The notes under the pieces were generated by a model. The model saw nothing but the letters and a program-made list of their open reading frames with translations. It made no database searches and had not been told where the DNA came from. The position numbers and the translations under genes were made by a program. A stretch of DNA of 64,000 nt, from the NCBI RefSeq assembly GCF_000802305.1, contig NZ_JTDK01000006.1:744001-808000 (forward strand), written 5' to 3'. Below are positions 1 to 64,000 of the stretch, piece after piece; the stretch's first letter is position 1; each line of letters opens with the position of its first letter. This stretch comes from Microbacterium mangrovi (GTDB taxonomy: Bacteria; Actinomycetota; Actinomycetes; Actinomycetales; Microbacteriaceae).

Positions 1-269
1 CCGGCGATCGCCGCGCCGCCGAACGGGCTGTCGATCTCGAAGCAGAGCACCTCGATGAGCGGGGCGGTGCTCGACGCACTCGCACGCCGGTTGTAGTTGC
101 GCTCGCCGAGCAGCGACTCGACACGGCTCCGCGTCTCGTCGGAGACCCCGGTGCGACCGTTGAGGACTTTCGAGACCGTCGCCACCGACACGTTCGCGAG
201 CGCGGCGACCTCCGAAAGCGTGGCCCGGCTCGCCGGCGCGACGGCCGCGTCCTCGCTCGTCGGGCTCAT
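1..269 (-). CDS. LacI-family transcriptional regulator, N-terminal part (runs off the window)
   Basis: Sugar-responsive DNA-binding repressor; only the first 89 codons are inside the window. Residues about 17-64 form the LacI helix-turn-helix and hinge ([20 protein letters not shown], then an NGRTGVS-like turn). The following stretch begins the periplasmic-binding-protein-like effector domain ([14 protein letters not shown]). The ATG overlaps the TGA of the upstream FAH-family gene by four bases, so this regulator is the third gene of the dehydratase-hydrolase operon and probably controls it. The effector is unknown; an aldonate or its parent sugar is the natural guess. Confidence 0.9.
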
Positions 270-1144
270 GCGCGCCGCGCGGGACGGCCCACCTGCTTCA
301 CCCCGTTCACCAGCCGGCCGATCCCGGCGATGTCCACGGCGACCTGGTCTCCGGGCAGCAGGGTGAAGTCGGCATCCGGAACGATGCCCGTGCCCGTGAG
401 CAGGACGACGCCGTCGGGGAAGTCGAGCCCTCGGAACAGCCAGTCGGCGAGGTCGCCGAGGCGGCGGGCCAGCCGATCGGTGGACGTGGAGCCCTGGAAC
501 GCGAGGGCGTCGTCCCGGCGGATCTCGAGCGCGATCGCGAAGGGAGGCTCGGCCAGCCAGGCCGGCACGATCTCGGGGCCGAGACCGCACGCCGCGGTGT
601 AGACCTTCGCCTGCGGCAGGTAGAGGAGGTTCTCCCCCTCGATCGACCGGCTCGATGCATCGTTGCCCGCGACGTAGCCGAACACGGCGCCGGTGGCATC
701 CAGAACGAGGCCGAGCTCCGGCTCCGGCACGTTCCAGGCGGAGTCCGCGCGCACCCCGACGTCCTCCCCGGGGCCGGCCACGCGCGTTCCGGTCGCCTTG
801 AAGAACAGTTCCGGTCGTTCGGCCTCGTAGACGCGGTCGTACGGCGTCCCGTCGGTGGCCTCTTCGATACGACCGTCGCGGCTGCGTGCGTAGGTGACCC
901 CGGCCGCCCACACCTCCTGCGGCGGATCGATGGGCGCGAGCACCCGGTCTGGCCGGACGAGCGCGCCCCGTGCCCGCTCCACCCGGTCGCGGGCCTCGTG
1001 TGCGGGCAGCCGCAGGAGTTCCGACAGGGTCGAACCGAGCGGCGAGTACTCGTCGTCGCGGCGGACCGTCCAGAGGATCCGACCGGCCGACTCGATGCGC
1101 GCCAGGGCGGTGTGCGGCCGTGCGCCGCCGGTCGTGGTGCTCAA
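266..1144 (-). CDS. Fumarylacetoacetate hydrolase (FAH) family protein, probable 2-keto-3-deoxy-aldonate dehydratase
   Basis: Probably dehydrates a 2-keto-3-deoxy sugar acid made by the neighbouring IlvD/Edd enzyme, as in the non-phosphorylative pentose pathway that ends in 2-oxoglutarate semialdehyde. The FAH core has motifs seen in 2-keto-3-deoxy-arabinonate/xylonate dehydratases: the run from AERPELFFK through [10 protein letters not shown] to [15 protein letters not shown] place the start at a TTG (292 aa) because it overlaps the dehydratase TGA and sits 6 bases after GAGGGAG; longer in-frame extensions enter the upstream gene. Family assignment is secure. The exact reaction is inferred from the partner gene; other FAH-type hydrolases or isomerases remain possible. 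Confidence 0.85.
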
Positions 1145-2850
1145 TGCGACTCCCTCGTGACGTCGGATCCGCTCGACCCCACCAGGAAGTCGAGGTCGGC
1201 GCCGCTGTCGGCGCCCTGGACGTGCTCGATGTACAGCTTCTGCCACCCGCGATCCGCCACGGCGAACGCGTCGACCTGTCGCTGCGATGGGGTCCGTGCC
1301 GCCAACTCGTCCGGATCGACGAGCAGGTCCAGGCGCCGCGCCGGCACGTCGAGCGTGATGAGGTCGCCGTCCTGCACCAGGGCGAGCGGTCCGCCTGCGG
1401 CGGCCTCCGGCGCGACGTGCAGCACCACCGTGCCGTAGGCCGTCCCCGACATCCGTCCGTCGCTGATGCGCACGACGTCGCGCACGCCCTGCGCGAGCAG
1501 CTTCTGCGGCAGCGGCATGTTGCCGACCTCGGGCATCCCCGGGTATCCCTTCGGCCCGCAGCCGCGCAGCACGAACACCGAGTCGGCATCCACGTCGAGG
1601 TCGGGGTCGTCCAGGCGGGCGTGGACGTCTTCGATCGAGTCGAAGACGACGGCACGACCGGTGTGGACGAGCAGTTCGGGCGTCGCCGCCGCCGGCTTGA
1701 TGATCGCCCCGCGCGGAGCGAGATTGCCGCGCAGGACCGCGATGCCCGCGTCATCCTGCAGCGGCTCCCCGCGCGGAGCGATGACGTCCTGGTCCCACAC
1801 CTGCTGGATGCCGAGATAGTCGGTCAGCGCCCGGCCCGTGACGGTCGTGGCCGACGGATCCAGGAGGTCACGCAGCTGGTCGAGCACGGCGAGGAATCCT
1901 CCCGCGCGGAAGAGGTCCTCCATCAGGTACGTTCCCGCGGGCTGGAGGTTGACCAGCAGCGGCACCTGGGCGCCGATCCGGTCGAAGTCCTCCAGCGTCA
2001 GCTCGATGCCGAGTCGTCCGGCGATCGCCAGGAGGTGCACGACGGCGTTGGTGGAGCCGCCGATCCCGGCAAGCGCCACGATCGCGTTGTGGAAAGACTG
2101 CCGGGTGATGACCTGGGAGATCCGGCGGTCTTCGAGGGCGAGTTCCACCGCCAGCCGCCCGGAGGTGTGCGCGGCTTCCAGCAGTCTGCTGTCGGCCGCG
2201 GGGGTGCCGGCGACACCGGGAATGGTCATGCCGAGCGCCTCGGCCATGAGCCCCATGGTGGATGCCGTGCCCATCGTGTTGCAGTGGCCCTTGCTGCGGA
2301 TCATGGTCTTGTCGGTGGCTTCGAACTCGGCGGCCGCGAGTGTGCCCGCGCGCACCTCCTCGGACAGCTGCCACACGCCGGTACCGCATCCCATGCGCTC
2401 GCCCCGGAAGTATCCGTTCAGCATGGGGCCGCCCGGCACGACGACCGCGGGCAGGTCGACGGACGCCGCCGCCATCAGCAGGGCCGGGATGGTCTTGTCG
2501 CAGCCGCCGAGGAGCACGACGGAGTCGATCGGGTTGGCGCGCAGCATCTCTTCCGTCGCCATGGCCGCCATGTTGCGCCACAGCATCGCGGTGGGCTTGA
2601 CGAGGGTCTCGCCGAGCGACACGACCGGCAGATTGACGGGGACGCCGCCCGCCTCCCAGACGCCCTGCTTGACGTACTCGGCGACCTCGTTCAGGTGCAT
2701 GTTGCACGGTGTCAGATCGCTCGCGGTGTTGGCGATCGCGATCTGCGGGCGCCCGTCGAACGCGTGATCGGGGACCCCTCGCCGCATCCATGCCCGGTGG
2801 ATGTACGGGTCTCGGCCGTCGCCTCCGTACCAGCCCTGTGATCGGACCAT
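1141..2850 (-). CDS. IlvD/Edd family dehydratase, probable pentonate (arabinonate/xylonate) dehydratase
   Basis: Fe-S dehydratase of about 569 aa converting an aldonate to its 2-keto-3-deoxy acid. Three candidate cluster-ligand cysteines are visible: C49 in TPCN, C117 in GGCDKT and C190 in [11 protein letters not shown]. Their spacing (68 and 73) matches what I recall for rhizobial L-arabinonate dehydratase. SDGRMSGT near the C-terminus is the family's conserved serine loop. The true ATG follows GAAGGAG; the reading frame stays open far upstream but that part is not conserved-looking. First gene of a three-gene operon with the FAH-family enzyme and LacI. It is less likely to be the biosynthetic dihydroxy-acid dehydratase because of its FAH/LacI company. 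Confidence 0.9.
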
Positions 2851-2905
2851 GCGTCCCGGCTCCTTCGCCTCGGTCGTGATGTGCCTGCGACACGACTCGG
2901 TGCCA

Positions 2906-2917
2906 CGAAAGTTTTCG
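2906..2917. promoter_or_regulatory. Candidate LacI-type operator upstream of the dehydratase operon
   Basis: CGAAAGTTTTCG is a 10-of-12 palindrome (CGAAA/TTTCG arms), 56 bp upstream of the dehydratase start. LacI-family operators often have this shape, and the operon's own third gene is a LacI regulator. Assignment is inference from symmetry and position. Confidence 0.4.
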
Positions 2918-3109
2918 CCGGATTCACGATTCGTTTCGGCGTACGGCCACAGGTTAGGGAGGGCCGAGTTGCCTGTCAAGCGCGCACTCGCCGACCGGGG
3001 TCGGGCGGCGGACCACGGCTTACGCGCGTCGAGGGGGTTCCGTGCGAGCTCGACGAGTTGTACAGTCGCCTTTCCTGGTGGCTGCGGGGCCAGGTCGATG
3101 GGAGACGCC

Positions 3110-3301
3110 ATGAACAAGGACAACCCGCGGGCTTCGACCCCGAAGCCCCCGGAGGCAGATCGGAAGAACGGGCGGTCGATGCGGTCGTCAGACCGTGCCC
3201 CGGTCGGCGGCAGCCGCACGACGGAGGAGCAGCTGGTCGCCGAGAACGCTGCGGAAGAGGACACGCTGCGCGCGCTCGACGGAGACTCCGCTTCTGGATG
3301 A
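3110..3301 (+). CDS. Small hydrophilic hypothetical protein (63 aa)
   Basis: A 63-residue, strongly charged protein without hydrophobic segments: a basic N-terminal half rich in K, R and P, then an acidic C-terminal half containing TEEQLVAENAAEEDTLRAL, probably helical. ATG follows GGAGA by about five bases; an in-frame ATG four codons upstream is an alternative. It ends 22 bases before the convergent HNH gene. I do not recognise a family; small unstructured stress-type proteins of this composition are common in Microbacteriaceae. Coding is supported by the ribosome-binding site and composition only. Confidence 0.55.
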   Translation: MNKDNPRASTPKPPEADRKNGRSMRSSDRAPVGGSRTTEEQLVAENAAEEDTLRALDGDSASG

Positions 3302-3323
3302 CCCAACTCCTCGGTCATGGGTG

Positions 3324-4844
3324 TCAGGCGGCGGGTTGGTAGTCGTGTCGGCGTCGTCCGCCGCGCCGGGGTGTGCGGGTGGGGTCGATGTGGGCGGGTG
3401 GGGTGAACCACACGCCGGTGTGATCGATGCGGATGTCCCAGTCGTGTGTGTGGATCGTGTGGTGGCAGCTGGTGCACAGCAGGATGCCGTCGTCCAGGTC
3501 GGTTCTGCCGCCGTGGGACCACCAGGTCAGGTGGTGGACTTCACACATGCCCGGTGGGGCGGCGCAGGACGCGCATCCGCCGTCGCGTTCGACCAGGGCG
3601 ATCCTTTGCGCTTTGGAGAACAACCGTCGGGACCTGCCGTAGTCGAGGACCTCACTCTTGCTCCCGAGGACGATCGGGATGATCTCCGCGTCCGCCGCCA
3701 TCCGTCGGGCGGTGCCGGCGTCGACGGGTTGGGTGATGCCGTCGATGGTCGCCACCCCGACCCCCGTGGTGAGGGCTTCCAGCGGGATCCGCACCACCAC
3801 GGTCGTGGTCGCCAGCGGGGCGGGAGCATTGTCGGAGCCGAGTCCGATCTTCGCGAGAGCGGACAGCGCGTCGGCCTGCAGCTGCATGATCGTGCGCCGC
3901 TCCACCGGCCCACCCACACCCGCAGCACCGGCATCGCCCGCACCGGCATCACCCGTGCTCGCACCGGCCGCGGGCGAGTCGCCGGCATCCGTGCCGGGGC
4001 TGCCACTGTCGCTCCAGCTCCACCCTCCGTCACCATCGGCTCCGTCGCCGTCGGGGTGGTTGTGGCCGCGCAGGGCGCGGATCTGCGCGGTGACGAGGGC
4101 GTCGATGGCGGCTTTGATGGGGGCGCCGGTGGCGGGGTCCAGGCGTCCGTCGAGGTTGATCATGCCGTGCTGGTCTTCCCAGATCCTCAAGAACCGGGCA
4201 TCCCGCAGGTTCTCGAGCTTGGGTTCGAGCCCGTCCGGGTCCAGCCACGCCTCCGCGCGCCGCAACACCACCTGGAGCTCGGACAGCGACAACCCGACCG
4301 CCTGCTCCACCAGGGTCTGCTCCGCCTGCGCGAGCAGGGCCCGGTCGGCCCGGCACGCCACCCGATCCAGCAGGGTCGTGATCGCGCCCGCGCACGCCAC
4401 ACTCAACACCCCCGCCTCCACCGCGGTCGCGACGTGCGGGTGCCTTGCGGGGGCGCGTTCCCCACTGAACGTCATCCGCCCCGCGGTGGCATCCCCCACC
4501 TGCACCAGCTTCTTCGCGTCCCCGACATGACCACCCGTGGTCGCCGCGATCAGCTTCTCCGCCGACCGGAACCCCGCCTTCCGCGCCAACCCATCCGCAC
4601 CCAGTTCCCGGGCCGACCGTCGGCTGATCCCGTGCGCGATGCGCGCCTGCAACGCCTGCACCCGACGGCCCAACCCCGCCAGTGCTTCGTTCACCGCGAG
4701 CAGACCCGCGTCGGTCATCGCCTCCACATCGTCATCGACCACCGCCGACGGAAACCCGCCACCGAGCGCGGAAAGCCAGCCGGCATCCACACTCTGCACC
4801 GCCTCCACGAGCGGTTCCAGATGAGTGACGGTGACTTCGACCAT
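3324..4844 (-). CDS. DUF222 / HNH endonuclease signature protein (13E12 repeat family)
   Basis: 506 aa. The N-terminal two thirds is a helical DUF222-type region; residues about 300-325 are an Ala/Gly/Asp-rich low-complexity linker; the C-terminus carries an HNH motif (CAAPPGMCEVHHLTWWSHGG, then a CTSCHHTIH zinc/metal site). Such proteins are multicopy in mycobacteria and Microbacteriaceae and their role is unsettled; the HNH fold suggests metal-dependent DNA cleavage. It stands alone and convergent to the small protein. Upstream lies an SOS-box-like sequence (4889-4904), which would fit damage-inducible expression. The linker probably varies between copies. Confidence 0.9.
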   Translation of the reverse strand: MVEVTVTHLEPLVEAVQSVDAGWLSALGGGFPSAVVDDDVEAMTDAGLLAVNEALAGLGRRVQALQARIAHGISRRSARELGADGLARKAGFRSAEKLIAATTGGHVGDAKKLVQVGDATAGRMTFSGERAPARHPHVATAVEAGVLSVACAGAITTLLDRVACRADRALLAQAEQTLVEQAVGLSLSELQVVLRRAEAWLDPDGLEPKLENLRDARFLRIWEDQHGMINLDGRLDPATGAPIKAAIDALVTAQIRALRGHNHPDGDGADGDGGWSWSDSGSPGTDAGDSPAAGASTGDAGAGDAGAAGVGGPVERRTIMQLQADALSALAKIGLGSDNAPAPLATTTVVVRIPLEALTTGVGVATIDGITQPVDAGTARRMAADAEIIPIVLGSKSEVLDYGRSRRLFSKAQRIALVERDGGCASCAAPPGMCEVHHLTWWSHGGRTDLDDGILLCTSCHHTIHTHDWDIRIDHTGVWFTPPAHIDPTRTPRRGGRRRHDYQPAA

Positions 4845-4888
4845 GCCACAAGCCTACGCAACGCAAGCGTGATGCACAAGGGATAGTC

Positions 4889-4904
4889 TCGAACATAAGA
4901 ACGA
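4889..4904. promoter_or_regulatory. Degenerate LexA (SOS) box-like sequence upstream of the HNH gene
   Basis: TCGAACATAAGAACGA matches the Gram-positive/actinobacterial SOS-box pattern TCGAACATATGTTCGA at 13 of 16 positions; one arm (CGAAC) is intact and the other is changed at two bases. It lies 45 bp before the HNH start codon on the minus strand, a usual operator distance. Possibly decayed. Confidence 0.35.
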
Positions 4905-4961
4905 TCTAATACTCTGCAGCAAACCCGCTCGCATCCCGTCGGACACCCGGGTGGCATCGGG

Positions 4962-4999
4962 CTTCGACAAGCTCAGGGCGCGGGGGACGACAAGCTCAG
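4962..4999. repeat. Two copies of the CGACAAGCTCAG intergenic repeat word
   Basis: CTTCGACAAGCTCAG (4962-4976) is followed by CGACAAGCTCAG (4988-4999) in the gap between the HNH and LLM-oxidoreductase genes. From memory, TGAGCTTGTCGAAG is a frequent dispersed intergenic word in high-GC bacteria. No coding function is seen here. Confidence 0.45.
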
Positions 5000-5033
5000 C
5001 CCGCAATAGCATCACGACACCAGGAGGCCGGCG

Positions 5034-5921
5034 TCACTGACCCACCAGACGCGCCACCTCGCCGACCGAGGCGGAGAACGCTTCGATCTCAGCGTCGGCC
5101 GTCGGCTGCAGCACGACATCCTCCACCCCGATATCGAACAAACGCTCGACCCCGGCAGCGACCTCCTCGACCGAGCCGGCCAGCACGCGGTCCGCACTGT
5201 CGTCGGAGTCCAGCCCTCCGTACACCGAGTCGTCCAGCGACGCGACGGCGCGGGCGCGGGCATCGGTACCGAACGCGGTCACGACGTACGCGACGATATC
5301 GGCGTCACCCGTCCGCCCCGCCTCCTGTCGTCCCGCGCGCACCCGGTCGATGGACCGCGACAGCTCGGCGAGGGTGTGCCGACTGTCCAGCACGACACCA
5401 TCGGCGACGCCACCCGTTGTGTGCAGCGTCTTCGGCCCTTCCGCCGCGGCATACACGAGCGGGGCCCGCTCGGGCGGCCAGTCCAGCCGCACGCCGTCGA
5501 GCGTGACGTACCGGCCGCCGACCGTCACCTGCTCCCCCGCCAGCAGATCTCGCAGCGCCGGGACGTACTCCCGCAGCAGCGTCAGCGGCGATGCGACCCG
5601 CGCACCGACCTGCCCCATCCAGGACTGGACGCCGTGGCCGACACCGGGCAGCAGTCGACCGGGAAACAGCCGCTCGATCGTCGCGATCTCCATGGCCGTG
5701 ACCGCGACATTCCGCAGGGGCATCGGCGAGATGCCGATCCCGATGCGAAGGCGATCGGTCCAGGCCAGCGCCGCGGACGCCACGGCGAACGCCGAGTGCC
5801 GGAAGCAGTCCTCCCAGATCCAGAGTTCGGCGACGCCGGATGCCTCAGCCGCGTCGACGGCCTCACGCAGCCGCTCGGGCGCATTGACATAGGGACTGAA
5901 GATCGTGCCGACCCGTCTCAT
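5034..5921 (-). CDS. LLM-class (luciferase-like) flavin-dependent oxidoreductase
   Basis: 295 aa, a full-length bacterial-luciferase-fold TIM barrel that would use FMN or reduced F420. N-terminal strand VGTIFSPYVN, the conserved barrel segment LRIGIGISPMPLRN, ERLFPGRLLPGVGHG, and the late VYAAAEGPKTL motif are typical. It ends 34 bp from the TetR stop, both on the minus strand, so the TetR gene may be upstream in the same transcript. The substrate cannot be deduced. The start ATG is the first in frame after a stop-free stretch and gives normal family length. Confidence 0.85.
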   Translation of the reverse strand: MRRVGTIFSPYVNAPERLREAVDAAEASGVAELWIWEDCFRHSAFAVASAALAWTDRLRIGIGISPMPLRNVAVTAMEIATIERLFPGRLLPGVGHGVQSWMGQVGARVASPLTLLREYVPALRDLLAGEQVTVGGRYVTLDGVRLDWPPERAPLVYAAAEGPKTLHTTGGVADGVVLDSRHTLAELSRSIDRVRAGRQEAGRTGDADIVAYVVTAFGTDARARAVASLDDSVYGGLDSDDSADRVLAGSVEEVAAGVERLFDIGVEDVVLQPTADAEIEAFSASVGEVARLVGQ

Positions 5922-5954
5922 GCCCTCATGATGCCAGCAACCCTCGGCCGGGAC

Positions 5955-6602
5955 TCAGCGCAGCAGAGCGGACCGCAGGAACCGGTAGAGCAGATCGGCG
6001 TACTCCTCCGGGCTCCAGCCTGCACGGTCGACGAAAGCCGGGTACATCTCCGCGGTCGCGAACAGGAGGATGTCGCGTGCCTGATCGGCGGTCAGTTCGG
6101 GCCGAAGGTTCCCGCCGTCGACGAGGTACGCGGCGTTGTGGGTCATCCGCTCCGCACGAGTCGCGTCGATCCGCTCGAGCAGGTGCGCCGCCTGGGGGTC
6201 GGTGACCGCCGCCGTACGGACGAGCTGGTAGACGGGGGCCGCAAGGGCCGAGACCTCCACGGCCATCCGGGTCCAATGGCGAAGGAGGGCCTCGGCGGTC
6301 GGGGCATCCGTCGCGCCCTCATCGGACCGCACTTCGGCGGGGCGATCGCCCTCACCTTCGAGTGCCGTGGTCCAGATCGCCTCGACCAGCCCGGCGCGGC
6401 TGCCGAACGCCTTGTAGACCGTCTCGGTCGAGACCCCGGCATCCGCGGCGATCTCCGCAATGGTCGTCGCATGGTAGCCCTCGGCCAGGAAGCGGGCCCG
6501 AGCCGCGTCGATGATGCGGACGCGCCGATCATGCGCAGCCGCGCGGCGTCCACTCGCGTCATACCGCCTCTTGACTTCTCGCGCCGTCACGCGCACCATC
6601 AT
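5955..6602 (-). CDS. TetR/AcrR-family transcriptional regulator
   Basis: 215 aa. The N-terminal helix-turn-helix is clear (TIAEIAADAGVSTETVYKAF at about residues 45-64); the remainder is a helical ligand-binding domain. I prefer the ATGATG pair at 6602/6599 over a longer reading that enters the intergenic palindromes. Divergent from the SnoaL/SDR pair across only 40 bp, so it probably represses that pair and itself. The following LLM oxidoreductase on the same strand may share its regulation. Ligand unknown. Confidence 0.85.
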   Translation of the reverse strand: MMVRVTAREVKRRYDASGRRAAAHDRRVRIIDAARARFLAEGYHATTIAEIAADAGVSTETVYKAFGSRAGLVEAIWTTALEGEGDRPAEVRSDEGATDAPTAEALLRHWTRMAVEVSALAAPVYQLVRTAAVTDPQAAHLLERIDATRAERMTHNAAYLVDGGNLRPELTADQARDILLFATAEMYPAFVDRAGWSPEEYADLLYRFLRSALLR

Positions 6603-6608
6603 AATCAA

Positions 6609-6630
6609 TGCAGGTGCCTGTATCCAATAC
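6609..6630. promoter_or_regulatory. Candidate TetR operator in the divergent promoter
   Basis: Two adjoining inverted repeats fill the 40-bp divergent gap: TGCAGGTGCCTGTA (10 of 14 symmetric, core CAGG..CCTG) and GTATCCAATAC (GTAT/ATAC arms). Either could be the operator for the divergent TetR protein; neither is confirmed. Confidence 0.4.
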
Positions 6631-6642
6631 TGGGGAGTTGCG

Positions 6643-7053
6643 ATGGACGATGTCATCGACCGGATCTGCGCGGCGACGAACGCACACGACCTGGATGCAC
6701 TGGTGGACTGCTTCGCGGAGGACTACCGGCTGACCATGCCGGTTCATCCGAGCCGCGACTTCCGCGGCAGCGCTCAGGTTCGCACCAACTGGTCTCAGAT
6801 CTTCGCGGGAGTCCCCGATCTTCGCGCGGAGGTCGTCGCACGCACCGACGATGGCCCGTCGCGATGGACCGAGTGGCGGATGTGGGGAACCCGCCGCGAC
6901 GGAGCCGCCCACGACATGCGGGGCGTCGCGATCTTCGAGGTCGACGAGGATGCCGGCATCGAGCACGCTCGAGCGTGCCGGTTCTACCTCGAGCAGGTCG
7001 AGCACGACAGCGGGACCGTCGACGACGACGTGCACCGACGGGTCGGGCCATGA
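6643..7053 (+). CDS. SnoaL-like / NTF2-fold polyketide cyclase-type protein
   Basis: 136 aa NTF2-like alpha-beta barrel. N-terminal DRICAATNAHDLDALVDCFA and the AEDYRLTMP segment are standard for SnoaL-like proteins; EWRMWGTRRDG is the mid-sheet strand. Members are small enzymes or binding proteins acting on hydrophobic substrates; no activity can be assigned. ATG follows GGGGAG by 6 bases. Its TGA overlaps the ATG of the SDR downstream, so the two are translationally coupled and under the divergent TetR gene. Confidence 0.8.
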   Translation: MDDVIDRICAATNAHDLDALVDCFAEDYRLTMPVHPSRDFRGSAQVRTNWSQIFAGVPDLRAEVVARTDDGPSRWTEWRMWGTRRDGAAHDMRGVAIFEVDEDAGIEHARACRFYLEQVEHDSGTVDDDVHRRVGP

Positions 7054-7895
7054 TCACCGTCGTCGGCGCCACCGGTCGGCTGGGGAAGCTGGTCACGGCC
7101 GACCTCGCCGCGCGGGGCCTCCCCGTCCGAGCCGTCGCGCGACACTCCCGGGAAGTGCCGGCCGGCGCGGAGTTCGTCGCCGCCGACATGCGCGATCCGT
7201 CGACGATCGAAGAGGCCGTTGCCGGGTCGACCGTGGTGATCTCGGCGATCAACGGGCTCGATCCGTCTGCCGGCCAGTCCCCCGCCGAGGTCGACCGCGA
7301 CGGGAACCTGCGACTCATCGCCGCCACCCGAGCCGCCGGGGCACGGCTGGTTCTGGTCTCGATCATCGGCGCGCGCACAGACAGCCCGATCGAGATCGCA
7401 CGCATGAAGGCGGTCGCCGAACGTGCCGCACGCGACACCGCCGGACTCGAGTGGACGATCGTCCGCAGCGCCCTGTTCGCCGAGCTGTGGCGCGACGTGC
7501 TCCGTCAGACCGTGGGCTCCTCCGGACGCCCCGTCGTCTTCGGGCGCGGCGAGAACCCCATCAACGTCGTCTCCGTCGTGGATGTCGCTGCAGCTGTCGT
7601 CCGCGCGGCGATCGATCCCGCGCTCCGCGGCCACGTGATCGACGTGGGCGGGCCGCGCAACGTCACGATGAACGAACTCGCCGCCTGGGCGACCGGCTCA
7701 TCGAGACCGCGGCACATCCCTCGGGCGATGCTGCGCGTCGGCGCCGTCGCAGTCCGACCCGTGCGTCCCGCGATCGCCCGTCTCATGCGCCAGGCCCTCG
7801 CGATGGACACCACCGACCTCGCCTACGATCCGGCGCCCGCCCGGGCACGGTACCCGTGGCTGGTCAGCCACGACCTCGTCGGACAGGCATCCTGA
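7050..7895 (+). CDS. NAD(P)H-binding SDR-family (NmrA-like) protein
   Basis: 281 aa atypical short-chain dehydrogenase. Rossmann motif GATGRLG at residues 6-12, no YxxxK catalytic pair, and the NmrA/NAD(P)-binding-type segments VVISAINGLDP and LVLVSIIGA. This architecture usually binds NADP(H) and acts either as a sensor or on quinone/isoflavone-type substrates. Coupled to the SnoaL-like gene by an ATGA overlap. The OhrR operator begins 15 bp after its stop. Substrate unknown. Confidence 0.85.
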   Translation: MITVVGATGRLGKLVTADLAARGLPVRAVARHSREVPAGAEFVAADMRDPSTIEEAVAGSTVVISAINGLDPSAGQSPAEVDRDGNLRLIAATRAAGARLVLVSIIGARTDSPIEIARMKAVAERAARDTAGLEWTIVRSALFAELWRDVLRQTVGSSGRPVVFGRGENPINVVSVVDVAAAVVRAAIDPALRGHVIDVGGPRNVTMNELAAWATGSSRPRHIPRAMLRVGAVAVRPVRPAIARLMRQALAMDTTDLAYDPAPARARYPWLVSHDLVGQAS

Positions 7896-7910
7896 ACGAC
7901 CCGAACCAAG

Positions 7911-7930
7911 TTGTGCACAATTCGATTGTG
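7911..7930. promoter_or_regulatory. OhrR-type operator upstream of the ohrR-like gene
   Basis: Two overlapping inverted repeats: TTGTGCACAA (perfect 10-bp palindrome, 7911-7920) and CACAATTCGATTGTG (perfect 6-bp arms around TCG, 7916-7930). The second resembles the ACAATT..AATTGT operators known for OhrR of Bacillus. It lies 21 bp before the proposed GTG start, where a repressor would block the promoter. Confidence 0.7.
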
Positions 7931-7951
7931 TGAAATCCTTTGTGCGTGGCC

Positions 7952-8398
7952 GTGACGGATGAGATGGTGTGCTTCGCGCTCTATGCGGCGACGCGCGCGA
8001 CGACCCGCGCGTATCGCACCCTCCTCGAACCCTGGGGTCTGACGTACCCGCAGTACCTGGTGCTCGTGACCCTCTGGATCGAGGGCGAACAGACCGTGAC
8101 CACTCTGGGCGATCAGCTGCAGCTGGATTCCGGGACGCTCTCCCCGATGCTTCGGCGCATGGAGCAGGCCGACCTCATCCGGCGAGAGCGCCGGTCCGCC
8201 GACGAACGCGTCGTGTCCGTCGTCCTCGGCCCGCGCGGCGTCCAGCTGCGCTCCGAACTCGCACACATCCCGCGCCGCATCGCCACCGGGACAGGACTCC
8301 CCGACGAGCAGTCCGCCGCCGCCCTCATCGGCACCCTCCACAGCCTCACCGCGACGATGCTGGCCGTCACCGCGTCTGAGACCGCCGTCGAAGCGTGA
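7952..8398 (+). CDS. ohrR: MarR-family organic peroxide sensor, OhrR-like
   Basis: 148 aa. Closely follows the OhrR pattern: a reactive cysteine at residue 7 in MVCFALYAATR, then TYPQYLVLVTLW, LDSGTLSPMLRRMEQ recognition helix and the ERRSADERVV wing. In this family the cysteine is oxidised by organic hydroperoxides, releasing DNA. Start is a GTG (alternatives GTG six bases upstream, TTG further up); no Shine-Dalgarno is visible, so translation may be leaderless. The target is probably its own promoter and the glutathione-peroxidase gene 28 bp downstream, rather than an ohr gene as in most genomes. Confidence 0.85.
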   Translation: MTDEMVCFALYAATRATTRAYRTLLEPWGLTYPQYLVLVTLWIEGEQTVTTLGDQLQLDSGTLSPMLRRMEQADLIRRERRSADERVVSVVLGPRGVQLRSELAHIPRRIATGTGLPDEQSAAALIGTLHSLTATMLAVTASETAVEA

Positions 8399-8426
8399 CG
8401 ACGACGCACCCATCGAAAGGACGCAC

Positions 8427-8936
8427 ATGACCACGGACTCCGGGTCGAGCATCGACCTCGCCGCCATCCCCGTGACCACCCTGCGGGGTCAGAACACCAC
8501 GTTCGGCGACCTCGTGGACGGGCGCGCCGCGCTCGTCGTCAACGTCGCCTCCCGCTGCGGGCTCGCCCCGCAGTACGAAGTGCTCGAACAGCTCCAGCGC
8601 CGCTACGCCGACCGCGGCTTCACCGTCGTCGGCTTCCCGAGCAACCAGTTCCTGCAGGAGCTCAGCACGGCGGAGAAGATCGAGGAGTACTGCTCGGCGA
8701 CCTGGGGCGTGACGTTCCCGATGACCGAGAAGGTCCGCGTCAACGGGAAGAACGCCCACCCGATCTACCAGCGGCTGACCACGGTGCCCGGCGAGGACGG
8801 CAAGGCCGGCCGCATCACCTGGAACTTCGAGAAGTTCGTCATCAGCCCGAGCGGACACGTGACGCGCTTCAGCCCGCGGACCGAACCCGACGCCCCCCAG
8901 GTCATCGCAGCGATCGAGGCCGCGCTGCCGGAGTGA
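8427..8936 (+). CDS. Glutathione peroxidase family (thiol) peroxidase
   Basis: 169 aa cytosolic thiol peroxidase reducing organic or hydrogen peroxides. Peroxidatic C44 in NVASRCGL; the usual second motif GFPCNQF reads GFPSNQF, so that cysteine is Ser; C89 in EEYC occupies the place of the resolving cysteine of thioredoxin-dependent members; WNFEKF supplies Trp/Asn of the tetrad. Actinobacteria of this group use mycothiol and thioredoxin, so glutathione itself is unlikely as reductant. ATG follows AAAGGA. It is 28 bp downstream of the OhrR-like regulator, so it is probably peroxide-induced. Confidence 0.9.
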   Translation: MTTDSGSSIDLAAIPVTTLRGQNTTFGDLVDGRAALVVNVASRCGLAPQYEVLEQLQRRYADRGFTVVGFPSNQFLQELSTAEKIEEYCSATWGVTFPMTEKVRVNGKNAHPIYQRLTTVPGEDGKAGRITWNFEKFVISPSGHVTRFSPRTEPDAPQVIAAIEAALPE

Positions 8937-8940
8937 CGCC

Positions 8941-8964
8941 GGGGCGCCGGGGCGCCGGGGCGCC
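8941..8964. repeat. Tandem GGGGCGCC repeat, three copies, between convergent genes
   Basis: Three perfect head-to-tail copies of the 8-mer GGGGCGCC lie between the convergent peroxidase and SDR stops. GGCGCC is self-complementary, so the tract can fold in many registers and may serve as a crude bidirectional terminator. Confidence 0.4.
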
Positions 8965-8974
8965 GGCGCGATGA

Positions 8975-9871
8975 TCAGGGCGTCGGCATCCCGCCGGTGA
9001 CGGCGAGCGTCTCGCCGACCACATAGCTGGATTCCGCCGAGGCCAGGAAGACGTAGGCCGGGGCGAGCTCGGCCGGCTGGCCGGGGCGACCGATCGCCGT
9101 CTGCGATCCGAAGTCCGGCAGCTTCTCGGGCGGTTGTCCGGCGCTGGGCTGCAGCGGCGTCCAGATGGGGCCCGGGGCGACCGCATTGACCCGGATCCCG
9201 CGGGGCGCAAGCTGCTGGGCGAGCGCCTTCGTGAACGCGTTGATCGCCGCCTTGGTCGTCGCGTAGTCGACGAGCAGCTCACTGGGCAGGTACGCCTGCA
9301 CCGATGTCGTGTTGATGATCGTGGCGCCCGGCCCCAGATGCGCCAGCGCCGCCTTGGTGAGCCAGAACATCGCGTAGATGTTGGTCTTCATCGTGAGGTC
9401 GAACTGGTCATCGGGAAGGTCGGCGAGGTCTTTGCAGAAGATCTGCTTGCCGGCGTTGTTGACGAGGATGTCGATGCCCCCGAACTCCTCCACCGCGCGC
9501 CGGACCACCTCATCGCAGAATGCCCGGTCGGTCAGGTCTCCGGGGATGAGCACGGCCCGGCGCCCCACGTCGCGGATCAGCTCGGCGATCCTGCCGGCAT
9601 CCTCCTCTTCGGACGGCAGGTAGACGAGGGCGACGTCCGCGCCCTCGCGCGCGAACGCGATCGCCGCCGCTGCTCCGATCCCGGAGTCGCCGCCCGTCAC
9701 GATCGCGCGTCGTCCCTCCAACCGAGAAGAGCCCGCGTAGCTGCCCTCGCCGTGGTCGGCGGGCGGCTCCAGCTCGCTGTCCCGCCCGGGTTCGGGCACC
9801 TGCCGTTCCGGCGGTCGGATGTGCGGATAGCGGTCGACCGGGTTGTCGAACGTGTACTGGGTCTCGGGCAT
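8975..9871 (-). CDS. General-stress SDR-family oxidoreductase (YghA/YhdF type)
   Basis: 298 aa classical SDR with the N-terminal extension of stress-associated members: residues 1-50 contain VDRYPHIRPPERQVPEPG. Cofactor motif TGGDSGIG near residue 60, NNAG, then catalytic Ser in NTTSVQAY and YATTK (Tyr/Lys). ATG follows AGGAGGAACC; the longer upstream reading lacks this signal. Known relatives are general-stress oxidoreductases with undefined carbonyl substrates. It sits with YciE/DUF892 and other stress genes. Alone on its strand and convergent with the peroxidase. Confidence 0.9.
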   Translation of the reverse strand: MPETQYTFDNPVDRYPHIRPPERQVPEPGRDSELEPPADHGEGSYAGSSRLEGRRAIVTGGDSGIGAAAAIAFAREGADVALVYLPSEEEDAGRIAELIRDVGRRAVLIPGDLTDRAFCDEVVRRAVEEFGGIDILVNNAGKQIFCKDLADLPDDQFDLTMKTNIYAMFWLTKAALAHLGPGATIINTTSVQAYLPSELLVDYATTKAAINAFTKALAQQLAPRGIRVNAVAPGPIWTPLQPSAGQPPEKLPDFGSQTAIGRPGQPAELAPAYVFLASAESSYVVGETLAVTGGMPTP

Positions 9872-10065
9872 GGTTCCTCCTTCTCGTCGGTTGGCCGACG
9901 CTACGGGCGACCACGGCCGCCCGGCAGGGGGCTTGACAAAGAAGCAGGGGCCCCGCTCGCTGTCAAGGGCCTCGTCGCCGCGGCATCCCGATCCCGACGA
10001 TCGGCGCATGACGACGGGTCCCGACGCCGCGCGATGAGCCGGGGATGCCGAAGAAGGAGGCCGTG

Positions 10066-10392
10066 ATGCCGGAAGATCGAAAGTCCCGTCCGGGGGTCAG
10101 GCATCAGGCACGGACCCGGGTCATCGTCATGGCCGCCGGCGGCGGCGCGGTGGGTGCGGCGGCGGCGCTCCTGGGTGCGCAGGCGAACGCACCGGTCATC
10201 GGGTGGGATGCGTGGACGGTCGGAATGACCTTCCAGGTCTCCGACACGGACCTGCGCAACCGCACGATCCGCGGGGTCGTGCTGAAGCACATGCTGCTGT
10301 CGTACCTGTTCGGATCAGTCATCCTCGCCACGACGGTGAACCTGGTCGTCGGTCTGTCCACGTCGTCGGGCGGGGGCGGCGGAGGCGGGTGA
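10066..10392 (+). CDS. DUF1345-type membrane protein with large internal deletion
   Basis: 108 aa. The N-terminus looks like the first membrane segment of a DUF1345 protein ([20 protein letters not shown], then IGWDAWTVG). It joins directly to the family's C-terminal signature, [20 protein letters not shown] followed by a last membrane helix ([18 protein letters not shown]). Normal members are about 210-220 aa with several helices between these parts, so roughly half the protein is missing in frame. It keeps a good AAGGAGG ribosome-binding site and open frame, so it may still be made. Ends with a Ser/Gly tail (seven Gly). Confidence 0.6.
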
Positions 10393-10475
10393 GCCCGAGG
10401 CGGGTTTGTCAAGGGGGAAGAATCGGCCCGGCCCGGGTGCGAGTCTCGCCTGACCCAACAGAAAGGCGGATGTGC

Positions 10476-10961
10476 ATGTTCGAGCACTTCGACACCCCCC
10501 AGGAACTGTTCGAGTACCGACTCGGGTCCGCGCTGAGCATGGAGGAGGACTCGCTCCAGATGCTCGGCGAGCTCGAAGAAGCGGCGCACTCCTCGGAGCT
10601 CAAGGCGATGTTCCGCCACCACGCGGGCGAGACGCGTCAGCAGATCGAGAACCTTCAGGCGGTCTGCTCCGAGCTCGGCCTGTCGGCCGACCTGGAGCCG
10701 AGCCAGACGACGAAGGGACTCGCGAAAGAGGGCAGCGCGCTGATTCGCAAGAGCGGCGACAACCTCGTCGACTCGGTGGCCGTCGCCGCAGCGCTCGGCA
10801 CCGAGCACTACGAGATCGCCGCCTACGAGGCCCTCATCGCGGCCGCGGAAGGCATGGGCCAGACGAGGGTCGTGGACCTGCTCCGGGCCAACCTCGCACA
10901 GGAGCAGCACACGAGCGAAGAGCTGGTCGCCAAGGCGAAGCAGTACGCGATGGCGGTCTGA
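10476..10961 (+). CDS. YciE/DUF892-family ferritin-like protein
   Basis: 161 aa four-helix ferritin-like protein. DTPQELFEYRLGSALSMEED, LKAMFRHHAGETRQQIENL and the EHYEIAAYEAL helix place Glu/His metal ligands as in YciE. Such proteins bind iron and are made under osmotic, oxidative or envelope stress. ATG at 10476 is preferred (GAAAGG about 9 bases upstream); another ATG two codons earlier is too close to the Shine-Dalgarno. Followed by a strong hairpin terminator, so this is the end of a transcript. Neighbours are other stress proteins. Confidence 0.85.
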   Translation: MFEHFDTPQELFEYRLGSALSMEEDSLQMLGELEEAAHSSELKAMFRHHAGETRQQIENLQAVCSELGLSADLEPSQTTKGLAKEGSALIRKSGDNLVDSVAVAAALGTEHYEIAAYEALIAAAEGMGQTRVVDLLRANLAQEQHTSEELVAKAKQYAMAV

Positions 10962-10969
10962 CCGGATCC

Positions 10970-11005
10970 GGGGCCCCGGCGGGCGGACGCACCCGCCGGG
11001 GCCCC
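10970..11005 (+). terminator. Strong GC hairpin terminator after the YciE gene
   Basis: Perfect 14-bp inverted repeat GGGGCCCCGGCGGG / CCCGCCGGGGCCCC with an 8-base loop, starting 9 bp after the stop codon. No U-tract, as is usual in very GC-rich actinobacteria. Confidence 0.8.
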
Positions 11006-11128
11006 GCCGCGTCTGCGACCCGGGCACGAAACCCGACCAGCAGACCCCGACGCGCGTGATTGTGCACCGCTTCACCGCCTTCTGCAAGACCCTCGCGACA
11101 ATCCGCCGGCGGGTTCCACGATGACCCC

Positions 11129-12142
11129 ATGAGAGTGCTGATCTGGCACGTGCACGCAGGCTACGCGACCTGCCTGGTGCAGGGATCGCACCAGTATCTG
11201 ATCCCCGTCGACGAGGAGCGGTCCGAATGGGGACGCGGGCTGGCCGGCCGCCGCTGGCCGCACGCCCATGAGGTGGATTCCTCCGCGTTGCGCGACGAGG
11301 AGATCGACGTCGTCGTGCTGCAGCGACCGGAGGAGATCGCACTCACCGAGCGGCTGACCGGGCGCGTCCCCGGCCGGGACCTTCCCGCGGTGTACCTCGA
11401 GCCCGACGCCCCGTGGCCGTCGGCGGTCGGGTCGCGGCATCCCCTCGCCGAGCAGACCCGCATCCCGATCGTCCACGTCACGCACTTCAACCGACTGTTC
11501 TGGGACTGCGGGCGCGCGGCGACCACCGTGATCGAGCACGGTGTCCCGGACCCCGGGGATCGCTACACCGGCGAGCTGCGCCGGATCGCCGCCGTCGTGA
11601 ACGAGCCGTCCCGCCGCAGCCGGGTCGTGGGCGCAGACCTGCTGCCGCAGTTCGGCAGGATCGCCCCGGTCGACCTCTACGGCATCGGCGCGGACCGGTT
11701 CTGCGACGAGCTCGCTCCCGGGTCGGACGTCTGCGCGGGCGGCGATCTCGCACCCGGGCGGCTGGTCCACGAGCTGCCGCGCCGGCGGCTGTACCTGCAC
11801 CCGAGTCGCTGGACCTCGCTCAGCCTGTCGCTGCTGGAGGCGATGGCGCTCGGGATGCCGGTGATCGCCGTCGCCGCCACCGAGGCGTCCCGGGCGGTGC
11901 CACCCGGGGCAGGCGTTCTGTCCGCGGACGTCGACGAACTCGTCCGTGCGGCGCGCACCTTCCTCGACGACCCGGACCTCGCGCGCGAAGCAGGCACCCG
12001 CGCCCGCGAGCACGTGCTCGCCCGCTACGGGCTGGAACGGTTCCTGGCGCGGTGGGACGAGGTGCTCGCCGGGGTCGTCGAGACGGTCGGCGAGAGCGCG
12101 GACCTCGTCGCCGCAGGATCGACGGAAGCGGGAACACCCTGA
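11129..12142 (+). CDS. Glycosyltransferase family 4-like protein
   Basis: 337 aa. Begins MRVLIWHVHAGYATCLVQG, a short Rossmann-type first strand, and ends with the GT-B C-terminal donor-site block: LYLHPSRWTSLSLSLLEAMA, GMPVIAVAATEA, PPGAGVL and a final DDPDLAREAG helix. ExxLLEAMALGMP carries the glutamate that in GT4 enzymes contacts the nucleotide sugar. The acceptor is unknown. In related genomes this gene type sits beside stress genes, as here. Single gene between terminators. Confidence 0.75.
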   Translation: MRVLIWHVHAGYATCLVQGSHQYLIPVDEERSEWGRGLAGRRWPHAHEVDSSALRDEEIDVVVLQRPEEIALTERLTGRVPGRDLPAVYLEPDAPWPSAVGSRHPLAEQTRIPIVHVTHFNRLFWDCGRAATTVIEHGVPDPGDRYTGELRRIAAVVNEPSRRSRVVGADLLPQFGRIAPVDLYGIGADRFCDELAPGSDVCAGGDLAPGRLVHELPRRRLYLHPSRWTSLSLSLLEAMALGMPVIAVAATEASRAVPPGAGVLSADVDELVRAARTFLDDPDLAREAGTRAREHVLARYGLERFLARWDEVLAGVVETVGESADLVAAGSTEAGTP

Positions 12143-12155
12143 CGATCTCGCGCGC

Positions 12156-12362
12156 TCACCCCTCCGCGAACTCGACGAGGGCGACGGACACGCCGGGGGT
12201 GATGAGCAGGAGGCTCTGCGAGCGGCCGCCATGGCCGTCGTAGGCCTGCACCCACCCGGGCATCCCGGACAGGAGGATGCCGTCGATCTCGGCCTGCACG
12301 TCCGCCACACTGCGGCCGGCGATCGTGAACGACTGCCCTCCGAACAACATCTCGACGCTCAT
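12156..12362 (-). CDS. Small conserved-looking hypothetical protein (68 aa)
   Basis: 68 aa, mixed alpha/beta composition, no membrane segment: GGQSFTIAGRSVADVQAEID then GWVQAYDGHGGRSQSLLLITPGVSVALVEF. Looks like a small beta-sheet domain. Ends 13 bp from the convergent glycosyltransferase gene. Weak ribosome-binding site (GGGGG). I do not recognise a family. Coding status is supported by codon composition and clean boundaries, not by homology. Confidence 0.55.
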   Translation of the reverse strand: MSVEMLFGGQSFTIAGRSVADVQAEIDGILLSGMPGWVQAYDGHGGRSQSLLLITPGVSVALVEFAEG

Positions 12363-12566
12363 CGCGGAACCCCCGTCGAGGCCGGCCCATCGACGGCCTC
12401 AGTGTCACGTTACCCAGTCTTGCTCCGGCGCGGGCGGGGATTCGCAACCTGTCCAGGGAACTGCGCGATCGGGCACCGGCGGTCCATATTCCGTTCGCTC
12501 GCGCACGTCAAGGCCCTCCTGCCGGCGGCCGGGCGATGCCATCTTCGGAGCATCGAGAGGAGTCGC

Positions 12567-13613
12567 ATGAGCATTGCGCAGACCCACCCGGTCGGCATCC
12601 ACGGCATCACGGCACGGGGGCCGCTCAGTTCCGCTCTGCTTCGGGACCTGAACGGAGAGCCCGACGTCGACCTCGCGGAAGCCGCGGCGAAGGCGGTCGA
12701 GTCCACGGACGACATCCTCCGCGACGGAGACATCCAGCTCGCCCTCTTCACCCTGTACGCGCTCGCCTACGGGTCCATCCCGACGCTGGACGCCCGGCGC
12801 GAGTGGGACGGCCGGCTGCTCGAAGTCCGGGCGACGCTCGAGCACGCGTTCGAGCAGGCGATCCGCCGTGCCGTGCCGCACCACCCGCTGCCGGAGCCCA
12901 CCGTCGGGGCGGTGGCGTCGACGCTGTTCGCGGTGACGTCCGAAGACACGGGCTCGAGTCTGACGCGGTTCCTGGCGAAGAAGGCGACGCGGGAACAGGC
13001 CCTGGAGTTCCTCGTGCTCCGGTCGATCTACACGCTGCGCGAAGCCGACCCGCACTCCTGGGCCATCCCGCGGCTGCGCGGGCGGGCGAAGGCGGCGCTG
13101 GTGGAGATCCAGGCCGACGAATACGGCGGGGGCCGCGCCGACCGCGTGCACGCCGAGATCTTCGCGAAGTCGATGCGAGGAGCCGGGCTCGACGAGCGGT
13201 ACGGCGCGTACGTGGATGTCGTCCCGGCCGTGACGCTGGCGTCTTTGAACATGATGTCCATGTTCGGGCTCAACCGGCGCCTGGTCGGGGCGATCGTCGG
13301 GCACCTGGCCGCGTTCGAGATGACGTCGTCGATCCCGAACCGGCTGTACGGCGACGGGCTGCGCCGACTGGGGTTCGGCGAGGACGTCACGGACTACTTC
13401 GACGAGCACGTCGAAGCGGACGCGGTGCACGAGCAGATCGCCGGACGCGACCTCGCCGGCGCACTCGCAGAGGACCACCCGGAACTCCTGCCCGACATCC
13501 TGTTCGGCGCGGTGGCCTGCCTGACGGTGGACAGCCTCGTCGCGGAGCACGTGCTCGAGTGCTGGCAGAGCGGTCGATCCGCTCTGGTGGGTGCGGACGG
13601 AGAAGCGACATGA
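12567..13613 (+). CDS. Haem-oxygenase-like iron-containing redox enzyme family protein
   Basis: 348 aa helical protein of the haem-oxygenase-like diiron (HDO) superfamily. Candidate metal residues lie in the C-terminal half: EIQADEYGGG (Glu/Asp), then YFDEHVEADAVHE (His/Glu/His). Known superfamily members perform oxidative chemistry on fatty acids or amino acids, so a non-haem diiron oxidase is plausible. GAGAGGAG precedes the ATG. Its TGA overlaps the ATG of the CDGSH gene, which could supply electrons or a cluster. The YbdK-type ligase follows. Reaction unknown. Confidence 0.75.
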   Translation: MSIAQTHPVGIHGITARGPLSSALLRDLNGEPDVDLAEAAAKAVESTDDILRDGDIQLALFTLYALAYGSIPTLDARREWDGRLLEVRATLEHAFEQAIRRAVPHHPLPEPTVGAVASTLFAVTSEDTGSSLTRFLAKKATREQALEFLVLRSIYTLREADPHSWAIPRLRGRAKAALVEIQADEYGGGRADRVHAEIFAKSMRGAGLDERYGAYVDVVPAVTLASLNMMSMFGLNRRLVGAIVGHLAAFEMTSSIPNRLYGDGLRRLGFGEDVTDYFDEHVEADAVHEQIAGRDLAGALAEDHPELLPDILFGAVACLTVDSLVAEHVLECWQSGRSALVGADGEAT

Positions 13614-13804
13614 GCGACCGGCCGACGATCAGCCCGTATCCGGACGGTCCCCTGATCGTCCGCGGCGACGTGGAGCTCGTGACCGCGGACGGCACCCCCA
13701 TCGCCGCGCGCCGGCGCACGGTCGCGCTGTGCCGCTGCGGGATGTCGACGATCAAACCGTTCTGCGACGGCACCCACAAGGTGACCGGATTCAAAGCCGA
13801 GTAG
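13610..13804 (+). CDS. CDGSH iron-sulfur domain protein
   Basis: 64 aa, essentially one CDGSH domain. Ligand pattern CRCG.......FCDGTH gives the three cysteines and one histidine of a [2Fe-2S] cluster; the preceding part (PLIVRGDVELVTADG) is the small beta sheet. These proteins are redox-active and transfer clusters or electrons. Starts with an ATG inside the stop of the haem-oxygenase-like gene, so the two are coupled and probably function together. Confidence 0.9.
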   Translation: MSDRPTISPYPDGPLIVRGDVELVTADGTPIAARRRTVALCRCGMSTIKPFCDGTHKVTGFKAE

Positions 13805-13824
13805 CGCGGGCCGGAGGTCGCACC

Positions 13825-14946
13825 GTGAGCACGACGTTCGGGATCGAAGAGGAGTTCATGCTCCTCGATCCGGCGAGCCTCCGGCCCGTCGAGCTGGGGC
13901 CGGAGGCCGTCGACGACCTCGGCGGGTCGGACTCGGGTGCGGTCGCCCGGGAGTTCTTCCGCTCGCAGGTGGAGTTCGCGACCCCGGTGTGCGAATCCTT
14001 CGCCGAGGCACGCGCGGCGCTGCTCGGGTTCCGCCGGCGACTCGGATGCTGGGCGGCGGCCGCCGGAGTGGTGGCGGCCGGGACCGGCACCCCGTTCCGG
14101 CCGGGGCCCGCGGCGATGGTCAGCGCGGACGAGCGGTACGAGCGCATCGCGTCGGACATCGGCGGCCTGGCCGGCGACCACCAGATCAACGGGCTGCACG
14201 TCCACGTCGGGATCCCCGACCGAGACGCCGGCATCCGGGCCTCGAACGCTCTGCGACCCTGGCTCCCGGTGCTCCTCGCGCTGTCCGGGAACTCCCCGTT
14301 CTGGAACGCCCGCGAGACCGGGTACGACAGCTGGCGAGCCATCCACTCGCGGCGGTGGACCACCAACGGCATCCCGCCACGCTTCCGGGACGCCGCCGAG
14401 TACGATCGGGCATTCGAGGCGCTGATGGGCATCGGGGCGACCTCGGATGCCGGCGCCCTCAACTGGGTCGTCCGCCTCTCGGCTCGGTTCCCGACCGTCG
14501 AAGTCCGGATCTGCGACGCGCAGCTGGACGCGTCGTCCTCGGCGGCGCTGGCCGCGATCGTCCGCGCTCTGGTCACGGCGGGTCTCCGTGGCGACGAACC
14601 GGGCACGCTCACGGATCAGTTCGCGGATGCCGCGCTGTGGCACGCGGCCCGGGACGGCGTCGGGGGCATGCTGGTCCACCCGCTCTCCGGACGACTCGCA
14701 CCGGCCGGGGAGGTGCTCCGCGCCCTCCACGACCACATCGCTCCCGCGCTGCTCGGCGGCGGCGAAACCTGCGCCGTGGAAAGGCTGCTCGAACGCCGCG
14801 TCAGCGGCGCGCAGCTGCAGCGTGCGGCGCGCCGACGCGGCACGGGTGCCTTGGCGGCCCTCTACCGTGAGCGACTCGCCGGCGTGGGCGACGAGGCGCC
14901 GGCCGAACCCGCTCGGCCCCCTGCTGTCAAGGGCCTCCCGAGCTGA
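13825..14946 (+). CDS. Carboxylate-amine ligase, YbdK family (glutamate-cysteine-ligase-like)
   Basis: 373 aa ATP-grasp-related GCS2-type ligase. FGIEEEFMLLD at the N-terminus carries the acidic metal-binding residues; LHVHVGIPD and NSPFWNARETGYDSWRAIHS are characteristic. E. coli YbdK has weak glutamate-cysteine ligase activity; here the partner genes suggest an amide product that is then oxidised, or a thiol-related role. Starts at GTG after GGAGG (7 bases). It is 20 bp after the CDGSH gene in the same direction, so probably one operon with the haem-oxygenase-like enzyme. Confidence 0.85.
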   Translation: MSTTFGIEEEFMLLDPASLRPVELGPEAVDDLGGSDSGAVAREFFRSQVEFATPVCESFAEARAALLGFRRRLGCWAAAAGVVAAGTGTPFRPGPAAMVSADERYERIASDIGGLAGDHQINGLHVHVGIPDRDAGIRASNALRPWLPVLLALSGNSPFWNARETGYDSWRAIHSRRWTTNGIPPRFRDAAEYDRAFEALMGIGATSDAGALNWVVRLSARFPTVEVRICDAQLDASSSAALAAIVRALVTAGLRGDEPGTLTDQFADAALWHAARDGVGGMLVHPLSGRLAPAGEVLRALHDHIAPALLGGGETCAVERLLERRVSGAQLQRAARRRGTGALAALYRERLAGVGDEAPAEPARPPAVKGLPS

Positions 14947-15000
14947 CGCGCGGACGCCGACCATCGACGCAGACCGACCCAGCACCGGAAGCGGAGTGCG

Positions 15001-15498
15001 ATGCAAGATCCCGGGACTCAGAACGACGGACGCGGGGAGACGCCCAATGAGCGCGCGGACCGCAACTGGCAGGAACTCGTGCAGGAGCTCCGCGTCACCC
15101 AGACGGGGTCGCAGATCCTGTCGGGCTTTCTGCTGACCGTCGCCTTCCAGCAGTCCTTCCACTCCCTCCTTCCGTATCAGAAGACCGTCTACCTGGTCCT
15201 CGTCCTGCTGGCGGCTGGGACGACGGTGCTCGGGATGATGCCGGTCGCCGTCCATCGCGCGCTCTTCCGTCGGCGGCGCAAGTCCAGCCTCGTCACCCTC
15301 ACCAACCGGCTGCTGGTGTTCACCGTCGTGCTGGTGGCCACCCTGACGACGGGCGTCGTGTTCTTCCTCTTCGACGTGGTCGCCTCGCTCGCCGCCGGGA
15401 TCATCGCCGCCGCGGTCGTCGCCGTCGCCATGGGGGTATGGCTGCTGATGTTCCCGCTGTCCCTGCGTGACGACCCCGTCGAAGACGAACGCCGCTGA
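15001..15498 (+). CDS. DUF6328-type integral membrane protein
   Basis: 165 aa with a soluble N-terminal 25 residues rich in charged amino acids, the ELRVTQTGSQILSGFLLTVAF motif typical of this family, then four membrane helices (about 40-58, 63-82, 100-122, 126-148). Relatives are often labelled putative sodium:proton antiporter, but that is not established. The ATG lies 54 bp after the ligase gene in the same orientation. Basic loop RRRRKSS between helices 2 and 3 would be cytoplasmic. Confidence 0.75.
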   Translation: MQDPGTQNDGRGETPNERADRNWQELVQELRVTQTGSQILSGFLLTVAFQQSFHSLLPYQKTVYLVLVLLAAGTTVLGMMPVAVHRALFRRRRKSSLVTLTNRLLVFTVVLVATLTTGVVFFLFDVVASLAAGIIAAAVVAVAMGVWLLMFPLSLRDDPVEDERR

Positions 15499-15524
15499 TC
15501 CGGACGACGGTAAGGAGCGAAGAC

Positions 15525-17105
15525 ATGAAAGTCGCGATCACCGGCGCAAGCGGCAACGCGGGCACGGCCCTTCTCCGGGCGTTGCGCGACGACGCGGACG
15601 TCGAGCAGATCACCGCCGTCGCACGCCGCTCGCCGGACGGGACCATCGAGCCCTACGACGCCGCCCGGTGGGAGCTCGTCGACCTCGCGATGCCGGTCGT
15701 CGACGAAGCCGAGGAAGACCACGTGATCGATCGTCTGGCGGCGGCCTTCGCGGGTTCGGATGCCGTGGTGCACCTGGCCTGGATCCTCCAGCCCAACCAC
15801 GAGCGCGCCCTCCTGCGGCGCGTGAACGTGGAGGGCACGCGTCGGGTGGTGCACGCCTGCCTCCGCGCGGGCGTCGGACACCTGGTGTGCGCCTCCTCCG
15901 TCGGGGCGTATTCGGGGGTTGTCGACGACGTGCCCCGCGACGAGTCGTGGCCGACCGGCGGCATCCCGTCGGCCCACTACTCCGCTGACAAGTCCGCCCA
16001 GGAGGCGGTGCTGGACGAGGCGGAGGAGCGCGGCCTCACCGTCGCCCGGGTGCGCCCCGCGCTCGTCTTCGATTCCGAAGCGGGTGCCGAGATCACCCGC
16101 CTGTTCGTCGGAGGGCTGCTGCCTCCGGCCCTGCTGCGGCCCGGATCCCTGCCCGTGGCCGCGCTGCCCGCCGGCCTGCGGCTCCAGGTCGTGCACGCGG
16201 ACGACCTCGCCGAGGCGTACCGGCTGATGCTGCACCGCCGGGCATCCGGCGCCTTCAACATCGCCGCCGACGGGGTGCTGTCCGCACAGGACATCGCCGA
16301 CGTCCTCAGCCACGGCCGCTACCTGCCGGTCCCCGCCCGCCCGCTTCGGGCGCCGCTCCATCTGGCGTGGCGGGCACACGCCGTCGCGGCCGACCCGGGC
16401 TGGCTCGATCTGGGGATGTCGGCACCGGTCATCGACACCTCGCGGGCACGCACCGAGCTCGACTGGCATCCCCGGCACGACGCGCGGGCGACCTTCCTGG
16501 AGATGCTGACCGGCATGGCGGACGGAACGGGTGCTGCGAGCGCGCCGCTTCACGCACCGACGCGGCCGCGATCGCCGTTCGGCAGGCGGCATCCCTCCCG
16601 CCTGCCGACCGGAATCGAGGGCGACATCCTCTCCGTGTATCTGTCCGAGCATCTGGTCGGGTCGACGGTCGGACTCCAGCGCGTGCAGAGGATGGCGTCC
16701 GCCTACCGGAAGACGTCGATCGGCGCTCCCCTGGGAGTGCTCGCCACCGAGGTGGAGGAGGAGCGGCAGCTCCTGGCGGATCTGATGACGCTCCTCGCGA
16801 TCCCCCGGCGCCGCTCCCGCGAGGCGCTGGGCTGGCTCGGCGAGCGGGTGGGGCGTCTGAAGATCAACGGCCGGATCTCCGGCTCTCCGATGACACCGGT
16901 GCTCGAGATCGAACTCATGCGCAGCGCGGTCGTGGGAAAGCTGAGCGGCTGGGAGACCCTCGGCGAGCTCGGACCCGAGCTCGCCCTCCCGCCCGCGGTG
17001 TTCCGCGACCTCGCCGACCGGGCGCGGCGGCAGCTCAGGATGCTGGAGGCGATGCATCAGGAGGTCGCGCCGGCCGCCTTCCGCGTCGGTCCGAAGACGG
17101 CGTGA
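15525..17105 (+). CDS. NAD-dependent epimerase/dehydratase fused to a helical C-terminal domain
   Basis: 526 aa. Residues 1-330 are an extended SDR (epimerase): GASGNAG cofactor motif, VVHLAW, VNVEGTRRV, CASSVGAYSG, and HYSADKSAQE (Tyr/Lys). Residues about 365-520 form a separate all-helical domain: IEGDILSVYLSEHLVGSTVG, EVEEERQLLADLM, LKINGR and a terminal MLEAMHQEVAPAAF helix. This resembles a four-helix, ferritin-like bundle with a possible Glu/His set, but no family was recognised. No stop or start between the halves, joined by a Pro/Arg-rich linker. AAGGAGCGAAGAC precedes the ATG. Confidence 0.8.
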   Translation: MKVAITGASGNAGTALLRALRDDADVEQITAVARRSPDGTIEPYDAARWELVDLAMPVVDEAEEDHVIDRLAAAFAGSDAVVHLAWILQPNHERALLRRVNVEGTRRVVHACLRAGVGHLVCASSVGAYSGVVDDVPRDESWPTGGIPSAHYSADKSAQEAVLDEAEERGLTVARVRPALVFDSEAGAEITRLFVGGLLPPALLRPGSLPVAALPAGLRLQVVHADDLAEAYRLMLHRRASGAFNIAADGVLSAQDIADVLSHGRYLPVPARPLRAPLHLAWRAHAVAADPGWLDLGMSAPVIDTSRARTELDWHPRHDARATFLEMLTGMADGTGAASAPLHAPTRPRSPFGRRHPSRLPTGIEGDILSVYLSEHLVGSTVGLQRVQRMASAYRKTSIGAPLGVLATEVEEERQLLADLMTLLAIPRRRSREALGWLGERVGRLKINGRISGSPMTPVLEIELMRSAVVGKLSGWETLGELGPELALPPAVFRDLADRARRQLRMLEAMHQEVAPAAFRVGPKTA

Positions 17106-17130
17106 GCCGGCGCGCGCGAGCCTGCGCGCC

Positions 17131-18612
17131 TCAGGCGGCGAGACCCCCGTCCGGGACGTCCCGGACGACCCGGACGGTCTCCAGCGTCGGGTCGGCCGCG
17201 TCCGGGATGACCATGCCCGCGGCCAGACCGCTTCGCAGATACTCGACCACTTCGGCGACGATGACCTCGCCGGGCAGGATCGCCGGGATCCCCGGCGGGT
17301 AGGGGGTCAGCTGCTCCGCGCAGATGCGGCCGGCGGCTTCGGTCGCGGGGACGGCCTCCACCGGGCCGAAGAAGGCCTCCCGCGGAGCGCGCGCCTGCTC
17401 GGGGACGAACGCCGACTCCCCCGGCAGAACCACCGGAGGCCCGGGCCGCCACTGCCGCGCGGCATCCGGAAGCAGCCGGAGGGCGTCCAGGAGCCGCCCC
17501 GTCGTCTCGTCGTCGTCGCACTGCGACAGGGTCGCCTCCACGCGGCGATGGTCGCTGATGCCCATGTCGATCCGGTGCTCGGCCCGGAGCCAATCGGCCA
17601 CCTGGTAGCCGGAGGCCCCGAGTCCGCTGACGTCGATGAGCACGTGCAGCGGGTCGAGGTCGTGGGAGGCCTCTGCCGAGAGGAGCTCGTCCCGGAGCAC
17701 GTGCAGCCCGTCGATCGCGTCGACTGCGGCGCGGAAGCGCTCCGTCAGGTCGAGAGCACGGGTGAGGAGGTCGTGGCCGTGCTCGACCATCTGCCGCCGC
17801 CAGCCGTCGATCGCGGCGTAGAGGAGCACGTTCGAGCTCGTCGTCGCCAGCACGTCGGCGCACTGCTTCAGCCGGATCGGATCGACCAGTCCTCCCTGCA
17901 GGTGGTAGACCGAGCCCTGCTCGAAGCCGATTCCCATCTTGTGGACGCTGACCACGCAGATGTCTGCGCCGGCGTCCATCGCCCACGTCGGCAGCGACTC
18001 GTGGAACGGCAGGTGCGCACCCCAGGCCTCGTCGACGATGAGCGGCTTCCCGTGGGAGTGGCAGATGTCGGCGACCGCCTTCAGATCCGTGCAGGTGCCG
18101 TAGGGCGTGGGGCTCGTGATCAGAGCGGCGGACGCATCCGGATACCGCTGCCACATCTCCTCGACGGCGGCGGGCGACGGCGGATGCGCCAGGTGCAGCT
18201 CCCGGTCGTATCGCACGTCGATCCAGCGCGGCTGCAGGCCGGAGAGCACCAGCCCGGCGACGACGGACTTGTGCGCGTCGCGGCCGATCAGGATGTCGCC
18301 CTGCCCGCGCGTGACGGCGAGGATGGATGCCTTCACCGACAGGGAACTCCCGCACGTGGGGAAGAACGCCCGGTCGGCGCCGACGGCGTCGGCCATCAGG
18401 TCCTGCGCCCGCTGCAGGTACCCGTTGCCCGAGGTGCGGTCGTCGAGGCCCGCGGTGGCGAGCACGTCGACGGCGAGCGCCCCGCCGAGCACGTCCCGCA
18501 CGCGCGGATCGGCACCGCGTCCCTGCCGGTGGCCGGGGGGCGTGAAGCCGTAGCGGTCGAGGCGACGGTAGTCGGCGAGCGCGTCGAGCACGGGGGCGAT
18601 CGAGTGGTCCAT
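17131..18612 (-). CDS. Orn/Lys/Arg decarboxylase-like PLP enzyme, fold type I
   Basis: 493 aa. PLP-binding lysine K225 in SVHKMG; GRDAHKSV and VDEAWGAH (Asp194 to the pyridine nitrogen) are standard for the major domain of arginine/lysine/ornithine decarboxylases; GYQVADWLRAEHRIDMGISD and TPYPPGIPAILPGE belong to the C-terminal domain. The length fits the short, wing-less class. Product would be a polyamine or related amine. No polyamine genes adjoin it. Divergent from the MetY-like gene across 156 bp with a triple GTGACG repeat. Confidence 0.85.
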   Translation of the reverse strand: MDHSIAPVLDALADYRRLDRYGFTPPGHRQGRGADPRVRDVLGGALAVDVLATAGLDDRTSGNGYLQRAQDLMADAVGADRAFFPTCGSSLSVKASILAVTRGQGDILIGRDAHKSVVAGLVLSGLQPRWIDVRYDRELHLAHPPSPAAVEEMWQRYPDASAALITSPTPYGTCTDLKAVADICHSHGKPLIVDEAWGAHLPFHESLPTWAMDAGADICVVSVHKMGIGFEQGSVYHLQGGLVDPIRLKQCADVLATTSSNVLLYAAIDGWRRQMVEHGHDLLTRALDLTERFRAAVDAIDGLHVLRDELLSAEASHDLDPLHVLIDVSGLGASGYQVADWLRAEHRIDMGISDHRRVEATLSQCDDDETTGRLLDALRLLPDAARQWRPGPPVVLPGESAFVPEQARAPREAFFGPVEAVPATEAAGRICAEQLTPYPPGIPAILPGEVIVAEVVEYLRSGLAAGMVIPDAADPTLETVRVVRDVPDGGLAA

Positions 18613-18698
18613 GACGCCGGTCTACGCCGGCGGCGGCGGTGCGACAGGGGGCTTGCGCATCCCCGATCGGGGCCGTATGCGCGGCCGGGTTACCCTGC

Positions 18699-18725
18699 GT
18701 GACGCCCGGGTGACGCCGCGTGACG
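18699..18725. promoter_or_regulatory. Triple GTGACG direct repeat in a divergent promoter
   Basis: GTGACG occurs at 18699, 18710 and 18720, spacings of 11 and 10 bp, about one helical turn. This is a typical layout for a regulator that binds one DNA face as tandem protomers. It lies 44 bp before the MetY-like ATG; the regulator is unknown. Confidence 0.35.
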
Positions 18726-18768
18726 ACGCTCGCCGGATGCCGCGGCGACCGCCCCCTATCGTGGCGGC

Positions 18769-20127
18769 ATGCCCCGCTCCGACTCCCCCGCACGGCCCGA
18801 TGCCGGCGGCTCCGCCCCGCGTCTGCACTTCTCGACGCGGCAGGTGCACGCGGGGTTCGAACCGGAGGGACCGTACCGGCCGCGCGCCACGCCGATCCAC
18901 CTGACCGCCGGGTTCGTGTTCGACGACTTCGAGCAGGGGCACGAGCGCTTCGCCGGCACCGACGACGGGTTCAGCTACTCCCGCGTCGGCAACCCGACCA
19001 GCGCCGCGGCCGAGCGGCGCATCGCCGACCTGGAGTCGGGACGGGGCGCGCTTCTCGTCGGCAGCGGGCAGGCGGCGGTCGCCACCACGATCCTCGCCCT
19101 CGTCTCGGCCGGCGATCACGTCCTGGCTTCCGGCAGCCTCTACGAGGGCACCCGCGAACTGCTGCGCGACGACCTGGCGCGCCTCGGCGTCGAGACCACG
19201 TTCGTGCGCGACCACACCGACCCGGCCGCGTGGGCGGCCGGCATCCGGCCGGAGACCAAGGTCCTGTTCGCCGAGTCGATCCCGAATCCGAAGAACGACG
19301 TGCTCGACATCGCAACGGTCGCCGAGGTCGCGCACCGGCACGGGCGTCCGCTCGTCGTGGACAACACGCTGGGCACGCCGTACCTGGTCCGCCCCCTCGA
19401 GCACGGCGCGGACATCGTGGTGCATTCGGCGAGCAAGTTCCTCGCCGGACACGGCACCGTGCTCGGCGGAGTGATCGTCGACGGCGGGCGATTCCCGTGG
19501 CACGACACGGGCGGGCGGTATCCGCAGCTGACCGCACACCGCGGCGTCGACGGCCGCACGCTCGTGGAACGGTCGGGCGCTGTCGCGTTCCTCGAGCACG
19601 CCCGCCGGGTCGCGATGCGCTTCGGCCCGGTGCCGTCGCCGATCAACGCGTTCCTCATCCTGCAGGGCATCGAGACGCTCTCCCTGCGCGTGGCCCGCCA
19701 GTCCGCGACCGCTCTGCGCCTCGCGCAGTGGCTCGAGCGGCATCCGTCCGTCGAGTCCGTCGACTACAGCGGGCTGCCCTCGAGCCCGCACCATGCCCTC
19801 GCGCGCCGGTACCTTCCGCACGGGCAGGGGGCCGTCTTCGCCGTCACCGTCCGCGGTGGCCGCGACGCGGCGCGCACGTTCACCGACAGCCTGCGGCTGT
19901 TCACGAGGATGACGCACCTCGGCGACACCCGTTCGCTCGTGCTGCACCCCGCGACCACGACCCACGTGCTGCGCGACGAGGCGGAACTCGCCGACGCCGG
20001 GATCGGGCCGGGGCTGCTGCGCCTGTCGATCGGTCTCGAAGAGCCGGACGACCTCATCGCCGACCTCGACCAGGCTCTCGCCACCGCGACCGCCGCCGAC
20101 CTCCTTCAGCGAGCAGGACTGACATGA
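18769..20127 (+). CDS. O-acetylhomoserine sulfhydrylase-like (MetY-type) PLP enzyme
   Basis: 452 aa Cys/Met-metabolism PLP enzyme. N-terminal TRQVHAGFEP and FSYSRVGNPTSAAAERRIADLE; Schiff-base K223 in HSASKFLAGHG; C-terminal LVLHPATTTH and LRLSIGLE are characteristic. Closest in pattern to O-acetylhomoserine aminocarboxypropyltransferase (homocysteine from O-acetylhomoserine and sulfide). It overlaps the FMN monooxygenase gene by ATGA. That pairing suggests use of sulfide or thiol released from an organosulfur compound rather than housekeeping methionine synthesis. Confidence 0.85.
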   Translation: MPRSDSPARPDAGGSAPRLHFSTRQVHAGFEPEGPYRPRATPIHLTAGFVFDDFEQGHERFAGTDDGFSYSRVGNPTSAAAERRIADLESGRGALLVGSGQAAVATTILALVSAGDHVLASGSLYEGTRELLRDDLARLGVETTFVRDHTDPAAWAAGIRPETKVLFAESIPNPKNDVLDIATVAEVAHRHGRPLVVDNTLGTPYLVRPLEHGADIVVHSASKFLAGHGTVLGGVIVDGGRFPWHDTGGRYPQLTAHRGVDGRTLVERSGAVAFLEHARRVAMRFGPVPSPINAFLILQGIETLSLRVARQSATALRLAQWLERHPSVESVDYSGLPSSPHHALARRYLPHGQGAVFAVTVRGGRDAARTFTDSLRLFTRMTHLGDTRSLVLHPATTTHVLRDEAELADAGIGPGLLRLSIGLEEPDDLIADLDQALATATAADLLQRAGLT

Positions 20128-21449
20128 CCAAGCCCCAGCACTTCGGATGGTTCCTCTCGCGCGGGTTCGGCCCGCACGGCTGGGCCCGGCCGTACCACGA
20201 GTGGAACTACGCCTGGCAGCGCCCCGACCTCTACCAGCAGTCGGCGCGCGAGCTCGAGCAGGCCGGCTTCGATTTCGTGCTCATCGAGGACGCCCTGTCG
20301 GTCGGCATCACGCCGTCGACGCTGAACCTGCGGGTCCGCAAGGCGTACGGCGGGCCGAAGCACGACCCGTGGACGCTCGCGCCCTACCTGTTCGCCGCCA
20401 CGCAGCACCTGGGCGTCATCCCCACCGCCAACCCGGCGTCGTATCCGCCGTACCTTGCCGCGCGCCAGTTCGCGTCGCTGCAGCATCTGAGCGGCAGCCG
20501 CCTCGGCCTCAACGTCGTCACGGACGTCGGCAGCGCCCACCACTTCGGCACCGAACGCCTGCCGCACGATGCCGCGTACGATCGCGCGCAGGAGTGGCTG
20601 GATGCCCTGCGCCTCCTCTGGCACAGCTGGGAGGACGGAGCACTCATCGCCGACCCGGCGACCCAGGTCTACGCCGACGGATCGAAGATCCGCGCCGTGC
20701 AGCACCGCGGCGAGTACTTCTCGTTCGACGGCCCGCTCAACGCCGAACCCCTGCCCGCCGGAGACCCGATCGTCGCCTCCCCCGGCGGCTCGCCGCGCGG
20801 GATCGACTTCGCCGGCCGCAACTCCGAGATCCAGCTGGCGCTGTCGAACCTCGACGTGGCCACCATCCGCGCCTACCGCTCCCGCGTCCACGAGGCGGCG
20901 GCATCCCACGGCCGCTCGCCCGACGACATCGCGGTGCTGTTCGTGTTCAAGCCGATCGTCGCGGCCAGCACCGAGGAGGCCGACCGGATCGTGCAGGCTT
21001 CGCTCGCCCCCGACGAGGAGGTGCTGCTCGAGATCGCCGAAGCGTGGTCGAGCGACCTGGAGACGGATCTGACTGCGCTCGACCTCGACCGGCCGCTCGA
21101 TCCGGCCGTGTTCGGCGATCACGTGTCCAAGGGCACGATCCGCGGGCTGCTCGGCACCCACGAGGCCTTCGACGGCGTCCCGCTGCGCGAGATCCTCGCC
21201 GGCAAGGCCCGCCTCGGACGCATCACCGACGGCCATGGCGGCACGGTCGGCACGGCGGAGGAGATCGCGGACGTGATCCAGGCGCTCGGCGACGACGCCG
21301 ACAACGACGGCCTCATCTTCTCGGGCGACCTGCACCCGGTGACGATCCACCGCGCCCTCGATGAGCTCGTGCCTGTGCTGCGCCGCCGCGGCATCCTCCG
21401 CGAGCGGTTCGGACCGGGCGGGCTGCGCGAGAACCTCGCCGAGTTCTGA
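20124..21449 (+). CDS. NtaA/SnaA/DszA-type FMN-dependent monooxygenase
   Basis: 441 aa luciferase-fold monooxygenase of the nitrilotriacetate/pristinamycin/dibenzothiophene-sulfone class: FDFVLIEDAL near the N-terminus, LGVIPTANPASYPPYLAARQ, the GRLGLNVVTDV-like strand (SRLGLNVVT), and GRNSEIQLA. It would need a separate flavin reductase. Such enzymes break C-N or C-S bonds. Translationally coupled to the MetY-like gene, which could capture the released sulfur. The AraC gene convergent downstream may not be its regulator. Substrate unassigned. Confidence 0.85.
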   Translation: MTKPQHFGWFLSRGFGPHGWARPYHEWNYAWQRPDLYQQSARELEQAGFDFVLIEDALSVGITPSTLNLRVRKAYGGPKHDPWTLAPYLFAATQHLGVIPTANPASYPPYLAARQFASLQHLSGSRLGLNVVTDVGSAHHFGTERLPHDAAYDRAQEWLDALRLLWHSWEDGALIADPATQVYADGSKIRAVQHRGEYFSFDGPLNAEPLPAGDPIVASPGGSPRGIDFAGRNSEIQLALSNLDVATIRAYRSRVHEAAASHGRSPDDIAVLFVFKPIVAASTEEADRIVQASLAPDEEVLLEIAEAWSSDLETDLTALDLDRPLDPAVFGDHVSKGTIRGLLGTHEAFDGVPLREILAGKARLGRITDGHGGTVGTAEEIADVIQALGDDADNDGLIFSGDLHPVTIHRALDELVPVLRRRGILRERFGPGGLRENLAEF

Positions 21450-21467
21450 GCCGGGGCCGGTCGCGGG

Positions 21468-22448
21468 TCAGCTCCGGAGCGTCCGCGACGGCTTCTCGCC
21501 GAAGAGCGCGGCGTACTCGGCAGCGAACCGGCCGAGGTTCGTGAAGCCCCACTGGCGGGCCACGTCGGCCACCGACACGGTGCCGAGGCCCCCGTCCAGG
21601 AGCTCGTCTCGGGCGCGGGTGAGCCGCACCCGGCGAAGGTAGGCGAGCGGGGTGGTGTCGAGATCGCGCCGGAAGGCGTTCTGCAGCGCCCGCACCGAGA
21701 CGTGCGCCTGCCGGGCGATGAGGTCCACGGTCAGCGGCGCATCGGCGTGATGCTCGATGTACTCCCGGGCGATCCGGACCGCGCGCGACACGGCGACCGC
21801 ATCGTGTGCCCGGCCGGCATGAAGCACCTCGACAGGGAACGCCGCGGTCGCCGTCGCGAGGACCGCTTCGAGAGCGCCCGAGCGGGCCAGATCGTTGCGG
21901 AACACCTCTGGTTCTTGCAGAACACTCGTCCAGGTGTACCCGACGGTGCGGGTCCAGTGCCGACGCATCGCCTCGGAGACCGGCGCGGTCGAGCACAGGC
22001 TCAGTCGTCCCTCGTCGACGCCGGCTCGCTGCAGCACCGACCTCGTCAGCACATCGAGGTCGATGTTGACCAGCATGATGTCGATCTGCTCCGAGGTGGC
22101 GGATGCGGGCCCGGGCCGGAACAGGAACGGCCGTGTCGTATCGAGCTGCTCTCGGCCCGTCCGGGCCTCGTACATTCCGCCGAGCACGAAGCCGAAACCC
22201 ACCATCTGCTCGAACTCGACGGCGTTGTCGATCCACGACTCGGTCTTGAAGCGCACGAACGTGATGCCGCCGGCCCCGCGGGTGGTCTGCTCGAGCCGGA
22301 ACGGGCCGCGGGACTCCCGGAAATGAGCCACCGGGTAGAGGCGCTGCAGGATGGCGTCGGCAACACCGATGTCGTCGGTGGCGAGGTCTTCCTCGAGGTA
22401 GGGAGGGGTGGGCGTTGCGGGATCGGTCACGGCGGGAACAGAGGTCAT
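21468..22448 (-). CDS. AraC-family transcriptional regulator
   Basis: 326 aa. N-terminal 200 residues form a cupin-like AraC-binding-type region (FRESRGPFRLEQTTRGAGG; FLFRPG). The C-terminal domain has two helix-turn-helix units: LTVDLIARQAHVSVRALQNAF and VSVADVARQWGFTNLGRFAAEY. The end of the domain, with GFTNLGRFA and FGEKPSRTL, is very like the three AraC genes at 45-48 kb, so they form a paralogous set. Convergent with the monooxygenase gene; target unknown. Confidence 0.85.
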   Translation of the reverse strand: MTSVPAVTDPATPTPPYLEEDLATDDIGVADAILQRLYPVAHFRESRGPFRLEQTTRGAGGITFVRFKTESWIDNAVEFEQMVGFGFVLGGMYEARTGREQLDTTRPFLFRPGPASATSEQIDIMLVNIDLDVLTRSVLQRAGVDEGRLSLCSTAPVSEAMRRHWTRTVGYTWTSVLQEPEVFRNDLARSGALEAVLATATAAFPVEVLHAGRAHDAVAVSRAVRIAREYIEHHADAPLTVDLIARQAHVSVRALQNAFRRDLDTTPLAYLRRVRLTRARDELLDGGLGTVSVADVARQWGFTNLGRFAAEYAALFGEKPSRTLRS

Positions 22449-22603
22449 CGGAGGCCTTCGGTCGGGCGGGACTGCCGGGGGCCTGGCGTTTGGCAGTCTT
22501 CCAGTTTGCGGTCCGGGGGACGAAAGCAGACCCGTGGGACGGAAAACGTCAGGGAATCGTCAGCTTGCTTCCTGCGGTCGCTCGGCTCGGCGCCGCAGAA
22601 CAG

Positions 22604-22644
22604 AGCGAAGCCCGGACCACCATCGGGTGGATCCGGGCTTCGCT
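22604..22644 (-). terminator. Long hairpin terminator downstream of the secreted-protein gene
   Basis: Outer arms AGCGAAGCCCGGA / TCCGGGCTTCGCT enclose a second pair CCACC/GGTGG, giving an almost fully paired stem with a short ATC-containing loop. It lies 52 bp after the stop codon of the minus-strand secreted protein. It may also serve the AraC side. Confidence 0.75.
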
Positions 22645-22696
22645 CGTGACTGCGGTCGTCAGCGGTTCGCCGGCGAACCGTCGATGCCCCGTCTGA

Positions 22697-23269
22697 TCAC
22701 AGGCCGAGCAGGTGGTTCAGGATGTTGGCCAGCCCGTTCACGCCGTTCCCGTTGTCGAGAAGGCCGGCGACCGAGCAGAGCAGGTTTCCGAGCAGGTTGC
22801 CCGCGCCCGGAACGGCCGTGATGTTGAGATTGACCTGATTCAGGTCGACGACCAGTCCGAGCACGTCGAGGTGCAGCGGGCCGAGGACGAGATTCAGGAT
22901 CTTGCAGCTGTTCTGGCCGGCCGCGTTGGTCACGGTGGTGCTGGTCGCCTGGTTCGTGACGGTGGCGAGCACCTGTCCTGCGGCGTTCGTCACGGTGCCG
23001 TTGAGCAGACCGTTGACGTTCAGCTGCCCGTTCTGCGACGTGAACCCCGTCGGTGTGAACGTTCCGGTGAACGTGCCGATGACCTGTCCGGCCGTGTTCG
23101 TGATGGTCTGCGTGATCTGCGCGGGTTGGACGGCGGCCCTCGTCGGGGCGCCGACTGCCTGTGAGTGGACGACCGGTGCCGGGGCCGCCTGAGCGGGGAT
23201 GACCGCTCCGAATGCGAGTGCTGCGGTGAGCGCGGCGGCTCCCACTCCGCCAAGCAGCTTCTTGCGCAT
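22697..23269 (-). CDS. Secreted hypothetical protein with signal peptide
   Basis: 190 aa. Signal peptide: MRKK, a hydrophobic run LLGGVGAAALTAALAFGAV, and an AQA-AP cleavage site near residue 28. The mature part opens with Thr/Asn/Gln-rich beta-like repeats (ITQTITNTAGQVIGTFTGTF; TVTNAAGQVLATVTNQ). It ends with a block seen in many actinobacterial secreted proteins, from CKILNLVLGPLHLDVLGL through DLNQVNLNITAVPG to GNLLGNLLCSVAGLLD, including two cysteines. That block is familiar to me but has no function I can name. AAGGGA precedes the ATG by seven bases. Followed by a strong hairpin. Confidence 0.8.
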   Translation of the reverse strand: MRKKLLGGVGAAALTAALAFGAVIPAQAAPAPVVHSQAVGAPTRAAVQPAQITQTITNTAGQVIGTFTGTFTPTGFTSQNGQLNVNGLLNGTVTNAAGQVLATVTNQATSTTVTNAAGQNSCKILNLVLGPLHLDVLGLVVDLNQVNLNITAVPGAGNLLGNLLCSVAGLLDNGNGVNGLANILNHLLGL

Positions 23270-23458
23270 GATGATTCCCTTCGTCGCGAACGCGGCGGAC
23301 GATTCGTGACCGTCCGCCACTTCTGGACCGAGGGAACCGGTCCTCGGCGCCCTCGCTGAGCGGCCACCGTAGGCAGCCTCTCCGAATCGGGTGCAGGGGG
23401 TTGACCGATGTCAGGGCCACGTGTTTTCATGCGCGAACACCCCGGACGGCCTCGTCTG

Positions 23459-23806
23459 CTAGGCGCCGACCGCGAGCATGTCGTGCTCGTCCGACCGCGA
23501 CGCGGCAGGCCCGCTGGGTTCGGGAACGAGGTAGAGGCCGAATTGGGCGTTGGCGGTCTGCGCGAGCGCTTCGATCCAGGCGGGATTGACGTCGGGTCGC
23601 CGCGAGCCGTAGAACTTGAAGACCAGGCTGACGGACGGGTGCACCCAGATGGTGGTCCGTCCGTTGCCGAGGCTGGCGTCGTCCTTCCAGCTGAACATGA
23701 ACGGCTCGCCGCGGCGGAGCTTGTTGACCATCACGATCTGCAGGTGCGTGAGCGCACGATCCTCGAAGTCGGCCTTGACGGTCTTGTCGTAGGTGAGCTT
23801 GCCCAT
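23459..23806 (-). CDS. DUF7882-type small protein, second of a pair
   Basis: 115 aa. Matches the pattern of small Microbacteriaceae proteins once mislabelled as ATP-dependent DNA ligase: MGKLTYDKTVKADFEDRALT, HLQIVMVNKLRRGEPFMFSW, GRTTIWVHPSVSLVFKFYG, and a C-terminal LVPEP. Role unknown. The start region is ATGATG overlapping the TGA of the upstream gene; I use the second ATG to match the family's MGKL. Coupled to the related gene upstream; divergent MarR probably regulates both. A frameshifted third relative lies at 37922-38250. Confidence 0.8.
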   Translation of the reverse strand: MGKLTYDKTVKADFEDRALTHLQIVMVNKLRRGEPFMFSWKDDASLGNGRTTIWVHPSVSLVFKFYGSRRPDVNPAWIEALAQTANAQFGLYLVPEPSGPAASRSDEHDMLAVGA

Positions 23807-24126
23807 CATGCACCTGCCAGCGCGGGGACCGAGGCCGGCTCGAGCCGCAGGACGATACCCCGGGTGGAGTTCGCCTCCGCGGCGAGCTGCTGCAGCACGA
23901 GAGGATCCAGCGCCTCGGGCTGGTCGCCGTCGAACTCGAACCGCAGCGGGATCGCCGATCCGAGCCAGATCGTGCTCGTGGCGCCGGCGTCACTGTCCGA
24001 GGGGGCGAACGAGAGCGTGAACCGCTCATCACGGCGCAGTTTGGCCGTGATGACGATCTTCAGATGGGCCAGCAGCCGATCCGGAATGACGACCGGCGGG
24101 GCGGCCGAGTAGTAGAGAACGCCCAT
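23806..24126 (-). CDS. DUF7882-like small protein, first of a pair
   Basis: 106 aa, a diverged relative of the next gene: MGVLYYSAAPPVVIPDRLLA, HLKIVITAKLRRDERFTLSF, STIWLGSAIPLRFEF and a C-terminal IVLRLEP, that is, the same strand order with different loops. ATG follows GGAGGAATTCC. Coupled to the second DUF7882-type gene by stop/start overlap and divergent from a MarR gene across an unusually AT-rich promoter containing a perfect inverted repeat. Function unknown; in the family the conserved HLxIVxxxKLRR block may be a nucleic-acid or protein contact. Confidence 0.75.
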   Translation of the reverse strand: MGVLYYSAAPPVVIPDRLLAHLKIVITAKLRRDERFTLSFAPSDSDAGATSTIWLGSAIPLRFEFDGDQPEALDPLVLQQLAAEANSTRGIVLRLEPASVPALAGA

Positions 24127-24204
24127 GGAATTCCTCCGATCGTGGCCGGGTGCCATGGACGCGGCTCCCGGGGTGCTTCACGAGCAGTCTACACTTTATT
24201 TCGC

Positions 24205-24220
24205 ATATTTAGATAAATAT
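24205..24220. promoter_or_regulatory. AT-rich perfect inverted repeat, probable MarR operator
   Basis: ATATTTAGATAAATAT has perfect 7-bp arms (ATATTTA/TAAATAT) around GA. It sits in an AT-rich island (about 24187-24235) that contrasts sharply with the surrounding DNA, 79 bp before the DUF7882-pair start and 66 bp before the MarR ATG. Confidence 0.65.
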
Positions 24221-24285
24221 TTTAAAAGTCAAGGACGCTAAGTGTCTGATAGCCTGGGACCGAGGCACGCTACGGAGGGGGCGGC

Positions 24286-24747
24286 ATGGAACCGGACGGA
24301 CGGGGCGCTTCCCCGTTGACCGAGGCGCTGCAGCGATATCTGCAGTCGCGCAGCACCGCGCTGATCGCCGCGCGACGCGAGCTGAGCATCAATGAACTCG
24401 ACGCCCGCGCGCTCCTGTTCATCGCCGATCATCCCGGCACCCGTCCCGGCAACCTCTCCGCCTACCTCGGCATCACATCCGCCGGCGTGACGACGCTGAT
24501 CGATCGACTGGTCAGTCGGGGCGCCGCGCGCCGCGATGTGGATGCCGAAGACCGCCGCGTCAACCGCCTCACCGCCACGGTGGATCTCAGCTCTCCGCCC
24601 TGGTCGGCGCTGACGAGGTTCGACGACGCCTTCCACCTCGCCTCGGCCGAGGCGGGCGACCAGGACCTCGTCGAACAGTTCGCGGCAGCCCTCGACGAGT
24701 ACACCAACGCCGCGTCCGTGGCCACCGGCCAGGCATCCCCGCGCTGA
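24286..24747 (+). CDS. MarR-family transcriptional regulator
   Basis: 153 aa winged-helix regulator: LSINELDARALLFIADHPGT, GNLSAYLGITSAGVTTLIDR as recognition helix, then SRGAARRDVDAEDRRVNRL as the wing. No conspicuous redox cysteine. Divergent from the DUF7882 pair across the AT-rich operator, which it probably binds. Some ATP-binding or ligand-binding C-terminus is typical for the family but nothing specific is visible. The stop is only three bases from the convergent hypothetical gene. Confidence 0.85.
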   Translation: MEPDGRGASPLTEALQRYLQSRSTALIAARRELSINELDARALLFIADHPGTRPGNLSAYLGITSAGVTTLIDRLVSRGAARRDVDAEDRRVNRLTATVDLSSPPWSALTRFDDAFHLASAEAGDQDLVEQFAAALDEYTNAASVATGQASPR

Positions 24748-24750
24748 CGA

Positions 24751-25095
24751 TCAGGGGTGATCGAACCCGTCGAACTGCAGGGACTTCGCCTGCAGGAACG
24801 CGCACAGCGCCGCGAGCACCGACAGTTCTGCTGCGAAGTTCAGCACCTGGGGCGCGGGCAGCGTCACCGCGGACTCCCGGGGCTCCAGGGTGACCATCCA
24901 CCGCATCGGATTCTGAGGCTCCGGCTGGATCGAGATCACCGTGGGCGGGTCGGCGATCTGCACCACGACGAGGCCGGTGTTGGCATCCTCTGCGCCGTCC
25001 TGCGGAACGACCCGCACGTCGCCGTCGAACGCGTAGCCGAGCGCGAGGAACTCGTCGAGCCACGACTCCAGCGTTCGCATGCTCCGGAACGACAT
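24751..25095 (-). CDS. Conserved-looking hypothetical protein (114 aa)
   Basis: 114 aa soluble protein: FRSMRTLESWLDEFLALGYA helix, VRVVPQDG, VVVQIADPPTVISIQPEPQN beta region, MRWMVTLEPRESAV, then a final helix rich in Ala/Leu. Start chosen at the ATG preceded by GGAGGG rather than the ATG nine codons earlier. Not recognised. Single gene, convergent with MarR. The strand-rich middle and helical ends resemble small type-III-chaperone-like folds, but this is only an impression. Confidence 0.6.
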   Translation of the reverse strand: MSFRSMRTLESWLDEFLALGYAFDGDVRVVPQDGAEDANTGLVVVQIADPPTVISIQPEPQNPMRWMVTLEPRESAVTLPAPQVLNFAAELSVLAALCAFLQAKSLQFDGFDHP

Positions 25096-25211
25096 TCCGG
25101 CCTCCCTCCGGCCAGGCTGCATCCCGGCCAGGCTACATCGCTGTCGTGGCTGACGACACGTGCGTTGTCAACCCGGTCGATGTCGACGGCGGGGATTCCT
25201 AGTCTGTGGGG

Positions 25212-25937
25212 ATGACGGCGACCGACCTCTGGCTGGTGCGACACGGGGAGAGTGTCGCGAACGTCGCGGCGAGCCACGCGGAACGCACCGGGCTCGAGCG
25301 CATCCCGATCGACACCCGCGACGCCGACGTCCCGTTGTCGGCGACCGGCCGCGAGCAGGCGACGGCGCTCGGCCGCTGGTGGTCCGCGCATGCGGACGCC
25401 GTCGGCATGTGCTGGGTCTCGCCCTATCGGCGCGCGCGCGAAACGCTCGAGATCGCCCGCGCGGAGGATGCCGGCGCAGCGCCCACGGTCACGGACGAGC
25501 GGCTGCGCGACCGTGAACTCGGGATCCTCGATCTCCTCACCCGCCGCGGGGTCGCCGCGCGGCACCCGGAGGAAGCCGAGCGGCGTCGCCACCTCGGCAA
25601 GTTCTACCACCGGCCGCCGGGCGGCGAGTCGTGGGCGGACGTCGCCCTGCGCCTGCGGTCCTTCTTCGGCGACGAGCTCCCCCGCTGCTCCGGGGGCGGA
25701 CTCCTCGTCGCCCACGATGCCGTGGTCATGCTCGCCCTCTTCGTCCTGCTCCGCCTCGACGAACCGGAGCTCCTGGAATTCGCGGCATCCCACACCGTGC
25801 TCAATGCGTCGGTGACCCACCTGACCTGCACCCCCGCCGGCTGGGAACTGCGCGACTTCTCCGACGTCGGCCACCTGCAGGTCGAGGGCGCGCCGGTCAC
25901 CGTCCATCCCGGGAGTGCCGATGTCGAACCGGAATGA
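25212..25937 (+). CDS. Histidine phosphatase (phosphoglycerate-mutase-like) family protein
   Basis: 241 aa. RHGES motif at residues 11-15 gives the phosphorylated histidine; SPYRRARETLEIA carries the second Arg, RDRELGILD the acid/base region, and GGLLVAHDAVV the second histidine. Larger insertion than Alpha-ribazole phosphatase, closer to broad-specificity phosphatases. An upstream GTG is possible; I chose the ATG giving the shorter N-terminus. Overlaps the next gene by 17 bases, so co-expressed. Confidence 0.85.
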   Translation: MTATDLWLVRHGESVANVAASHAERTGLERIPIDTRDADVPLSATGREQATALGRWWSAHADAVGMCWVSPYRRARETLEIARAEDAGAAPTVTDERLRDRELGILDLLTRRGVAARHPEEAERRRHLGKFYHRPPGGESWADVALRLRSFFGDELPRCSGGGLLVAHDAVVMLALFVLLRLDEPELLEFAASHTVLNASVTHLTCTPAGWELRDFSDVGHLQVEGAPVTVHPGSADVEPE

Positions 25938-26760
25938 GAGCGAGGTCACCCCCGACCTGCTGCGCGGGTGGGGGCTGCCCGATCCGGGCGAGTCGAAGAA
26001 GTCGCGCGGCGACGTCATGGTCGTCGGCGGCTCACGCCGCTCCCCCGGCGCGGTCTTCCTCGCCGGCGAAGCGGCGCTGCGCGTCGGGGCCGGCCGGCTC
26101 GCCGTGGTGGTTCCGGCCTCCATCGAGGGGCAGCTCGGCGTCGTGATGCCGGAGGCCGCGGTCCACTCCCTGCCGGTCGACCCCGAGGACGATCTCGGCG
26201 ACCGCGTGCGCGGCGCGCTCGGGTCGGCGGGTGCCGCGCTGGTCGGCTGCGGGTTCGACGACCCCGAAGGGACACGACAGACTCTGCTCGCCGTGGCCCG
26301 CTGCGGTGTGCGCCGGATGGTCCTGGATGCCTTCGCCCTCGGCGTCCTCCCCCACATCGATCGCGACGCGCTGCCCGACGAACTCGTCCTCTCTCCCAAT
26401 CGCGAGGAGGCCGCGATCCTCCTCGGGCAGGAGCCGACGCACGGTGAGCACCCGGACCTGGGCGAGATCGCCCGCCGCTACCGCGCGGTCGTCACCTGCT
26501 ACGGCGAGATCACGACCCCGGACGGCACGTCCTGGCGCGTGCGCGCGGGCGGCCCCGGGCTCGGGACGTCGGGCAGCGGCGACGTCCTGGCCGGCGCGAT
26601 CGCCGGCTTCGTCGCGCGCGGTGTTCCGCTCGCCCAGGCGGCGGTGTGGGGCAGCTGGGCCCACGCCCGCGCGGGCGATCGGCTCACCGAGCGGGCCGGG
26701 ATCGGCTTCCTCGCCCGCGAGATTCCGGCCGAACTCACCCGCGCCGTCGCCGAGGTCTGA
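25921..26760 (+). CDS. nnrD: ADP/ATP-dependent (S)-NAD(P)H-hydrate dehydratase
   Basis: 279 aa ribokinase-fold repair enzyme that dehydrates NAD(P)HX back to NAD(P)H. N-terminal GDVMVVGGSRRSPGAVFLAG and AALRVGAGRLAV, LSPNREEAAILLG, and the catalytic GLGTSGSGDVLAGAI with the base Asp are diagnostic. The companion epimerase domain (YjeF-N) is not fused. ATG 5-6 bases after GGGAG, inside the phosphatase gene. The phosphatase partnership is probably only operonic. Confidence 0.9.
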   Translation: MSNRNESEVTPDLLRGWGLPDPGESKKSRGDVMVVGGSRRSPGAVFLAGEAALRVGAGRLAVVVPASIEGQLGVVMPEAAVHSLPVDPEDDLGDRVRGALGSAGAALVGCGFDDPEGTRQTLLAVARCGVRRMVLDAFALGVLPHIDRDALPDELVLSPNREEAAILLGQEPTHGEHPDLGEIARRYRAVVTCYGEITTPDGTSWRVRAGGPGLGTSGSGDVLAGAIAGFVARGVPLAQAAVWGSWAHARAGDRLTERAGIGFLAREIPAELTRAVAEV

Positions 26761-26763
26761 CCG

Positions 26764-27657
26764 TCAGGATGCCCGGACCTGAACGCGCCGGGTGAGCGCC
26801 GCGATGTCGGAGGGTCCGTACCCGCAGCATCCGCCGATGTACGTCGCGCCCGCGGCGATCCACGCGTCGACGAGGGCGACGTCGAACGGGTGCTCTTCGG
26901 ACCACGTCTTGCTGACCGGGTCCCAGACACCGCCCCGGTTCGGGTAGGCGATCCCCGGAAGCCCGGTCTGCCGCACCGCCGTCTCCACCGCGCCGAGCAC
27001 ATCCGTGTCGCGCGAGCAGTTGACCCCCGCCGCGACGAGGGCCGAGCAGCCGGCCAGCGCCGCGTAGGCCTCGCTGAGGGGCTGGCCCGCACAGGTCTCC
27101 TCCCCGCGGACGGAGTAGCTGAACCATGCGGGCAGCCCGATCTCGTCGAGGAGCTCGACGAGCACGACCGCCTCGTCGAGGTCGGGGATCGTCTCGACGG
27201 CGAACAGGTCGGGGCCGGCCGCGGCGAGGATGTCGAGACGAGGGCCGTGGAAGTCTCGCAGTCTCTTCGCCGAGACGCCGTACCGGCCGCGATACTCGGA
27301 GCCGTCACCGAGGACGGCCCCGTAGGGCCCCACCGACGCGGCGACGCGGAGGTCCGCGGGCGAGTCGGACGCGTCACGCGCTTCGCGAGCGACCGCGACT
27401 CCGCGCGCCACGAGTTCGCGCGCCGTGTCGGCGTCGAAGCCGGCTGCACGGAACCCTGCTTCGCTCGCCTGGTAGGTCGCGGTCGTGGCGACCTGGGCGC
27501 CGGCGGCGAAGTACGAACGATGGGCACGGACGATCTGCTCGGGCTCCTCGGCGAGAAGCCGTGCCGTCCACAGCGCGCCGTCCACCACGACGCCCTGCTG
27601 CTCCAGGGCGGTCGACAGGCCGCCGTCGAGGATCGTCACCCGTGCGGAAGTGCTCAT
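26764..27657 (-). CDS. mmuM: Homocysteine S-methyltransferase, MmuM type
   Basis: 297 aa zinc enzyme transferring a methyl group from S-methylmethionine or SAM to homocysteine. ILDGGLSTALEQQG at the start; zinc cysteines in GVNCS and YIGGCCGYG at the C-terminus; TYQASEAGF is the family's conserved loop. The frame stays open far upstream, but MSTSARV is the sensible start. It converges on the NnrD gene by three bases and is divergent from an IclR gene. With no S-methylmethionine permease beside it, the methyl donor is uncertain. Confidence 0.9.
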   Translation of the reverse strand: MSTSARVTILDGGLSTALEQQGVVVDGALWTARLLAEEPEQIVRAHRSYFAAGAQVATTATYQASEAGFRAAGFDADTARELVARGVAVAREARDASDSPADLRVAASVGPYGAVLGDGSEYRGRYGVSAKRLRDFHGPRLDILAAAGPDLFAVETIPDLDEAVVLVELLDEIGLPAWFSYSVRGEETCAGQPLSEAYAALAGCSALVAAGVNCSRDTDVLGAVETAVRQTGLPGIAYPNRGGVWDPVSKTWSEEHPFDVALVDAWIAAGATYIGGCCGYGPSDIAALTRRVQVRAS

Positions 27658-27747
27658 GAGTCCATCGTGGCATCCGTCCAGCGTGGTGCTCGCCGTGAGA
27701 CGGTGGTGCGCCGCCGAGCGTGCTCGGCGCTCGGGTACCCTCGTGGC

Positions 27748-28536
27748 ATGTCCCGATCCACCGAGGCTCCTCCCGCCCTGTCGAGCATGGGCCGCGGCCT
27801 CGAGGTGATCACGTGCCTGGCCGACCTGATGGCCGACCGGCACGGCGGCGCATCCGTGCAGGAGATCGCCCGCACGCTCGGGCGCGAGCGGTCGCAGGTC
27901 TCCCGGACGCTGTCCGCGCTGGCCGCACAGGATCTGGCCGAGAAGGACGCGGACGGGAAATACCGCCTCTCCTGGGGGTGGTACGCCACCGCCCAGGAAC
28001 TCGTCGACGGCCGGCTGCGCACGGTCGGCCTGTCGATCATGGATGCCCTCGCCGCCACGGTCGGAGAACCCTGCTTCCTGGGTGTCCTCGCCGGCGACAG
28101 CACGGTCACGGTCGTCGAGAGCATCCCTTCCGGGTCGGGCATGATCGGCTCCTGGATCGGGCGCGCCTACCCCGCCTTCTGCAGCGACGCCGGACAAGCC
28201 GTGCTCTGGGATGCGTCGGACGACGAGGTCCGTGCCGTCTTCGCGCAGACGGAGTTCCGCAGCCAGGGGCCGAACGCCCCGCGGTCGGTGGACGACTTCC
28301 TCGCCCGGCTGCAGAGGAGCCGCGCGCGGGGATACGCGATCGTGGACCAGGAGGCCGAACCCGACCTGTACTCGGTGTCGGCTCCGGTCTGGGACTTCCG
28401 CGCCGAGGTCGTGGCCGCGGTCCAGATCGTCGGCGAGCGGGCGTCGCTCGAACCGCGGACCGCCGCGCTCGCGCAGGTGTGCGTCGCCGCGGCCGCCGAG
28501 CTCTCGATCGCGCTCGGCGCCCCGGCGGGCTCCTAG
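27748..28536 (+). CDS. IclR-family transcriptional regulator
   Basis: 262 aa. N-terminal winged helix (SSMGRGLEVITCLADLM; SVQEIARTLGRERSQVSRTL recognition helix) and C-terminal GAF-like IclR effector domain (GEPCFLGVLAGDSTVTVVES, FCSDAGQAVLWD, SVSAPVWDFRAEVVAAVQIV). Divergent from the MmuM gene across 90 bp and tail-to-tail, overlapping by four bases, with a second IclR gene. It may regulate MmuM or the amino-acid operon nearby. Effector unknown. Confidence 0.85.
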   Translation: MSRSTEAPPALSSMGRGLEVITCLADLMADRHGGASVQEIARTLGRERSQVSRTLSALAAQDLAEKDADGKYRLSWGWYATAQELVDGRLRTVGLSIMDALAATVGEPCFLGVLAGDSTVTVVESIPSGSGMIGSWIGRAYPAFCSDAGQAVLWDASDDEVRAVFAQTEFRSQGPNAPRSVDDFLARLQRSRARGYAIVDQEAEPDLYSVSAPVWDFRAEVVAAVQIVGERASLEPRTAALAQVCVAAAAELSIALGAPAGS

Positions 28537-29288
28537 TCCGCGCGGGACGCCAGGGCGACGAGCCGCGACTGCACGTCCGCGAGGGCGCTCTGCGCCTCCC
28601 GCGAGCGGCGGGCGCTCAACTGCCGGCCCGCGACGGCGATCGAGGCGACGACGCAGGCGCCGTCGTGGATCGGCAGCGCGTACTCGAAGACGCCTTCCGC
28701 GTACTCCTCCTCGGCGATCACGATTCCCCGCGCCCGGTCGCGTACCAGGAGCGCCTCGACGCCGGCGGTGGACCGCGCGGCCCCGGGGCCGCCCACGCCG
28801 ACGAACTGGACGCCGCCGAGAAGGTCTTCCAGTTCGGCCGAGGAGAACTCCCACAGGAGCGCGCGGCCGGCGCCGGTGCACCAGATCGGGGTGGTCATTC
28901 CGGGATGCAGGTAGGAGGCGAGCAGGTCGCCCGGCGTCTCGGAGCGCAGCAGGAGCGCACCGGCGCCGCTGGCCGCCGCGATCTGCGCCGACATGCCCAG
29001 TCCGGTCGCGAGCCGGCGAAGTTCGCTGCGCGCCGCGCGCAGCCACGGCTGGTTGAGCACGCCGGCGGTCCGGAAGTACGCGTCGCCCGTGTTGAAGACG
29101 GCCGCGGGATCCCGCTCCAGGAATCCGAGTTCGCGCAGCTCGTGGGTCAGGCGGGAGACGCGGCTGCGCTCGATGCCGGTGGCCTCGGAGAGCCGCGAGG
29201 CGTTGTGGGCCAGGCGGCGCGAGCGCTCGCGCTGCACGACGGCATCGATCAGCGTCAGGCCCTGCAGGAAGGAGGACGGTTGGCTCAT
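28533..29288 (-). CDS. IclR-family transcriptional regulator, in operon with racemase and permease
   Basis: 251 aa IclR protein: SEATGIERSRVSRLTHELRE recognition region, WLRAARSELRRLA linker, C-terminal effector domain (GMTTPIWCTGAGRALLW; ALPIHDGACVVASIAVAG). The start overlaps the stop of the racemase gene by ATGA, so it is the last gene of permease-racemase-IclR and probably autoregulates that operon, perhaps through the CACAA/TTGTG site between permease and homoserine dehydrogenase. The ligand may be an amino acid or derivative. Confidence 0.85.
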   Translation of the reverse strand: MSQPSSFLQGLTLIDAVVQRERSRRLAHNASRLSEATGIERSRVSRLTHELRELGFLERDPAAVFNTGDAYFRTAGVLNQPWLRAARSELRRLATGLGMSAQIAAASGAGALLLRSETPGDLLASYLHPGMTTPIWCTGAGRALLWEFSSAELEDLLGGVQFVGVGGPGAARSTAGVEALLVRDRARGIVIAEEEYAEGVFEYALPIHDGACVVASIAVAGRQLSARRSREAQSALADVQSRLVALASRAD

Positions 29289-30466
29289 CGGGTCGTCACG
29301 ATCTCATCGGCGGTCTCGGCGTTCGCTCTCGGGCGATGCGCCGTGCCCTCGGCCACGACGCGGCGGCTCAGCCGCCCCCACGCTGTATAGAGGTTAGCGG
29401 CGATCTGCCCGCTCGCCCGTTCCAGATCGAGAGACGAGATCGTCGCGTCGCCCTGGCGTCCGTAGAGCACCACGTCGTCTCCGATGCGAGCCTCCGGCAC
29501 CTGCGTCACGTCCACGACGAGGGTGTTCATCGCCAGCCGGTCGACGACCGGGGCCGGCGTGCCGTGGATCAGCACGTGCGCGCGGCCGCCGAGCGCCCGG
29601 CTGTAGCCGTCCGCGTAGCCGAGGGGCACGACCGCAAGCCGAGACGGATGCCGCAGCCGATGCGTGCGGTCGTACCCGACCGTGCTGCCGGCCGGGTAGT
29701 CGTTGACGGCGGCGATCCGGGAGACGACGCGCATGGCGGGCCGGAGGTCGACGCCCGACGCCGACGTGTCGCCGTAGAGCGCGGCACCGATGCGGACGAG
29801 GTCGAACCGGGAGGCGGGGACGGTGAGCGCGGCGAAGGACGTCGCGCAGTGGCGTTCGACTCCCGGCGACCGCCTCCCGCCGAGGATCGCGGCGGCACGC
29901 CGGGACTCCTCCGCGAACGTCCGGGCACCGTCTGCGACGTCATCGGCATCCTCGCAGGGAAAGTGCGAGCACACGCCGGTCGGCCGGAGGTGCGGGTCGG
30001 CGGCGATCCGCTCCAGTTCGGACCGGGCGGCGTCGGAGGTGGTCCCGTGGATGCCGTCGCGACTGAGCCCGGTGGAGTTCAGCGAGACGTGGATGCGGAT
30101 CCTGCCGCCGACGGCGCGCGCGGCCGCCGCGACGACCTCGGCGTGGCGTCCGCCGCCGACCCACTCCTCGATGTCGTGGCGGGCGCCGTCCTCGATCTCC
30201 TCGCGGAGTGCGGTGCGCAGCCGGAGGATGCGGCCGCGGAATCCGCCCGCACGGGCCGCAGCCGCCTCGTCGTTCGACGTCACCCCGATCGCGGTGACGC
30301 CGAACGACAGCAGGACGGGCAGAACGAGGTCGAGGCCATGGCCGTATGCGTCCGCTTTCACCACAGCGCACAGCGGCAGGTGCGGCCCGAGCTCGTCCCG
30401 CACCGCCCCGAGGTTGTGGGCGATCGCGGCGGTGTCGATCTCTATGCAGGTCGGCGTCGCGGTCAT
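29285..30466 (-). CDS. Alanine-racemase-fold PLP amino-acid racemase
   Basis: 393 aa fold-type III racemase. K37 in AVVKADAYGHG is the PLP lysine; the second catalytic Tyr is in STVGYDRTH; LGYADGYSRAL is conserved. In true alanine racemases a late motif reads CMD...VDV; here it is AMNTLVVDV, with Ala for Cys and Asn for Asp, suggesting altered or broader substrate range. It lies between an amino-acid permease (31 bp upstream) and an IclR gene, not in cell-wall company, so racemising an imported D-amino acid for catabolism is a better guess than peptidoglycan supply. Confidence 0.8.
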   Translation of the reverse strand: MTATPTCIEIDTAAIAHNLGAVRDELGPHLPLCAVVKADAYGHGLDLVLPVLLSFGVTAIGVTSNDEAAAARAGGFRGRILRLRTALREEIEDGARHDIEEWVGGGRHAEVVAAAARAVGGRIRIHVSLNSTGLSRDGIHGTTSDAARSELERIAADPHLRPTGVCSHFPCEDADDVADGARTFAEESRRAAAILGGRRSPGVERHCATSFAALTVPASRFDLVRIGAALYGDTSASGVDLRPAMRVVSRIAAVNDYPAGSTVGYDRTHRLRHPSRLAVVPLGYADGYSRALGGRAHVLIHGTPAPVVDRLAMNTLVVDVTQVPEARIGDDVVLYGRQGDATISSLDLERASGQIAANLYTAWGRLSRRVVAEGTAHRPRANAETADEIVTTR

Positions 30467-30497
30467 CGTCGGTCCTCGGCTCCTCGTCCGGCCTCTG

Positions 30498-32030
30498 TCA
30501 GCGCAGGCCTGCGCCGGGCCCGGTCGCGGGTTCTTCCGCGACGGGGTCGTCCGCCACGTCGACGGGCGCCTCCTCGGACACGGTCGCCGCGGCCTTCGCG
30601 CCACGTCGTCCGTAGCGCCACCAGAAGAACAGGTAGCACAGGCCGACGAACGGGATGCCGAAGTACAGCGCCGCGATCTGGGTCGGGTCGAACGCGATCG
30701 CGACCACCGAGACCAGCAGCAGCAGGAACGTCACGATCGGCAGGACGGGATACAGCGGGGTACGGTACGGCAGCGACGCGAGGTCGCCTCCCTCCCGCAG
30801 GAACTTCCGCCGGTGGAAGAACTGCGACGCCACGATCGACATCCACACCGCCACCACCGCGAATCCGGCGATCGACACGAGCACCAGGTAGACGGTCTGG
30901 GGCGCGATGACGCTCGAGATGAGCGACACGAGCCCGAGCACGATGCTCACGCACAGGGCGACCAGCGGAATGCCGCGGCGGGTCAGCTTGGTCAGGGGCT
31001 TGGGCGCGTGGCCTTCCTCGGCGAGCGAGAACAGCATCCGCGCGCACGAGTAGAGACCGCTGTTGCCGGCCGAGAGGAGCGCCGTGATGATGACGAAGTT
31101 CATGATGTCCGCCGCGTACGGGATGCCGACGTAGTGGAAGACGTCGACGAACGGGCTGCTGGTGACGCTCGCCTTGTCGTAGGGCAGGATGGCGGCGATC
31201 ACGGTGATGGAGCCCACGAACAGGATCAGCAGACGCCACACCGTCGAGCGCAGAGCACGCGGGATGTTCTTTCCGGGGTCCTTCGTCTCGCCGGCGGCGA
31301 CGCCGATGAGCTCCGACCCGCTGAACGCGTAGAAGACGGCCAGGGTCGTGACGACGACGCCGCCGACGCCGTGCGGGAACAGCCCGTTCGGGGTCATGAA
31401 GTTGCTCAGCAGCACGGCGGGCGGGTGCTCGGTCGACAGCGGGGTGATGCCGAAGATCGCGGCGCCGCCGAGCACGATCAGGGCGACGATCGCGACGACC
31501 TTGATGAGGGAGAACCAGAACTCCAGCTCACCGAAGACGCGGGCGGAGATCGCGTTGATGGTGAACAGGCCCGCGGCGAAGATGAGGCACCACACCCACA
31601 CGTCGACGTGCGGGAACCAGCGCTGCATCAGGATGCCGGCGGCGGTGAACTCCGAGCCGAGGGCGACGACCCAGCACAGCCAGTACAGCCACGCGGTGGT
31701 GAACCCGGTCGCGGGCCCGATCGACCGCGCGGCGTAGATGTGGAAGGCGCCGGAGACCGGGTACGCGATCGCCAGCTCGCCCAGGCACGCCATCACCAGA
31801 TAGACGACGAGCGCTCCGACGAGGTAGGCGATGATCGCGCCGAGCGGGCCCGCCTGGCTGATCGTGTAGCCGGAGCTGAGGAACAGCCCGGATCCGATCA
31901 CGCCGCCGAGGGCGATCATGACCAGGTGCCGCGCGTCCATGGAACGCTGCAACCGGCGCAGGGGCACCTGGGTGGCGGTGGTGTGAGGCAGAGCGTTGGG
32001 CAGCTCTGCCTCTTGGAATGTCTGGCTCAT
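30498..32030 (-). CDS. Amino-acid permease, APC superfamily (AAT type)
   Basis: 510 aa with about twelve membrane helices. [20 protein letters not shown] is the hallmark of helix 1; [20 protein letters not shown] the helix 6 region; [11 protein letters not shown] a cytoplasmic loop. Long acidic, Pro/Ala-rich C-terminal tail. Pattern close to GabP/AnsP/ProY-type transporters. First gene of the operon with racemase and IclR, divergent from the homoserine dehydrogenase operon. The natural inference is that it imports the amino acid those genes degrade. An upstream ATG (adding 15 residues) is a possible alternative start. Confidence 0.85.
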
Positions 32031-32078
32031 GGGAAGAGTCACCAATCGGGTCACGGGTGGAATGGCGTGCTTGATCAT

Positions 32079-32090
32079 CACAACATTGTG
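32079..32090. promoter_or_regulatory. Candidate operator between the divergent permease and homoserine-dehydrogenase operons
   Basis: CACAACATTGTG has 5-bp arms CACAA/TTGTG around CA (10 of 12 symmetric), in the 279-bp divergent region, nearer to the permease. The IclR protein of the permease operon is the prime candidate ligand. The rest of the region shows no other clear symmetry. Confidence 0.4.
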
Positions 32091-32309
32091 TGAATACTGC
32101 ACGGGGGATATTTCCGGGAGATTACCCGGCGGCCGACCCCCGCGCAAGGGTTCGACGCGACGAACACGGCGTCCGAACGGAATCGGGCGAACGGGCGGCG
32201 GCGCGGTCGAATCGACATGCTCCCCGGCCGTTCTGACAGGCGCGGGCCGACACGGCGGTTCCGGAGACTGGATCGGTCCCTCCCCCCCGACTTTACAAAG
32301 GAGTCCGAC

Positions 32310-33365
32310 GTGAACCGTCATGACATCGCGCTGATCGGCTTCGGCGGCGTGAACCGAGCGCTCGCCCAGATCATCCACGAGCGGGCGGACGAGCTCACCG
32401 ATCAGCTCGGCTTCGCGCTGCGCGTCGTGGCCATCACGGACCTGCGTCTCGGCTCCCTCATGCAGGCCGACGGGATCGATCTCGGCGAGGTGTTCGCGAT
32501 GTCGCCGATGGACACGTTCGCCGGACGGCCGGGCGGGGCGGCCGTCCCGCAGAACGACTTCGTCATCCGCAACACGACGGCGGACATCGTCGTCGAGGCC
32601 ACGTTCACGAACCCGCTCGACGGCGAGCCGGCCGTCTCCCACGTCCGCGCGGCGATCGAGAGCGGCAAGAGCGTCGCCACCACCAACAAGGGACCGGTCG
32701 CGCTGGCGGGCACCGAGCTGAACCGCCTCGCCGCCGCGCACGGCGTCACCTTCGAGTACGAGGGGTCGGTCGTCAGCGGCACGCCGATCCTGCGATTCGC
32801 CGGCGAGACGCTCAAGGGCCTGCGGGTGAACGGCGTCCAGGGCATCCTGAACGGGACGAGCAACTACGTCCTCGGCCAGATGGAGAGCGGGATGACGCTC
32901 GACGACGCCGTCGCCGAGGCCCAGGCGCTCGGCTACGCCGAAGCCGACCCCACCGCGGACATCGAGGGGTCCGACGTCCAGCTGAAGATCGTGATCCTCG
33001 CCAACGAGATCCTCGGCGCGCAGATCACCACCGCGGACGTCGAGCGCCGCGGAATCTCCGAGGTCAGCGCGGCCGACATCATCGACGCGGCCGCCCGCGG
33101 GAGCCGCTGGAAGCTGATCGGCTCGGCATCCCGGGATGCCGACGGGAACGTCGTCGCCACCGTCGAGCCGGTGGCCCTTCCCTCGACCCATCCGCTGGCA
33201 AGCGTCAGCGGCCCGACCAACGCCGTCTCGTTCGACACCGATCTGCTCGGCACGGTCACCGTCTCCGGCCCCGGCGCCGGGCGCATGGAGACCGCCTACG
33301 CCCTGCTGTCCGACATCATCGCGATCGACGCGCACCAGCGCAGCATGATCGGAGCATCCGAATGA
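32310..33365 (+). CDS. Homoserine dehydrogenase lacking the ACT domain
   Basis: 351 aa. Interconverts homoserine and aspartate 4-semialdehyde with NAD(P). Rossmann motif [10 protein letters not shown]127 in [29 protein letters not shown]211, D222 and K226 align, with a constant +3 offset, to what I recall as the catalytic E208, D219 and K223 of yeast enzyme. The usual bacterial C-terminal ACT domain for threonine inhibition is absent. GTG start after AAAGGAG (8 bases). Coupled to aldehyde dehydrogenase and aspartase genes with no thrC or thrB nearby, so it probably works in the oxidative direction. Confidence 0.9.
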
Positions 33366-34777
33366 GCGACACCGTCCTGGCCGTCGAACCCGCCGCGGCC
33401 GGCCGGCCGTCCTTGATCGTGACCGACCCCTACACCGGGGCGACGATCGGCATGGTCGCGGAGAACGACCCGGCCGAGCTCGACGCCCTGCTCGACCGCG
33501 CCCGCACCGGGTACGCACTCTCCCGGTCGCTGTCGCGCTTCGCGCGCCACGAGATCCTGGCCCGCGCGGCCACGCTCCTGCGGGAGCGGGAAGACGAGGC
33601 GGCGGACCTCATCGTGCGAGAGGCCGGCAAGACGATCCGGCAGGCGCGCAAGGAGGTGCGGCGCGCGACCATGACCCTGTCACTGTCCGCCGACGCCGCC
33701 CGCTCCGACGCCGGCGAGGTCATCCCGTTCGACGCGTTCGAGGGATCCGAGAGCCGCCGCGGCTGGTTCACCCGCGAGCCCCTGGGGATCATCGTCGCGA
33801 TCACCCCGTACAACGACGCGCTGAACCTGGTCGCCCACAAGATCGGCCCCGCGATCGCCGGCGGCAACGCGGTGATCCTGAAGCCGTCGCAGCTCACTCC
33901 CCTGACCGCGCGGTTCCTCGTCGGTCTGCTGATCGACGCCGGCCTGCCGGACGAGATCGTCACCGTCGTGCACGGCGACCGGCACCTCGCGCAGGCGCTC
34001 GTGAGCGCGCGGGATGTCCGGATGGTGTCGTTCACGGGCGGCTTCGCCACCGGCGAGGCGATCGCCCGCAATGCGGGTCTCAAGAAGCTCGCGATGGAGC
34101 TGGGCGGCAACGCGCCGGTGATCGTGTTCGCCGACGCCGATGTGGATGCCGCCGTCGAGGCCTGCGTCTCGGGCGCCTTCTGGGCCGCCGGGCAGAACTG
34201 CGTCGGCGCGCAGCGCATCCTGGTGGAGCGCGAGATCTACGCGCGGTTCCGGGAGCGCTTCGTCGCGCAGACGGTCGCGCTGCGCGCGGGCGACCCTTCG
34301 GACGAGGCCACCGATGTGGGGCCGATGATCACCCCGGCCTCCGCCGAGCGCGCGGAGCGGGTCGTCGCGGATGCCGTCGCCGCCGGCGCGCGCGTCCTGG
34401 CCGGGCACCGACGCGAGGGATCCGTCTACTGGCCGACCGTCGTCGAGGGCGTTCCGTTCTCGTGCGAGCTCTGGGCCGACGAGGCCTTCGCCCCCGTCGT
34501 CGTGCTGTCGCCCTTCGACACCGAGGAGCAGGCGATCCTGCAGGCCAACGAGATCGACTACGCGCTGCACGCCGCGACGTTCACCGGCGACCTCGGGCGC
34601 GCGCTGCGCGTGTCGGAGCAGCTGGAGGCGGGCGGCGTCATGATCAACGACTCGTCGGACTACCGCGTCGACAGCATGCCGTTCGGCGGCGCGAAGTACG
34701 GGAGCATGGGCCGCGAAGGGGTGCGGTTCGCCTACGAGGAGATGACCCAGCCCAAGGTCATCTGCATCAACGCATGA
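33362..34777 (+). CDS. NAD(P)-dependent aldehyde dehydrogenase (probable aspartate-semialdehyde oxidiser)
   Basis: 471 aa. Catalytic C280 in AGQNCVG, general base E246 in MELGGN, oxyanion Asn in TPYND (residue 151); the cofactor loop has the FTGG motif. Sequence style is that of small-substrate aldehyde dehydrogenases such as lactaldehyde or phosphonoacetaldehyde dehydrogenase. ATGA overlaps on both sides bind it to homoserine dehydrogenase and aspartase, whose shared intermediate would be aspartate 4-semialdehyde; oxidation of that compound gives aspartate. Substrate is inferred from context alone. Succinate semialdehyde or another short aldehyde is possible. Confidence 0.85.
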
Positions 34778-36159
34778 CCGCCGCCTCCTTCCGCGTCGAG
34801 CGGGACTCCCTCGGCGAGCTCCGCGTTCCCGCGGACGCCTACTGGGGCATCCACACCGCCCGGGCGCAGGAGAACTTCCCGATCAGCGACACGCCGATCG
34901 GGCGGCATCCCGCTCTGGTGGAGGCGCTCGCCACGGTGAAGCAGGCGGCCGCGGCGGCGAACCTCGAGCTGGGGCTGCTGCCGGCGGCCACGGCCGACGC
35001 GATCGCGCACGCGTGCGAGCGGGTGCGGCGCGGCGAGCTGCACGATCAGTTCGTCGTGGACGTCATCCAGGGCGGCGCCGGCACGAGTTCGAACATGAAC
35101 GCCAACGAGGTCGTCGCCAACGCGGCCCTCGAGCGCCTCGGTCTCTCCCGCGGGCGGTACGACGTCGTTCATCCGATCGACGACGTCAACCGCAGCCAGG
35201 CCACCAACGACGTCTATCCCACCGCGATCAGGATCGCCGTCACCCGCGGCATCCAGGGGCTCCGGGCCGAGCTCGCCGGACTCGCCGGGGCGTTCGCGGA
35301 CCGCGGGATGGCCTTCGGTGCCATCGGCAAGGTGGGGCGCACGCAGCTGCAGGATGCCGTGCCCATGCGGCTCGGGGACGAGTTCACCGCCTTCGCCGTC
35401 GCGATCCGCGAAGACGTGCAGCGCCTCGAGGAGGTCGTGCCGCTGCTGCTCGAATGCAGCCTCGGCGGCACCGCGATCGGCACCGGCGTCACCGCTCCCC
35501 AGGGCTACCGGGAGCGGGTCCTCAACCACCTCGGTGAACTCTCCGGGCTGCCGATCACCGCTGCCGCGCACCTGTTCGAGGCGAGCTGGGACACGAGCGC
35601 GTTCTTGACGGCATCCAGCCTGCTGCGGCGGTGCGCGGTGAAGCTGTCGAAGATCAGCAGCGATCTGCGCCTGCTCGCAAGCGGACCGCAGACCGGTCTC
35701 GGGGAGATCCGCCTGCCGCCGAGGCAGGCCGGGTCGTCGATCATGCCGGGAAAGGTGAACCCGGTCATCCCCGAGACCATCAACCAGATCGCGTTCGCCG
35801 TCATGGGCGCGGACGTGACCGTCGGCATCGCCGGCGAGGCCGGACAGCTGCAGCTGAACGCCTTCGAGCCGGTCATCGCGCACTCGCTGCTGCAGTCGGT
35901 CGCGTGGCTGACCAACGGGGCGCGGATCCTGCGCGTGCTGTGCGTCGACGGCATCCTCGCCAATGAGGAGGTCCTGGCCGCGAATGCGGCGAACGCGGTC
36001 GGGGCGGTGACGGCACTGGTCCCCGTGATCGGCTACGAGGCCGCCGCGCGTGCGGCCACGCAGGCACTGCGCACCGGTGAGCCGATCGCGGATGCCGTGG
36101 CGGCGCACGCGGACCTCTCCGGTGCGGACGTCGGCCGGCTCCTGGCCGGGGCCGGCTGA
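34774..36159 (+). CDS. aspA: Aspartate ammonia-lyase
   Basis: 461 aa fumarase/aspartase superfamily. Signature loop [11 protein letters not shown] is intact. [20 protein letters not shown] and [13 protein letters not shown] have the aspartase rather than fumarase form (TSxNMNANE; NDVYPTA), though the usual HPNDHVN is HPIDDVN here. Converts aspartate to fumarate and ammonia. It is the last of three ATGA-coupled genes after homoserine dehydrogenase and aldehyde dehydrogenase, completing a path from homoserine into the TCA cycle. Ends nine bases before the convergent Lrp gene. Confidence 0.88.
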
Positions 36160-36168
36160 CCCGCCCGG

Positions 36169-36612
36169 TCAGCTCCGGTCGATCGCGCGCGTGAGGGAGA
36201 CCGCGGTGACCGTGTTCGCAACCCCCGGGATCGCGGCGACCTGTTCCCAGATCTGTCCGATGCGATCCATCGAGTCGGCCTGCAGCGTGACGAACAGGTC
36301 GTACTCGCCGGAGAGCACGTCGCATCGCACGACCTCGGGGATGCGCCGCAGTTCGGCCACGACGCGGTCGTCGCGCATCCGGTCAGCGCGGTAGATCATC
36401 ACGATCGCCGTCACCTGGCGGGCGGCCGACGAACCGCGCACGACCGTGTAGCCGGCGATGACGCCGTCGCGCTCCATCCGCTCGATGCGCTGCCGGACAG
36501 CGTTCCGGGAGAGGTGGACCTGGAGCGCGACGGACGCCAGAGGGGTCCTCGCGTTCGCGGTCAGCATCTCCACGATCCGGAGATCGATCTCGTCGAGGTG
36601 CGAGTTCGCCAT
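36169..36612 (-). CDS. Lrp/AsnC-family transcriptional regulator
   Basis: 147 aa. Helix-turn-helix (LDEIDLRIVEMLTANARTPL; VHLSRNAVRQRIERMERDGV) and the RAM/Lrp C-terminal sensor domain (AIVMIYRADR; VVRCDVLSGEYDLFVTLQ). Divergent from the transsulfuration-family lyase across 93 bp with a perfect palindrome at 36634-36647, so it most likely senses an amino acid and controls that lyase, and perhaps the adjacent catabolic operon. Confidence 0.88.
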   Translation of the reverse strand: MANSHLDEIDLRIVEMLTANARTPLASVALQVHLSRNAVRQRIERMERDGVIAGYTVVRGSSAARQVTAIVMIYRADRMRDDRVVAELRRIPEVVRCDVLSGEYDLFVTLQADSMDRIGQIWEQVAAIPGVANTVTAVSLTRAIDRS

Positions 36613-36633
36613 TCAGTCCTCCGTGCATTATCA

Positions 36634-36647
36634 GCAATTGCAATTGC
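36634..36647. promoter_or_regulatory. Perfect 14-bp palindrome, probable Lrp operator
   Basis: GCAATTGCAATTGC is its own reverse complement. It sits 22 bp from the Lrp start and 59 bp from the lyase start, in the only AT-rich part of the divergent gap. Lrp/AsnC sites are commonly AT-centred palindromes. Confidence 0.65.
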
Positions 36648-36705
36648 CAATCCCACACGCTACCGTAACCAGCATCCACCGCTCACCCTCGTCTCAAGGA
36701 TTCCG

Positions 36706-37905
36706 ATGTCCGAACGTCCCGACCGGAAACGCGCCGGCACCCTGTCCGACCTCAGCCTCGCCGTGCACGGGGGAAACCTCCTCGACTCGACGAAGGCGCT
36801 GCGCACGCCGCTGGTGATGGCGAACTCCTACGCCCTGCCGGACGACCCGAGCGAGATCAGCTGGTCGGCGACGGCGCCCGGCCTCTACACCCGCAACACC
36901 GGCGTCAACCAGCAGGCGCTGCAGGAGAAGCTCGCCGCTCTCGACGGCGGCGAGGACGCGGTCGCCCTGGCCTCCGGCGTCGCCGCGCTGCACGCCGTGT
37001 TCTTCACGCACGTCCGGGTCGGTGACCACGTCGTGGTCAGCGACGTGACCTACGAGGCGACGTGGCGCCTGTGGACCGAGCTGCTCCCCGGCCGCTACGG
37101 GATCGAGGCGACGTTCGTGGACGTGGGCGATCTCGACGCGGTGCGCGCCGCCATGCGCCCGAACACGCGGCTCGTCTGCATCGAGGCGATCGCGAATCCG
37201 ACGACGAAGGTCGCCGACGTCGCCGCGATCGCGGCGATCACCCACGAGGCCGGAGCGATCCTCATGGTCGACTCCACCTTCACTCCCCCGCCGCTGTACC
37301 GCCCGCTGCGCGACGGCGCCGACCTCGTCGTCCACTCGCTGACGAAGTACATCAACGGACACGGCGATGCGATGGGCGGCGCCGTGATCGGCTCCCGCGA
37401 GCTGATCGAGCCGATCAAGGCAGACGCCATGGTGGATGTCGGGGGAATCATCTCGCCGTTCAACGCCTGGCAGATCCACCGGGGATCGGTCACGCTGCCG
37501 CTGCGTCTCCGCCAGCACACCGCCTCGGCCCAGGCGGTCGCCGAGCGCCTCGCCGCAGACCCGCGCGTCGCGTACGTCTTCTACCCCGGGCTGCCGTCCC
37601 ATCCCGACCACGAGCTCGCCAGGCGTCAGTTCGGCGACCGGGGATTCGGCGGGATGCTCGCGTTCGCGGTGGACGGCGATCCCGATGTCCAGAACCGCTT
37701 CGTCGCCAACCTCCGCCTGATCACCTCGGGGTTCTCCCTCGGACACGACGACTCGCTCATCGTGCACACCGGAACCGAGGGCGGTCGCGTCGCGACGTAC
37801 CCGGATCCCTTCCGGCGCCTCGGTCATCTCCGGCTGTCCGTCGGCCTCGAAGAGACGTCCGATCTGCTCGCGGACCTCGACGCGGCGCTCGACGCCACCT
37901 TCTGA
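36706..37905 (+). CDS. Cystathionine gamma-lyase / methionine gamma-lyase-like PLP enzyme
   Basis: 399 aa Cys/Met-metabolism family. YTRNTGVNQQALQEKLAALD, Schiff-base K214 in HSLTKYINGH, VDSTFTPPPLYRP, and C-terminal GHDDSLIVHTGTEGG, LRLSVGLEE. The usual family SLYG(G)T segment reads SDVTYEAT, with Tyr116 in the expected place. gamma-Elimination of homoserine derivatives, methionine or cystathionine is likely. AAGGA precedes the ATG by 6. Divergent from Lrp. Next to the homoserine operon, it may feed 2-oxobutanoate or thiol from related amino acids. Exact substrate open. Confidence 0.85.
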   Translation: MSERPDRKRAGTLSDLSLAVHGGNLLDSTKALRTPLVMANSYALPDDPSEISWSATAPGLYTRNTGVNQQALQEKLAALDGGEDAVALASGVAALHAVFFTHVRVGDHVVVSDVTYEATWRLWTELLPGRYGIEATFVDVGDLDAVRAAMRPNTRLVCIEAIANPTTKVADVAAIAAITHEAGAILMVDSTFTPPPLYRPLRDGADLVVHSLTKYINGHGDAMGGAVIGSRELIEPIKADAMVDVGGIISPFNAWQIHRGSVTLPLRLRQHTASAQAVAERLAADPRVAYVFYPGLPSHPDHELARRQFGDRGFGGMLAFAVDGDPDVQNRFVANLRLITSGFSLGHDDSLIVHTGTEGGRVATYPDPFRRLGHLRLSVGLEETSDLLADLDAALDATF

Positions 37906-37921
37906 AACGCCGCTTCCGACC

Positions 37922-38250
37922 TCACGGCCCCTCGATGCGGTCGAGCGGGTCCTCGGCGGGCTCGGGGACGACGTGGAGCCCTTCGGGCGAGTTGGCCGTG
38001 ACCCCCCCGAGGGCTTCGAGCCAGTTGCGATTGAGGGTCGGGCGCCGGCTGCCGTAGTACTTGTAGGTCAGCGACGAGTGCGCGTGGATCCACACGCTCG
38101 TGCGCCCGTCGCCAGGCTGGGGTCGTCCCGCCACGTGAACACGAACGGCTCGTCGCGGCGCAGCTTGTTGGTGATCACCTGCTGCAGGTGCAGGAGCAGT
38201 CGGTCTTCGAACTCCACCCTGATGTCGTGCTCGTAGGTCAGCCGTCCCAT
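37922..38250 (-). pseudogene. DUF7882-type gene broken by a single-base frameshift
   Basis: Third copy of the 23.5-24.1 kb gene type. From the ATG at 38250 it reads MGRLTYEHDIRVEFEDRLLL, HLQQVITNKLRRDEPFVFTW, then RDDPSLATG and loses the family. The -strand frame one base over resumes with GDGRTSVWIHAHSSLTYKYYG and a C-terminal HVVPEP. Restoring one G at about 38112 gives a continuous RDDPSLGDGRTSVWIH. This is either a real inactivating deletion or a sequencing error in a short G run. GGAGGCTCCC precedes the ATG. The lyase gene converges on it. Confidence 0.8.
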
Positions 38251-38413
38251 GGGAGGCTCCACAGGTGCTTCCGCGCTTCCCCGTCGGCAGCGGGTGACGG
38301 AGGCATTGGCCCGGCTGCGGACGACCTACTCTTCTGGGCGGTTCCGCCTTCCAGCATCCTCGCCCTATCCGAAAAGCGCAAGATGGTCGCCCGTCGCGCA
38401 ACCGTTCCGTGAG

Positions 38414-38447
38414 CGAGAAGAGACCCGGATCACCAGGTCTCTTCTCG
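38414..38447 (-). terminator. Hairpin terminator of the APC permease gene
   Basis: Perfect 12-bp arms CGAGAAGAGACC / GGTCTCTTCTCG around a 10-base loop, 15 bp after the permease stop on the minus strand. The plus side also carries a short TTCTCGT tail, so it may act in both directions. Confidence 0.8.
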
Positions 38448-38461
38448 TTCTCGTGAGGACG

Positions 38462-39952
38462 TCAGTCCGAGACTGCACCCGGCATTGCGGGCTCAGCGGA
38501 GTTCGACGGGTTTGCGGTCTCGAATTCGGCGGGCAGCTCGAGCGGGCGTCGCGAGTAGTACGTCTTCGCCCGACGGGAGAAGATCGCGAGGGGGATGAAG
38601 CCGAGCGCGATCAGCCCGACACCGACGATGTTGACGACCGGCGCGTTGTTGGGGATCGAGGCGACGAACACCCAACCGAGGAAGACGGCTCCGAGCGCGG
38701 GCCACAGGCCGATGAGGAGGAAGTTCTTGAGCGACTTGGTGAGTACGCGCCGGTACGCCACCACCACCGCGACGCCCGCGAGCGTGTAGTAGAAGGCGAC
38801 GAGGAGGCCGGTGGACGAGATCGCGTTCGTCATGATGTCCGCGACGCTGCCGAGGAAGTTCGACCCGACGAACAGCACCAGCGACACGCCCGCGACGACC
38901 ACGGTGGCGAAGGCCGGCGTCTTCCATCGCGGATGCACCCGCCCGAGTGCGCGCGGCATGGTGTTGTCGCGCCCCATGGCGAACAGCGTCCGGGTGACCT
39001 GGACGAGGGCCGTCTCCAGGGTGGCGATCGTGGACAGCGCGAAGGCGAGCAGCAGGAGCTTGCCACCGATGCCGGGCCAGATGATCTCGCCGAGCGCGCT
39101 GAGCACATTGGCGCTGTTGGCTTCGATCGACTTGGTCGACATCAACGTCAGGACCGCGACGGTGTAGATCTCGAACAGCACGAAGACGATGGCCACGCCG
39201 ATCAGCCCCGCCCGGCCCGCGGACTTGTGGCCGTCGACCGCCTCCTCGTTGAGGTTCGAGCTGACATCCCACCCCCAGAAGTAGAAGGCGGCGACCAGGG
39301 CTGCGGCCACGAATACGCCGGGTCCTGCGAGATGCGACAACCCGAACCAGCTCCACGAGAATGTCAGCCCGGCGTGGGCAGTGGTCGCGGCGCGAACCAG
39401 CGCGAGCACTCCGAAGAGGAGCAGGATGCCGACCTCGGTGATCCCCATGATCCATTGGGCGCGGGCGGTGATGTGCACGCCGAAGTAGACCAGGCAGGCC
39501 ATCACGACGAACCAGACGGCGCCCACGGTCGTGACCAGCGCCACGTTGTCCACCTGGTCCGGTGCGAACAGCGACACCGTCATGGACCCCGCCGGCAGGG
39601 CCGCGGCGAGCATGAACAGGATCATCGAGATGACCATCGCCCACCCCGACAGGAACCCGAGGACGGGGTGCAGGGCTCGCGCGACCCACGAGTAGGTGGC
39701 ACCGGCGTTGACGTCTGCGCGGCCCAGGTAGAGGAAGGCCCACGCGATGCCCAGCATGGGGATCGCGCACCAGAGCAGGGCTGCGGGTGCGCCGACGCCC
39801 GCCACGGCGATGAGGGTCGCGGTCGTCGCCGCGATCGTGTAGGCGGGCGCGCTGCCGGCGACCGCCATGACGGCGACGCCTGCGGCGCTGATTCCACCGG
39901 CCTGGAGTTGGTGGGTGGGCTCCTGAAGTGATTCAGGCTCGGACGTGGACAT
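38462..39952 (-). CDS. APC-family amino acid/polyamine permease
   Basis: 496 aa with about twelve membrane helices. N-terminal AGGISAAGVAVMAVAGSAPAYT, GIAWAFLYLGRADVNAGATYSW and AFYFWGWDVSSNLNEEA are typical of the polyamine/amine branch of the APC superfamily. The C-terminal tail is soluble. It ends at a strong hairpin. An Lrp gene upstream on the same strand is separated by another hairpin, so the permease has its own promoter. With the aldehyde dehydrogenase and PuuB-like oxidase nearby, an amine such as putrescine or an aromatic amine is a likely substrate. Confidence 0.85.
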   Translation of the reverse strand: MSTSEPESLQEPTHQLQAGGISAAGVAVMAVAGSAPAYTIAATTATLIAVAGVGAPAALLWCAIPMLGIAWAFLYLGRADVNAGATYSWVARALHPVLGFLSGWAMVISMILFMLAAALPAGSMTVSLFAPDQVDNVALVTTVGAVWFVVMACLVYFGVHITARAQWIMGITEVGILLLFGVLALVRAATTAHAGLTFSWSWFGLSHLAGPGVFVAAALVAAFYFWGWDVSSNLNEEAVDGHKSAGRAGLIGVAIVFVLFEIYTVAVLTLMSTKSIEANSANVLSALGEIIWPGIGGKLLLLAFALSTIATLETALVQVTRTLFAMGRDNTMPRALGRVHPRWKTPAFATVVVAGVSLVLFVGSNFLGSVADIMTNAISSTGLLVAFYYTLAGVAVVVAYRRVLTKSLKNFLLIGLWPALGAVFLGWVFVASIPNNAPVVNIVGVGLIALGFIPLAIFSRRAKTYYSRRPLELPAEFETANPSNSAEPAMPGAVSD

Positions 39953-40045
39953 GGGAATACCTTTCGTGGGTGTCGCAGAGCGCGCCGGAGGGCGCGGCGA
40001 GGGATGCCTGCGCGGCGCCGGGCGGCGACGACGGGCGTTGCCGAA

Positions 40046-40074
40046 GGGACGCCTGCCGTCGAGGCAGGCGTCCC
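40046..40074 (-). terminator. Hairpin terminator of the Lrp gene
   Basis: Perfect 12-bp inverted repeat GGGACGCCTGCC / GGCAGGCGTCCC with loop GTCGA, 12 bp downstream of the Lrp stop codon on the minus strand. Confidence 0.85.
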
Positions 40075-40085
40075 CGAACGGGGTG

Positions 40086-40601
40086 TCAGTCGGCTGTCGG
40101 CGTCCCCGGTGCGGAGGAGTCCGCGGCGAGGCCTTCGATCGCGGGAACGCCCCAGCCGTACGCGAGCTTCGCGACTTCGAGCACGAAGAACGATTCGGTG
40201 GAGAGCACTCCGGGGACGGAGCCGATCTTGTTCTGCAGGACGTCGGTCATGTCGGCGATGTCGCGGGCGATCACCTCGACCAGCACGTCGAAGCGGCCGG
40301 AGGTCATGACGACGTAGCTCGACTCGTGCATCGCCGAGAGGGCGGCACACACGTCCCGCGCGGTTCCGGGGCTGGTGCGGACACCGACGATCGCGAGCAG
40401 ATCGAATCCGATCGCCAGCGGATTCGCGATGCCGACGACCTGCAGGATGCCCTCATCTTGCAGGCGCTTCGCCCGGTACCGGATCGACGAGGCAGGCACC
40501 CCGAGCTCCTCGCCCAGGTTGCTGAACGAACGCCGGCCGTCGATCTGCAGCGCGGCCACGATCTTCAGATCGAGGTCGTCGAGGCCGGGGGTCGCATCCA
40601 T
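40086..40601 (-). CDS. Lrp/AsnC-family transcriptional regulator
   Basis: 171 aa. LDDLDLKIVAALQIDGRRSF and LGVPASSIRYRAKRLQDEGI form the helix-turn-helix; VVGIANPLAIGFDLLAIVGV and YVVMTSGRFDVLVEVIARD the RAM domain. A C-terminal tail of about 20 residues is extra. ATG preferred; a GTG two codons upstream is the alternative. It sits between the aldehyde dehydrogenase gene (29 bp upstream) and its own terminator, so it is co-transcribed with that gene and probably regulates this amine-catabolism cluster. Confidence 0.85.
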   Translation of the reverse strand: MDATPGLDDLDLKIVAALQIDGRRSFSNLGEELGVPASSIRYRAKRLQDEGILQVVGIANPLAIGFDLLAIVGVRTSPGTARDVCAALSAMHESSYVVMTSGRFDVLVEVIARDIADMTDVLQNKIGSVPGVLSTESFFVLEVAKLAYGWGVPAIEGLAADSSAPGTPTAD

Positions 40602-40630
40602 CGTCACAGGCTATCGTCGTCCGCCGAGCC

Positions 40631-42088
40631 TCAATCGCCGATGTGGATGACGGACGTGCGCAGGTCGGTCATGTCGTGCAGCGTGTACATCCCGCCGATC
40701 CGCCCCCAACCGGTGCCCTTGCCGCCCGCGCCGCCGAACGGCATGTTGATGTCCCACCAGCCGTTCGACTCGTTGAGCAGCACCTGGCCGGTCTCGAGCT
40801 CCTCGAGGAAGCGGTAGCCCCGGGCGATGTCGCGCGTGAAGACCGCCGACTGCAGACCCAGAGAATCCGCGTTCGCGATCCGCAGCGCATCGTCGTCGTC
40901 CTGCGCCGTGATGATGGGCAGCACGGGCCCGAACGATTCCTCCCGCGAAAGCAGTGCGTCCTCGGTGACGCCGTCGACGATGGTGAAGTCGTAGTACAGG
41001 TCGGTGGCGAAGCCGGGCGCGCGTCCGCCGCCGAGCAGCACGTCGAAACCGTGGGCGCGAGCTTCCGCCAGGTGCCGGTCCATCTTGGCCGCGACGCCCT
41101 CGTTGTTCAGCGGACCGAGGTTGGTGGACTCCTCGAACGGGTTGCCGAGCTTGACGGTCCTGGCATACGCGAGGGCCGCGTCGACGAAGGAGTCGTGGGC
41201 GTCGCGGTGGACGATCACCCGCTCGGTGGCGCAGCACACCTGGCCGGCGCAGTAGAACGCGGAGTCGACAGCCGCCTTCGCCGCCCGCTGCATGTTGGCG
41301 TCGTCCAGGACGACGACGGGTCCGTTGCCGGAGCACTCCATGACGGACCGCTTGAGGCCTGCCGCGGCCTGGATCTTCGCGCCGGTCGCCGACGAGCCGA
41401 TGAAGCCGATCGCGTCGATCCCGCGGTGGGAGACGAGCTGGGAGCCGAACGCCCCCTCGCCCGGCAGGATGTTGACGAGTCCCTCGGGCAGGCCGGCTTC
41501 GGCAAGGTATTCCATCGCCTTCAGCACCGTGAGCGAGGTGTGGATCGGCGGCTTCACGACGAGCGCGTTGCCGGTCGCCAACCCCGGGGCGGCGAACTCC
41601 GTGAACATCAGGAGGGGGAAGTTCCACGGGGTGATGATCGCCCACGTGCCGACGGCCTGACGCCAGGTGTGCATCCGCTTCTTCGTGTCGGACGAGGGAA
41701 TCGTCTCACCGTAGAGGCGCAGGGCGTCCTCCGCGTGGAGGTGGAAAAGCTGCGCGGCCTCGGTGACGTCGGCGCGCGACTCGCTGATGGGCTTTCCCTG
41801 CTCGAGGGTCTGCAGCAGGGCGAGTTCCTCGACGTGCTCGGCGAGCTTGTCGCCGATGCGGTGGCAGAGCTCGGCGCGCTTCCACACACCGACCTTGCGC
41901 CACTCGCGTTGCGCACGGTTGGCCGCGGCGACGGCACGGTCGAGGTCGGTTCGTGAGGGCACCGGGAGCGCGGCGATGAATTCGCCTGTCGCGGGGCTGA
42001 TGACCTCGAAGCGTTCGCTTCCGGTGCCATCGGTGTAGGCCCCGTCGATGAACAGCTGTGGCGTGGCGGTGAGGGTCTGGGCATACAT
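40631..42088 (-). CDS. Aldehyde dehydrogenase family protein
   Basis: 485 aa. Catalytic Cys in AGQVCCATERV, base Glu in MECSGNGPVV (family usually MELGG), Asn in TPWNFPLL. In addition GSSATGAKIQ replaces the usual GSTxVG. It resembles gamma-glutamyl-gamma-aminobutyraldehyde or vanillin-type dehydrogenases. AGGAGA lies 8 bases before the ATG. Divergent from the PuuB-like oxidase; together they would oxidise an amine to its acid. Followed by Lrp in the same transcript. Also notable is the DINMPFGGAGGKGTGWG end motif. Confidence 0.85.
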   Translation of the reverse strand: MYAQTLTATPQLFIDGAYTDGTGSERFEVISPATGEFIAALPVPSRTDLDRAVAAANRAQREWRKVGVWKRAELCHRIGDKLAEHVEELALLQTLEQGKPISESRADVTEAAQLFHLHAEDALRLYGETIPSSDTKKRMHTWRQAVGTWAIITPWNFPLLMFTEFAAPGLATGNALVVKPPIHTSLTVLKAMEYLAEAGLPEGLVNILPGEGAFGSQLVSHRGIDAIGFIGSSATGAKIQAAAGLKRSVMECSGNGPVVVLDDANMQRAAKAAVDSAFYCAGQVCCATERVIVHRDAHDSFVDAALAYARTVKLGNPFEESTNLGPLNNEGVAAKMDRHLAEARAHGFDVLLGGGRAPGFATDLYYDFTIVDGVTEDALLSREESFGPVLPIITAQDDDDALRIANADSLGLQSAVFTRDIARGYRFLEELETGQVLLNESNGWWDINMPFGGAGGKGTGWGRIGGMYTLHDMTDLRTSVIHIGD

Positions 42089-42303
42089 GGCGCGTTCTCC
42101 TGTCGTCGTTGACGCATGTGTGATGCTCAGCAAACCTAGACACGAGGTTGTCGTCTGCGCAAGTCTTTGGTCACCTTTTTAACGACCTGTTTTCTTCTGC
42201 CTATTTTGGTTGCGGATTCGACATATTCCTCCCGCTATGGTTGTGGACGCATCGGCGCCGTGCGGGCGCCGGATGCATCGAACCGACGGAAGGATCGCGA
42301 GAC

Positions 42304-43752
42304 GTGGAGCGTCTGACAAGTTTCGAAGTGGCCGAGCAGCAATCGGACCGCAGCCGCGCGAGGGCGTTGCTGTCCGAGGCCAAGCGAACCTCGTTCTGGC
42401 TCGACGATCTCGGGTTTCCCGTGGAGGCGCCGCCGCTGGCCGGCGAGAGTTCCGCGGATCTCGTCGTGGTGGGCGGCGGCTACACCGGGCTGTGGACGGC
42501 GCTGCGCGCGAAAGAGCGCTACCCGGACCTCGACGTGGTGCTGATCGAGGCGCACCGGGTCTCGTGGGCGGCATCCGGCAGGAACGGCGGCTTCTGCGAG
42601 CCGAGCCTCACCCACGGGCGATCCAACGCGAGCACGCATCTGCCGGGTGAGGAGCCGTTGCTCGCCCGTCTGGGTGAGGAGAACCTGGCCGAGCTGCTCG
42701 CCGCGCTCGACCGGTACGGCATCGATTGCGACGTGCAGCCCCATGGAGTGATCAAGCTCGCCACCGAACCGCACCAGGAGGCCGCCATCCGGCGGCTCGC
42801 CGCCACCGACCCGTCGGTGCGGGTCCTCGCCGACGACCAGCTCCAGGCGGAGGTCCGTACGGCGGCTGCCCGCGTCGGCGGCTGGGCCACGGAGGAGGGG
42901 GTCGTCCTCAATCCGGTGAAGCTCGCCCGCGGACTGGCGGATGCCTGTGTCGCGCTGGGCGTCCGCATCCACGAGAACACCGCCGCCACGCGCCTGCGCA
43001 GCCTCGGGCACGGCCGCGGGGTCGTCGTGCAGACATCGCACGGCCGCATCACCGGGCGCCAGGTCGTGCTCGCGACCAACGGATTCCGCTCGCTGCTGCG
43101 ACGCACCCGGCTGTTCACCGTCCCCGTGTACGACTACGCGATCGTGACCGAACCGCTCACCCCGGATCAGCGGGCCGCCCTCGGGTGGCAGAAGGCGCAG
43201 GGCGTCACCGACCTCAACAGCCGCTTCCACTACATGCGTCTGCTCAAGGACTCGGCCGGTCGGGATCGGCTGCTGCTGGGCGGGTATGACGCCGTCTACC
43301 ACTTCGGACGACGAGTGAAGCCCGAATACGACATCAGCGAGTCGACGTTCGAGCGCCTCGCCGTGCACATGGGGGTCTTCTTCCCGCAGCTCGCCGACGT
43401 GAAGTACACGCACGCCTGGGGCGGCATGATCGACACCTGCAGCCGGTTCTTCTCGTTCTTCACGCTCGCCGGGCACCGGCAGGTCGCCGCAGCAGCCGGC
43501 TTCACGGGTCTCGGCGTCGCGGCGACGCGCTTCGCTGCCGACGTGATGCTCGACCTGCTCAACGGGGAAGACACCGAGCGTTCGCGGACGAAGCTGGTGC
43601 GCAAGCGCCCCCTCCCCTTCCCGCCGGAGCCGTTCGTCTGGCCCGCCATCCGGTTCACCTCGGCGATGATGGCGCGGTCCGACCGCCGCGAAGGACGCCG
43701 GGGCCTGTGGCTCTGGATGCTGCAGAAGTGCAAGGTCGGTTTCGACTCGTGA
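42304..43752 (+). CDS. FAD-dependent amine oxidase, PuuB/GlpD-like (DAO family)
   Basis: 482 aa flavoenzyme with LVVVGGGYTGLWTALRAKE dinucleotide motif, SWAASGRNGGFCEPSLTHGR, and the C-terminal GGMIDTCSRFFSFF and AAGFTGLGVAATRFAAD. The pattern resembles gamma-glutamylputrescine oxidase and sarcosine-oxidase relatives, oxidising a C-N bond to an aldehyde with release of ammonia or amine. GTG start after GGAAGGA. Divergent from the aldehyde dehydrogenase gene across 215 bp of relatively AT-rich DNA. No glutamylpolyamine synthetase (PuuA) is nearby, so the substrate may be a free amine. Confidence 0.85.
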   Translation: MERLTSFEVAEQQSDRSRARALLSEAKRTSFWLDDLGFPVEAPPLAGESSADLVVVGGGYTGLWTALRAKERYPDLDVVLIEAHRVSWAASGRNGGFCEPSLTHGRSNASTHLPGEEPLLARLGEENLAELLAALDRYGIDCDVQPHGVIKLATEPHQEAAIRRLAATDPSVRVLADDQLQAEVRTAAARVGGWATEEGVVLNPVKLARGLADACVALGVRIHENTAATRLRSLGHGRGVVVQTSHGRITGRQVVLATNGFRSLLRRTRLFTVPVYDYAIVTEPLTPDQRAALGWQKAQGVTDLNSRFHYMRLLKDSAGRDRLLLGGYDAVYHFGRRVKPEYDISESTFERLAVHMGVFFPQLADVKYTHAWGGMIDTCSRFFSFFTLAGHRQVAAAAGFTGLGVAATRFAADVMLDLLNGEDTERSRTKLVRKRPLPFPPEPFVWPAIRFTSAMMARSDRREGRRGLWLWMLQKCKVGFDS

Positions 43753-43851
43753 CGGAGCTCACCGCGCCTCTGGTCGCGGCATCCCGGGAGCGGTACCATT
43801 CTAGCGTCGGGCCTCGGGCATCCGAGAGGCCTCAACGGCGAGGGAGTTCCC

Positions 43852-45072
43852 GTGGCTGGCACCTCGGAACGTGCGCAGGGCACCGTCCATGTGATCGGCG
43901 GCGGTCCGGTCGGTCTCTTCCTGGCGGCACTGCTGCAGTCCGTCCCCGGTCAGCGGGTGCGGGTCTACGAGAAACGGCCGGAGTACACGCGCAACCGCAT
44001 GGTCACGCTGGCGCCCTATCTCCTGGCGGACACCATCGAGAGCTATCGGGCGGACACGATCGACGGTCAGCACGTCGAGGCCATCTTCGACCGCGTCGAG
44101 TTGGAGACGCGTCTCGCCTACCGGCACACCGTCGCCTCCGACCTGCGGGCGCTCGTGCAGGAGTGGACGCAGGGCTTCGTCCCGCTCAAGACCATCGAAC
44201 GCGGTCTCAGTGAGCTGATCCGCTCGCGCGGCTCCGGGGACGTCGAGTTCGTCTTCGCCGATGTCAGTGGCGAGGACGCACTCGCACTCGCGGAGCCGCA
44301 CGACGTCATCGTGGACTGCGGCGGCACGCACGCCGTCCTGCGGGATCTGCTGGCCGTCGGCGACGAGTCCGGAACGCGGGGCGCGAACACGTGGCTGCTC
44401 AATCTCGAGCACGCGCTCATGATCACTTTCCTCTACGACGCACCGTTCGAGTGCGACGAGTTCTGCAAGTACTACAAGAATCTCGAGAACACCGGCTACA
44501 AGTTCATCCCGTCCGTCAAGAGGACCAGCTACGACGGCAACGTCACGCACGTGACCGGCATCGTGAGCATCAGCCGAGCGGAATTCGAGGCCATGCCGTC
44601 GCGCTTCAGCGGCGCCTGGTTGCGCGAGAACTTTCCGCTCATCGCGACGTCGATGGACGGGTTCATCAGCCGGATGCAGCAGCAGAGCCCCGGCAACGTC
44701 GTCGGCGACCTGGAGATCGTCCGGATCCCGCTCAACGTGTACCACGCATGGAACACGACGTCCCGCCGCTGGCACGATTCCGGTGAGGACCACGCGCTCG
44801 CGCGCACCCCGGTGTTCCTGCTGGGGGATGCCGCGATCGGGTCGCCGTACTTCCAGTCCATCTCGCTCGGCTTCGAGTGCGCGTTCCACCTGGCCGGGCA
44901 CCTCGCGAACACCCGGCTGCCCCTCGGTGTCGTCTTCGAGCGTTACGAGACGTTCATGGGTCAGCAGTGGCTCCGCGTCTACATGCGCAGCCAGATGATC
45001 AAGCACAACAAGGATCTGCTGCAGGTCGTCGACGACACGAACGGGCTGCTCTCCCAGCTGCACATCTACTGA
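43852..45072 (+). CDS. FAD-dependent oxidoreductase / monooxygenase-like protein
   Basis: 406 aa. N-terminal VHVIGGGPVGLFLAALLQ dinucleotide motif, then VYEKRPEYTRNRMVTLAPYL; late FLLGDAAIGSPYFQSISLGF is the second FAD motif of PHBH-type hydroxylases. The middle is unusual for the class, with a Tyr/Lys-rich patch (CDEFCKYYKNLENTGYKFIP). GTG start after GGGAG. No operon partner; a possible TACCAT promoter element precedes it. Codon use looks slightly less GC-rich than neighbours. Substrate unknown; a specialised-metabolite or lipid hydroxylase is possible. Confidence 0.7.
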   Translation: MAGTSERAQGTVHVIGGGPVGLFLAALLQSVPGQRVRVYEKRPEYTRNRMVTLAPYLLADTIESYRADTIDGQHVEAIFDRVELETRLAYRHTVASDLRALVQEWTQGFVPLKTIERGLSELIRSRGSGDVEFVFADVSGEDALALAEPHDVIVDCGGTHAVLRDLLAVGDESGTRGANTWLLNLEHALMITFLYDAPFECDEFCKYYKNLENTGYKFIPSVKRTSYDGNVTHVTGIVSISRAEFEAMPSRFSGAWLRENFPLIATSMDGFISRMQQQSPGNVVGDLEIVRIPLNVYHAWNTTSRRWHDSGEDHALARTPVFLLGDAAIGSPYFQSISLGFECAFHLAGHLANTRLPLGVVFERYETFMGQQWLRVYMRSQMIKHNKDLLQVVDDTNGLLSQLHIY

Positions 45073-45086
45073 GCTCGGTCACCCGC

Positions 45087-45734
45087 TCAGGTTCCGAGCG
45101 TGAGGCTGGGCGATTCCCCGTACGCGTCGCGGTACGCGCCCGCGAAGCGCCCCAGATGCGCGAACCCCCACTGTCGCGCGATCCCGGCAACCGTGGCACC
45201 GGCCACCGGATCGGCAGCCAGGAGGTCACGGCGCACCGCCGCCAACCGCTCGGCGCGCAGATACGCCATCGGCGACATTCCGTAGGCCTTCCGGAACCCG
45301 TACTGCACACCCCGGACGCTGAGTCGCGCCGCCGCGGCGACGTCGTGGACGGTGATGGGTTCGCAGAGGTGCTCGTCGATGTAGCTGCGTGCGCGACGCG
45401 CCGCCGCCGGGGCGGATGCCGTCCACTCGCCGGGTCCCTGAAAGCCGAACACAGCGATCGCGGTGGCGATCAGCGCGCGAGTGGCTTCCTGCCGAACCAG
45501 CACGTTGCCGGACATCTCCGACTGCAGGACGAGGTCTCGGTAGAGGGCGGTGGTCGCGAGCCACAGCCGTTCCATCTCGGGAGAGACCGGCCTGGCCGCT
45601 GTCCGGTCGAGGGTCGCGGGCTCGTCGACGAGCGCTTCACGCACGACGGCGCGAACGTCTGGTCGCAGGACCTCGAGCAGGGCCGCGGTGGCCGCGTCGC
45701 GGTCGAACGTCTCGTCCGCGGTCTTCTGGAGCAT
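45087..45734 (-). CDS. Short AraC-family regulator
   Basis: 215 aa, shorter than usual AraC proteins: a reduced helical N-terminal part (about 110 aa) and a normal DNA-binding domain (ITVHDVAAAARLSVRGVQYGF; TVAGIARQWGFAHLGRFAGAY). The last motif is shared with the AraC genes at 21.5 kb, 46.3 kb and 47.2 kb. ATG with GAGGA just upstream; it could begin further upstream. Convergent with the FAD oxidoreductase. Target unknown; the divergent SRPBCC gene is the nearest candidate. Confidence 0.8.
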   Translation of the reverse strand: MLQKTADETFDRDAATAALLEVLRPDVRAVVREALVDEPATLDRTAARPVSPEMERLWLATTALYRDLVLQSEMSGNVLVRQEATRALIATAIAVFGFQGPGEWTASAPAAARRARSYIDEHLCEPITVHDVAAAARLSVRGVQYGFRKAYGMSPMAYLRAERLAAVRRDLLAADPVAGATVAGIARQWGFAHLGRFAGAYRDAYGESPSLTLGT

Positions 45735-45853
45735 GATCCTCACCCCATCGCGATCACGGGGTTGCCCCGGCGATCTCGTCGCCCGCCACGCTACTCCGGT
45801 CTCCCCCGGGCGCAAGGGTCGACGTGGCGTCCGCGGCGCAGGATACTGGCGTC

Positions 45854-46282
45854 ATGCCATCCGCCACCCGCACCATTCGGATCGCCGCCCCGATCGAGAC
45901 GGTGTTCGCATTCTTCACCGACCCCGCGAACGACCTGAAGTGGCGGACGGGGGTGAAGGAGATGCGCGCGGACGGGGAGGCGCGTGTCGGCGCGACCGTG
46001 CACCAGGTCGTTTCGGGGCCGGGTGGCCGGTCGATCGATGCCGATATCCGGATCACGGAGTACACCGCTCCGACGCGCTACGCGTTCACGACGGTGAGCG
46101 GTCCTGTCCGCCCGACCGGTGGCTTCACGTTCGCCTCGGCCGAGGGCGGCACGACCGTGACCTTCGCGCTCGATGCCGAAGTGAGCGGGCTCAAGAAGAT
46201 CTTCATGGGCGGCCCGGTCCAAAAGAGCATGGACGCGGAGATGTCCGCACTCGACCGGGCGAAAGCGCTCTTGGAGCAGTAG
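45854..46282 (+). CDS. SRPBCC (START-like) domain protein
   Basis: 142 aa helix-grip fold: TIRIAAPIETVFAFFTDPAN, LKWRTGVKEMRADG, ITEYTAPTRYAFTTVSG, GGTTVTFALDAEVSG and a long C-terminal helix. These proteins bind hydrophobic ligands in a deep pocket; some are cyclases or hydrolases. No activity is evident. Divergent from the short AraC gene across 119 bp and convergent with another AraC gene 21 bp away, so ligand sensing or removal together with those regulators is conceivable. Confidence 0.85.
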   Translation: MPSATRTIRIAAPIETVFAFFTDPANDLKWRTGVKEMRADGEARVGATVHQVVSGPGGRSIDADIRITEYTAPTRYAFTTVSGPVRPTGGFTFASAEGGTTVTFALDAEVSGLKKIFMGGPVQKSMDAEMSALDRAKALLEQ

Positions 46283-46303
46283 CCGCGGGAACGTTCCGCG
46301 CGT

Positions 46304-47236
46304 TCAGCGGTCGAGGACGTACTTCGGGCTGACGCCGTACGCGGCCCGGAACCAGGCCGCGAACCGGCTCGGGGAGGAGAAGCCCCAGCGCAGCGAGATG
46401 TCGCGGACCGTGTCGCCGCGCGTGGGATCGCCGGCGAGCAGGTCGTCGTAGGCGGCTGCCAGGCGGGCGTGGCGCAGTGCCGCGGCCGGTGAGGCGGCTT
46501 GCGGGTGGTGCGCCCGGAACGCGTCCACGAGATCGGGGACCGAAGCGCCCGCGGCGTCGGCCGCGTCTTCGACGGTGATGGGGAGGGACGCGAACTCGTG
46601 CAGGAACTCCACTCCGACGCGGTAGACCTGCATCCGGCGCTCCGCCGAGACGTGCCGCTCGTGCCGGTCGCCCGTCAGCCGGAAGCACTCGAGCGCCGCG
46701 ACTTTCAGCAGACGGCTCGCTGAGGCGCGGACCAGCTCGTTGTCGAGCAGGCCCACGTCGACGTCGCCCTGAATCAGACCGAGCACCGCGAGCCATTGCG
46801 CCCCCGCCTGCGGATTCACCGGCTCGGCGCCGTCGAACGCGACAGTCAGATCGTCGTCCGCGTAGAGGAGGCGAGCCGTCCGCTGCAACGCACGAGGGTC
46901 GAAGGCGGCCAGCTGGGTGCCCTGGTCGCTGCAGGCGGAGAACGGGATGCCGGGACGGAAGAGCGCCGGTGCGGCGGCGAGGTCGCCGTCGCCATCCCGG
47001 CTCTCCCACGGGCTCGGGGCCAGAGCGTTGATGATCACCACCCAATCCATCTCGACCGTGGACCCCATCACGCCGTCCCAGTGCGACCGGGCCACGAAGA
47101 AATCCTCGTCGCCGGCGATTCGTTGCGAGAACCGCCCGAAGCCGCGGTCGAGGGCGACCGCACCGTACACGTCGGCCAGCCACTGCTCGCTCACGCCCGG
47201 GTCGGACGAACTGAACGTCATGCTCGAGTACGCCAT
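46304..47236 (-). CDS. AraC-family regulator, second gene of an AraC pair
   Basis: 310 aa: N-terminal AraC-binding-like domain (FSQRIAGDEDFFVARSHWDG; FRPGIPFSAC) and C-terminal double helix-turn-helix (ITVEDAADAAGASVPDLVDAF; TVRDISLRWGFSSPSRFAAWF). Its ATG shares a base with the TGA of the upstream AraC gene (TGATG), so two AraC regulators are made from one message. Convergent with the SRPBCC gene. Confidence 0.85.
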   Translation of the reverse strand: MAYSSMTFSSSDPGVSEQWLADVYGAVALDRGFGRFSQRIAGDEDFFVARSHWDGVMGSTVEMDWVVIINALAPSPWESRDGDGDLAAAPALFRPGIPFSACSDQGTQLAAFDPRALQRTARLLYADDDLTVAFDGAEPVNPQAGAQWLAVLGLIQGDVDVGLLDNELVRASASRLLKVAALECFRLTGDRHERHVSAERRMQVYRVGVEFLHEFASLPITVEDAADAAGASVPDLVDAFRAHHPQAASPAAALRHARLAAAYDDLLAGDPTRGDTVRDISLRWGFSSPSRFAAWFRAAYGVSPKYVLDR

Positions 47237-48255
47237 CAGTCGCCCCCTCCAGAATCGGCGGTCATGGCATCCCGCGCCGCTTTCGGCTGCTCCCGGAGAG
47301 TCGAACCGGGGTGCTCGCCGAAGGCCGCGAAATAGTCCGCCGCGAATCGGGAGGGGTGGGCGAAGCCCCATCGGCGCGCGATGAGAGCCACGACTCCCGG
47401 TTCGGTGGCGACAAGCAGCTCCGCACGGGCTGCGGCGAGTCGCTCCCGGCGGACGTATTGCAGGGGACTGATTCCCAGCTCGCGCTGGAACAGCGCCTGG
47501 ATACCGCGGACGGACATCCGGGCCGCCTCGGCGACGGCCGCGACGGTGATCGGCTGCGCCAGGTGCTCGTCGATGTAGGCGATCGCTCGACGCAGAGCCG
47601 TCGACAGTGCGTGCTCCGTCGCCTCTCGGACGATGGGGTACGTCGCCGCGATCGCGGCGATGAGTGTCTCCAGCGCGTTGGCGTGGATGAGCGGATCGTC
47701 GAGGACGTCTGGCGCTGACAGCAGCGTGGCGTTGAGCATCCGCACCACCGCCTCCACGACGCGGGTGTCGGCGTTCTCGCTGTTCAGAGCTGCCATGCTC
47801 GGGTTGGGTCCCCCGGTGTACGGGGCGAGCCGGTCTGCGGGGAACCCGACGTTGAGGGTTCTCGTCGACGTCCAGCGCAGGCGGGTGCCGGTGCCCGGCG
47901 GGACGATGAAGGGCGCCGTGATCCGCTTGACCGTGTCCTTCCCGTGCCATCGGATGTCGCCCTCCATCACGGACACCGTGTAATCGGGCAGTTCACCGGA
48001 ATCGAGAGCGGCCGCGGTGGGGAACAACATGGTCGCGACCGTCAGACCGCTGTCCAGCACCACGCCGTCGACCGCGAACGCGAAGTCCCGGGCCGGATCG
48101 GACTCGAAACGGATCGGGTTGCCGAACATCTCCTTGACCGTCGCCGCGGAGACATCGGGATCCCGCGTGCTCACCGCAAAACGCTGCACGGTCACGACGT
48201 CCGCCGCCCTCCCGGCCACCTCGCCGGCTCTGATGCTCCGCCACGCGTCGGCCAC
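47236..48255 (-). CDS. AraC-family regulator, first gene of an AraC pair
   Basis: 339 aa if the GTG is used. N-terminal ligand domain (FGNPIRFESDPARDFAFAVD; APFIVPPGTGTRLRW) and C-terminal DNA-binding domain (ITVAAVAEAARMSVRGIQAL; LIARRWGFAHPSRFAADYFA). The start is uncertain: a TTG 12 bases upstream is possible, and neither has a clean Shine-Dalgarno. It heads the pair with the 46.3-kb gene. The domain order and end motif match the other AraC paralogues in this window. Confidence 0.82.
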   Translation of the reverse strand: MADAWRSIRAGEVAGRAADVVTVQRFAVSTRDPDVSAATVKEMFGNPIRFESDPARDFAFAVDGVVLDSGLTVATMLFPTAAALDSGELPDYTVSVMEGDIRWHGKDTVKRITAPFIVPPGTGTRLRWTSTRTLNVGFPADRLAPYTGGPNPSMAALNSENADTRVVEAVVRMLNATLLSAPDVLDDPLIHANALETLIAAIAATYPIVREATEHALSTALRRAIAYIDEHLAQPITVAAVAEAARMSVRGIQALFQRELGISPLQYVRRERLAAARAELLVATEPGVVALIARRWGFAHPSRFAADYFAAFGEHPGSTLREQPKAARDAMTADSGGGD

Positions 48256-48381
48256 GCGGCCTCTCAAACCAAGCTACGCCGCTAGCCGAATCGCGCAAGA
48301 CCCGACCTGATGCGGCGGCGGAGGATGTCACTCGGAATGTGTGCTCGGCTCGTTCGCGAGTCGTGTCGGCTCACGACCTTC

Positions 48382-48993
48382 TCATGCACCAGAGATCGAG
48401 TGCGCCGGCGTCGATGCCGCTCCGCGACGACCGGCACGAGCCAGCTCCCGCGCAGTGAGAATGACCCACAGCACGAGGCTGAGAGTCCATGCCCGGAAGA
48501 GCACGGCACCGACCAGACCCGGGATGAAGAATCCTGCGAGGACGAGGACTGGAGCGAGGAAGGGAAGGGTGCGAAGCCACGCCGAGTCCGTCCGCCCTCG
48601 GTGCAGGAACATCAGGACGGTGGTGAGGAGCACAACGACGAAGAACGCGCCGGTGTGCAGGGCCCCGTGGATACTGACGACCTCGGTCGGCCCGACGGAA
48701 TCGATCACGAACAGGCCCATGACGAGAAACGCCGCCGCCGTGACCCACGAAAGGATCGCTCGCGCGCCGCTCCACAGGAGCGCGACGCCCGCGTAGCCGG
48801 CGCCGGCGGCGATGAATGCGGCCTGCAGCATCCAGCCGCCGGGACCGAGCGCGTACTTACTGATGGTGCCGTCGTCGATCAGTCCCGGCTGTACGACGTG
48901 AAGGACCGCCATGAGGACGACGTAGAGGGTCGCACCGGCGTAGGCGATGACGAGTGCGATCCGGACCCGCGTGTCCGAGGGTGTTCTTGGCAT
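48382..48993 (-). CDS. DUF998-type integral membrane protein
   Basis: 203 aa with six predicted membrane helices (about 11-31, 53-72, 78-98, 110-126, 142-162, 165-181) and short charged ends. GPGGWMLQAAFIAAGAGYAG and VVSIHGALHTGAFFVV (His in the membrane) are typical of DUF998. Function unknown. Divergent from PadR across 70 bp with an inverted repeat, and therefore a probable PadR target. Confidence 0.75.
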   Translation of the reverse strand: MPRTPSDTRVRIALVIAYAGATLYVVLMAVLHVVQPGLIDDGTISKYALGPGGWMLQAAFIAAGAGYAGVALLWSGARAILSWVTAAAFLVMGLFVIDSVGPTEVVSIHGALHTGAFFVVVLLTTVLMFLHRGRTDSAWLRTLPFLAPVLVLAGFFIPGLVGAVLFRAWTLSLVLWVILTARELARAGRRGAASTPAHSISGA

Positions 48994-49014
48994 GAGAGCT
49001 CCTGATAGTATGAA

Positions 49015-49027
49015 TCAGACCATCTGA
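49015..49027. promoter_or_regulatory. Candidate PadR operator
   Basis: TCAGACCATCTGA has perfect 5-bp arms around CCA. It lies in the 70-bp gap between the divergent DUF998 and PadR genes, close to a TAGTATGA-like -10 region. Confidence 0.5.
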
Positions 49028-49063
49028 ACGAAAGCATCATCCATCTTGGACGACCGATTGTCA

Positions 49064-49606
49064 ATGCCCTCACTGAATCCGATCAGCTACGTGGTCTTGG
49101 GGGTCCTCGCGACCCGCGGGCCGTCGACGTCGTATGAGATGAAAAAGCTCGTGGGGATGTCGATCAGCTTCTTCTGGACCTTTCCCCACGCTCAGCTGTA
49201 CCGCGAGCCGCAGCGGCTCGCACAGCTCGGCCTCGTCGACGAGGAGCAAGCAGAGACGGGTCGCAGGCAGCGCGTATTCACCATCAATCCGCGGGGACGC
49301 GCGGCCCTCGACGCGTGGCTGGCCGACCCCGCGTCATCCGACGTTGAGATCCGGGATCCTGCACTGCTCAAACTCTTCTTCGGCGGGATCTCCACGACGG
49401 AAGACATCGTCGCACTCGCCGAGACGCAGATCACGGCTCATCAGGCAGCGAAGGTGAAGTACGAGAGACTCCTCGAGCGCCACGGCTATCGCCCCGAGCT
49501 CGCCTTCCAGCTCGCACCGCTGCGCATCGGCGTCGCCTACGAGCAGGAGTACATCGCATTCTGGACCCGGGTCGCCCAGAACCCCGACAGCCCTCTGGCA
49601 CCGTGA
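49064..49606 (+). CDS. PadR-family transcriptional regulator
   Basis: 180 aa PadR, subfamily with C-terminal coiled region. NPISYVVLGVLATRGPSTSY, EMKKLVGMSISFFWTFPHAQ, LYREPQRLAQLGLVDEEQ and ETGRRQRVFTINPRGRAALDA form the winged helix; the later helix EDIVALAETQITAHQAAKV dimerises. ATG start; a TTG 18 bases upstream could extend it. Divergent from the DUF998 gene, which it probably represses. Confidence 0.88.
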   Translation: MPSLNPISYVVLGVLATRGPSTSYEMKKLVGMSISFFWTFPHAQLYREPQRLAQLGLVDEEQAETGRRQRVFTINPRGRAALDAWLADPASSDVEIRDPALLKLFFGGISTTEDIVALAETQITAHQAAKVKYERLLERHGYRPELAFQLAPLRIGVAYEQEYIAFWTRVAQNPDSPLAP

Positions 49607-49732
49607 GTTCCTCCGCCGTGGCTGTGCCCCGGACTCCTCGCGTGGGGGACGCGTGGCCGCGCCTTCCACGCGTCCGCTCGCGCGCATGGAACATGGAATC
49701 GCCGAGGGGCATCTCCTCCCTGCCCGGCACGA

Positions 49733-49993
49733 TCACCGAGCGTCGCTGTCAGGAGCGGTGACGATGGTCTCCAAAGGAACATCCAGCTCGTGCCAATCTT
49801 CCGGACCCTTCGTCAGCGGTGTCAGAGCGCTGTCCGGGAACCACCTCATCTCCCCGGTTTCGAGGAGCACGACGGACGCGGGCACGCACACGTCCTCCGA
49901 GTAGATGCGCCTCGGCACATGGTCCGCGCAAAGAGCCACGACACGACCGCGGACGCCTTCCCGGGTCATGACCCAATGTCCTGGCGTGAACAT
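49733..49993 (-). CDS. Small hypothetical protein (86 aa)
   Basis: 86 aa, beta-rich: FTPGHWVMTREGVRGRVVAL, PRRIYSEDVCVPASVVLLET, GEMRWFPDSALTPL. The pattern of short strands and a W(F)P motif recalls small beta-barrel domains of the KOW/SH3 type, a guess only. ATG after AAGGAGG with 6-base spacing, which supports translation. Isolated between PadR and the next hypothetical gene. Confidence 0.6.
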   Translation of the reverse strand: MFTPGHWVMTREGVRGRVVALCADHVPRRIYSEDVCVPASVVLLETGEMRWFPDSALTPLTKGPEDWHELDVPLETIVTAPDSDAR

Positions 49994-50164
49994 CTCCGCC
50001 TCCTTCAGCGGACTCAGCATCACGCGTCGTGCCACACGACTGTTAGACCCTTGACAACGAGAAGAACCGGCGTGCGGCCTGAACAGACACGTTCACGGGC
50101 CGCTGCCTCAGTGGCCGAGTGTGTCGGGATGGATTCTCTCCGAACCGAGCGCGCGCCCAGCAGA

Positions 50165-50524
50165 TCAAAAGCAGTCGACCAAGCTGCACTGATCGGGCAG
50201 CCACGCCACGTTCGGCTCGGCGAACGGTGCATCACCGGACGGCGAGGCCTCCTTCACCAATCTGGCCGTCTCATCCTTCAGGTGGTCGACCGTGGCATCG
50301 TCAACGAGCTCGGAGGGCGATTCCACGGGGTAGATCGCGTTCAGCGCGATCCCCCACCCGACCGTCAGCTGGACTCGTTGGTCGGAGCCGGCGGAATTCA
50401 GAAATGGCACGTCGACGACCGCCGCGCACTGCTCTTCGACAAGCGCGCGGCCATACGCCATGACGGCGTCCGCGATGTCGTCGCCCGTGAGGTAGGACCC
50501 CGCGCTGTTGGTCAGGAGTTTCAT
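50165..50524 (-). CDS. Hypothetical protein (119 aa)
   Basis: 119 aa. YLTGDDIADAVMAYGRALVE helix, EEQCAAVVDVPFLNSAGSDQ, RVQLTVGWGIALNAIYPVES, then an acidic helix and C-terminal DQCSLVDCF. No membrane segment. GGGAGGGAC precedes the ATG. Not recognised. It lies 65 bp downstream of the GAF-ANTAR pair on the same strand and may share its transcript. The 171 bp before it on the other side show no gene. Confidence 0.6.
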   Translation of the reverse strand: MKLLTNSAGSYLTGDDIADAVMAYGRALVEEQCAAVVDVPFLNSAGSDQRVQLTVGWGIALNAIYPVESPSELVDDATVDHLKDETARLVKEASPSGDAPFAEPNVAWLPDQCSLVDCF

Positions 50525-50589
50525 ACCGTCCCTCCCACATAGTCGTTCGCTGGAACGACACCAGGGTCCGGGGCGTCGATCTTCCGATT

Positions 50590-51348
50590 CTACGACTGCT
50601 GCGAGTGTCCCGACCCGGTGTTCCGTGGTGAGGGGAGGTGGAGCTCCCGCCGGACGATCCTTCCCGCGACCTCCGTGATCGGCAGCCCGTGTCGCCGGGA
50701 ATAATCCCTGATCATCTCGAACGCTTCATCGATGAGCACGTTGTTGGTGTACGAGACGACGCCTTTGGCTTGTTCGATGACGACTCTGTGGTTCAGAGCC
50801 GCTTGCAGCTGCTGTGCGAGTACCTCAGACTCCCTCAGCGTCCGCTCGTGAAGGATGCCGATCGTCGCGACGTCGGCGAATGCCTGGGCGGCCAGCAGAT
50901 CAGTCTCTGATGCCGCGCCGCTCTCGGAGCGCAGAAGGTTGAGGGTCCCGATCGTGACGTCGCGGAGCCGGAGGGGAATGGCCTCTGCGGAGGCGAAACC
51001 CAAGGTGAGAGCGCTTTCGCGGAACGCGGCCCATTCCGGTGGGCTGTCTTGGATCGAGGGGACGGAGACGGCAGTGCCCGTGCGGAAGCTTTCGATGCAC
51101 GGCCCGGCTTGGGCGCCCAGTTGCATCGTCTCGACGAGCCGCGTTCCTTCGCTCGTCGAAGCCACCAGCTCCAACTCGCCGTCGGTGTCGGCGAGGAGGA
51201 TGCCGGCGGCCGAGGTCGTCGACAGCAGGTCCCGGCAGGAGTCGACGAGGGACTGCAGAAGCTCCACCACGTCGTAGTCGTCGACCAGGGTGTCTGCCAG
51301 TTTCGCGAAGGTCTGGAAGAGCTGCGCCTCCCGGAGAATGTCGGTCAT
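50590..51348 (-). CDS. GAF-ANTAR domain transcription antiterminator, second of a pair
   Basis: 252 aa. GAF domain (residues 5-160: ADTLVDDYDVVELLQSLVDS; PCIESFRTGTAVSVPSI; EAIPLRLRDVTIGTLNLLRS) and C-terminal ANTAR RNA-binding helices (LNHRVVIEQAKGVVSYTNNV; AFEMIRDYSRRHGLPITEVA). ANTAR proteins bind paired hairpins in nascent RNA to prevent termination. ATGA overlap with the upstream GAF-ANTAR gene. Target RNAs are unknown; none was identified in this window. Confidence 0.9.
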   Translation of the reverse strand: MTDILREAQLFQTFAKLADTLVDDYDVVELLQSLVDSCRDLLSTTSAAGILLADTDGELELVASTSEGTRLVETMQLGAQAGPCIESFRTGTAVSVPSIQDSPPEWAAFRESALTLGFASAEAIPLRLRDVTIGTLNLLRSESGAASETDLLAAQAFADVATIGILHERTLRESEVLAQQLQAALNHRVVIEQAKGVVSYTNNVLIDEAFEMIRDYSRRHGLPITEVAGRIVRRELHLPSPRNTGSGHSQQS

Positions 51349-51953
51349 GAAGTCACCTCGATCCGATCGCCGACGTAGTGGAACGCAAGCGTGCGATCGA
51401 GCACATCTTTCGAAACGTCCATCATGGATCGTCCCGTCGCGAAGGCGTGACCCTGCAGAACCAGGTGGGCGTCCTCGGCGGACACGTTGAGCTGCGCGAG
51501 CACGACGCCGGTCGCCTGGATGGCGCGGCGACTGTGTGCGTCCGCGACGGGCTGGAGATCTTCGAGCGATCGCAGTGCTTGCCTCAGCACGTTCCTCCCG
51601 ATGACGTCCGCCATGGCCGAGGCCTGGCGAACCTGGCGGCCGTCGAGCGTCACCGAATCCAGTGAATAGAGGTCCACGGCCCCGAGCCTCAGGGGCCCGA
51701 CCATGAGCGGGAACGCGAAGATCGAGCACACCCCGTCGTCGCGAATCGCGGCCGAGAACGCCGGCCAGCGGGTCATCCCGCTGTCCGCCACTTCCGGCTC
51801 GACCACGGAGCGGCCCGACCGCACGGCATCCCAACACGGACCCTCACCCAGGTCGAACTGGACCTCGTCCAGGCGTGCGGCCTGCGAGTCGGTCGCCGCG
51901 AGCGTTTCGGTGGCCAGGACGTCGCCCAACGTGGAAACGGCTGCACCGGTCAC
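51345..51953 (-). CDS. GAF-ANTAR domain protein, first of a pair
   Basis: 202 aa. Starts directly with a GAF domain lacking the usual first helix (LGEGPCWDAVRSGRSVVEPE; CSIFAFPLMVGPLRLGAVDL) and ends with an ANTAR unit (HSRRAIQATGVVLAQLNVSA; MMDVSKDVL). GTG start with no Shine-Dalgarno, but a TTGACA -35 at 51985-51980 and CAGTTT at the -10 position end four bases before the GTG, so the message is probably leaderless. Coupled to the second GAF-ANTAR gene, giving two related antiterminators that could form a heterodimer. Confidence 0.85.
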   Translation of the reverse strand: MTGAAVSTLGDVLATETLAATDSQAARLDEVQFDLGEGPCWDAVRSGRSVVEPEVADSGMTRWPAFSAAIRDDGVCSIFAFPLMVGPLRLGAVDLYSLDSVTLDGRQVRQASAMADVIGRNVLRQALRSLEDLQPVADAHSRRAIQATGVVLAQLNVSAEDAHLVLQGHAFATGRSMMDVSKDVLDRTLAFHYVGDRIEVTS

Positions 51954-51956
51954 GGG

Positions 51957-51985
51957 AAACTGGCGGGTGGGGACGCCCCTGTCAA
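51957..51985 (-). promoter_or_regulatory. Sigma-A-like promoter of the GAF-ANTAR pair
   Basis: TTGACA (consensus -35), 17-bp spacer, CAGTTT (-10-like), then the GTG start codon after CCC. This is the cleanest -35 element I saw in the window and implies leaderless translation. Confidence 0.55.
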
Positions 51986-52029
51986 GCCCGTGATCATCGG
52001 TCGCGGTCGGCCCGGCCTGGGGGCCGGTT

Positions 52030-52998
52030 TCACCACCAGAACGGTGGCTGCGTCACATACGGCTCGCTGATCCGCGTCACCTCGTCGTCGGTGAGTTCGA
52101 CGTCGAGTGCGGCGACGGCGTCGCTGAGATGGTGGGGTTTCGTCGCCCCCACGACGGGGGCGGCGACGACGGGGTTTCTCAGCACCCAGGCGAGTGCGAT
52201 CTGGGCCATGGACACGCCGCGTTCGGTGGCGACGGCCTCGACCGCGTCGATCACGGGCCCATCGACATCCGAATCGAACGCCTTGGCAACCGCATCGGTG
52301 CGGGACCGATCCGTCTCGACACCGCGGGGCCTCGCGAGCCGGCCCTTCGCGTTCGGCGAGTAGGGGACGAGGCCGACGCCCAGGTCGGCGCACAGGGGGA
52401 TCATCTCGCGCTCTTCCTCGCGTTTGAGCGCGTTGTACTGGTCCTGCATCGCCGAGAACGGCGTCCAGCCGTGCACAGCGGCCGCGGTCTGCAGCTTCGC
52501 GAACTGCCACGCCCACATGCTGGACGCTCCCAGATACCGGACCTTGCCCGCCCGCACCAGCCCGTCGAGCGTTTCCATGGTCTCCTCGACGGGTACGTCC
52601 GGGTCGAACCGGTGGATGTAGTAGATGTCGATGTAGTCGGTGCCGAGCCGTGCCAGCGACGCGTCGACCTGCTCGAGGATGGCCTTGCGAGACAGCCCTG
52701 ACCCGCCCGGGCCGTCGTGCATCTTCCCGAACACCTTGGTGGCGATCAGGATGTCCTCGCGACGGGAGAACCGTCGGATCGCGCGGCCGACATACTCTTC
52801 GCTCGTACCCTGCTGGTAGCCGTTGGCGGTGTCCCAGAGCGTGATGCCCAGTTCAACGGCTTGACGGAAGAAGGCGGATGCTGCGTCTTCGTCGAGCGTC
52901 CAGTTGTGCAACCCCCGTGTCGGGTCGCCGTAGCTCATGCAGCCGAGCGCGATGCGCGGCATCCGGAGCCCGGTGTTTCCAAGCCGGGTGTACTTCAT
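52030..52998 (-). CDS. Aldo/keto reductase
   Basis: 322 aa NADPH-dependent TIM-barrel reductase. Tetrad residues: Asp and Tyr in DTANGY, Lys in IATKVF, His in YYIHRFDPD. YSPNAKGRLARP and VVGATKPHHL bind NADPH. Last gene of the minus-strand set MmyB regulator - cupin - AKR, each joined by 4-base overlaps. The trio suggests response to a reactive carbonyl or xenobiotic. Substrate unknown. Confidence 0.9.
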   Translation of the reverse strand: MKYTRLGNTGLRMPRIALGCMSYGDPTRGLHNWTLDEDAASAFFRQAVELGITLWDTANGYQQGTSEEYVGRAIRRFSRREDILIATKVFGKMHDGPGGSGLSRKAILEQVDASLARLGTDYIDIYYIHRFDPDVPVEETMETLDGLVRAGKVRYLGASSMWAWQFAKLQTAAAVHGWTPFSAMQDQYNALKREEEREMIPLCADLGVGLVPYSPNAKGRLARPRGVETDRSRTDAVAKAFDSDVDGPVIDAVEAVATERGVSMAQIALAWVLRNPVVAAPVVGATKPHHLSDAVAALDVELTDDEVTRISEPYVTQPPFWW

Positions 52999-53411
52999 GA
53001 CTGATCCGCCGCCGCGGCGCGGTAGTCCTGGTCGGTGACGTGTTCGCGCCAGCCGTCGTCGTCCGGGGATCCGGACGGGTCGTCCAGCATCGCCAGGTGC
53101 TCCATGAAGTCCTCCGGGGTCGCGCCGTGCCAGTGCTCCTCCCCGGGTGGTGTGTAGACGGTCTGGCCGGGGGTGGCACGGATGACCGTGCCATCGCGCG
53201 TCCCGATGAGTGCGACGCCCTGCGTGATGTGCAGGGTCTGGCCGCGGCCGTGCGCGTGCCACGCGGTCCGGGCACCGGGCGAGAACCTGACCCGGCTGAC
53301 GATCATGCGCTGACCGGCATCCTTCGGCACGGCGATCGAGTCGACGTAGACCGCCCCGGTGAACCGATCGGCGGGGCCGATGGTGGTTGCGGGCTTCGGT
53401 TCGAGGTTCAT
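52995..53411 (-). CDS. Cupin-domain protein ((R)-mandelonitrile-lyase-like)
   Basis: 138 aa single cupin. Metal-binding residues in AWHAHGRGQTLHI (two His, one Gln) and EEHWHGA (His). VSRVRFSPGARTAWHAHGRG is close to the small manganese cupins annotated as mandelonitrile lyase or as partners of carboxymuconolactone-decarboxylase genes. Such a gene is just across the divergent promoter. ATGA overlaps both neighbours. Enzymatic role not proven. Confidence 0.85.
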   Translation of the reverse strand: MNLEPKPATTIGPADRFTGAVYVDSIAVPKDAGQRMIVSRVRFSPGARTAWHAHGRGQTLHITQGVALIGTRDGTVIRATPGQTVYTPPGEEHWHGATPEDFMEHLAMLDDPSGSPDDDGWREHVTDQDYRAAAADQS

Positions 53412-54295
53412 GCGTGATTCTCCGTCTCCTGCGATTCGAATGTCGTCCGGGCTCCGCTGGCTGCCCAGCTGGCGAGAAGCTTGAGGCGCTCCTCGGAGGG
53501 ACTGCCGGGTTCTGCGGTGTAGATGAGAAAGGAGAGTCCGGGCTCGGCCGTCATCTCCAGTCCCTCGTAGGTGAGGGTGAGGTCGCCGACCTCGTGGTGG
53601 TGGAAGTTCTTCGTGCCCGCGCCGTGTCGGCGCACGTTGTGGGCGCCCCACCGGGTCCGGAACGCATCGCTGCGGGTGGAGAGCTCACCGATCAGGTCAT
53701 GCAGCCGCTTGTCGCGCGGGTCGCGTCCGGCTTCGGTGCGCAGGATCGCCACGCTGATGTCGGAGGCTGCCTCCCAGTCCGGGTAGAACTCGTGCGAGCG
53801 GTCGTCCAGGAAGTTGAATCGGGCGAGATTGCCCTCGCCGGGGCCGTCGAAGACCTGGTCGTAGAACGCGCGCCCGAGCATGTTCGTGGCGAGGATGTCC
53901 ATCCGCCCGTTCCGCACGAACGCCGGACCACCGGTGATCGCATCCAGTGCCACCTGCAGACCCGGCCGCGGTGACCAGTTCTTCGGTGACCGGCGCGGCA
54001 CCACCACCGCCGGCCCGTTGGCAGCACGCGCCAGATCGAACAGGTGCTCCCGTTCCGCGTCATCCAATTGCAGGGCGCGTGCGATCGAATCCAGGACGAT
54101 GTCGGATGCCCCGGCGATGTCTCCCCGTTCGATCTTCGAGTAGTACTCGACGCTCACATCCGCGAGCATCGCCACCTCCCCGCGACGCAACCCGGCAACC
54201 CGGCGATTGCTGCCGGAGGTCAGCCCCGCCTGCTCCGGGGTGAGCTTCGCGCGACGCGTCGTGAGGAACTCGCGCACTTCGATCCGGTTGTCCAC
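53408..54295 (-). CDS. Helix-turn-helix regulator with MmyB-like ligand-binding domain (first module)
   Basis: 295 aa. N-terminal XRE-type HTH (VREFLTTRRAKLTPEQAGL; GLRRGEVAMLADVSVEYYSK) and C-terminal MmyB-like PAS-type domain (FNFLDDRSHEFYPDWEAASD; TRWGAHNVRRHGAGTKNFHH; EMTAEPGLSFLIYTAEPGSP). These domains bind hydrophobic acyl ligands. Divergent from the CMD/ADH/MFS operon and first gene of its own operon with cupin and AKR. Paralogous to the regulator at 59.4 kb. Confidence 0.88.
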   Translation of the reverse strand: MDNRIEVREFLTTRRAKLTPEQAGLTSGSNRRVAGLRRGEVAMLADVSVEYYSKIERGDIAGASDIVLDSIARALQLDDAEREHLFDLARAANGPAVVVPRRSPKNWSPRPGLQVALDAITGGPAFVRNGRMDILATNMLGRAFYDQVFDGPGEGNLARFNFLDDRSHEFYPDWEAASDISVAILRTEAGRDPRDKRLHDLIGELSTRSDAFRTRWGAHNVRRHGAGTKNFHHHEVGDLTLTYEGLEMTAEPGLSFLIYTAEPGSPSEERLKLLASWAASGARTTFESQETENHA

Positions 54296-54324
54296 GGCTC
54301 CGACGCTACGCCGTGCGGAGACGC

Positions 54325-54360
54325 TGAGGGATGCCCTGCCAGTACATCCCTCACGAGGGA
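54325..54360. promoter_or_regulatory. Clustered inverted repeats, probable MmyB-regulator operator
   Basis: TGAGGGAT (54325-54332) and ATCCCTCA (54346-54353) are perfect 8-bp arms 13 bp apart, and TCCCTCACGAGGGA (54347-54360) is a second, overlapping repeat. The word TCCCTCACG recurs at 60413-60421 in the parallel module, together with CAGTACA. Site lies 77 bp before the CMD-family gene. Confidence 0.6.
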
Positions 54361-54436
54361 CTGCCTCGCCCGAAGAGAGCCGGATTCACTGGAGTCAGAA
54401 CAATCCCCCGACCATCTCAGACGAGGAGACCACATC

Positions 54437-54778
54437 ATGACCGATACCGAGAGCACCGGCTGGAACGGCGGATTCAACGCGTTCGGCGACTTCGCCCCGG
54501 GCATGGTGCACTACACCGACCGGGTGCTGTTCGACGAGGTATGGGATCGGCCGGGGCTGAGCAAACGCGACCGCAGCCTCATCACCGTCGCGGCGCTCAC
54601 GGCGATGGGCAAGGCCGAGCAGCTGAACTTCCACCTCGACTTCGCCCGCCGCAACGGGCTCACCGAGGACGAAATCAAAGAGGCGATCCTGCAACTCGCG
54701 TTCTACACCGGATGGCCGAACGGGATGAGCGCCATGACCGTCGCGAAGAAGATCTTCGCCACGCACGGGGAGGACTGA
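54437..54778 (+). CDS. Carboxymuconolactone decarboxylase family protein
   Basis: 113 aa AhpD-like fold. VLFDEVWDRPGLSKRDRSLI, TVAALTAMGKAEQLNFHLDF and AFYTGWPNGMSAMTVAKKIF are typical of gamma-carboxymuconolactone decarboxylase-like proteins; the AhpD CxxC pair is absent. GAGGAGAC precedes the ATG. First gene of a plus-strand operon with a zinc-ADH (1-bp gap) and MFS exporter, probably repressed by the divergent MmyB-like protein. Exact reaction not assignable. Confidence 0.85.
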   Translation: MTDTESTGWNGGFNAFGDFAPGMVHYTDRVLFDEVWDRPGLSKRDRSLITVAALTAMGKAEQLNFHLDFARRNGLTEDEIKEAILQLAFYTGWPNGMSAMTVAKKIFATHGED

Positions 54779-54779
54779 C

Positions 54780-55811
54780 ATGTACGGAGCCGTCATCCAC
54801 GCCCCCGGCGACGTCCGCTACGAACACCGCGAAGACCCGCGCCTCCAGCAGCCCACAGACGCGATCATCCGATTGACGGCATCCTGCGTCTGCGGATCCG
54901 ACCTGTGGGACTACCGCGGGATCAACCCGGTGACGCAACCAACGCCCATGGGCCATGAGTACGTCGGCATCGTCGAGCAGGTCGGCGCCGCCGTCCACAA
55001 CGTCAAGGTCGGCGACTTCGTCGTGGGATCCTTCTTCGCGTCGGACAACACGTGCGAGATCTGCCAGGCCGGATACCAGTCCCGGTGCATGCATCTCGAG
55101 TTCGTGGGAGCAGGCGGCGCACAGTCCGAGCTCCTGCGGGTGCCGCTCGCCGACGGCACTCTGGTCGCAACCCCCGGGATGCCCGACCCGGACCTCGTCC
55201 CCTCACTGCTCGCCGCGTCCGACGTCCTCGGCACGGGATGGTTCGGTGCCGTCGCCGCCGAGGTCGGACCCGGCAAGACCGTCGCCGTCGTCGGGGACGG
55301 CGCCGTCGGGCTGCTCGCTGTTCTCGCCGCCGAACAGCTCGGCGCGAAGCGCATCATCGCCATGTCCCGACACGCATCCAGACAGAACCTCGCCCGGGAG
55401 TTCGGCGCGACCGACATCGTCGAAGAACGCGGAGATGCAGGTGTCGCCCGCATCAAAGAGCTCACCGGCGGCCTCGGTGCGCATTCCGTCATCGAAGCCG
55501 TCGGCACCCAGGAGTCCATGCTGCAGGCGATCCGGTCTACCCGCCCCGGCGGGCACGTCGGATTCGTCGGCGTCGCCCACGGCGTCGAGCTCCCAGGCGA
55601 AGAACTGTTCTACGCGGAAGTTCACCTGATGGGCGGCCCCGCCCCGGTGCGCCGATTCCTGCCCGACCTGATCGAACGGATCTGGCGGCGCGAGATCGAC
55701 CCCGGCAAGGTGTTCGACCTGACCCTGCCACTCTCCCAGGCCGCCGAGGCATACCGGGCGATGGACGAGCGACGCGCGATCAAGGTCCTCCTCACCCCGG
55801 ACGGTCCATGA
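54780..55811 (+). CDS. Zinc-dependent medium-chain alcohol dehydrogenase
   Basis: 343 aa. Catalytic zinc: C38 in CVCGSD, then GHEYVG; structural-zinc region SDNTCEICQAGYQSRC with Asp in the first ligand place, as in many relatives; cofactor motif VVGDGAVGLLA. It is an NAD(P)-dependent oxidoreductase of the threonine-dehydrogenase-like class. Overlaps the MFS gene by ATGA and follows CMD by one base. Substrate probably the same carbonyl or alcohol handled by the neighbouring AKR. Confidence 0.88.
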   Translation: MYGAVIHAPGDVRYEHREDPRLQQPTDAIIRLTASCVCGSDLWDYRGINPVTQPTPMGHEYVGIVEQVGAAVHNVKVGDFVVGSFFASDNTCEICQAGYQSRCMHLEFVGAGGAQSELLRVPLADGTLVATPGMPDPDLVPSLLAASDVLGTGWFGAVAAEVGPGKTVAVVGDGAVGLLAVLAAEQLGAKRIIAMSRHASRQNLAREFGATDIVEERGDAGVARIKELTGGLGAHSVIEAVGTQESMLQAIRSTRPGGHVGFVGVAHGVELPGEELFYAEVHLMGGPAPVRRFLPDLIERIWRREIDPGKVFDLTLPLSQAAEAYRAMDERRAIKVLLTPDGP

Positions 55812-57178
55812 CCGCCCCCACCCTCCCGGCGCTGACATCCCCTCCCGCCGGGCACCCCGCGCGGCGCACCACCACCCTGGTGGCGGCGACGCTCGTCTTC
55901 TTCGTGATCACGCTGGATGCGGTGATCGTCAACGTCGCGCTCCCCCGCATCCAGACAGAACTCGGCGGCGGGATCTCCGGGATCCAATGGGTCGTCGACG
56001 GATACACGCTCATGTTCGCGGCCCTGCTGCTGTCTTCCGGCTCCCTCACCGACAGGTTCGGTGCGCGCCAGGTGCTCGCCGGGGGAACCGCGCTGTTCGT
56101 GGTCGCGTCCGTCGCCTGCGGACTCGCGCCCACCCTTCAGGTTCTGATCGCCGCCCGGATTGCGCAAGGCGTGGCCGCGGCTGCCATGATGCCGTCGTCG
56201 ATGGCGCTTCTCAACCATGCGTTCGACGATGCGCGCCGCCGCGCGCGTGCGATCGCTGTCTGGGCGATGGGAGGCGCAGTCGCCTCCTCTGCCGGTCCGG
56301 TGCTCGGCGGTCTGCTGACGCTGCTCAGCTGGCGTCTCATCTTCCTCGTGAATCTTCCGGTCGGCATGGTGGCCGTGATCCTCATCCTCCGCAGCGTCGA
56401 GACCAGCACGCACTCCGCCCCGTTCGACTGGGCAGGCCAGGCCACCGGAATCCTCGCGATGGGCGGGCTCACCTACGGCGTCATCGAAGGCGGGCAGGCC
56501 GGTTTCACGGCACCACAGGTGATTGTCGCGCTCACCATCGCCCTGGTCGCCGGTGTCGGGTTCGTGCTGTGGCAGCGCCGGGCGCAACATCCGATGATCC
56601 CGCACGGCCTGTTCCGGGACCGCAACACACTGATCCCCATGCTCATCGGATTCGGGTTCATGATCGGCTATTACGGTCTGCCTTTCGTGATGAGTCTCGC
56701 TCTCCAACAAGAACGCGGACTCACCCCGCTCAGCACGGGCCTGGTGTTTCTCCCGATGATGCTGACAGGACTGGTGCTCACCCCGTTCACGCCGTGGATC
56801 ATCGAACGGGTCGGCGGCAAACGGCTGGTGGTCGTCGGGTTAACCCTGATGACGGCGGGGCTCGTATCGATCGCGCTGCTGCCGCCCGCGACCCCGTTCT
56901 GGGCCATCGCCGCGCTCATGATGCTCACCGGGATCGGAGGACCGTTCGTCATGCCGCCGACCACCGGCATCCTGCTCGGAAGCGTGCCCGCACAACGCGG
57001 CGGCGTGGCATCGGGCGTGTTCAACACCAGCCGACAAGTCGGCGGAGCACTCGCAGTCGCGGTGTTCGGAGTTCTCCTGTCCAGCAACACGTACACCGCG
57101 GGCGTTACAGCGAGCATGCTCATCGCCGGCGCGATCACAGCCGCCACCACCATCGCCGCGCTCCAGTTGAAGCGATAG
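55808..57178 (+). CDS. MFS drug:H+ antiporter, DHA2 family
   Basis: 456 aa, 14 membrane helices in the DHA2 pattern. FFVITLDAVIVNVALPRIQT (motif D1), SGSLTDRFGARQV (motif A), and AAAMMPSSMALLNHAFDDARRR (motif B region). Likely exports a toxic compound that also induces the module. ATGA-coupled to the ADH. A broken ssb and a PanB fragment follow, so the operon ends here. Confidence 0.88.
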   Translation: MTAPTLPALTSPPAGHPARRTTTLVAATLVFFVITLDAVIVNVALPRIQTELGGGISGIQWVVDGYTLMFAALLLSSGSLTDRFGARQVLAGGTALFVVASVACGLAPTLQVLIAARIAQGVAAAAMMPSSMALLNHAFDDARRRARAIAVWAMGGAVASSAGPVLGGLLTLLSWRLIFLVNLPVGMVAVILILRSVETSTHSAPFDWAGQATGILAMGGLTYGVIEGGQAGFTAPQVIVALTIALVAGVGFVLWQRRAQHPMIPHGLFRDRNTLIPMLIGFGFMIGYYGLPFVMSLALQQERGLTPLSTGLVFLPMMLTGLVLTPFTPWIIERVGGKRLVVVGLTLMTAGLVSIALLPPATPFWAIAALMMLTGIGGPFVMPPTTGILLGSVPAQRGGVASGVFNTSRQVGGALAVAVFGVLLSSNTYTAGVTASMLIAGAITAATTIAALQLKR

Positions 57179-57223
57179 TGGCGCAGATCATCTGCAGGCG
57201 ATCCAACCGGAAAGAGTCGAACC

Positions 57224-57428
57224 GTGTCGACCACGATCCCCACTTGCCATCGAGTGGAACCTCGCCGCTGACCCCGAGCAAGGCACCCCGGAATCCAGAG
57301 TCGAGAACGTCCGCTTCAGTTTCGCCGTCAACGACCGGCGACTGAACGAGAACACCGGCCACTGGGAAGATGCCGGCACGGTGACCCCGTCACCGCAGAC
57401 CAAAGCTGCCGCCGCGATCGGGCGATGA
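57224..57428 (+). pseudogene. Truncated single-stranded DNA-binding protein (SSB) remnant
   Basis: Not an open gene: from a GTG after GGAAAGAG the frame reads VSTTIP and stops being SSB-like; one base on (from 57246) it reads AIEWNLAADPEQGTPESRVE, then NVRFSFAVNDRRLNENTGHW and EDAG, which matches the SSB N-terminal OB-fold pattern (LxADPExxxTPSG, NFRxAVNxRRxDxxTGEW). It then becomes a short unrelated tail and stops. No further OB-fold strands or acidic tail. A mobile-element ssb or a chromosomal paralogue decayed by frameshift and truncation. Confidence 0.65.
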
Positions 57429-57524
57429 CGATGGCTTCGTTGCTGCTGCGACCTCGGGTCATTCCGACGTACAGTCCGGCAGCGTCGACCCCGAGGCCGC
57501 CGACCGCGGCGTCGGTCGTTCACC

Positions 57525-57995
57525 TTGAATGCCGTGGACAGTGGAGGGCTCACGCAGCAGACCGCCGTCGCAATCGGCGGGTATCGCACCCAAGGCCGCA
57601 CGGCGGAGGACGCTCTCGAACTGGCGCGCAGCGCACGCGCTCTGCAGGACGCGGGATCCTTTGTCCTCGTGTTCGAGCGATCCCGTCATGTGACTGACGT
57701 CATCATGCCCGCGCTCGATATCCCGGGCATCGGCATCGCCGCCGGCGCCGACAGGCAGGTGCTCGTCTTCCACGACCTCCTCGGCATCTGGGACGGCTCA
57801 CCCGCACGCTTCGTCAAGCGGTGCGCCGGGGTGTGCTCCGACATGATCGCTGAGGTTTCTGCCTTCGCTGCCGACGTTCGAGACAGCACCTATCCCGCAC
57901 AGGTGCGCAGCTACGCGACGACCCCCGACGAGGTAGCGCGGCTGCGCACACTGCTCGTCCCTGAGCGCGAGACGAAACGGCGAGGCGACGCATGA
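57525..57995 (+). pseudogene. panB: C-terminal fragment of ketopantoate hydroxymethyltransferase (PanB)
   Basis: 156 codons from a TTG. GLTQQTAVAIGGYRTQGRTA, then ALQDAGSFVLVFERSRHVTD, PALDIPGIGIAAGADRQVLV and DLLGIWDGSPARFVKRCAGV follow the second half of PanB (GLTPQ, GGYKVQGR, catalytic Glu in LVxE, IGIGAG, DGQVLV.HDLLG). The N-terminal half with the metal-binding Asp residues and catalytic Lys is missing; upstream sequence in frame is Arg/Pro-rich and unrelated. The full enzyme is about 265-280 aa, so this piece is probably inactive. Sits between MFS genes, near the ssb remnant. Confidence 0.75.
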
Positions 57996-58022
57996 TGTGG
58001 CGCCGCCTCAGCATGAGCGATC

Positions 58023-59231
58023 TCACCTGCCCCGACGGCGGTCTCGGACGTGTGGGTCGTATGGTCGGGTCCGGGCCGCAAGGAACGTGACGGCCAGGGC
58101 AATAGCGGTGAGGCCCGCGCAGAAGAGGAAGACCGCGGAGAATCCGGCGGATGCGCTGGCGAGGGCGAAGATGCCGCCGGAGACGATCGCGCCGACTCGT
58201 CGCGTGTTCGTGAAAAGGCCGGAGGCGAGGCCGGGTTTGGGGATGATGTCGAGGAAGAGGGTGAGGCCGATCCCGGCGACGGCGGCGAAGAAGCAGGCGT
58301 TGAGCAGCTGCGCGGCGACCAGGGCGATCGGGTCGCGGACGATCGTCATGAGGAGGAAGTAGATCACGCCGACGGCAACACCGGACAGCAACAGGGGGAT
58401 CTGGCCGAATTGGTCACTGAGGCGGCCGAGCAGCATGAGCGCGGGGATCTCCGCGAGAGCAGCGACGCCGAGCGCGATGCCGCCCCAGAGCGCGGGCGCG
58501 TGGAGGGAGTCGACGACGTACAGGGTCATCGCGGAGGTCGTGGTGGCGTTCGTCGCCTGCAGCAACACGAAGGCCGCGACGATCGCGATGACCCGCCCCC
58601 GCGAGAACGTTGCCGTCGACGGCGTGTCTCCCGTTGCCTCGCGTCGACTCGGCGTTTCGCTGGAATGGCGGAGTCCGATGACGGTTCCCAGGCCGGCGAG
58701 AGCGATGACGACGATGGCGAGCAAGACGCTGCGGATCCCAAGCCATCCCGCGAGGAGCATCGCGGCGGGTGGCCCAGCGACCCAGGCGAACGAGACCATC
58801 GCGCGCGTGTTCATGACGGCGCGATGGCCGGTCCCGACGGCGCGGAGGTAAGCGAAGAACAGCGATGACCCCACCGCGGCCGGACCGCCGAGGACGACGA
58901 GGCCGAGTATTGCGAGGGCGAGCGAGGTGCTGAACGCGAGCAACGCAGCGGTCGCCAGGGTGAGAACCCCGCACACCAGCATCCAACCCAGGTAGCTTCC
59001 ACGCCGGTCGGCAAGCATCGGAATCAGGATCGCCGCTGCAAACCCGCTGGCGTTGTACAGCGCGAGGGCGAGTCCGATCTCGGCGTTCGAGGCTCCCAGC
59101 AGAGTGGAGAGCAGTAACGCGAGCGCCGTGTTCAGGAACGCGAACTGCAGACCCCACGCGAACGCCGACCCCTGGACGAAGACCGCCCGCACTTTGCGCG
59201 TTGGGTCTTCATCTGAGGTGGTGGATTCCAC
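58023..59231 (-). CDS. MFS transporter, sugar-efflux (SetA/SotA)-like
   Basis: 402 aa with twelve predicted helices. RKVRAVFVQGSAFAWGLQFA start, GLALALYNASGFAAAILIPM, ADRRGSYLG (motif A), LGRLSDQFGQ (second motif A after helix 7), central Ser/Thr-rich loop of about 25 residues. Pattern recalls SetA-type exporters. GTG start overlaps the downstream tail of the SDR remnant closely (one base apart), with which it may be transcribed. Specificity unknown. Confidence 0.8.
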   Translation of the reverse strand: MESTTSDEDPTRKVRAVFVQGSAFAWGLQFAFLNTALALLLSTLLGASNAEIGLALALYNASGFAAAILIPMLADRRGSYLGWMLVCGVLTLATAALLAFSTSLALAILGLVVLGGPAAVGSSLFFAYLRAVGTGHRAVMNTRAMVSFAWVAGPPAAMLLAGWLGIRSVLLAIVVIALAGLGTVIGLRHSSETPSRREATGDTPSTATFSRGRVIAIVAAFVLLQATNATTTSAMTLYVVDSLHAPALWGGIALGVAALAEIPALMLLGRLSDQFGQIPLLLSGVAVGVIYFLLMTIVRDPIALVAAQLLNACFFAAVAGIGLTLFLDIIPKPGLASGLFTNTRRVGAIVSGGIFALASASAGFSAVFLFCAGLTAIALAVTFLAARTRPYDPHVRDRRRGR

Positions 59232-59232
59232 G

Positions 59233-59427
59233 TCAGAGCGCCTCGTTCGCCCGGCCGAGCAGGATCTCGTTAAGCACCAGGTGCCGGGGACGGGACAGCG
59301 CGAAGGCGCTGCCGGCGCGGGCGGTTCGACCGGCGACGGAGGAGATTTTGACGATGTCCGCGGGGTCGGCCAGGTTCGGTGCGTGTTCGCGGATCAGCTT
59401 CGGGGCGACGGGGGGTTCTCCTGACAT
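59233..59427 (-). pseudogene. Remnant of a short-chain dehydrogenase (64 codons)
   Basis: 64 codons. [20 protein letters not shown] is the SDR catalytic-Ser strand (DIVNISSVAGR.ARAG), followed directly by SRPRHLVLNEILLGR, which looks like the C-terminal end of such proteins (RPxHVxVNEILLRP). The Tyr/Lys catalytic helix between them and the N-terminal Rossmann half are missing, so it is a doubly deleted SDR. An intact frame and a GGAAGGGGA upstream mean a peptide could be made, but function is unlikely. The gene may once have been the target of the adjacent MmyB-like regulator. Confidence 0.6.
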
Positions 59428-59441
59428 GGAGCTTCCCCTTC

Positions 59442-60347
59442 CTAGGCGTTGTCGTCTTGATGGGCGCTCGGAGCGCTGACCTCGTCCACCGCTACCGGGG
59501 GTGGCGTGGCAGCGAGGCTGCCGAGGATCGCAATTCGTTCTTCGGTGAACGAGCCTGGCTGAGTGGTGTAGGCGTAGAGCATCCAGCCGGGAGTACCAGG
59601 CAGCTCCATGCCTTCGAACTCGAACTCGAGGTCCCCCACGTCGGGGTGGTGGAGGCGTTTGCTGCCTGAGCGGTGCGGCTTGACGTTGTGAGCCGCCCAG
59701 CGGACCCGGAAGGTATCGCTGCGCGTGACCAGCTCGCCGATCAGATCGGTGAGGTCTTTGTCATGCGGGTTCTTCCCCGCGTCGGTGCGCATGGACGCGA
59801 CGATGCTGTCGGCGCCTTGCTCCCAGTCGGTGTAGAAGGTCCGCGACGCGGGGCTGAGGAAGGTGAACCGGGCGTTGTTGCGCTGGTTGGCCGGGTCTGA
59901 GAACACCGGTGAAAACAGGGCGTACCCGAGCGGGTTGGCCGCGACCATGTCCTTGCGTCGGTTCTGGATGACGGTCGGTGTGGCGGTGTTCGTGTCGAGG
60001 AATCGCTGGAGGCTGGGTCGAATCGTCGTGGGAGCTGCGGAACGAGGACGTCGACGGATGGGCTCCGGGCCTGCGGCGCGGGCGAGGTCGTGCAGGTGTT
60101 CGGTTTCTGCCTCGTCGAGGCGGAGGGCACGCGCGAGCGCGTCGAGCACTTCCGGGGACACACCGGCGAGGTTGCCGCGCTCCATCTTCGCGTAATAGTC
60201 GCTGCTCATTCCGGCGAGCATCGCCACCTCTTCGCGGCGGAGCCCTTGCACCCGCCGACGGCCGCCGCCGATGATGCCCGCCTGCTCGGGGGTCAGGCGA
60301 TCACGGCGGGTGCGAAGGAACTCGCTCACTTCGTCCCTGTTGTCCAT
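59442..60347 (-). CDS. Helix-turn-helix regulator with MmyB-like ligand-binding domain (second module)
   Basis: 301 aa, paralogue of the 53.4-kb regulator: VSEFLRTRRDRLTPEQAGII, GLRREEVAMLAGMSSDYYAK, FTFLSPASRTFYTDWEQGAD, RWAAHNVKPHRSGSKRLHHP and ELPGTPGWMLYAYTTQPGSF line up along the full length. Divergent from the second DHA2 exporter and AKR, which it probably represses. The SDR remnant and SetA-like gene lie downstream on its strand. Confidence 0.88.
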   Translation of the reverse strand: MDNRDEVSEFLRTRRDRLTPEQAGIIGGGRRRVQGLRREEVAMLAGMSSDYYAKMERGNLAGVSPEVLDALARALRLDEAETEHLHDLARAAGPEPIRRRPRSAAPTTIRPSLQRFLDTNTATPTVIQNRRKDMVAANPLGYALFSPVFSDPANQRNNARFTFLSPASRTFYTDWEQGADSIVASMRTDAGKNPHDKDLTDLIGELVTRSDTFRVRWAAHNVKPHRSGSKRLHHPDVGDLEFEFEGMELPGTPGWMLYAYTTQPGSFTEERIAILGSLAATPPPVAVDEVSAPSAHQDDNA

Positions 60348-60381
60348 GCCGCCACGCTACGACGACCCGCGCAGTTCAGCG

Positions 60382-60421
60382 ACTGACTGTCAGTACACGG
60401 TTAACCCGTCACTCCCTCACG
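60382..60421. promoter_or_regulatory. Operator region of the second MmyB module
   Basis: ACTGACTGTCAGT (60382-60394) has perfect 6-bp arms around T; GGTTAACC (60399-60406) is a perfect palindrome; CAGTACA (60391) and TCCCTCACG (60413-60421) are words shared with the first module's operator. All lie in the 100-bp gap before the DHA2 exporter. Confidence 0.55.
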
Positions 60422-60447
60422 CGAAGGATCGGCGTTGAACTGGATAC

Positions 60448-61887
60448 GTGACAGCGACCATCCACACCCAGCCAACCGCTCCCAAGCCAACCTCAGGAAA
60501 CCCCCAATCGGCAGCGCACCCACGAGCGGTGTTGGCGATCGTGCTGGTCAGCTACTTCATGATCGTGCTCGACAACTCCATCATCTTCACCGGGCTCCCC
60601 CAGATCCAGGAGGCGATGCAACTCACGCCTGCCGCTCTTTCGTGGGTCCAGGACGCGTACACGCTCGTCTTCGGCGGGCTGCTCCTGCTCGGTGCCCGCG
60701 CCGGTGACCTCCTCTGCCGTCGCCGAGTGTTCATGGTCGGCCTGGCGCTGTTCGGCCTCGCTTCCCTCCTTGTGGGCACAGCTCAGTCTGAGACGTGGAT
60801 CATCGCAGCTCGTGCGTTCCAGGGCGTCGGTGCTGCGATCGTCGCCCCGTCGTCGCTGTCGCTGATCACCGCAACGTTTGCGCCGGGGCGAGAGCGGACC
60901 CGCGCGGTCGCGGCCTACGGCACCACCGCCGGGGTCGGCGCGAGTGTCGGTCTTGTCGTCGGCGGTGCCCTGGCGTCGCTTCTGAGCTGGCGCGTCGGGT
61001 TCTTCATCAACGTGCCGATCGCGATCACCATGATCGTCCTCGCGTCCCGCTTCCTTGCCCCTTCCCGGATCGTCCGGGGCCGCTTCGATGTGCTCGGCGC
61101 CATTACCTCCACCATCGGGATGGGTTCCCTCGTCTACGGAATCGTCGAGGGCGGCGATAACGGTTGGAGTGCCCCGGGCACCCTCATCCCGCTTGGGATC
61201 GGTGTGGTTGTACTCGGGGTCTTCGTGCTGAACGAATGGCGCGCCGCGCAGCCGATCATGCCCCTGCGGTTGTTTGCCAGCCGGAAACGCAGCGGTGCTG
61301 CGGCAACCCGACTGTTGTTCGCGGGAGCCGGGATCGGATTCTTCTTCTTCACGACCCAGTTCCTCCAGGGCGTCTACAAATGGACACCGCTGCAGACCGG
61401 CATCGCGTTCCTTCCCATGAGTCTGCTTCAGTTCGGTGTCTCGCTGTTCGTCGCCCGGCTCACTCGCCGCTTCGGGAACGGTTGGCTGGTCGCCGTCGGC
61501 ATCGGTATCGTCCTCGCCGGGCTCATCTGGCTGGCCCAGATCACCCCCGACACCCCGTACCTTGTGGGGTTCGCCGGGCCACTGGCACTGTTCGGCATCG
61601 GACAGGGTCTCTGCTTCGGCCCGCTAACCGCCGCCGGCATCTCCGGCGCACCCGCCGAAGACGCGGGCGCCGCGTCGGGGCTGGTGAACACCGCCCACCA
61701 ACTGGGCAGCACCCTCGGCGTCGCCGCACTCACCGCTGCCGGAGCCGGCGCCGCGACCCTCGCGGACCGGGTCGCGGACGCGTACACCGGAGCGGCCGTC
61801 ATGGTCGGTGTCGCCCTGGTCTTGACCCTCGTCTTCATCCTTCCCGCCGACCTGGCAGCACGCCGGGCCGCCATCAACCTCCACTGA
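60448..61887 (+). CDS. MFS drug:H+ antiporter, DHA2 family (second module)
   Basis: 479 aa, 14 helices. [20 protein letters not shown] (motif D1), [19 protein letters not shown] (motif A), [19 protein letters not shown] (motif B). GTG start without a visible Shine-Dalgarno, suggesting leaderless translation. Followed 13 bp later by an AKR, so exporter and carbonyl reductase are co-expressed, as the first module pairs MFS with dehydrogenases. Regulator divergent. Confidence 0.88.
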
Positions 61888-61900
61888 AAGGCAACAACTC

Positions 61901-62749
61901 ATGCACACCGTCACCCTGAAGAACGGCGTCGAAATGCCGATCCTGGGCTTCGGCGTCTTCCAGGTCGACAACGACCCTACGCAGCAGGCCGTTGAAGCAG
62001 CCCTCGCCGCCGGCTACCGCTCGATCGACACCGCCGCCGCTTACAACAACGAGCAGGCCGTCGGCGCCGCGATCAAGGCCAGCGGCATCCCGCGCGAAGA
62101 ACTGTTCATCACAACCAAGCTCTGGATCCAGGACCAGCCCGCCGAAGAGAACACCACCCGCGCGTTCGACCAGTCCGCGACCAAGCTCGGCCTCGACTAC
62201 GTCGACCTCTATCTCATCCACCAGCCGTTCGGCGACTACTACGGCCAATGGCGGGCCATGCAGAAGCTCAACCGCGACGCCCGCGCCCGCGCGATCGGCG
62301 TGTCCAACTTCGCCCCCGACCAGCTGCTCGACCTCATCATCAATAACGAGACCGTCCCGGCCGTCAACCAGATCGAGACTCACCCGTTCCGGCAGAACGT
62401 CGACTACCAAGAGCTGATGAAGGGCGAAGGGGTTCAGATCGAGTCCTGGGGACCGTTCGCTGAAGGCAAGAACGGACTGTTCACCAACGACGCCCTGACC
62501 GCTATCGGAGACGCGCACGGCAAGTCCGTCGCGCAGGTCGTGCTGCGCTGGATGATCCAGCGCGGGGTCGTCGTCATCCCCAAGACCGTCAACCCGGACC
62601 GGATGGCGCAGAACATCGACGTGTTCGACTTCGAACTCAGCGACGACGAGATGGCTCGGATCGTCGAGCTCCACACTGGCGAGTCCCAGTTCTTCGACCA
62701 CGCCGCCCCCGACATGGTTCGCTGGCTCAGCGCACGCCGTCTCGGCTGA
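61901..62749 (+). CDS. Aldo/keto reductase (2,5-diketo-gluconate-reductase type)
   Basis: 282 aa. Tetrad: Asp/Tyr in [11 protein letters not shown], Lys in ITTKLWIQ, His in [25 protein letters not shown] and [13 protein letters not shown] are classic AKR signatures. GAAAGG precedes the ATG. Codon third positions look somewhat less GC-rich than in older core genes (many AAC/AAG, few CCG), consistent with an accessory region. Last gene of the second MmyB module. Confidence 0.88.
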
Positions 62750-62855
62750 AACCCCCGCCAGGGCGACCCCGCCGTCCGCAAAAGGAGCTTCCGGAAGGAT
62801 GCTGCTCGCCAGCGGCGGGGGCAACCCGGCGGCTCATCCCCGGAGACACTGACTC

Positions 62856-63344
62856 ATGACATCGAAGAGCTTCCGCCGCACGGCGATCGGGGCCGCCGCG
62901 TCCTTCGCCGTCATCTTGCCCCTGACCGCCTGCGCCAGCAGCAACGCTGCTGACGCGAGGTCGCCATCGCCTCAGCCCACCACCACACCTCGTGGCGGCG
63001 AGAGCCCGACCGGCACTCAGTACAGGGATGGCGTTTACACCGTCCGTGGCGTGTACGGGGGTGCGCCGTCGTACATCACCGTCACGCTGACGCTCACCGC
63101 GAACACGGTGAGCGACGTCAAGGCCGGCCTGATGCCCGACAACAACGACACGTCCCGCGGCTACCAGGAAAGGTTTGCCGCGGCAGTCGCCGACCGGGTC
63201 GAGGGAAAGCCCATCACCAGATTGAGCGTGAACAGGATCGCCGGTGCGAGCGGGTGCTCGGACGGCTTCAACGATGCGCTCAGGAAGATCCGAGACGAAG
63301 CGTCCATGCCGAACGACGTCGCATCGAAGTCGCTCGCGCCGTGA
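62856..63344 (+). CDS. Lipoprotein with FMN-binding-like domain, C-terminus merged with an integrase remnant
   Basis: 162 aa. Type II signal peptide: FRRTAIGAAASFAVILPLTA followed by C, lipobox LTAC (lipidated Cys31). The mature domain (YRDGVYTVRGVYGGAPSYI; TLTLTANTVSDVKAGLMPDN; SGCSDGFNDALRKI) follows the FMN_bind pattern, but the flavinylated Thr of SGATxTS is not there (ASGCSDG). The last ten or so residues are encoded by DNA that in another frame is clearly tyrosine-recombinase sequence, so the natural C-terminus was probably lost at a junction near 63310. Confidence 0.7.
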   Translation: MTSKSFRRTAIGAAASFAVILPLTACASSNAADARSPSPQPTTTPRGGESPTGTQYRDGVYTVRGVYGGAPSYITVTLTLTANTVSDVKAGLMPDNNDTSRGYQERFAAAVADRVEGKPITRLSVNRIAGASGCSDGFNDALRKIRDEASMPNDVASKSLAP

Positions 63345-63847
63345 CTGAACCGGGTGGACGGCTGGTCTATGGCACGCCAAAGACGCACACCCGTCGTTCC
63401 GTCCCGTACCCCGCGCTCCTATCACCAGTCATCGACTGGCAGCGCGCCGAACGTGCACCCGACGATCTGCTGTTCCGCTCCCCCGAGAACGAGCCGCTGC
63501 GCAACGCCAACTTCCGCCAGCGCGTCCTCGAGCCCGCCATCGAACGCATCCAGAGCGGCTACACGACGTCTGCGGGTGACCGCATCCCACCGGATCCCAC
63601 GTTCCCCAGGATCACGCCGCACGACCTCCGCCACACCGCCGCATCTCTCGCGATCTCCGCCGGGGCGAATGTGAAGGCAGTGCAGCGGATGCTCGGACAC
63701 GCCTCCGCGACGATGACACTCGACGTCTACGCCGACCTCTTCGCCGACGATCTCGAAGAGGTCTCCAATGCATTGGAGAGTGCGGCCGCGGCGAGCACTG
63801 GCGTCACATTCCCTGTGCCATACGGCCCTCCGGGCCTGTCGAGGTAG
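63314..63847 (+). pseudogene. C-terminal part of a tyrosine-recombinase (phage-type) integrase
   Basis: Reads RRRIEVARAVTEPGGRLVYG, then TPKTHTRRSVPYP (the beta-hairpin with catalytic Lys), HDLRHTAASLAISAGANVKA (HxxR), VQRMLGHASATMTLDVYADL (second His and the nucleophilic Tyr). The N-terminal arm and core-binding domains and the first catalytic Arg are missing, and no start codon of its own is evident. It is fused out of frame onto the lipoprotein gene. The remaining 150 bp of the window hold no gene; a CACACC/GGTGTG repeat at about 63940-63962 may be a weak hairpin. Typical of the edge of an integrated element. Confidence 0.85.
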
Positions 63848-64000
63848 GCGACATGCACGCACCGCAGGCGAATCCCCGCCGGTAACGAACTGCGCGAGCT
63901 GCCAGTTATGGCTCACGCCGTGCTACGCCCGTCCATGCACACACCCCGATCCGCCGGTGTGCACGTCAACTGGTGTGGGGGATTTGTGGGGGGCGACCCT

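What the first reader, a model, noticed from the sequence alone, without database searches (positions are those of the whole stretch)
32310..36159. Three-gene operon that reads as a homoserine-to-fumarate catabolic pathway
Seen: homoserine dehydrogenase without its ACT domain, an aldehyde dehydrogenase and an aspartase joined by two ATGA overlaps, with no thrB, thrC, lysC or metX beside them. Known: HSD interconverts homoserine and aspartate 4-semialdehyde; aspartase makes fumarate and ammonia from aspartate. Inference: if the aldehyde dehydrogenase oxidises aspartate semialdehyde to aspartate, the three steps run backwards through the usual aspartate pathway and drain homoserine into the TCA cycle. 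Loss of the threonine-sensing ACT domain fits. I know of no described pathway with exactly this operon.
Basis: partly seen in the sequence, partly recalled or inferred. Interest (0 to 1): 0.85.

Follow-up and report, generated by a model that had tools for sequence, protein, structure and literature searches.

The report
Homoserine-burning operon, perhaps fed by S-methylmethionine
A Microbacterium carries a gene set that very probably burns the amino acid homoserine to fumarate, and its neighbours suggest that the homoserine is cut from a plant sulfur compound, S-methylmethionine, rather than from the legume toxin canavanine as in related bacteria.

Summary
In detail: an ACT-less homoserine dehydrogenase (HSD), an aldehyde dehydrogenase (ALDH) and an aspartase overlap by ATGA twice (32310-36159), and the genome has a separate lysA-hom-thrC-thrB. 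The catabolic reading is well supported, but the pathway is not new in kind: homologues of all three lie in rhizobial canavanine/homoserine degradation clusters. The triplet is the lower half of a larger locus, and aspartase is optional (8 of 24 loci).

Upstream is a divergent permease 55% identical to E. coli MmuP (S-methylmethionine importer). Downstream is a PLP enzyme 67% identical to the rhizobial canavanine-gamma-lyase candidate. Of 198 Microbacterium genomes, 20 have the HSD, all 20 with both neighbours close by. The window-type lyase forms its own clade with changed residues at the presumed substrate pocket. It goes with the MmuP-type permease in 27 of 27 genomes, whereas the canavanine accessories CtdA and SMR occur only beside the other type.

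Best reading: S-methylmethionine -> dimethyl sulfide + homoserine -> aspartate semialdehyde -> aspartate -> fumarate. The lower half is about 85% likely; S-methylmethionine as feed about 50%. Nothing has been assayed.

The parts
32310..33365 (+). Homoserine dehydrogenase, 351 aa, no ACT domain, NAD-type (inferred)
   Evidence: NCBIfam PRK06270 439 bits, cut-off 373; Pfam; Asp at end of strand 2 in all 37 rows aligned
33362..34777 (+). Aldehyde dehydrogenase, inferred to oxidise aspartate 4-semialdehyde to aspartate
   Evidence: Pfam Aldedh; no NCBIfam cut-off reached among the 25 of 45 families shown; 63% identical over 451 aa to the ALDH of the rhizobial operon
34774..36159 (+). Aspartase (aspartate ammonia-lyase), optional third gene
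   Evidence: present in 8 of 24 loci
36169..36612 (-). Lrp/AsnC-family regulator
   Evidence: Pfam; 24 of 24 loci
36706..37905 (+). PLP enzyme of the canavanine-gamma-lyase family, window type (Phe338, Asp344 in C. freundii methionine gamma-lyase numbering); inferred S-methylmethionine gamma-lyase
   Evidence: Pfam Cys_Met_Meta_PP; tree; columns; 24 of 24 loci
30498..32030 (-). MmuP-type amino acid permease; inferred S-methylmethionine importer
   Evidence: 55.4% identical to E. coli MmuP over 471 aa, next LysP 40.3%; 610.8 bits to the S-methylmethionine permease model, cut-off 716 not reached
29285..30466 (-). Alanine-racemase-family gene, role in the locus unknown
   Evidence: TIGR00492 214.9 bits, cut-off 168; 17 of 24 loci
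28533..29288 (-). IclR-family regulator
   Evidence: Pfam; 24 of 24 loci
26764..27657 (-). Homocysteine S-methyltransferase (MmuM-like)
   Evidence: PRK09485 325.5 bits, cut-off 215; 44% identical to E. coli MmuM; 11 of 24 loci

Best explanation
The three genes are the lower half of a catabolic locus for a plant compound. A MmuP-type permease imports S-methylmethionine. A PLP enzyme of the canavanine-gamma-lyase family with altered pocket residues removes the gamma-substituent and adds water, giving dimethyl sulfide and L-homoserine. HSD (with NAD+) oxidises homoserine to aspartate 4-semialdehyde, the ALDH oxidises that to aspartate, and aspartase releases fumarate and ammonium; where aspartase is missing, aspartate can be transaminated. 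MmuM may turn part of the S-methylmethionine into methionine. Shown: gene content, homology, conserved linkage, a separate biosynthetic HSD. Inferred: every substrate, the flow direction and the pocket role of the residues. The homoserine-to-fumarate half alone I put at about 0.85; the figure below is for the whole statement.
For: Lower half: separate lysA-hom-thrC-thrB; HSD, ALDH, aspartase, Lrp and PLP are 57, 63, 48, 49 and 67% identical to those of the rhizobial operon, which lies behind CtdA as the canavanine degradation operon does (PMC10018355, passages); Asp at the end of strand 2 of HSD in all 37 rows, not in the own biosynthetic HSD. Upstream half: permease 55.4% identical to MmuP and grouped with it (99/98, with a long-branch warning); all 20 HSD genomes of 198 Microbacterium have PLP within 1982-3402 bp and permease within 272-317 bp; window-type PLP with permease in 27 of 27 genomes, other-type PLP with permease in 0 of 9; 7 loci hold PLP and permease without HSD, 157-266 bp apart; Phe338 and Asp344 in 31 of 31 window-type, Val338 and Glu344 in 15 of 15 others; no CtdA or SMR match in 31 window-type loci; MmuM-like gene in 11 of 24 loci; 8 of 9 distinct HSD loci without PLP keep the MmuP-type permease beside another enzyme pair.
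Against: No assay. The permease model's cut-off is not reached. The window-type clade is one lineage, so its pairing with the permease may be one event. One other-type PLP (L093) also has Phe338, without the permease. 7 genomes have the permease without PLP or HSD, and no MmuM match in the flanks held. MmuM-like genes are absent from 13 of 24 loci; the E <= 1e-50 set is in 15 of 27 window-type genomes and 25 of 171 others. The permease also sits with HSD where there is no PLP, which would fit a homoserine importer. The ALDH's substrate rests on context.
Confidence: 0.45

Rival explanations
1. It is an actinobacterial canavanine-utilisation locus: the PLP enzyme is a canavanine-gamma-lyase giving hydroxyguanidine and homoserine, and HSD-ALDH-aspartase burn the homoserine, as proposed for Pseudomonas and rhizobia.
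For: PLP 67% identical to the enzyme of the rhizobial operon, inside the same family branch of the tree (100/97); same lower pathway. Actinobacterial loci with CtdA, SMR, HSD and PLP exist (L095).
Against: The window lyase is of the other residue type; no CtdA: the only B3/4 match of the genome is in a 1324-aa open frame on another contig, which I take for PheT; the only SMR match is about 160 kb away; no match to the rhizobial ABC transporter proteins in the window; the permease is MmuP-like, not nearest to LysP.
Confidence: 0.2
2. The locus takes up free homoserine (for example from plant exudate): the permease is a homoserine carrier drawn from the MmuP family, HSD-ALDH-aspartase degrade it, and the PLP enzyme is a side branch, such as a homoserine gamma-lyase giving 2-oxobutyrate.
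For: The permease stays with HSD-ALDH in 8 of 9 loci without PLP; pRL8 carries a homoserine cluster without this PLP.
Against: In 7 loci the permease sits with PLP and without HSD; a free-homoserine system needs neither the PLP nor the c24/cyclase pair; nearest characterised permease is MmuP.
Confidence: 0.22
3. The ALDH acts on another aldehyde and the three genes do not form one linear pathway.
For: The ALDH reaches no curated cut-off among the NCBIfam families shown; the best scores are lactaldehyde, sulfoacetaldehyde and phosphonoacetaldehyde dehydrogenases.
Against: HSD-ALDH pair kept in 24 of 24 loci here, in 9 of 9 other actinobacterial loci and in the rhizobial operons.
Confidence: 0.06

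Closest known systems
Canavanine utilisation operon of Pseudomonas canavaninivorans and Rhizobium leguminosarum (Hauth 2022, not held, recalled; PMC10018355, passages)
   Same: PLP gamma-lyase family, HSD, ALDH, aspartase and Lrp
   Different: No CtdA, SMR exporter or ABC transporter in the locus; MmuP-type permease instead; lyase of another residue type; gene order differs
Homoserine catabolism cluster of R. leguminosarum pRL8 (Vanderlinde 2014, known through PMC10228743)
   Same: HSD, ALDH, aspartase match and Lrp
   Different: pRL8 has a homoserine kinase and ABC transporter and no such PLP enzyme in the 25 kb held
Oxidation-directed HSD of Arthrobacter nicotinovorans (Liang 2022, known through PMC10228743)
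   Same: Probably the same HSD subfamily: PMC10228743 places a Rhizobium HSD there, and Arthrobacter bambusae has a 65% identical HSD in a similar locus (L028)
   Different: Its sequence was not held, so membership was not tested
E. coli mmuPM (S-methylmethionine permease and methyltransferase)
   Same: Permease 55% and methyltransferase 44% identical
   Different: In the window the two genes are 2.8 kb apart with two genes between, and a homoserine branch is attached

Membership tests
Canavanine utilisation operon | PLP enzyme of the canavanine-gamma-lyase family | tested here: met
   67% identity over 399 aa; same branch, 100/97; that the rhizobial protein is the lyase is inferred from its place
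Canavanine utilisation operon | HSD, ALDH and aspartase in the locus | tested here: met
Canavanine utilisation operon | CtdA (B3/4 protein) beside the operon | tested here: not met
   one B3/4 match in the genome, in a 1324-aa frame elsewhere; no match in the window
Canavanine utilisation operon | Residues of the rhizobial type at 338 and 344 | tested here: not met
   Phe and Asp instead of Val and Glu
Canavanine utilisation operon | Turnover of canavanine | not testable with these tools
   needs an assay
mmuP-type S-methylmethionine permease | Nearest to MmuP among nine E. coli permeases of the family | tested here: met
   55.4% v. 40.3% for LysP; tree 99/98 with a long-branch warning
mmuP-type S-methylmethionine permease | NCBIfam PRK11387 cut-off of 716 bits | tested here: not met
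   610.8 bits
MmuM | NCBIfam PRK09485 cut-off of 215 bits | tested here: met
   325.5 bits
pRL8-type homoserine catabolism cluster | HSD and ALDH side by side | tested here: met
pRL8-type homoserine catabolism cluster | Kinase/phosphotransferase gene and amino acid ABC transporter | tested here: not met
   no match of the phosphotransferase or ABC proteins of L029 in the window
Biosynthetic hom | C-terminal extension with ACT domain and thrC/thrB neighbours | tested here: not met
   351 aa, no ACT hit; hom-thrC-thrB is elsewhere, L071
Oxidation-directed HSD (Arthrobacter nicotinovorans) | Oxidises homoserine only | not testable with these tools
   reference sequence not held; activity needs an assay

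The most novel reading that the evidence does not exclude
A complete, undescribed route from the plant metabolite S-methylmethionine to fumarate: MmuP-type import; a PLP S-methylmethionine gamma-lyase that arose within the canavanine-gamma-lyase family by a few pocket changes and releases dimethyl sulfide; then HSD, ALDH and aspartase. In Arthrobacter-like and Streptomyces relatives the lyase is replaced by an unrelated pair, a small CutA1/PII-like protein (c24) and a PF04199 hydrolase, which may cut S-methylmethionine to homoserine lactone and open the lactone. That would give genes to the old S-methylmethionine hydrolase activity and a land-based source of dimethyl sulfide.
Probability: 0.42. 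Interest if true: 0.8.

Novelty: new variant of a known kind. Interest (0 to 1): 0.6.

Why it matters
The homoserine-to-fumarate branch is known in kind. If the upstream step is right, the locus names a gene for hydrolytic cleavage of S-methylmethionine, shows how a canavanine-type system was refitted for another plant amino acid, and points to plant-associated actinobacteria as makers of dimethyl sulfide. It also makes sharp predictions that simple assays can settle: the pocket residues 338 and 344, and the swap of the lyase for the c24/cyclase pair.

Tried and rejected
Canavanine as the substrate was my first conclusion after the rhizobial plasmid hits. I lowered it when the window-type lyases split off with other residues and other neighbours and when no standalone CtdA was found in the genome. 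No riboswitch: 0 Rfam matches at gathering thresholds in 24000-44000. The promoter and terminator scan of 31950-38000 found 0 and 0; three short inverted repeats upstream of HSD are unremarkable. The AlphaFold model of c24 (2 sequences) is poor (mean pLDDT 58.9); Foldseek listed CutA1 and PII proteins among the top matches but none under E 0.001, and a profile search gave NIF3 and CutA at E 0.1 and 1.1: a lead only. A phylum survey (296 genomes each) gave, besides the window genome, one genome with the PLP and one with the HSD, too few to use. The Fisher p-values printed are not used as evidence, because the genomes share descent. Ten literature searches listed no paper whose title or shown abstract start joins S-methylmethionine with HSD-ALDH-aspartase or with this lyase; the library is open-access only, so this is weak evidence of novelty. 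Recalled, from no call: the abstract of Hauth 2022 (HSD, aspartate-semialdehyde-dehydrogenase and aspartase activities induced on canavanine), Mazelis 1965 on bacterial S-methylmethionine cleavage, the human cystathionine gamma-lyase residue 339 work, the likeness of phage SAM lyases to PII/CutA1 folds, and that Asp at the end of strand 2 favours NAD+.
Full report
Observation. The three genes are as described. HSD starts at a GTG at 32310 behind aaaggag, is 351 aa long and matches HSD domains without any ACT hit. ALDH begins at 33362 and aspartase at 34774, each overlapping the gene before by four bases, ATGA. The genome (4.42 Mb, 55 contigs, 99.91% complete) has one more HSD by family search. 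It lies in the order lysA, hom (433 aa), thrC, thrB on the same contig (L071; the gene names are my reading of the translations). The host is taken as Microbacterium because 20 of the 26 named HSD relatives bear that name, the closest among them.

The locus is larger. On the minus strand, 0.28 kb upstream of HSD, is a permease (30498-32030), then an alanine-racemase-family gene, an IclR regulator and, further on, a homocysteine S-methyltransferase. Downstream are a divergent Lrp/AsnC gene and then a Cys/Met-metabolism PLP enzyme. Mapped on 24 loci (window, L003-L024, L027), permease, IclR, HSD, ALDH, Lrp and PLP are in 24 of 24, racemase in 17, methyltransferase in 11 and aspartase in 8. The PLP protein of the other 23 is 81-89% identical to the window's.

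Known relatives. A plasmid search with HSD gave 128 records; 60 were listed, mostly rhizobia. With the PLP enzyme, the 15 records at 60-80% identity are 13 rhizobial or agrobacterial, one Streptomyces and one Paraburkholderia. In R. leguminosarum pRLN3, M. amorphae pM0123d and a S. alkalisoli plasmid the order is B3/4 protein, ABC transporter, PLP, one or two varying genes, HSD, ALDH, dapA-like, aspartase, phosphotransferase/kinase, Lrp (in S. alkalisoli an IS110 gene lies between HSD and ALDH). PMC10018355 (passages) says that the B3/4 protein CtdA lies directly upstream of the canavanine degradation operon in P. canavaninivorans and R. leguminosarum, and that canavanine-gamma-lyase yields homoserine and hydroxyguanidine. 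I infer that the PLP gene of these plasmid operons is that lyase; a second Cys/Met-type PLP gene near two of the three operons is on the other strand and only 38% identical to the window enzyme. The pRL8 plasmid of strain 3841 has HSD, ALDH, an aspartase match, a kinase and Lrp, without this PLP; PMC10228743 (passages) cites a homoserine catabolism cluster in R. leguminosarum and an HSD family with one-way oxidation. The homoserine branch is therefore established in kind. Hauth 2022 itself was not held.

Distribution. In 198 Microbacterium genomes HSD (E <= 1e-100) is in 20, PLP (E <= 1e-120) in 36 and the permease (E <= 1e-170) in 34. All 20 HSD genomes have both others on the same contig: HSD-PLP gaps 1982-3402 bp, HSD-permease gaps 272-317 bp. 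Of the 16 PLP genomes without HSD, 7 have the permease 157-266 bp from PLP and 9 lack it. Another 7 genomes have the permease without PLP; their held flanks showed, of the query proteins, only ABC ATPases.

Two kinds of lyase. A tree of 49 PLP proteins places 44 in one family apart from methionine gamma-lyase (100/97). Within it 31 window-type proteins form a branch (100/98), while the three rhizobial proteins group with L043 and L045 of Microbacterium (96/98). Columns that separate the 31 from 15 other members include 338 (Phe 31 of 31; Val 15 of 15), 344 (Asp 31; Glu 15), 337 (Gly 29, Ser 1, Ala 1; Ala 15) and 350 (Thr 30, Val 1; no Thr in 15), in C. freundii methionine gamma-lyase numbering. 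Sixteen more members from an order-wide survey (18 of 248 genomes) have Val338 in 15 and Phe338 in one (L093), and Glu344 in 16; none of the 16 held stretches shows the permease. Residue 338 precedes the conserved Ser339; that its human counterpart governs specificity is recalled. CtdA matches occur in 5 and SMR matches in 6 of the 30 other-type loci, and in none of the 31 window-type loci, within the flanks held. L095 is an actinobacterial locus with CtdA, two SMR matches, HSD, ALDH and a Val338 PLP. L081, a Streptomyces plasmid, has HSD, ALDH, aspartase, two SMR matches and two Val338 PLP genes. So the canavanine-like type exists in actinobacteria and differs from the window type.

The permease. 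Against nine E. coli permeases of its family it is 55.4% identical to MmuP over 471 aa, next LysP at 40.3%. The tree groups it and its actinobacterial relatives with MmuP (99/98), with a printed warning about long E. coli branches. It scores 610.8 bits to the S-methylmethionine permease model, 237 above the next family, yet below the cut-off of 716. PMC3228920 (passages) describes mmuP and mmuM and calls S-methylmethionine a common plant product. The window methyltransferase passes its family cut-off. Close copies (E <= 1e-90) are in 6 of 27 genomes with window-type PLP, five of them beside the locus, and in 2 of 171 others; at E <= 1e-50 it is 15 of 27 and 25 of 171.

A second solution. Eight of nine have the MmuP-type permease, IclR, a PF04199 gene and a small gene c24; aspartase is in 6 and MmuM in 2. 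L025 has none of permease, IclR, PF04199 gene or c24. c24 has no significant Pfam match in the two proteins tested. In 149 genomes of the Micrococcaceae-like family of G008, c24 is in 6, all six with permease, HSD and PF04199 gene in the held stretch. I read this as one cleavage enzyme replaced by another for the same imported compound. S-methylmethionine would fit both: substitution by water gives homoserine, internal substitution by the carboxylate gives homoserine lactone, which a hydrolase opens. This is inference.

Mechanism and confidence. HSD keeps the Asn-Lys and Asp-x3-Lys motifs, and an Asp at the end of strand 2 in all 37 rows aligned, where the own biosynthetic HSD reads Ala-Val-Arg-Asn; this fits NAD+ and oxidation. 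The ALDH is assigned by context. I give about 0.85 to homoserine -> aspartate semialdehyde -> aspartate -> fumarate and about 0.5 to S-methylmethionine as feed. That S-methylmethionine is enzymatically hydrolysed to dimethyl sulfide and homoserine is stated for animal tissue (PMC13209565, passage), and the breakdown is mentioned for wine (PMC10835709, passage).

Limits. Pairings come from related genomes and are not independent. Neighbour counts are limited to the flanks held (up to about 10 kb a side, much less in some). No enzyme of this locus has been assayed, and the Pseudomonas enzyme could not be compared.

Noticed in passing
L028:3027-3530, L026:2970-3434, L032:23841-24311, L042:13562-14245: Small protein c24 (about 155-230 aa as read) without a significant Pfam match in the two tested, beside HSD, MmuP-type permease and a PF04199 gene; weak CutA1/PII/NIF3-like signal. 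Possible S-methylmethionine-cleaving enzyme.
   Followed up: partly
L095 (G712:C115:18500-36500): An actinobacterial locus with Lrp, ALDH, HSD, CtdA (B3/4), Val338 PLP, two SMR matches and a DapA-like gene: looks like a full canavanine locus outside Proteobacteria.
   Followed up: partly
L081 (NZ_CP109486.1 214000-250000): Streptomyces plasmid with HSD-ALDH-aspartase, two SMR matches and two separate Lrp-HAD-PLP units about 11 kb apart.
   Followed up: partly
L045 (G317:C1:3588000-3606000): A Microbacterium with a Val338 PLP (partial match), CtdA and two SMR matches but no HSD in the held stretch: the canavanine-like type in the same genus as the window.
   Followed up: partly
window 29285-30466 (-): Alanine-racemase-family gene kept in 17 of 24 related loci; its role in a homoserine or S-methylmethionine pathway is unclear.
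   Followed up: no
window 38462-39952 (-) and 40631-42133 (-): A second APC-type permease and another aldehyde dehydrogenase follow the PLP gene; the permease matched only the window among the 24 loci.
   Followed up: no
window 18769-20127 (+): A second Cys/Met-type PLP gene, 33% identical to the rhizobial PLP, grouping outside the family.
   Followed up: no
L031:14682-15558 (pRL8): An aspartase match (86% to pRLN3) lies where the gene table lists no gene, between ALDH and kinase; unlisted or broken gene.
   Followed up: no
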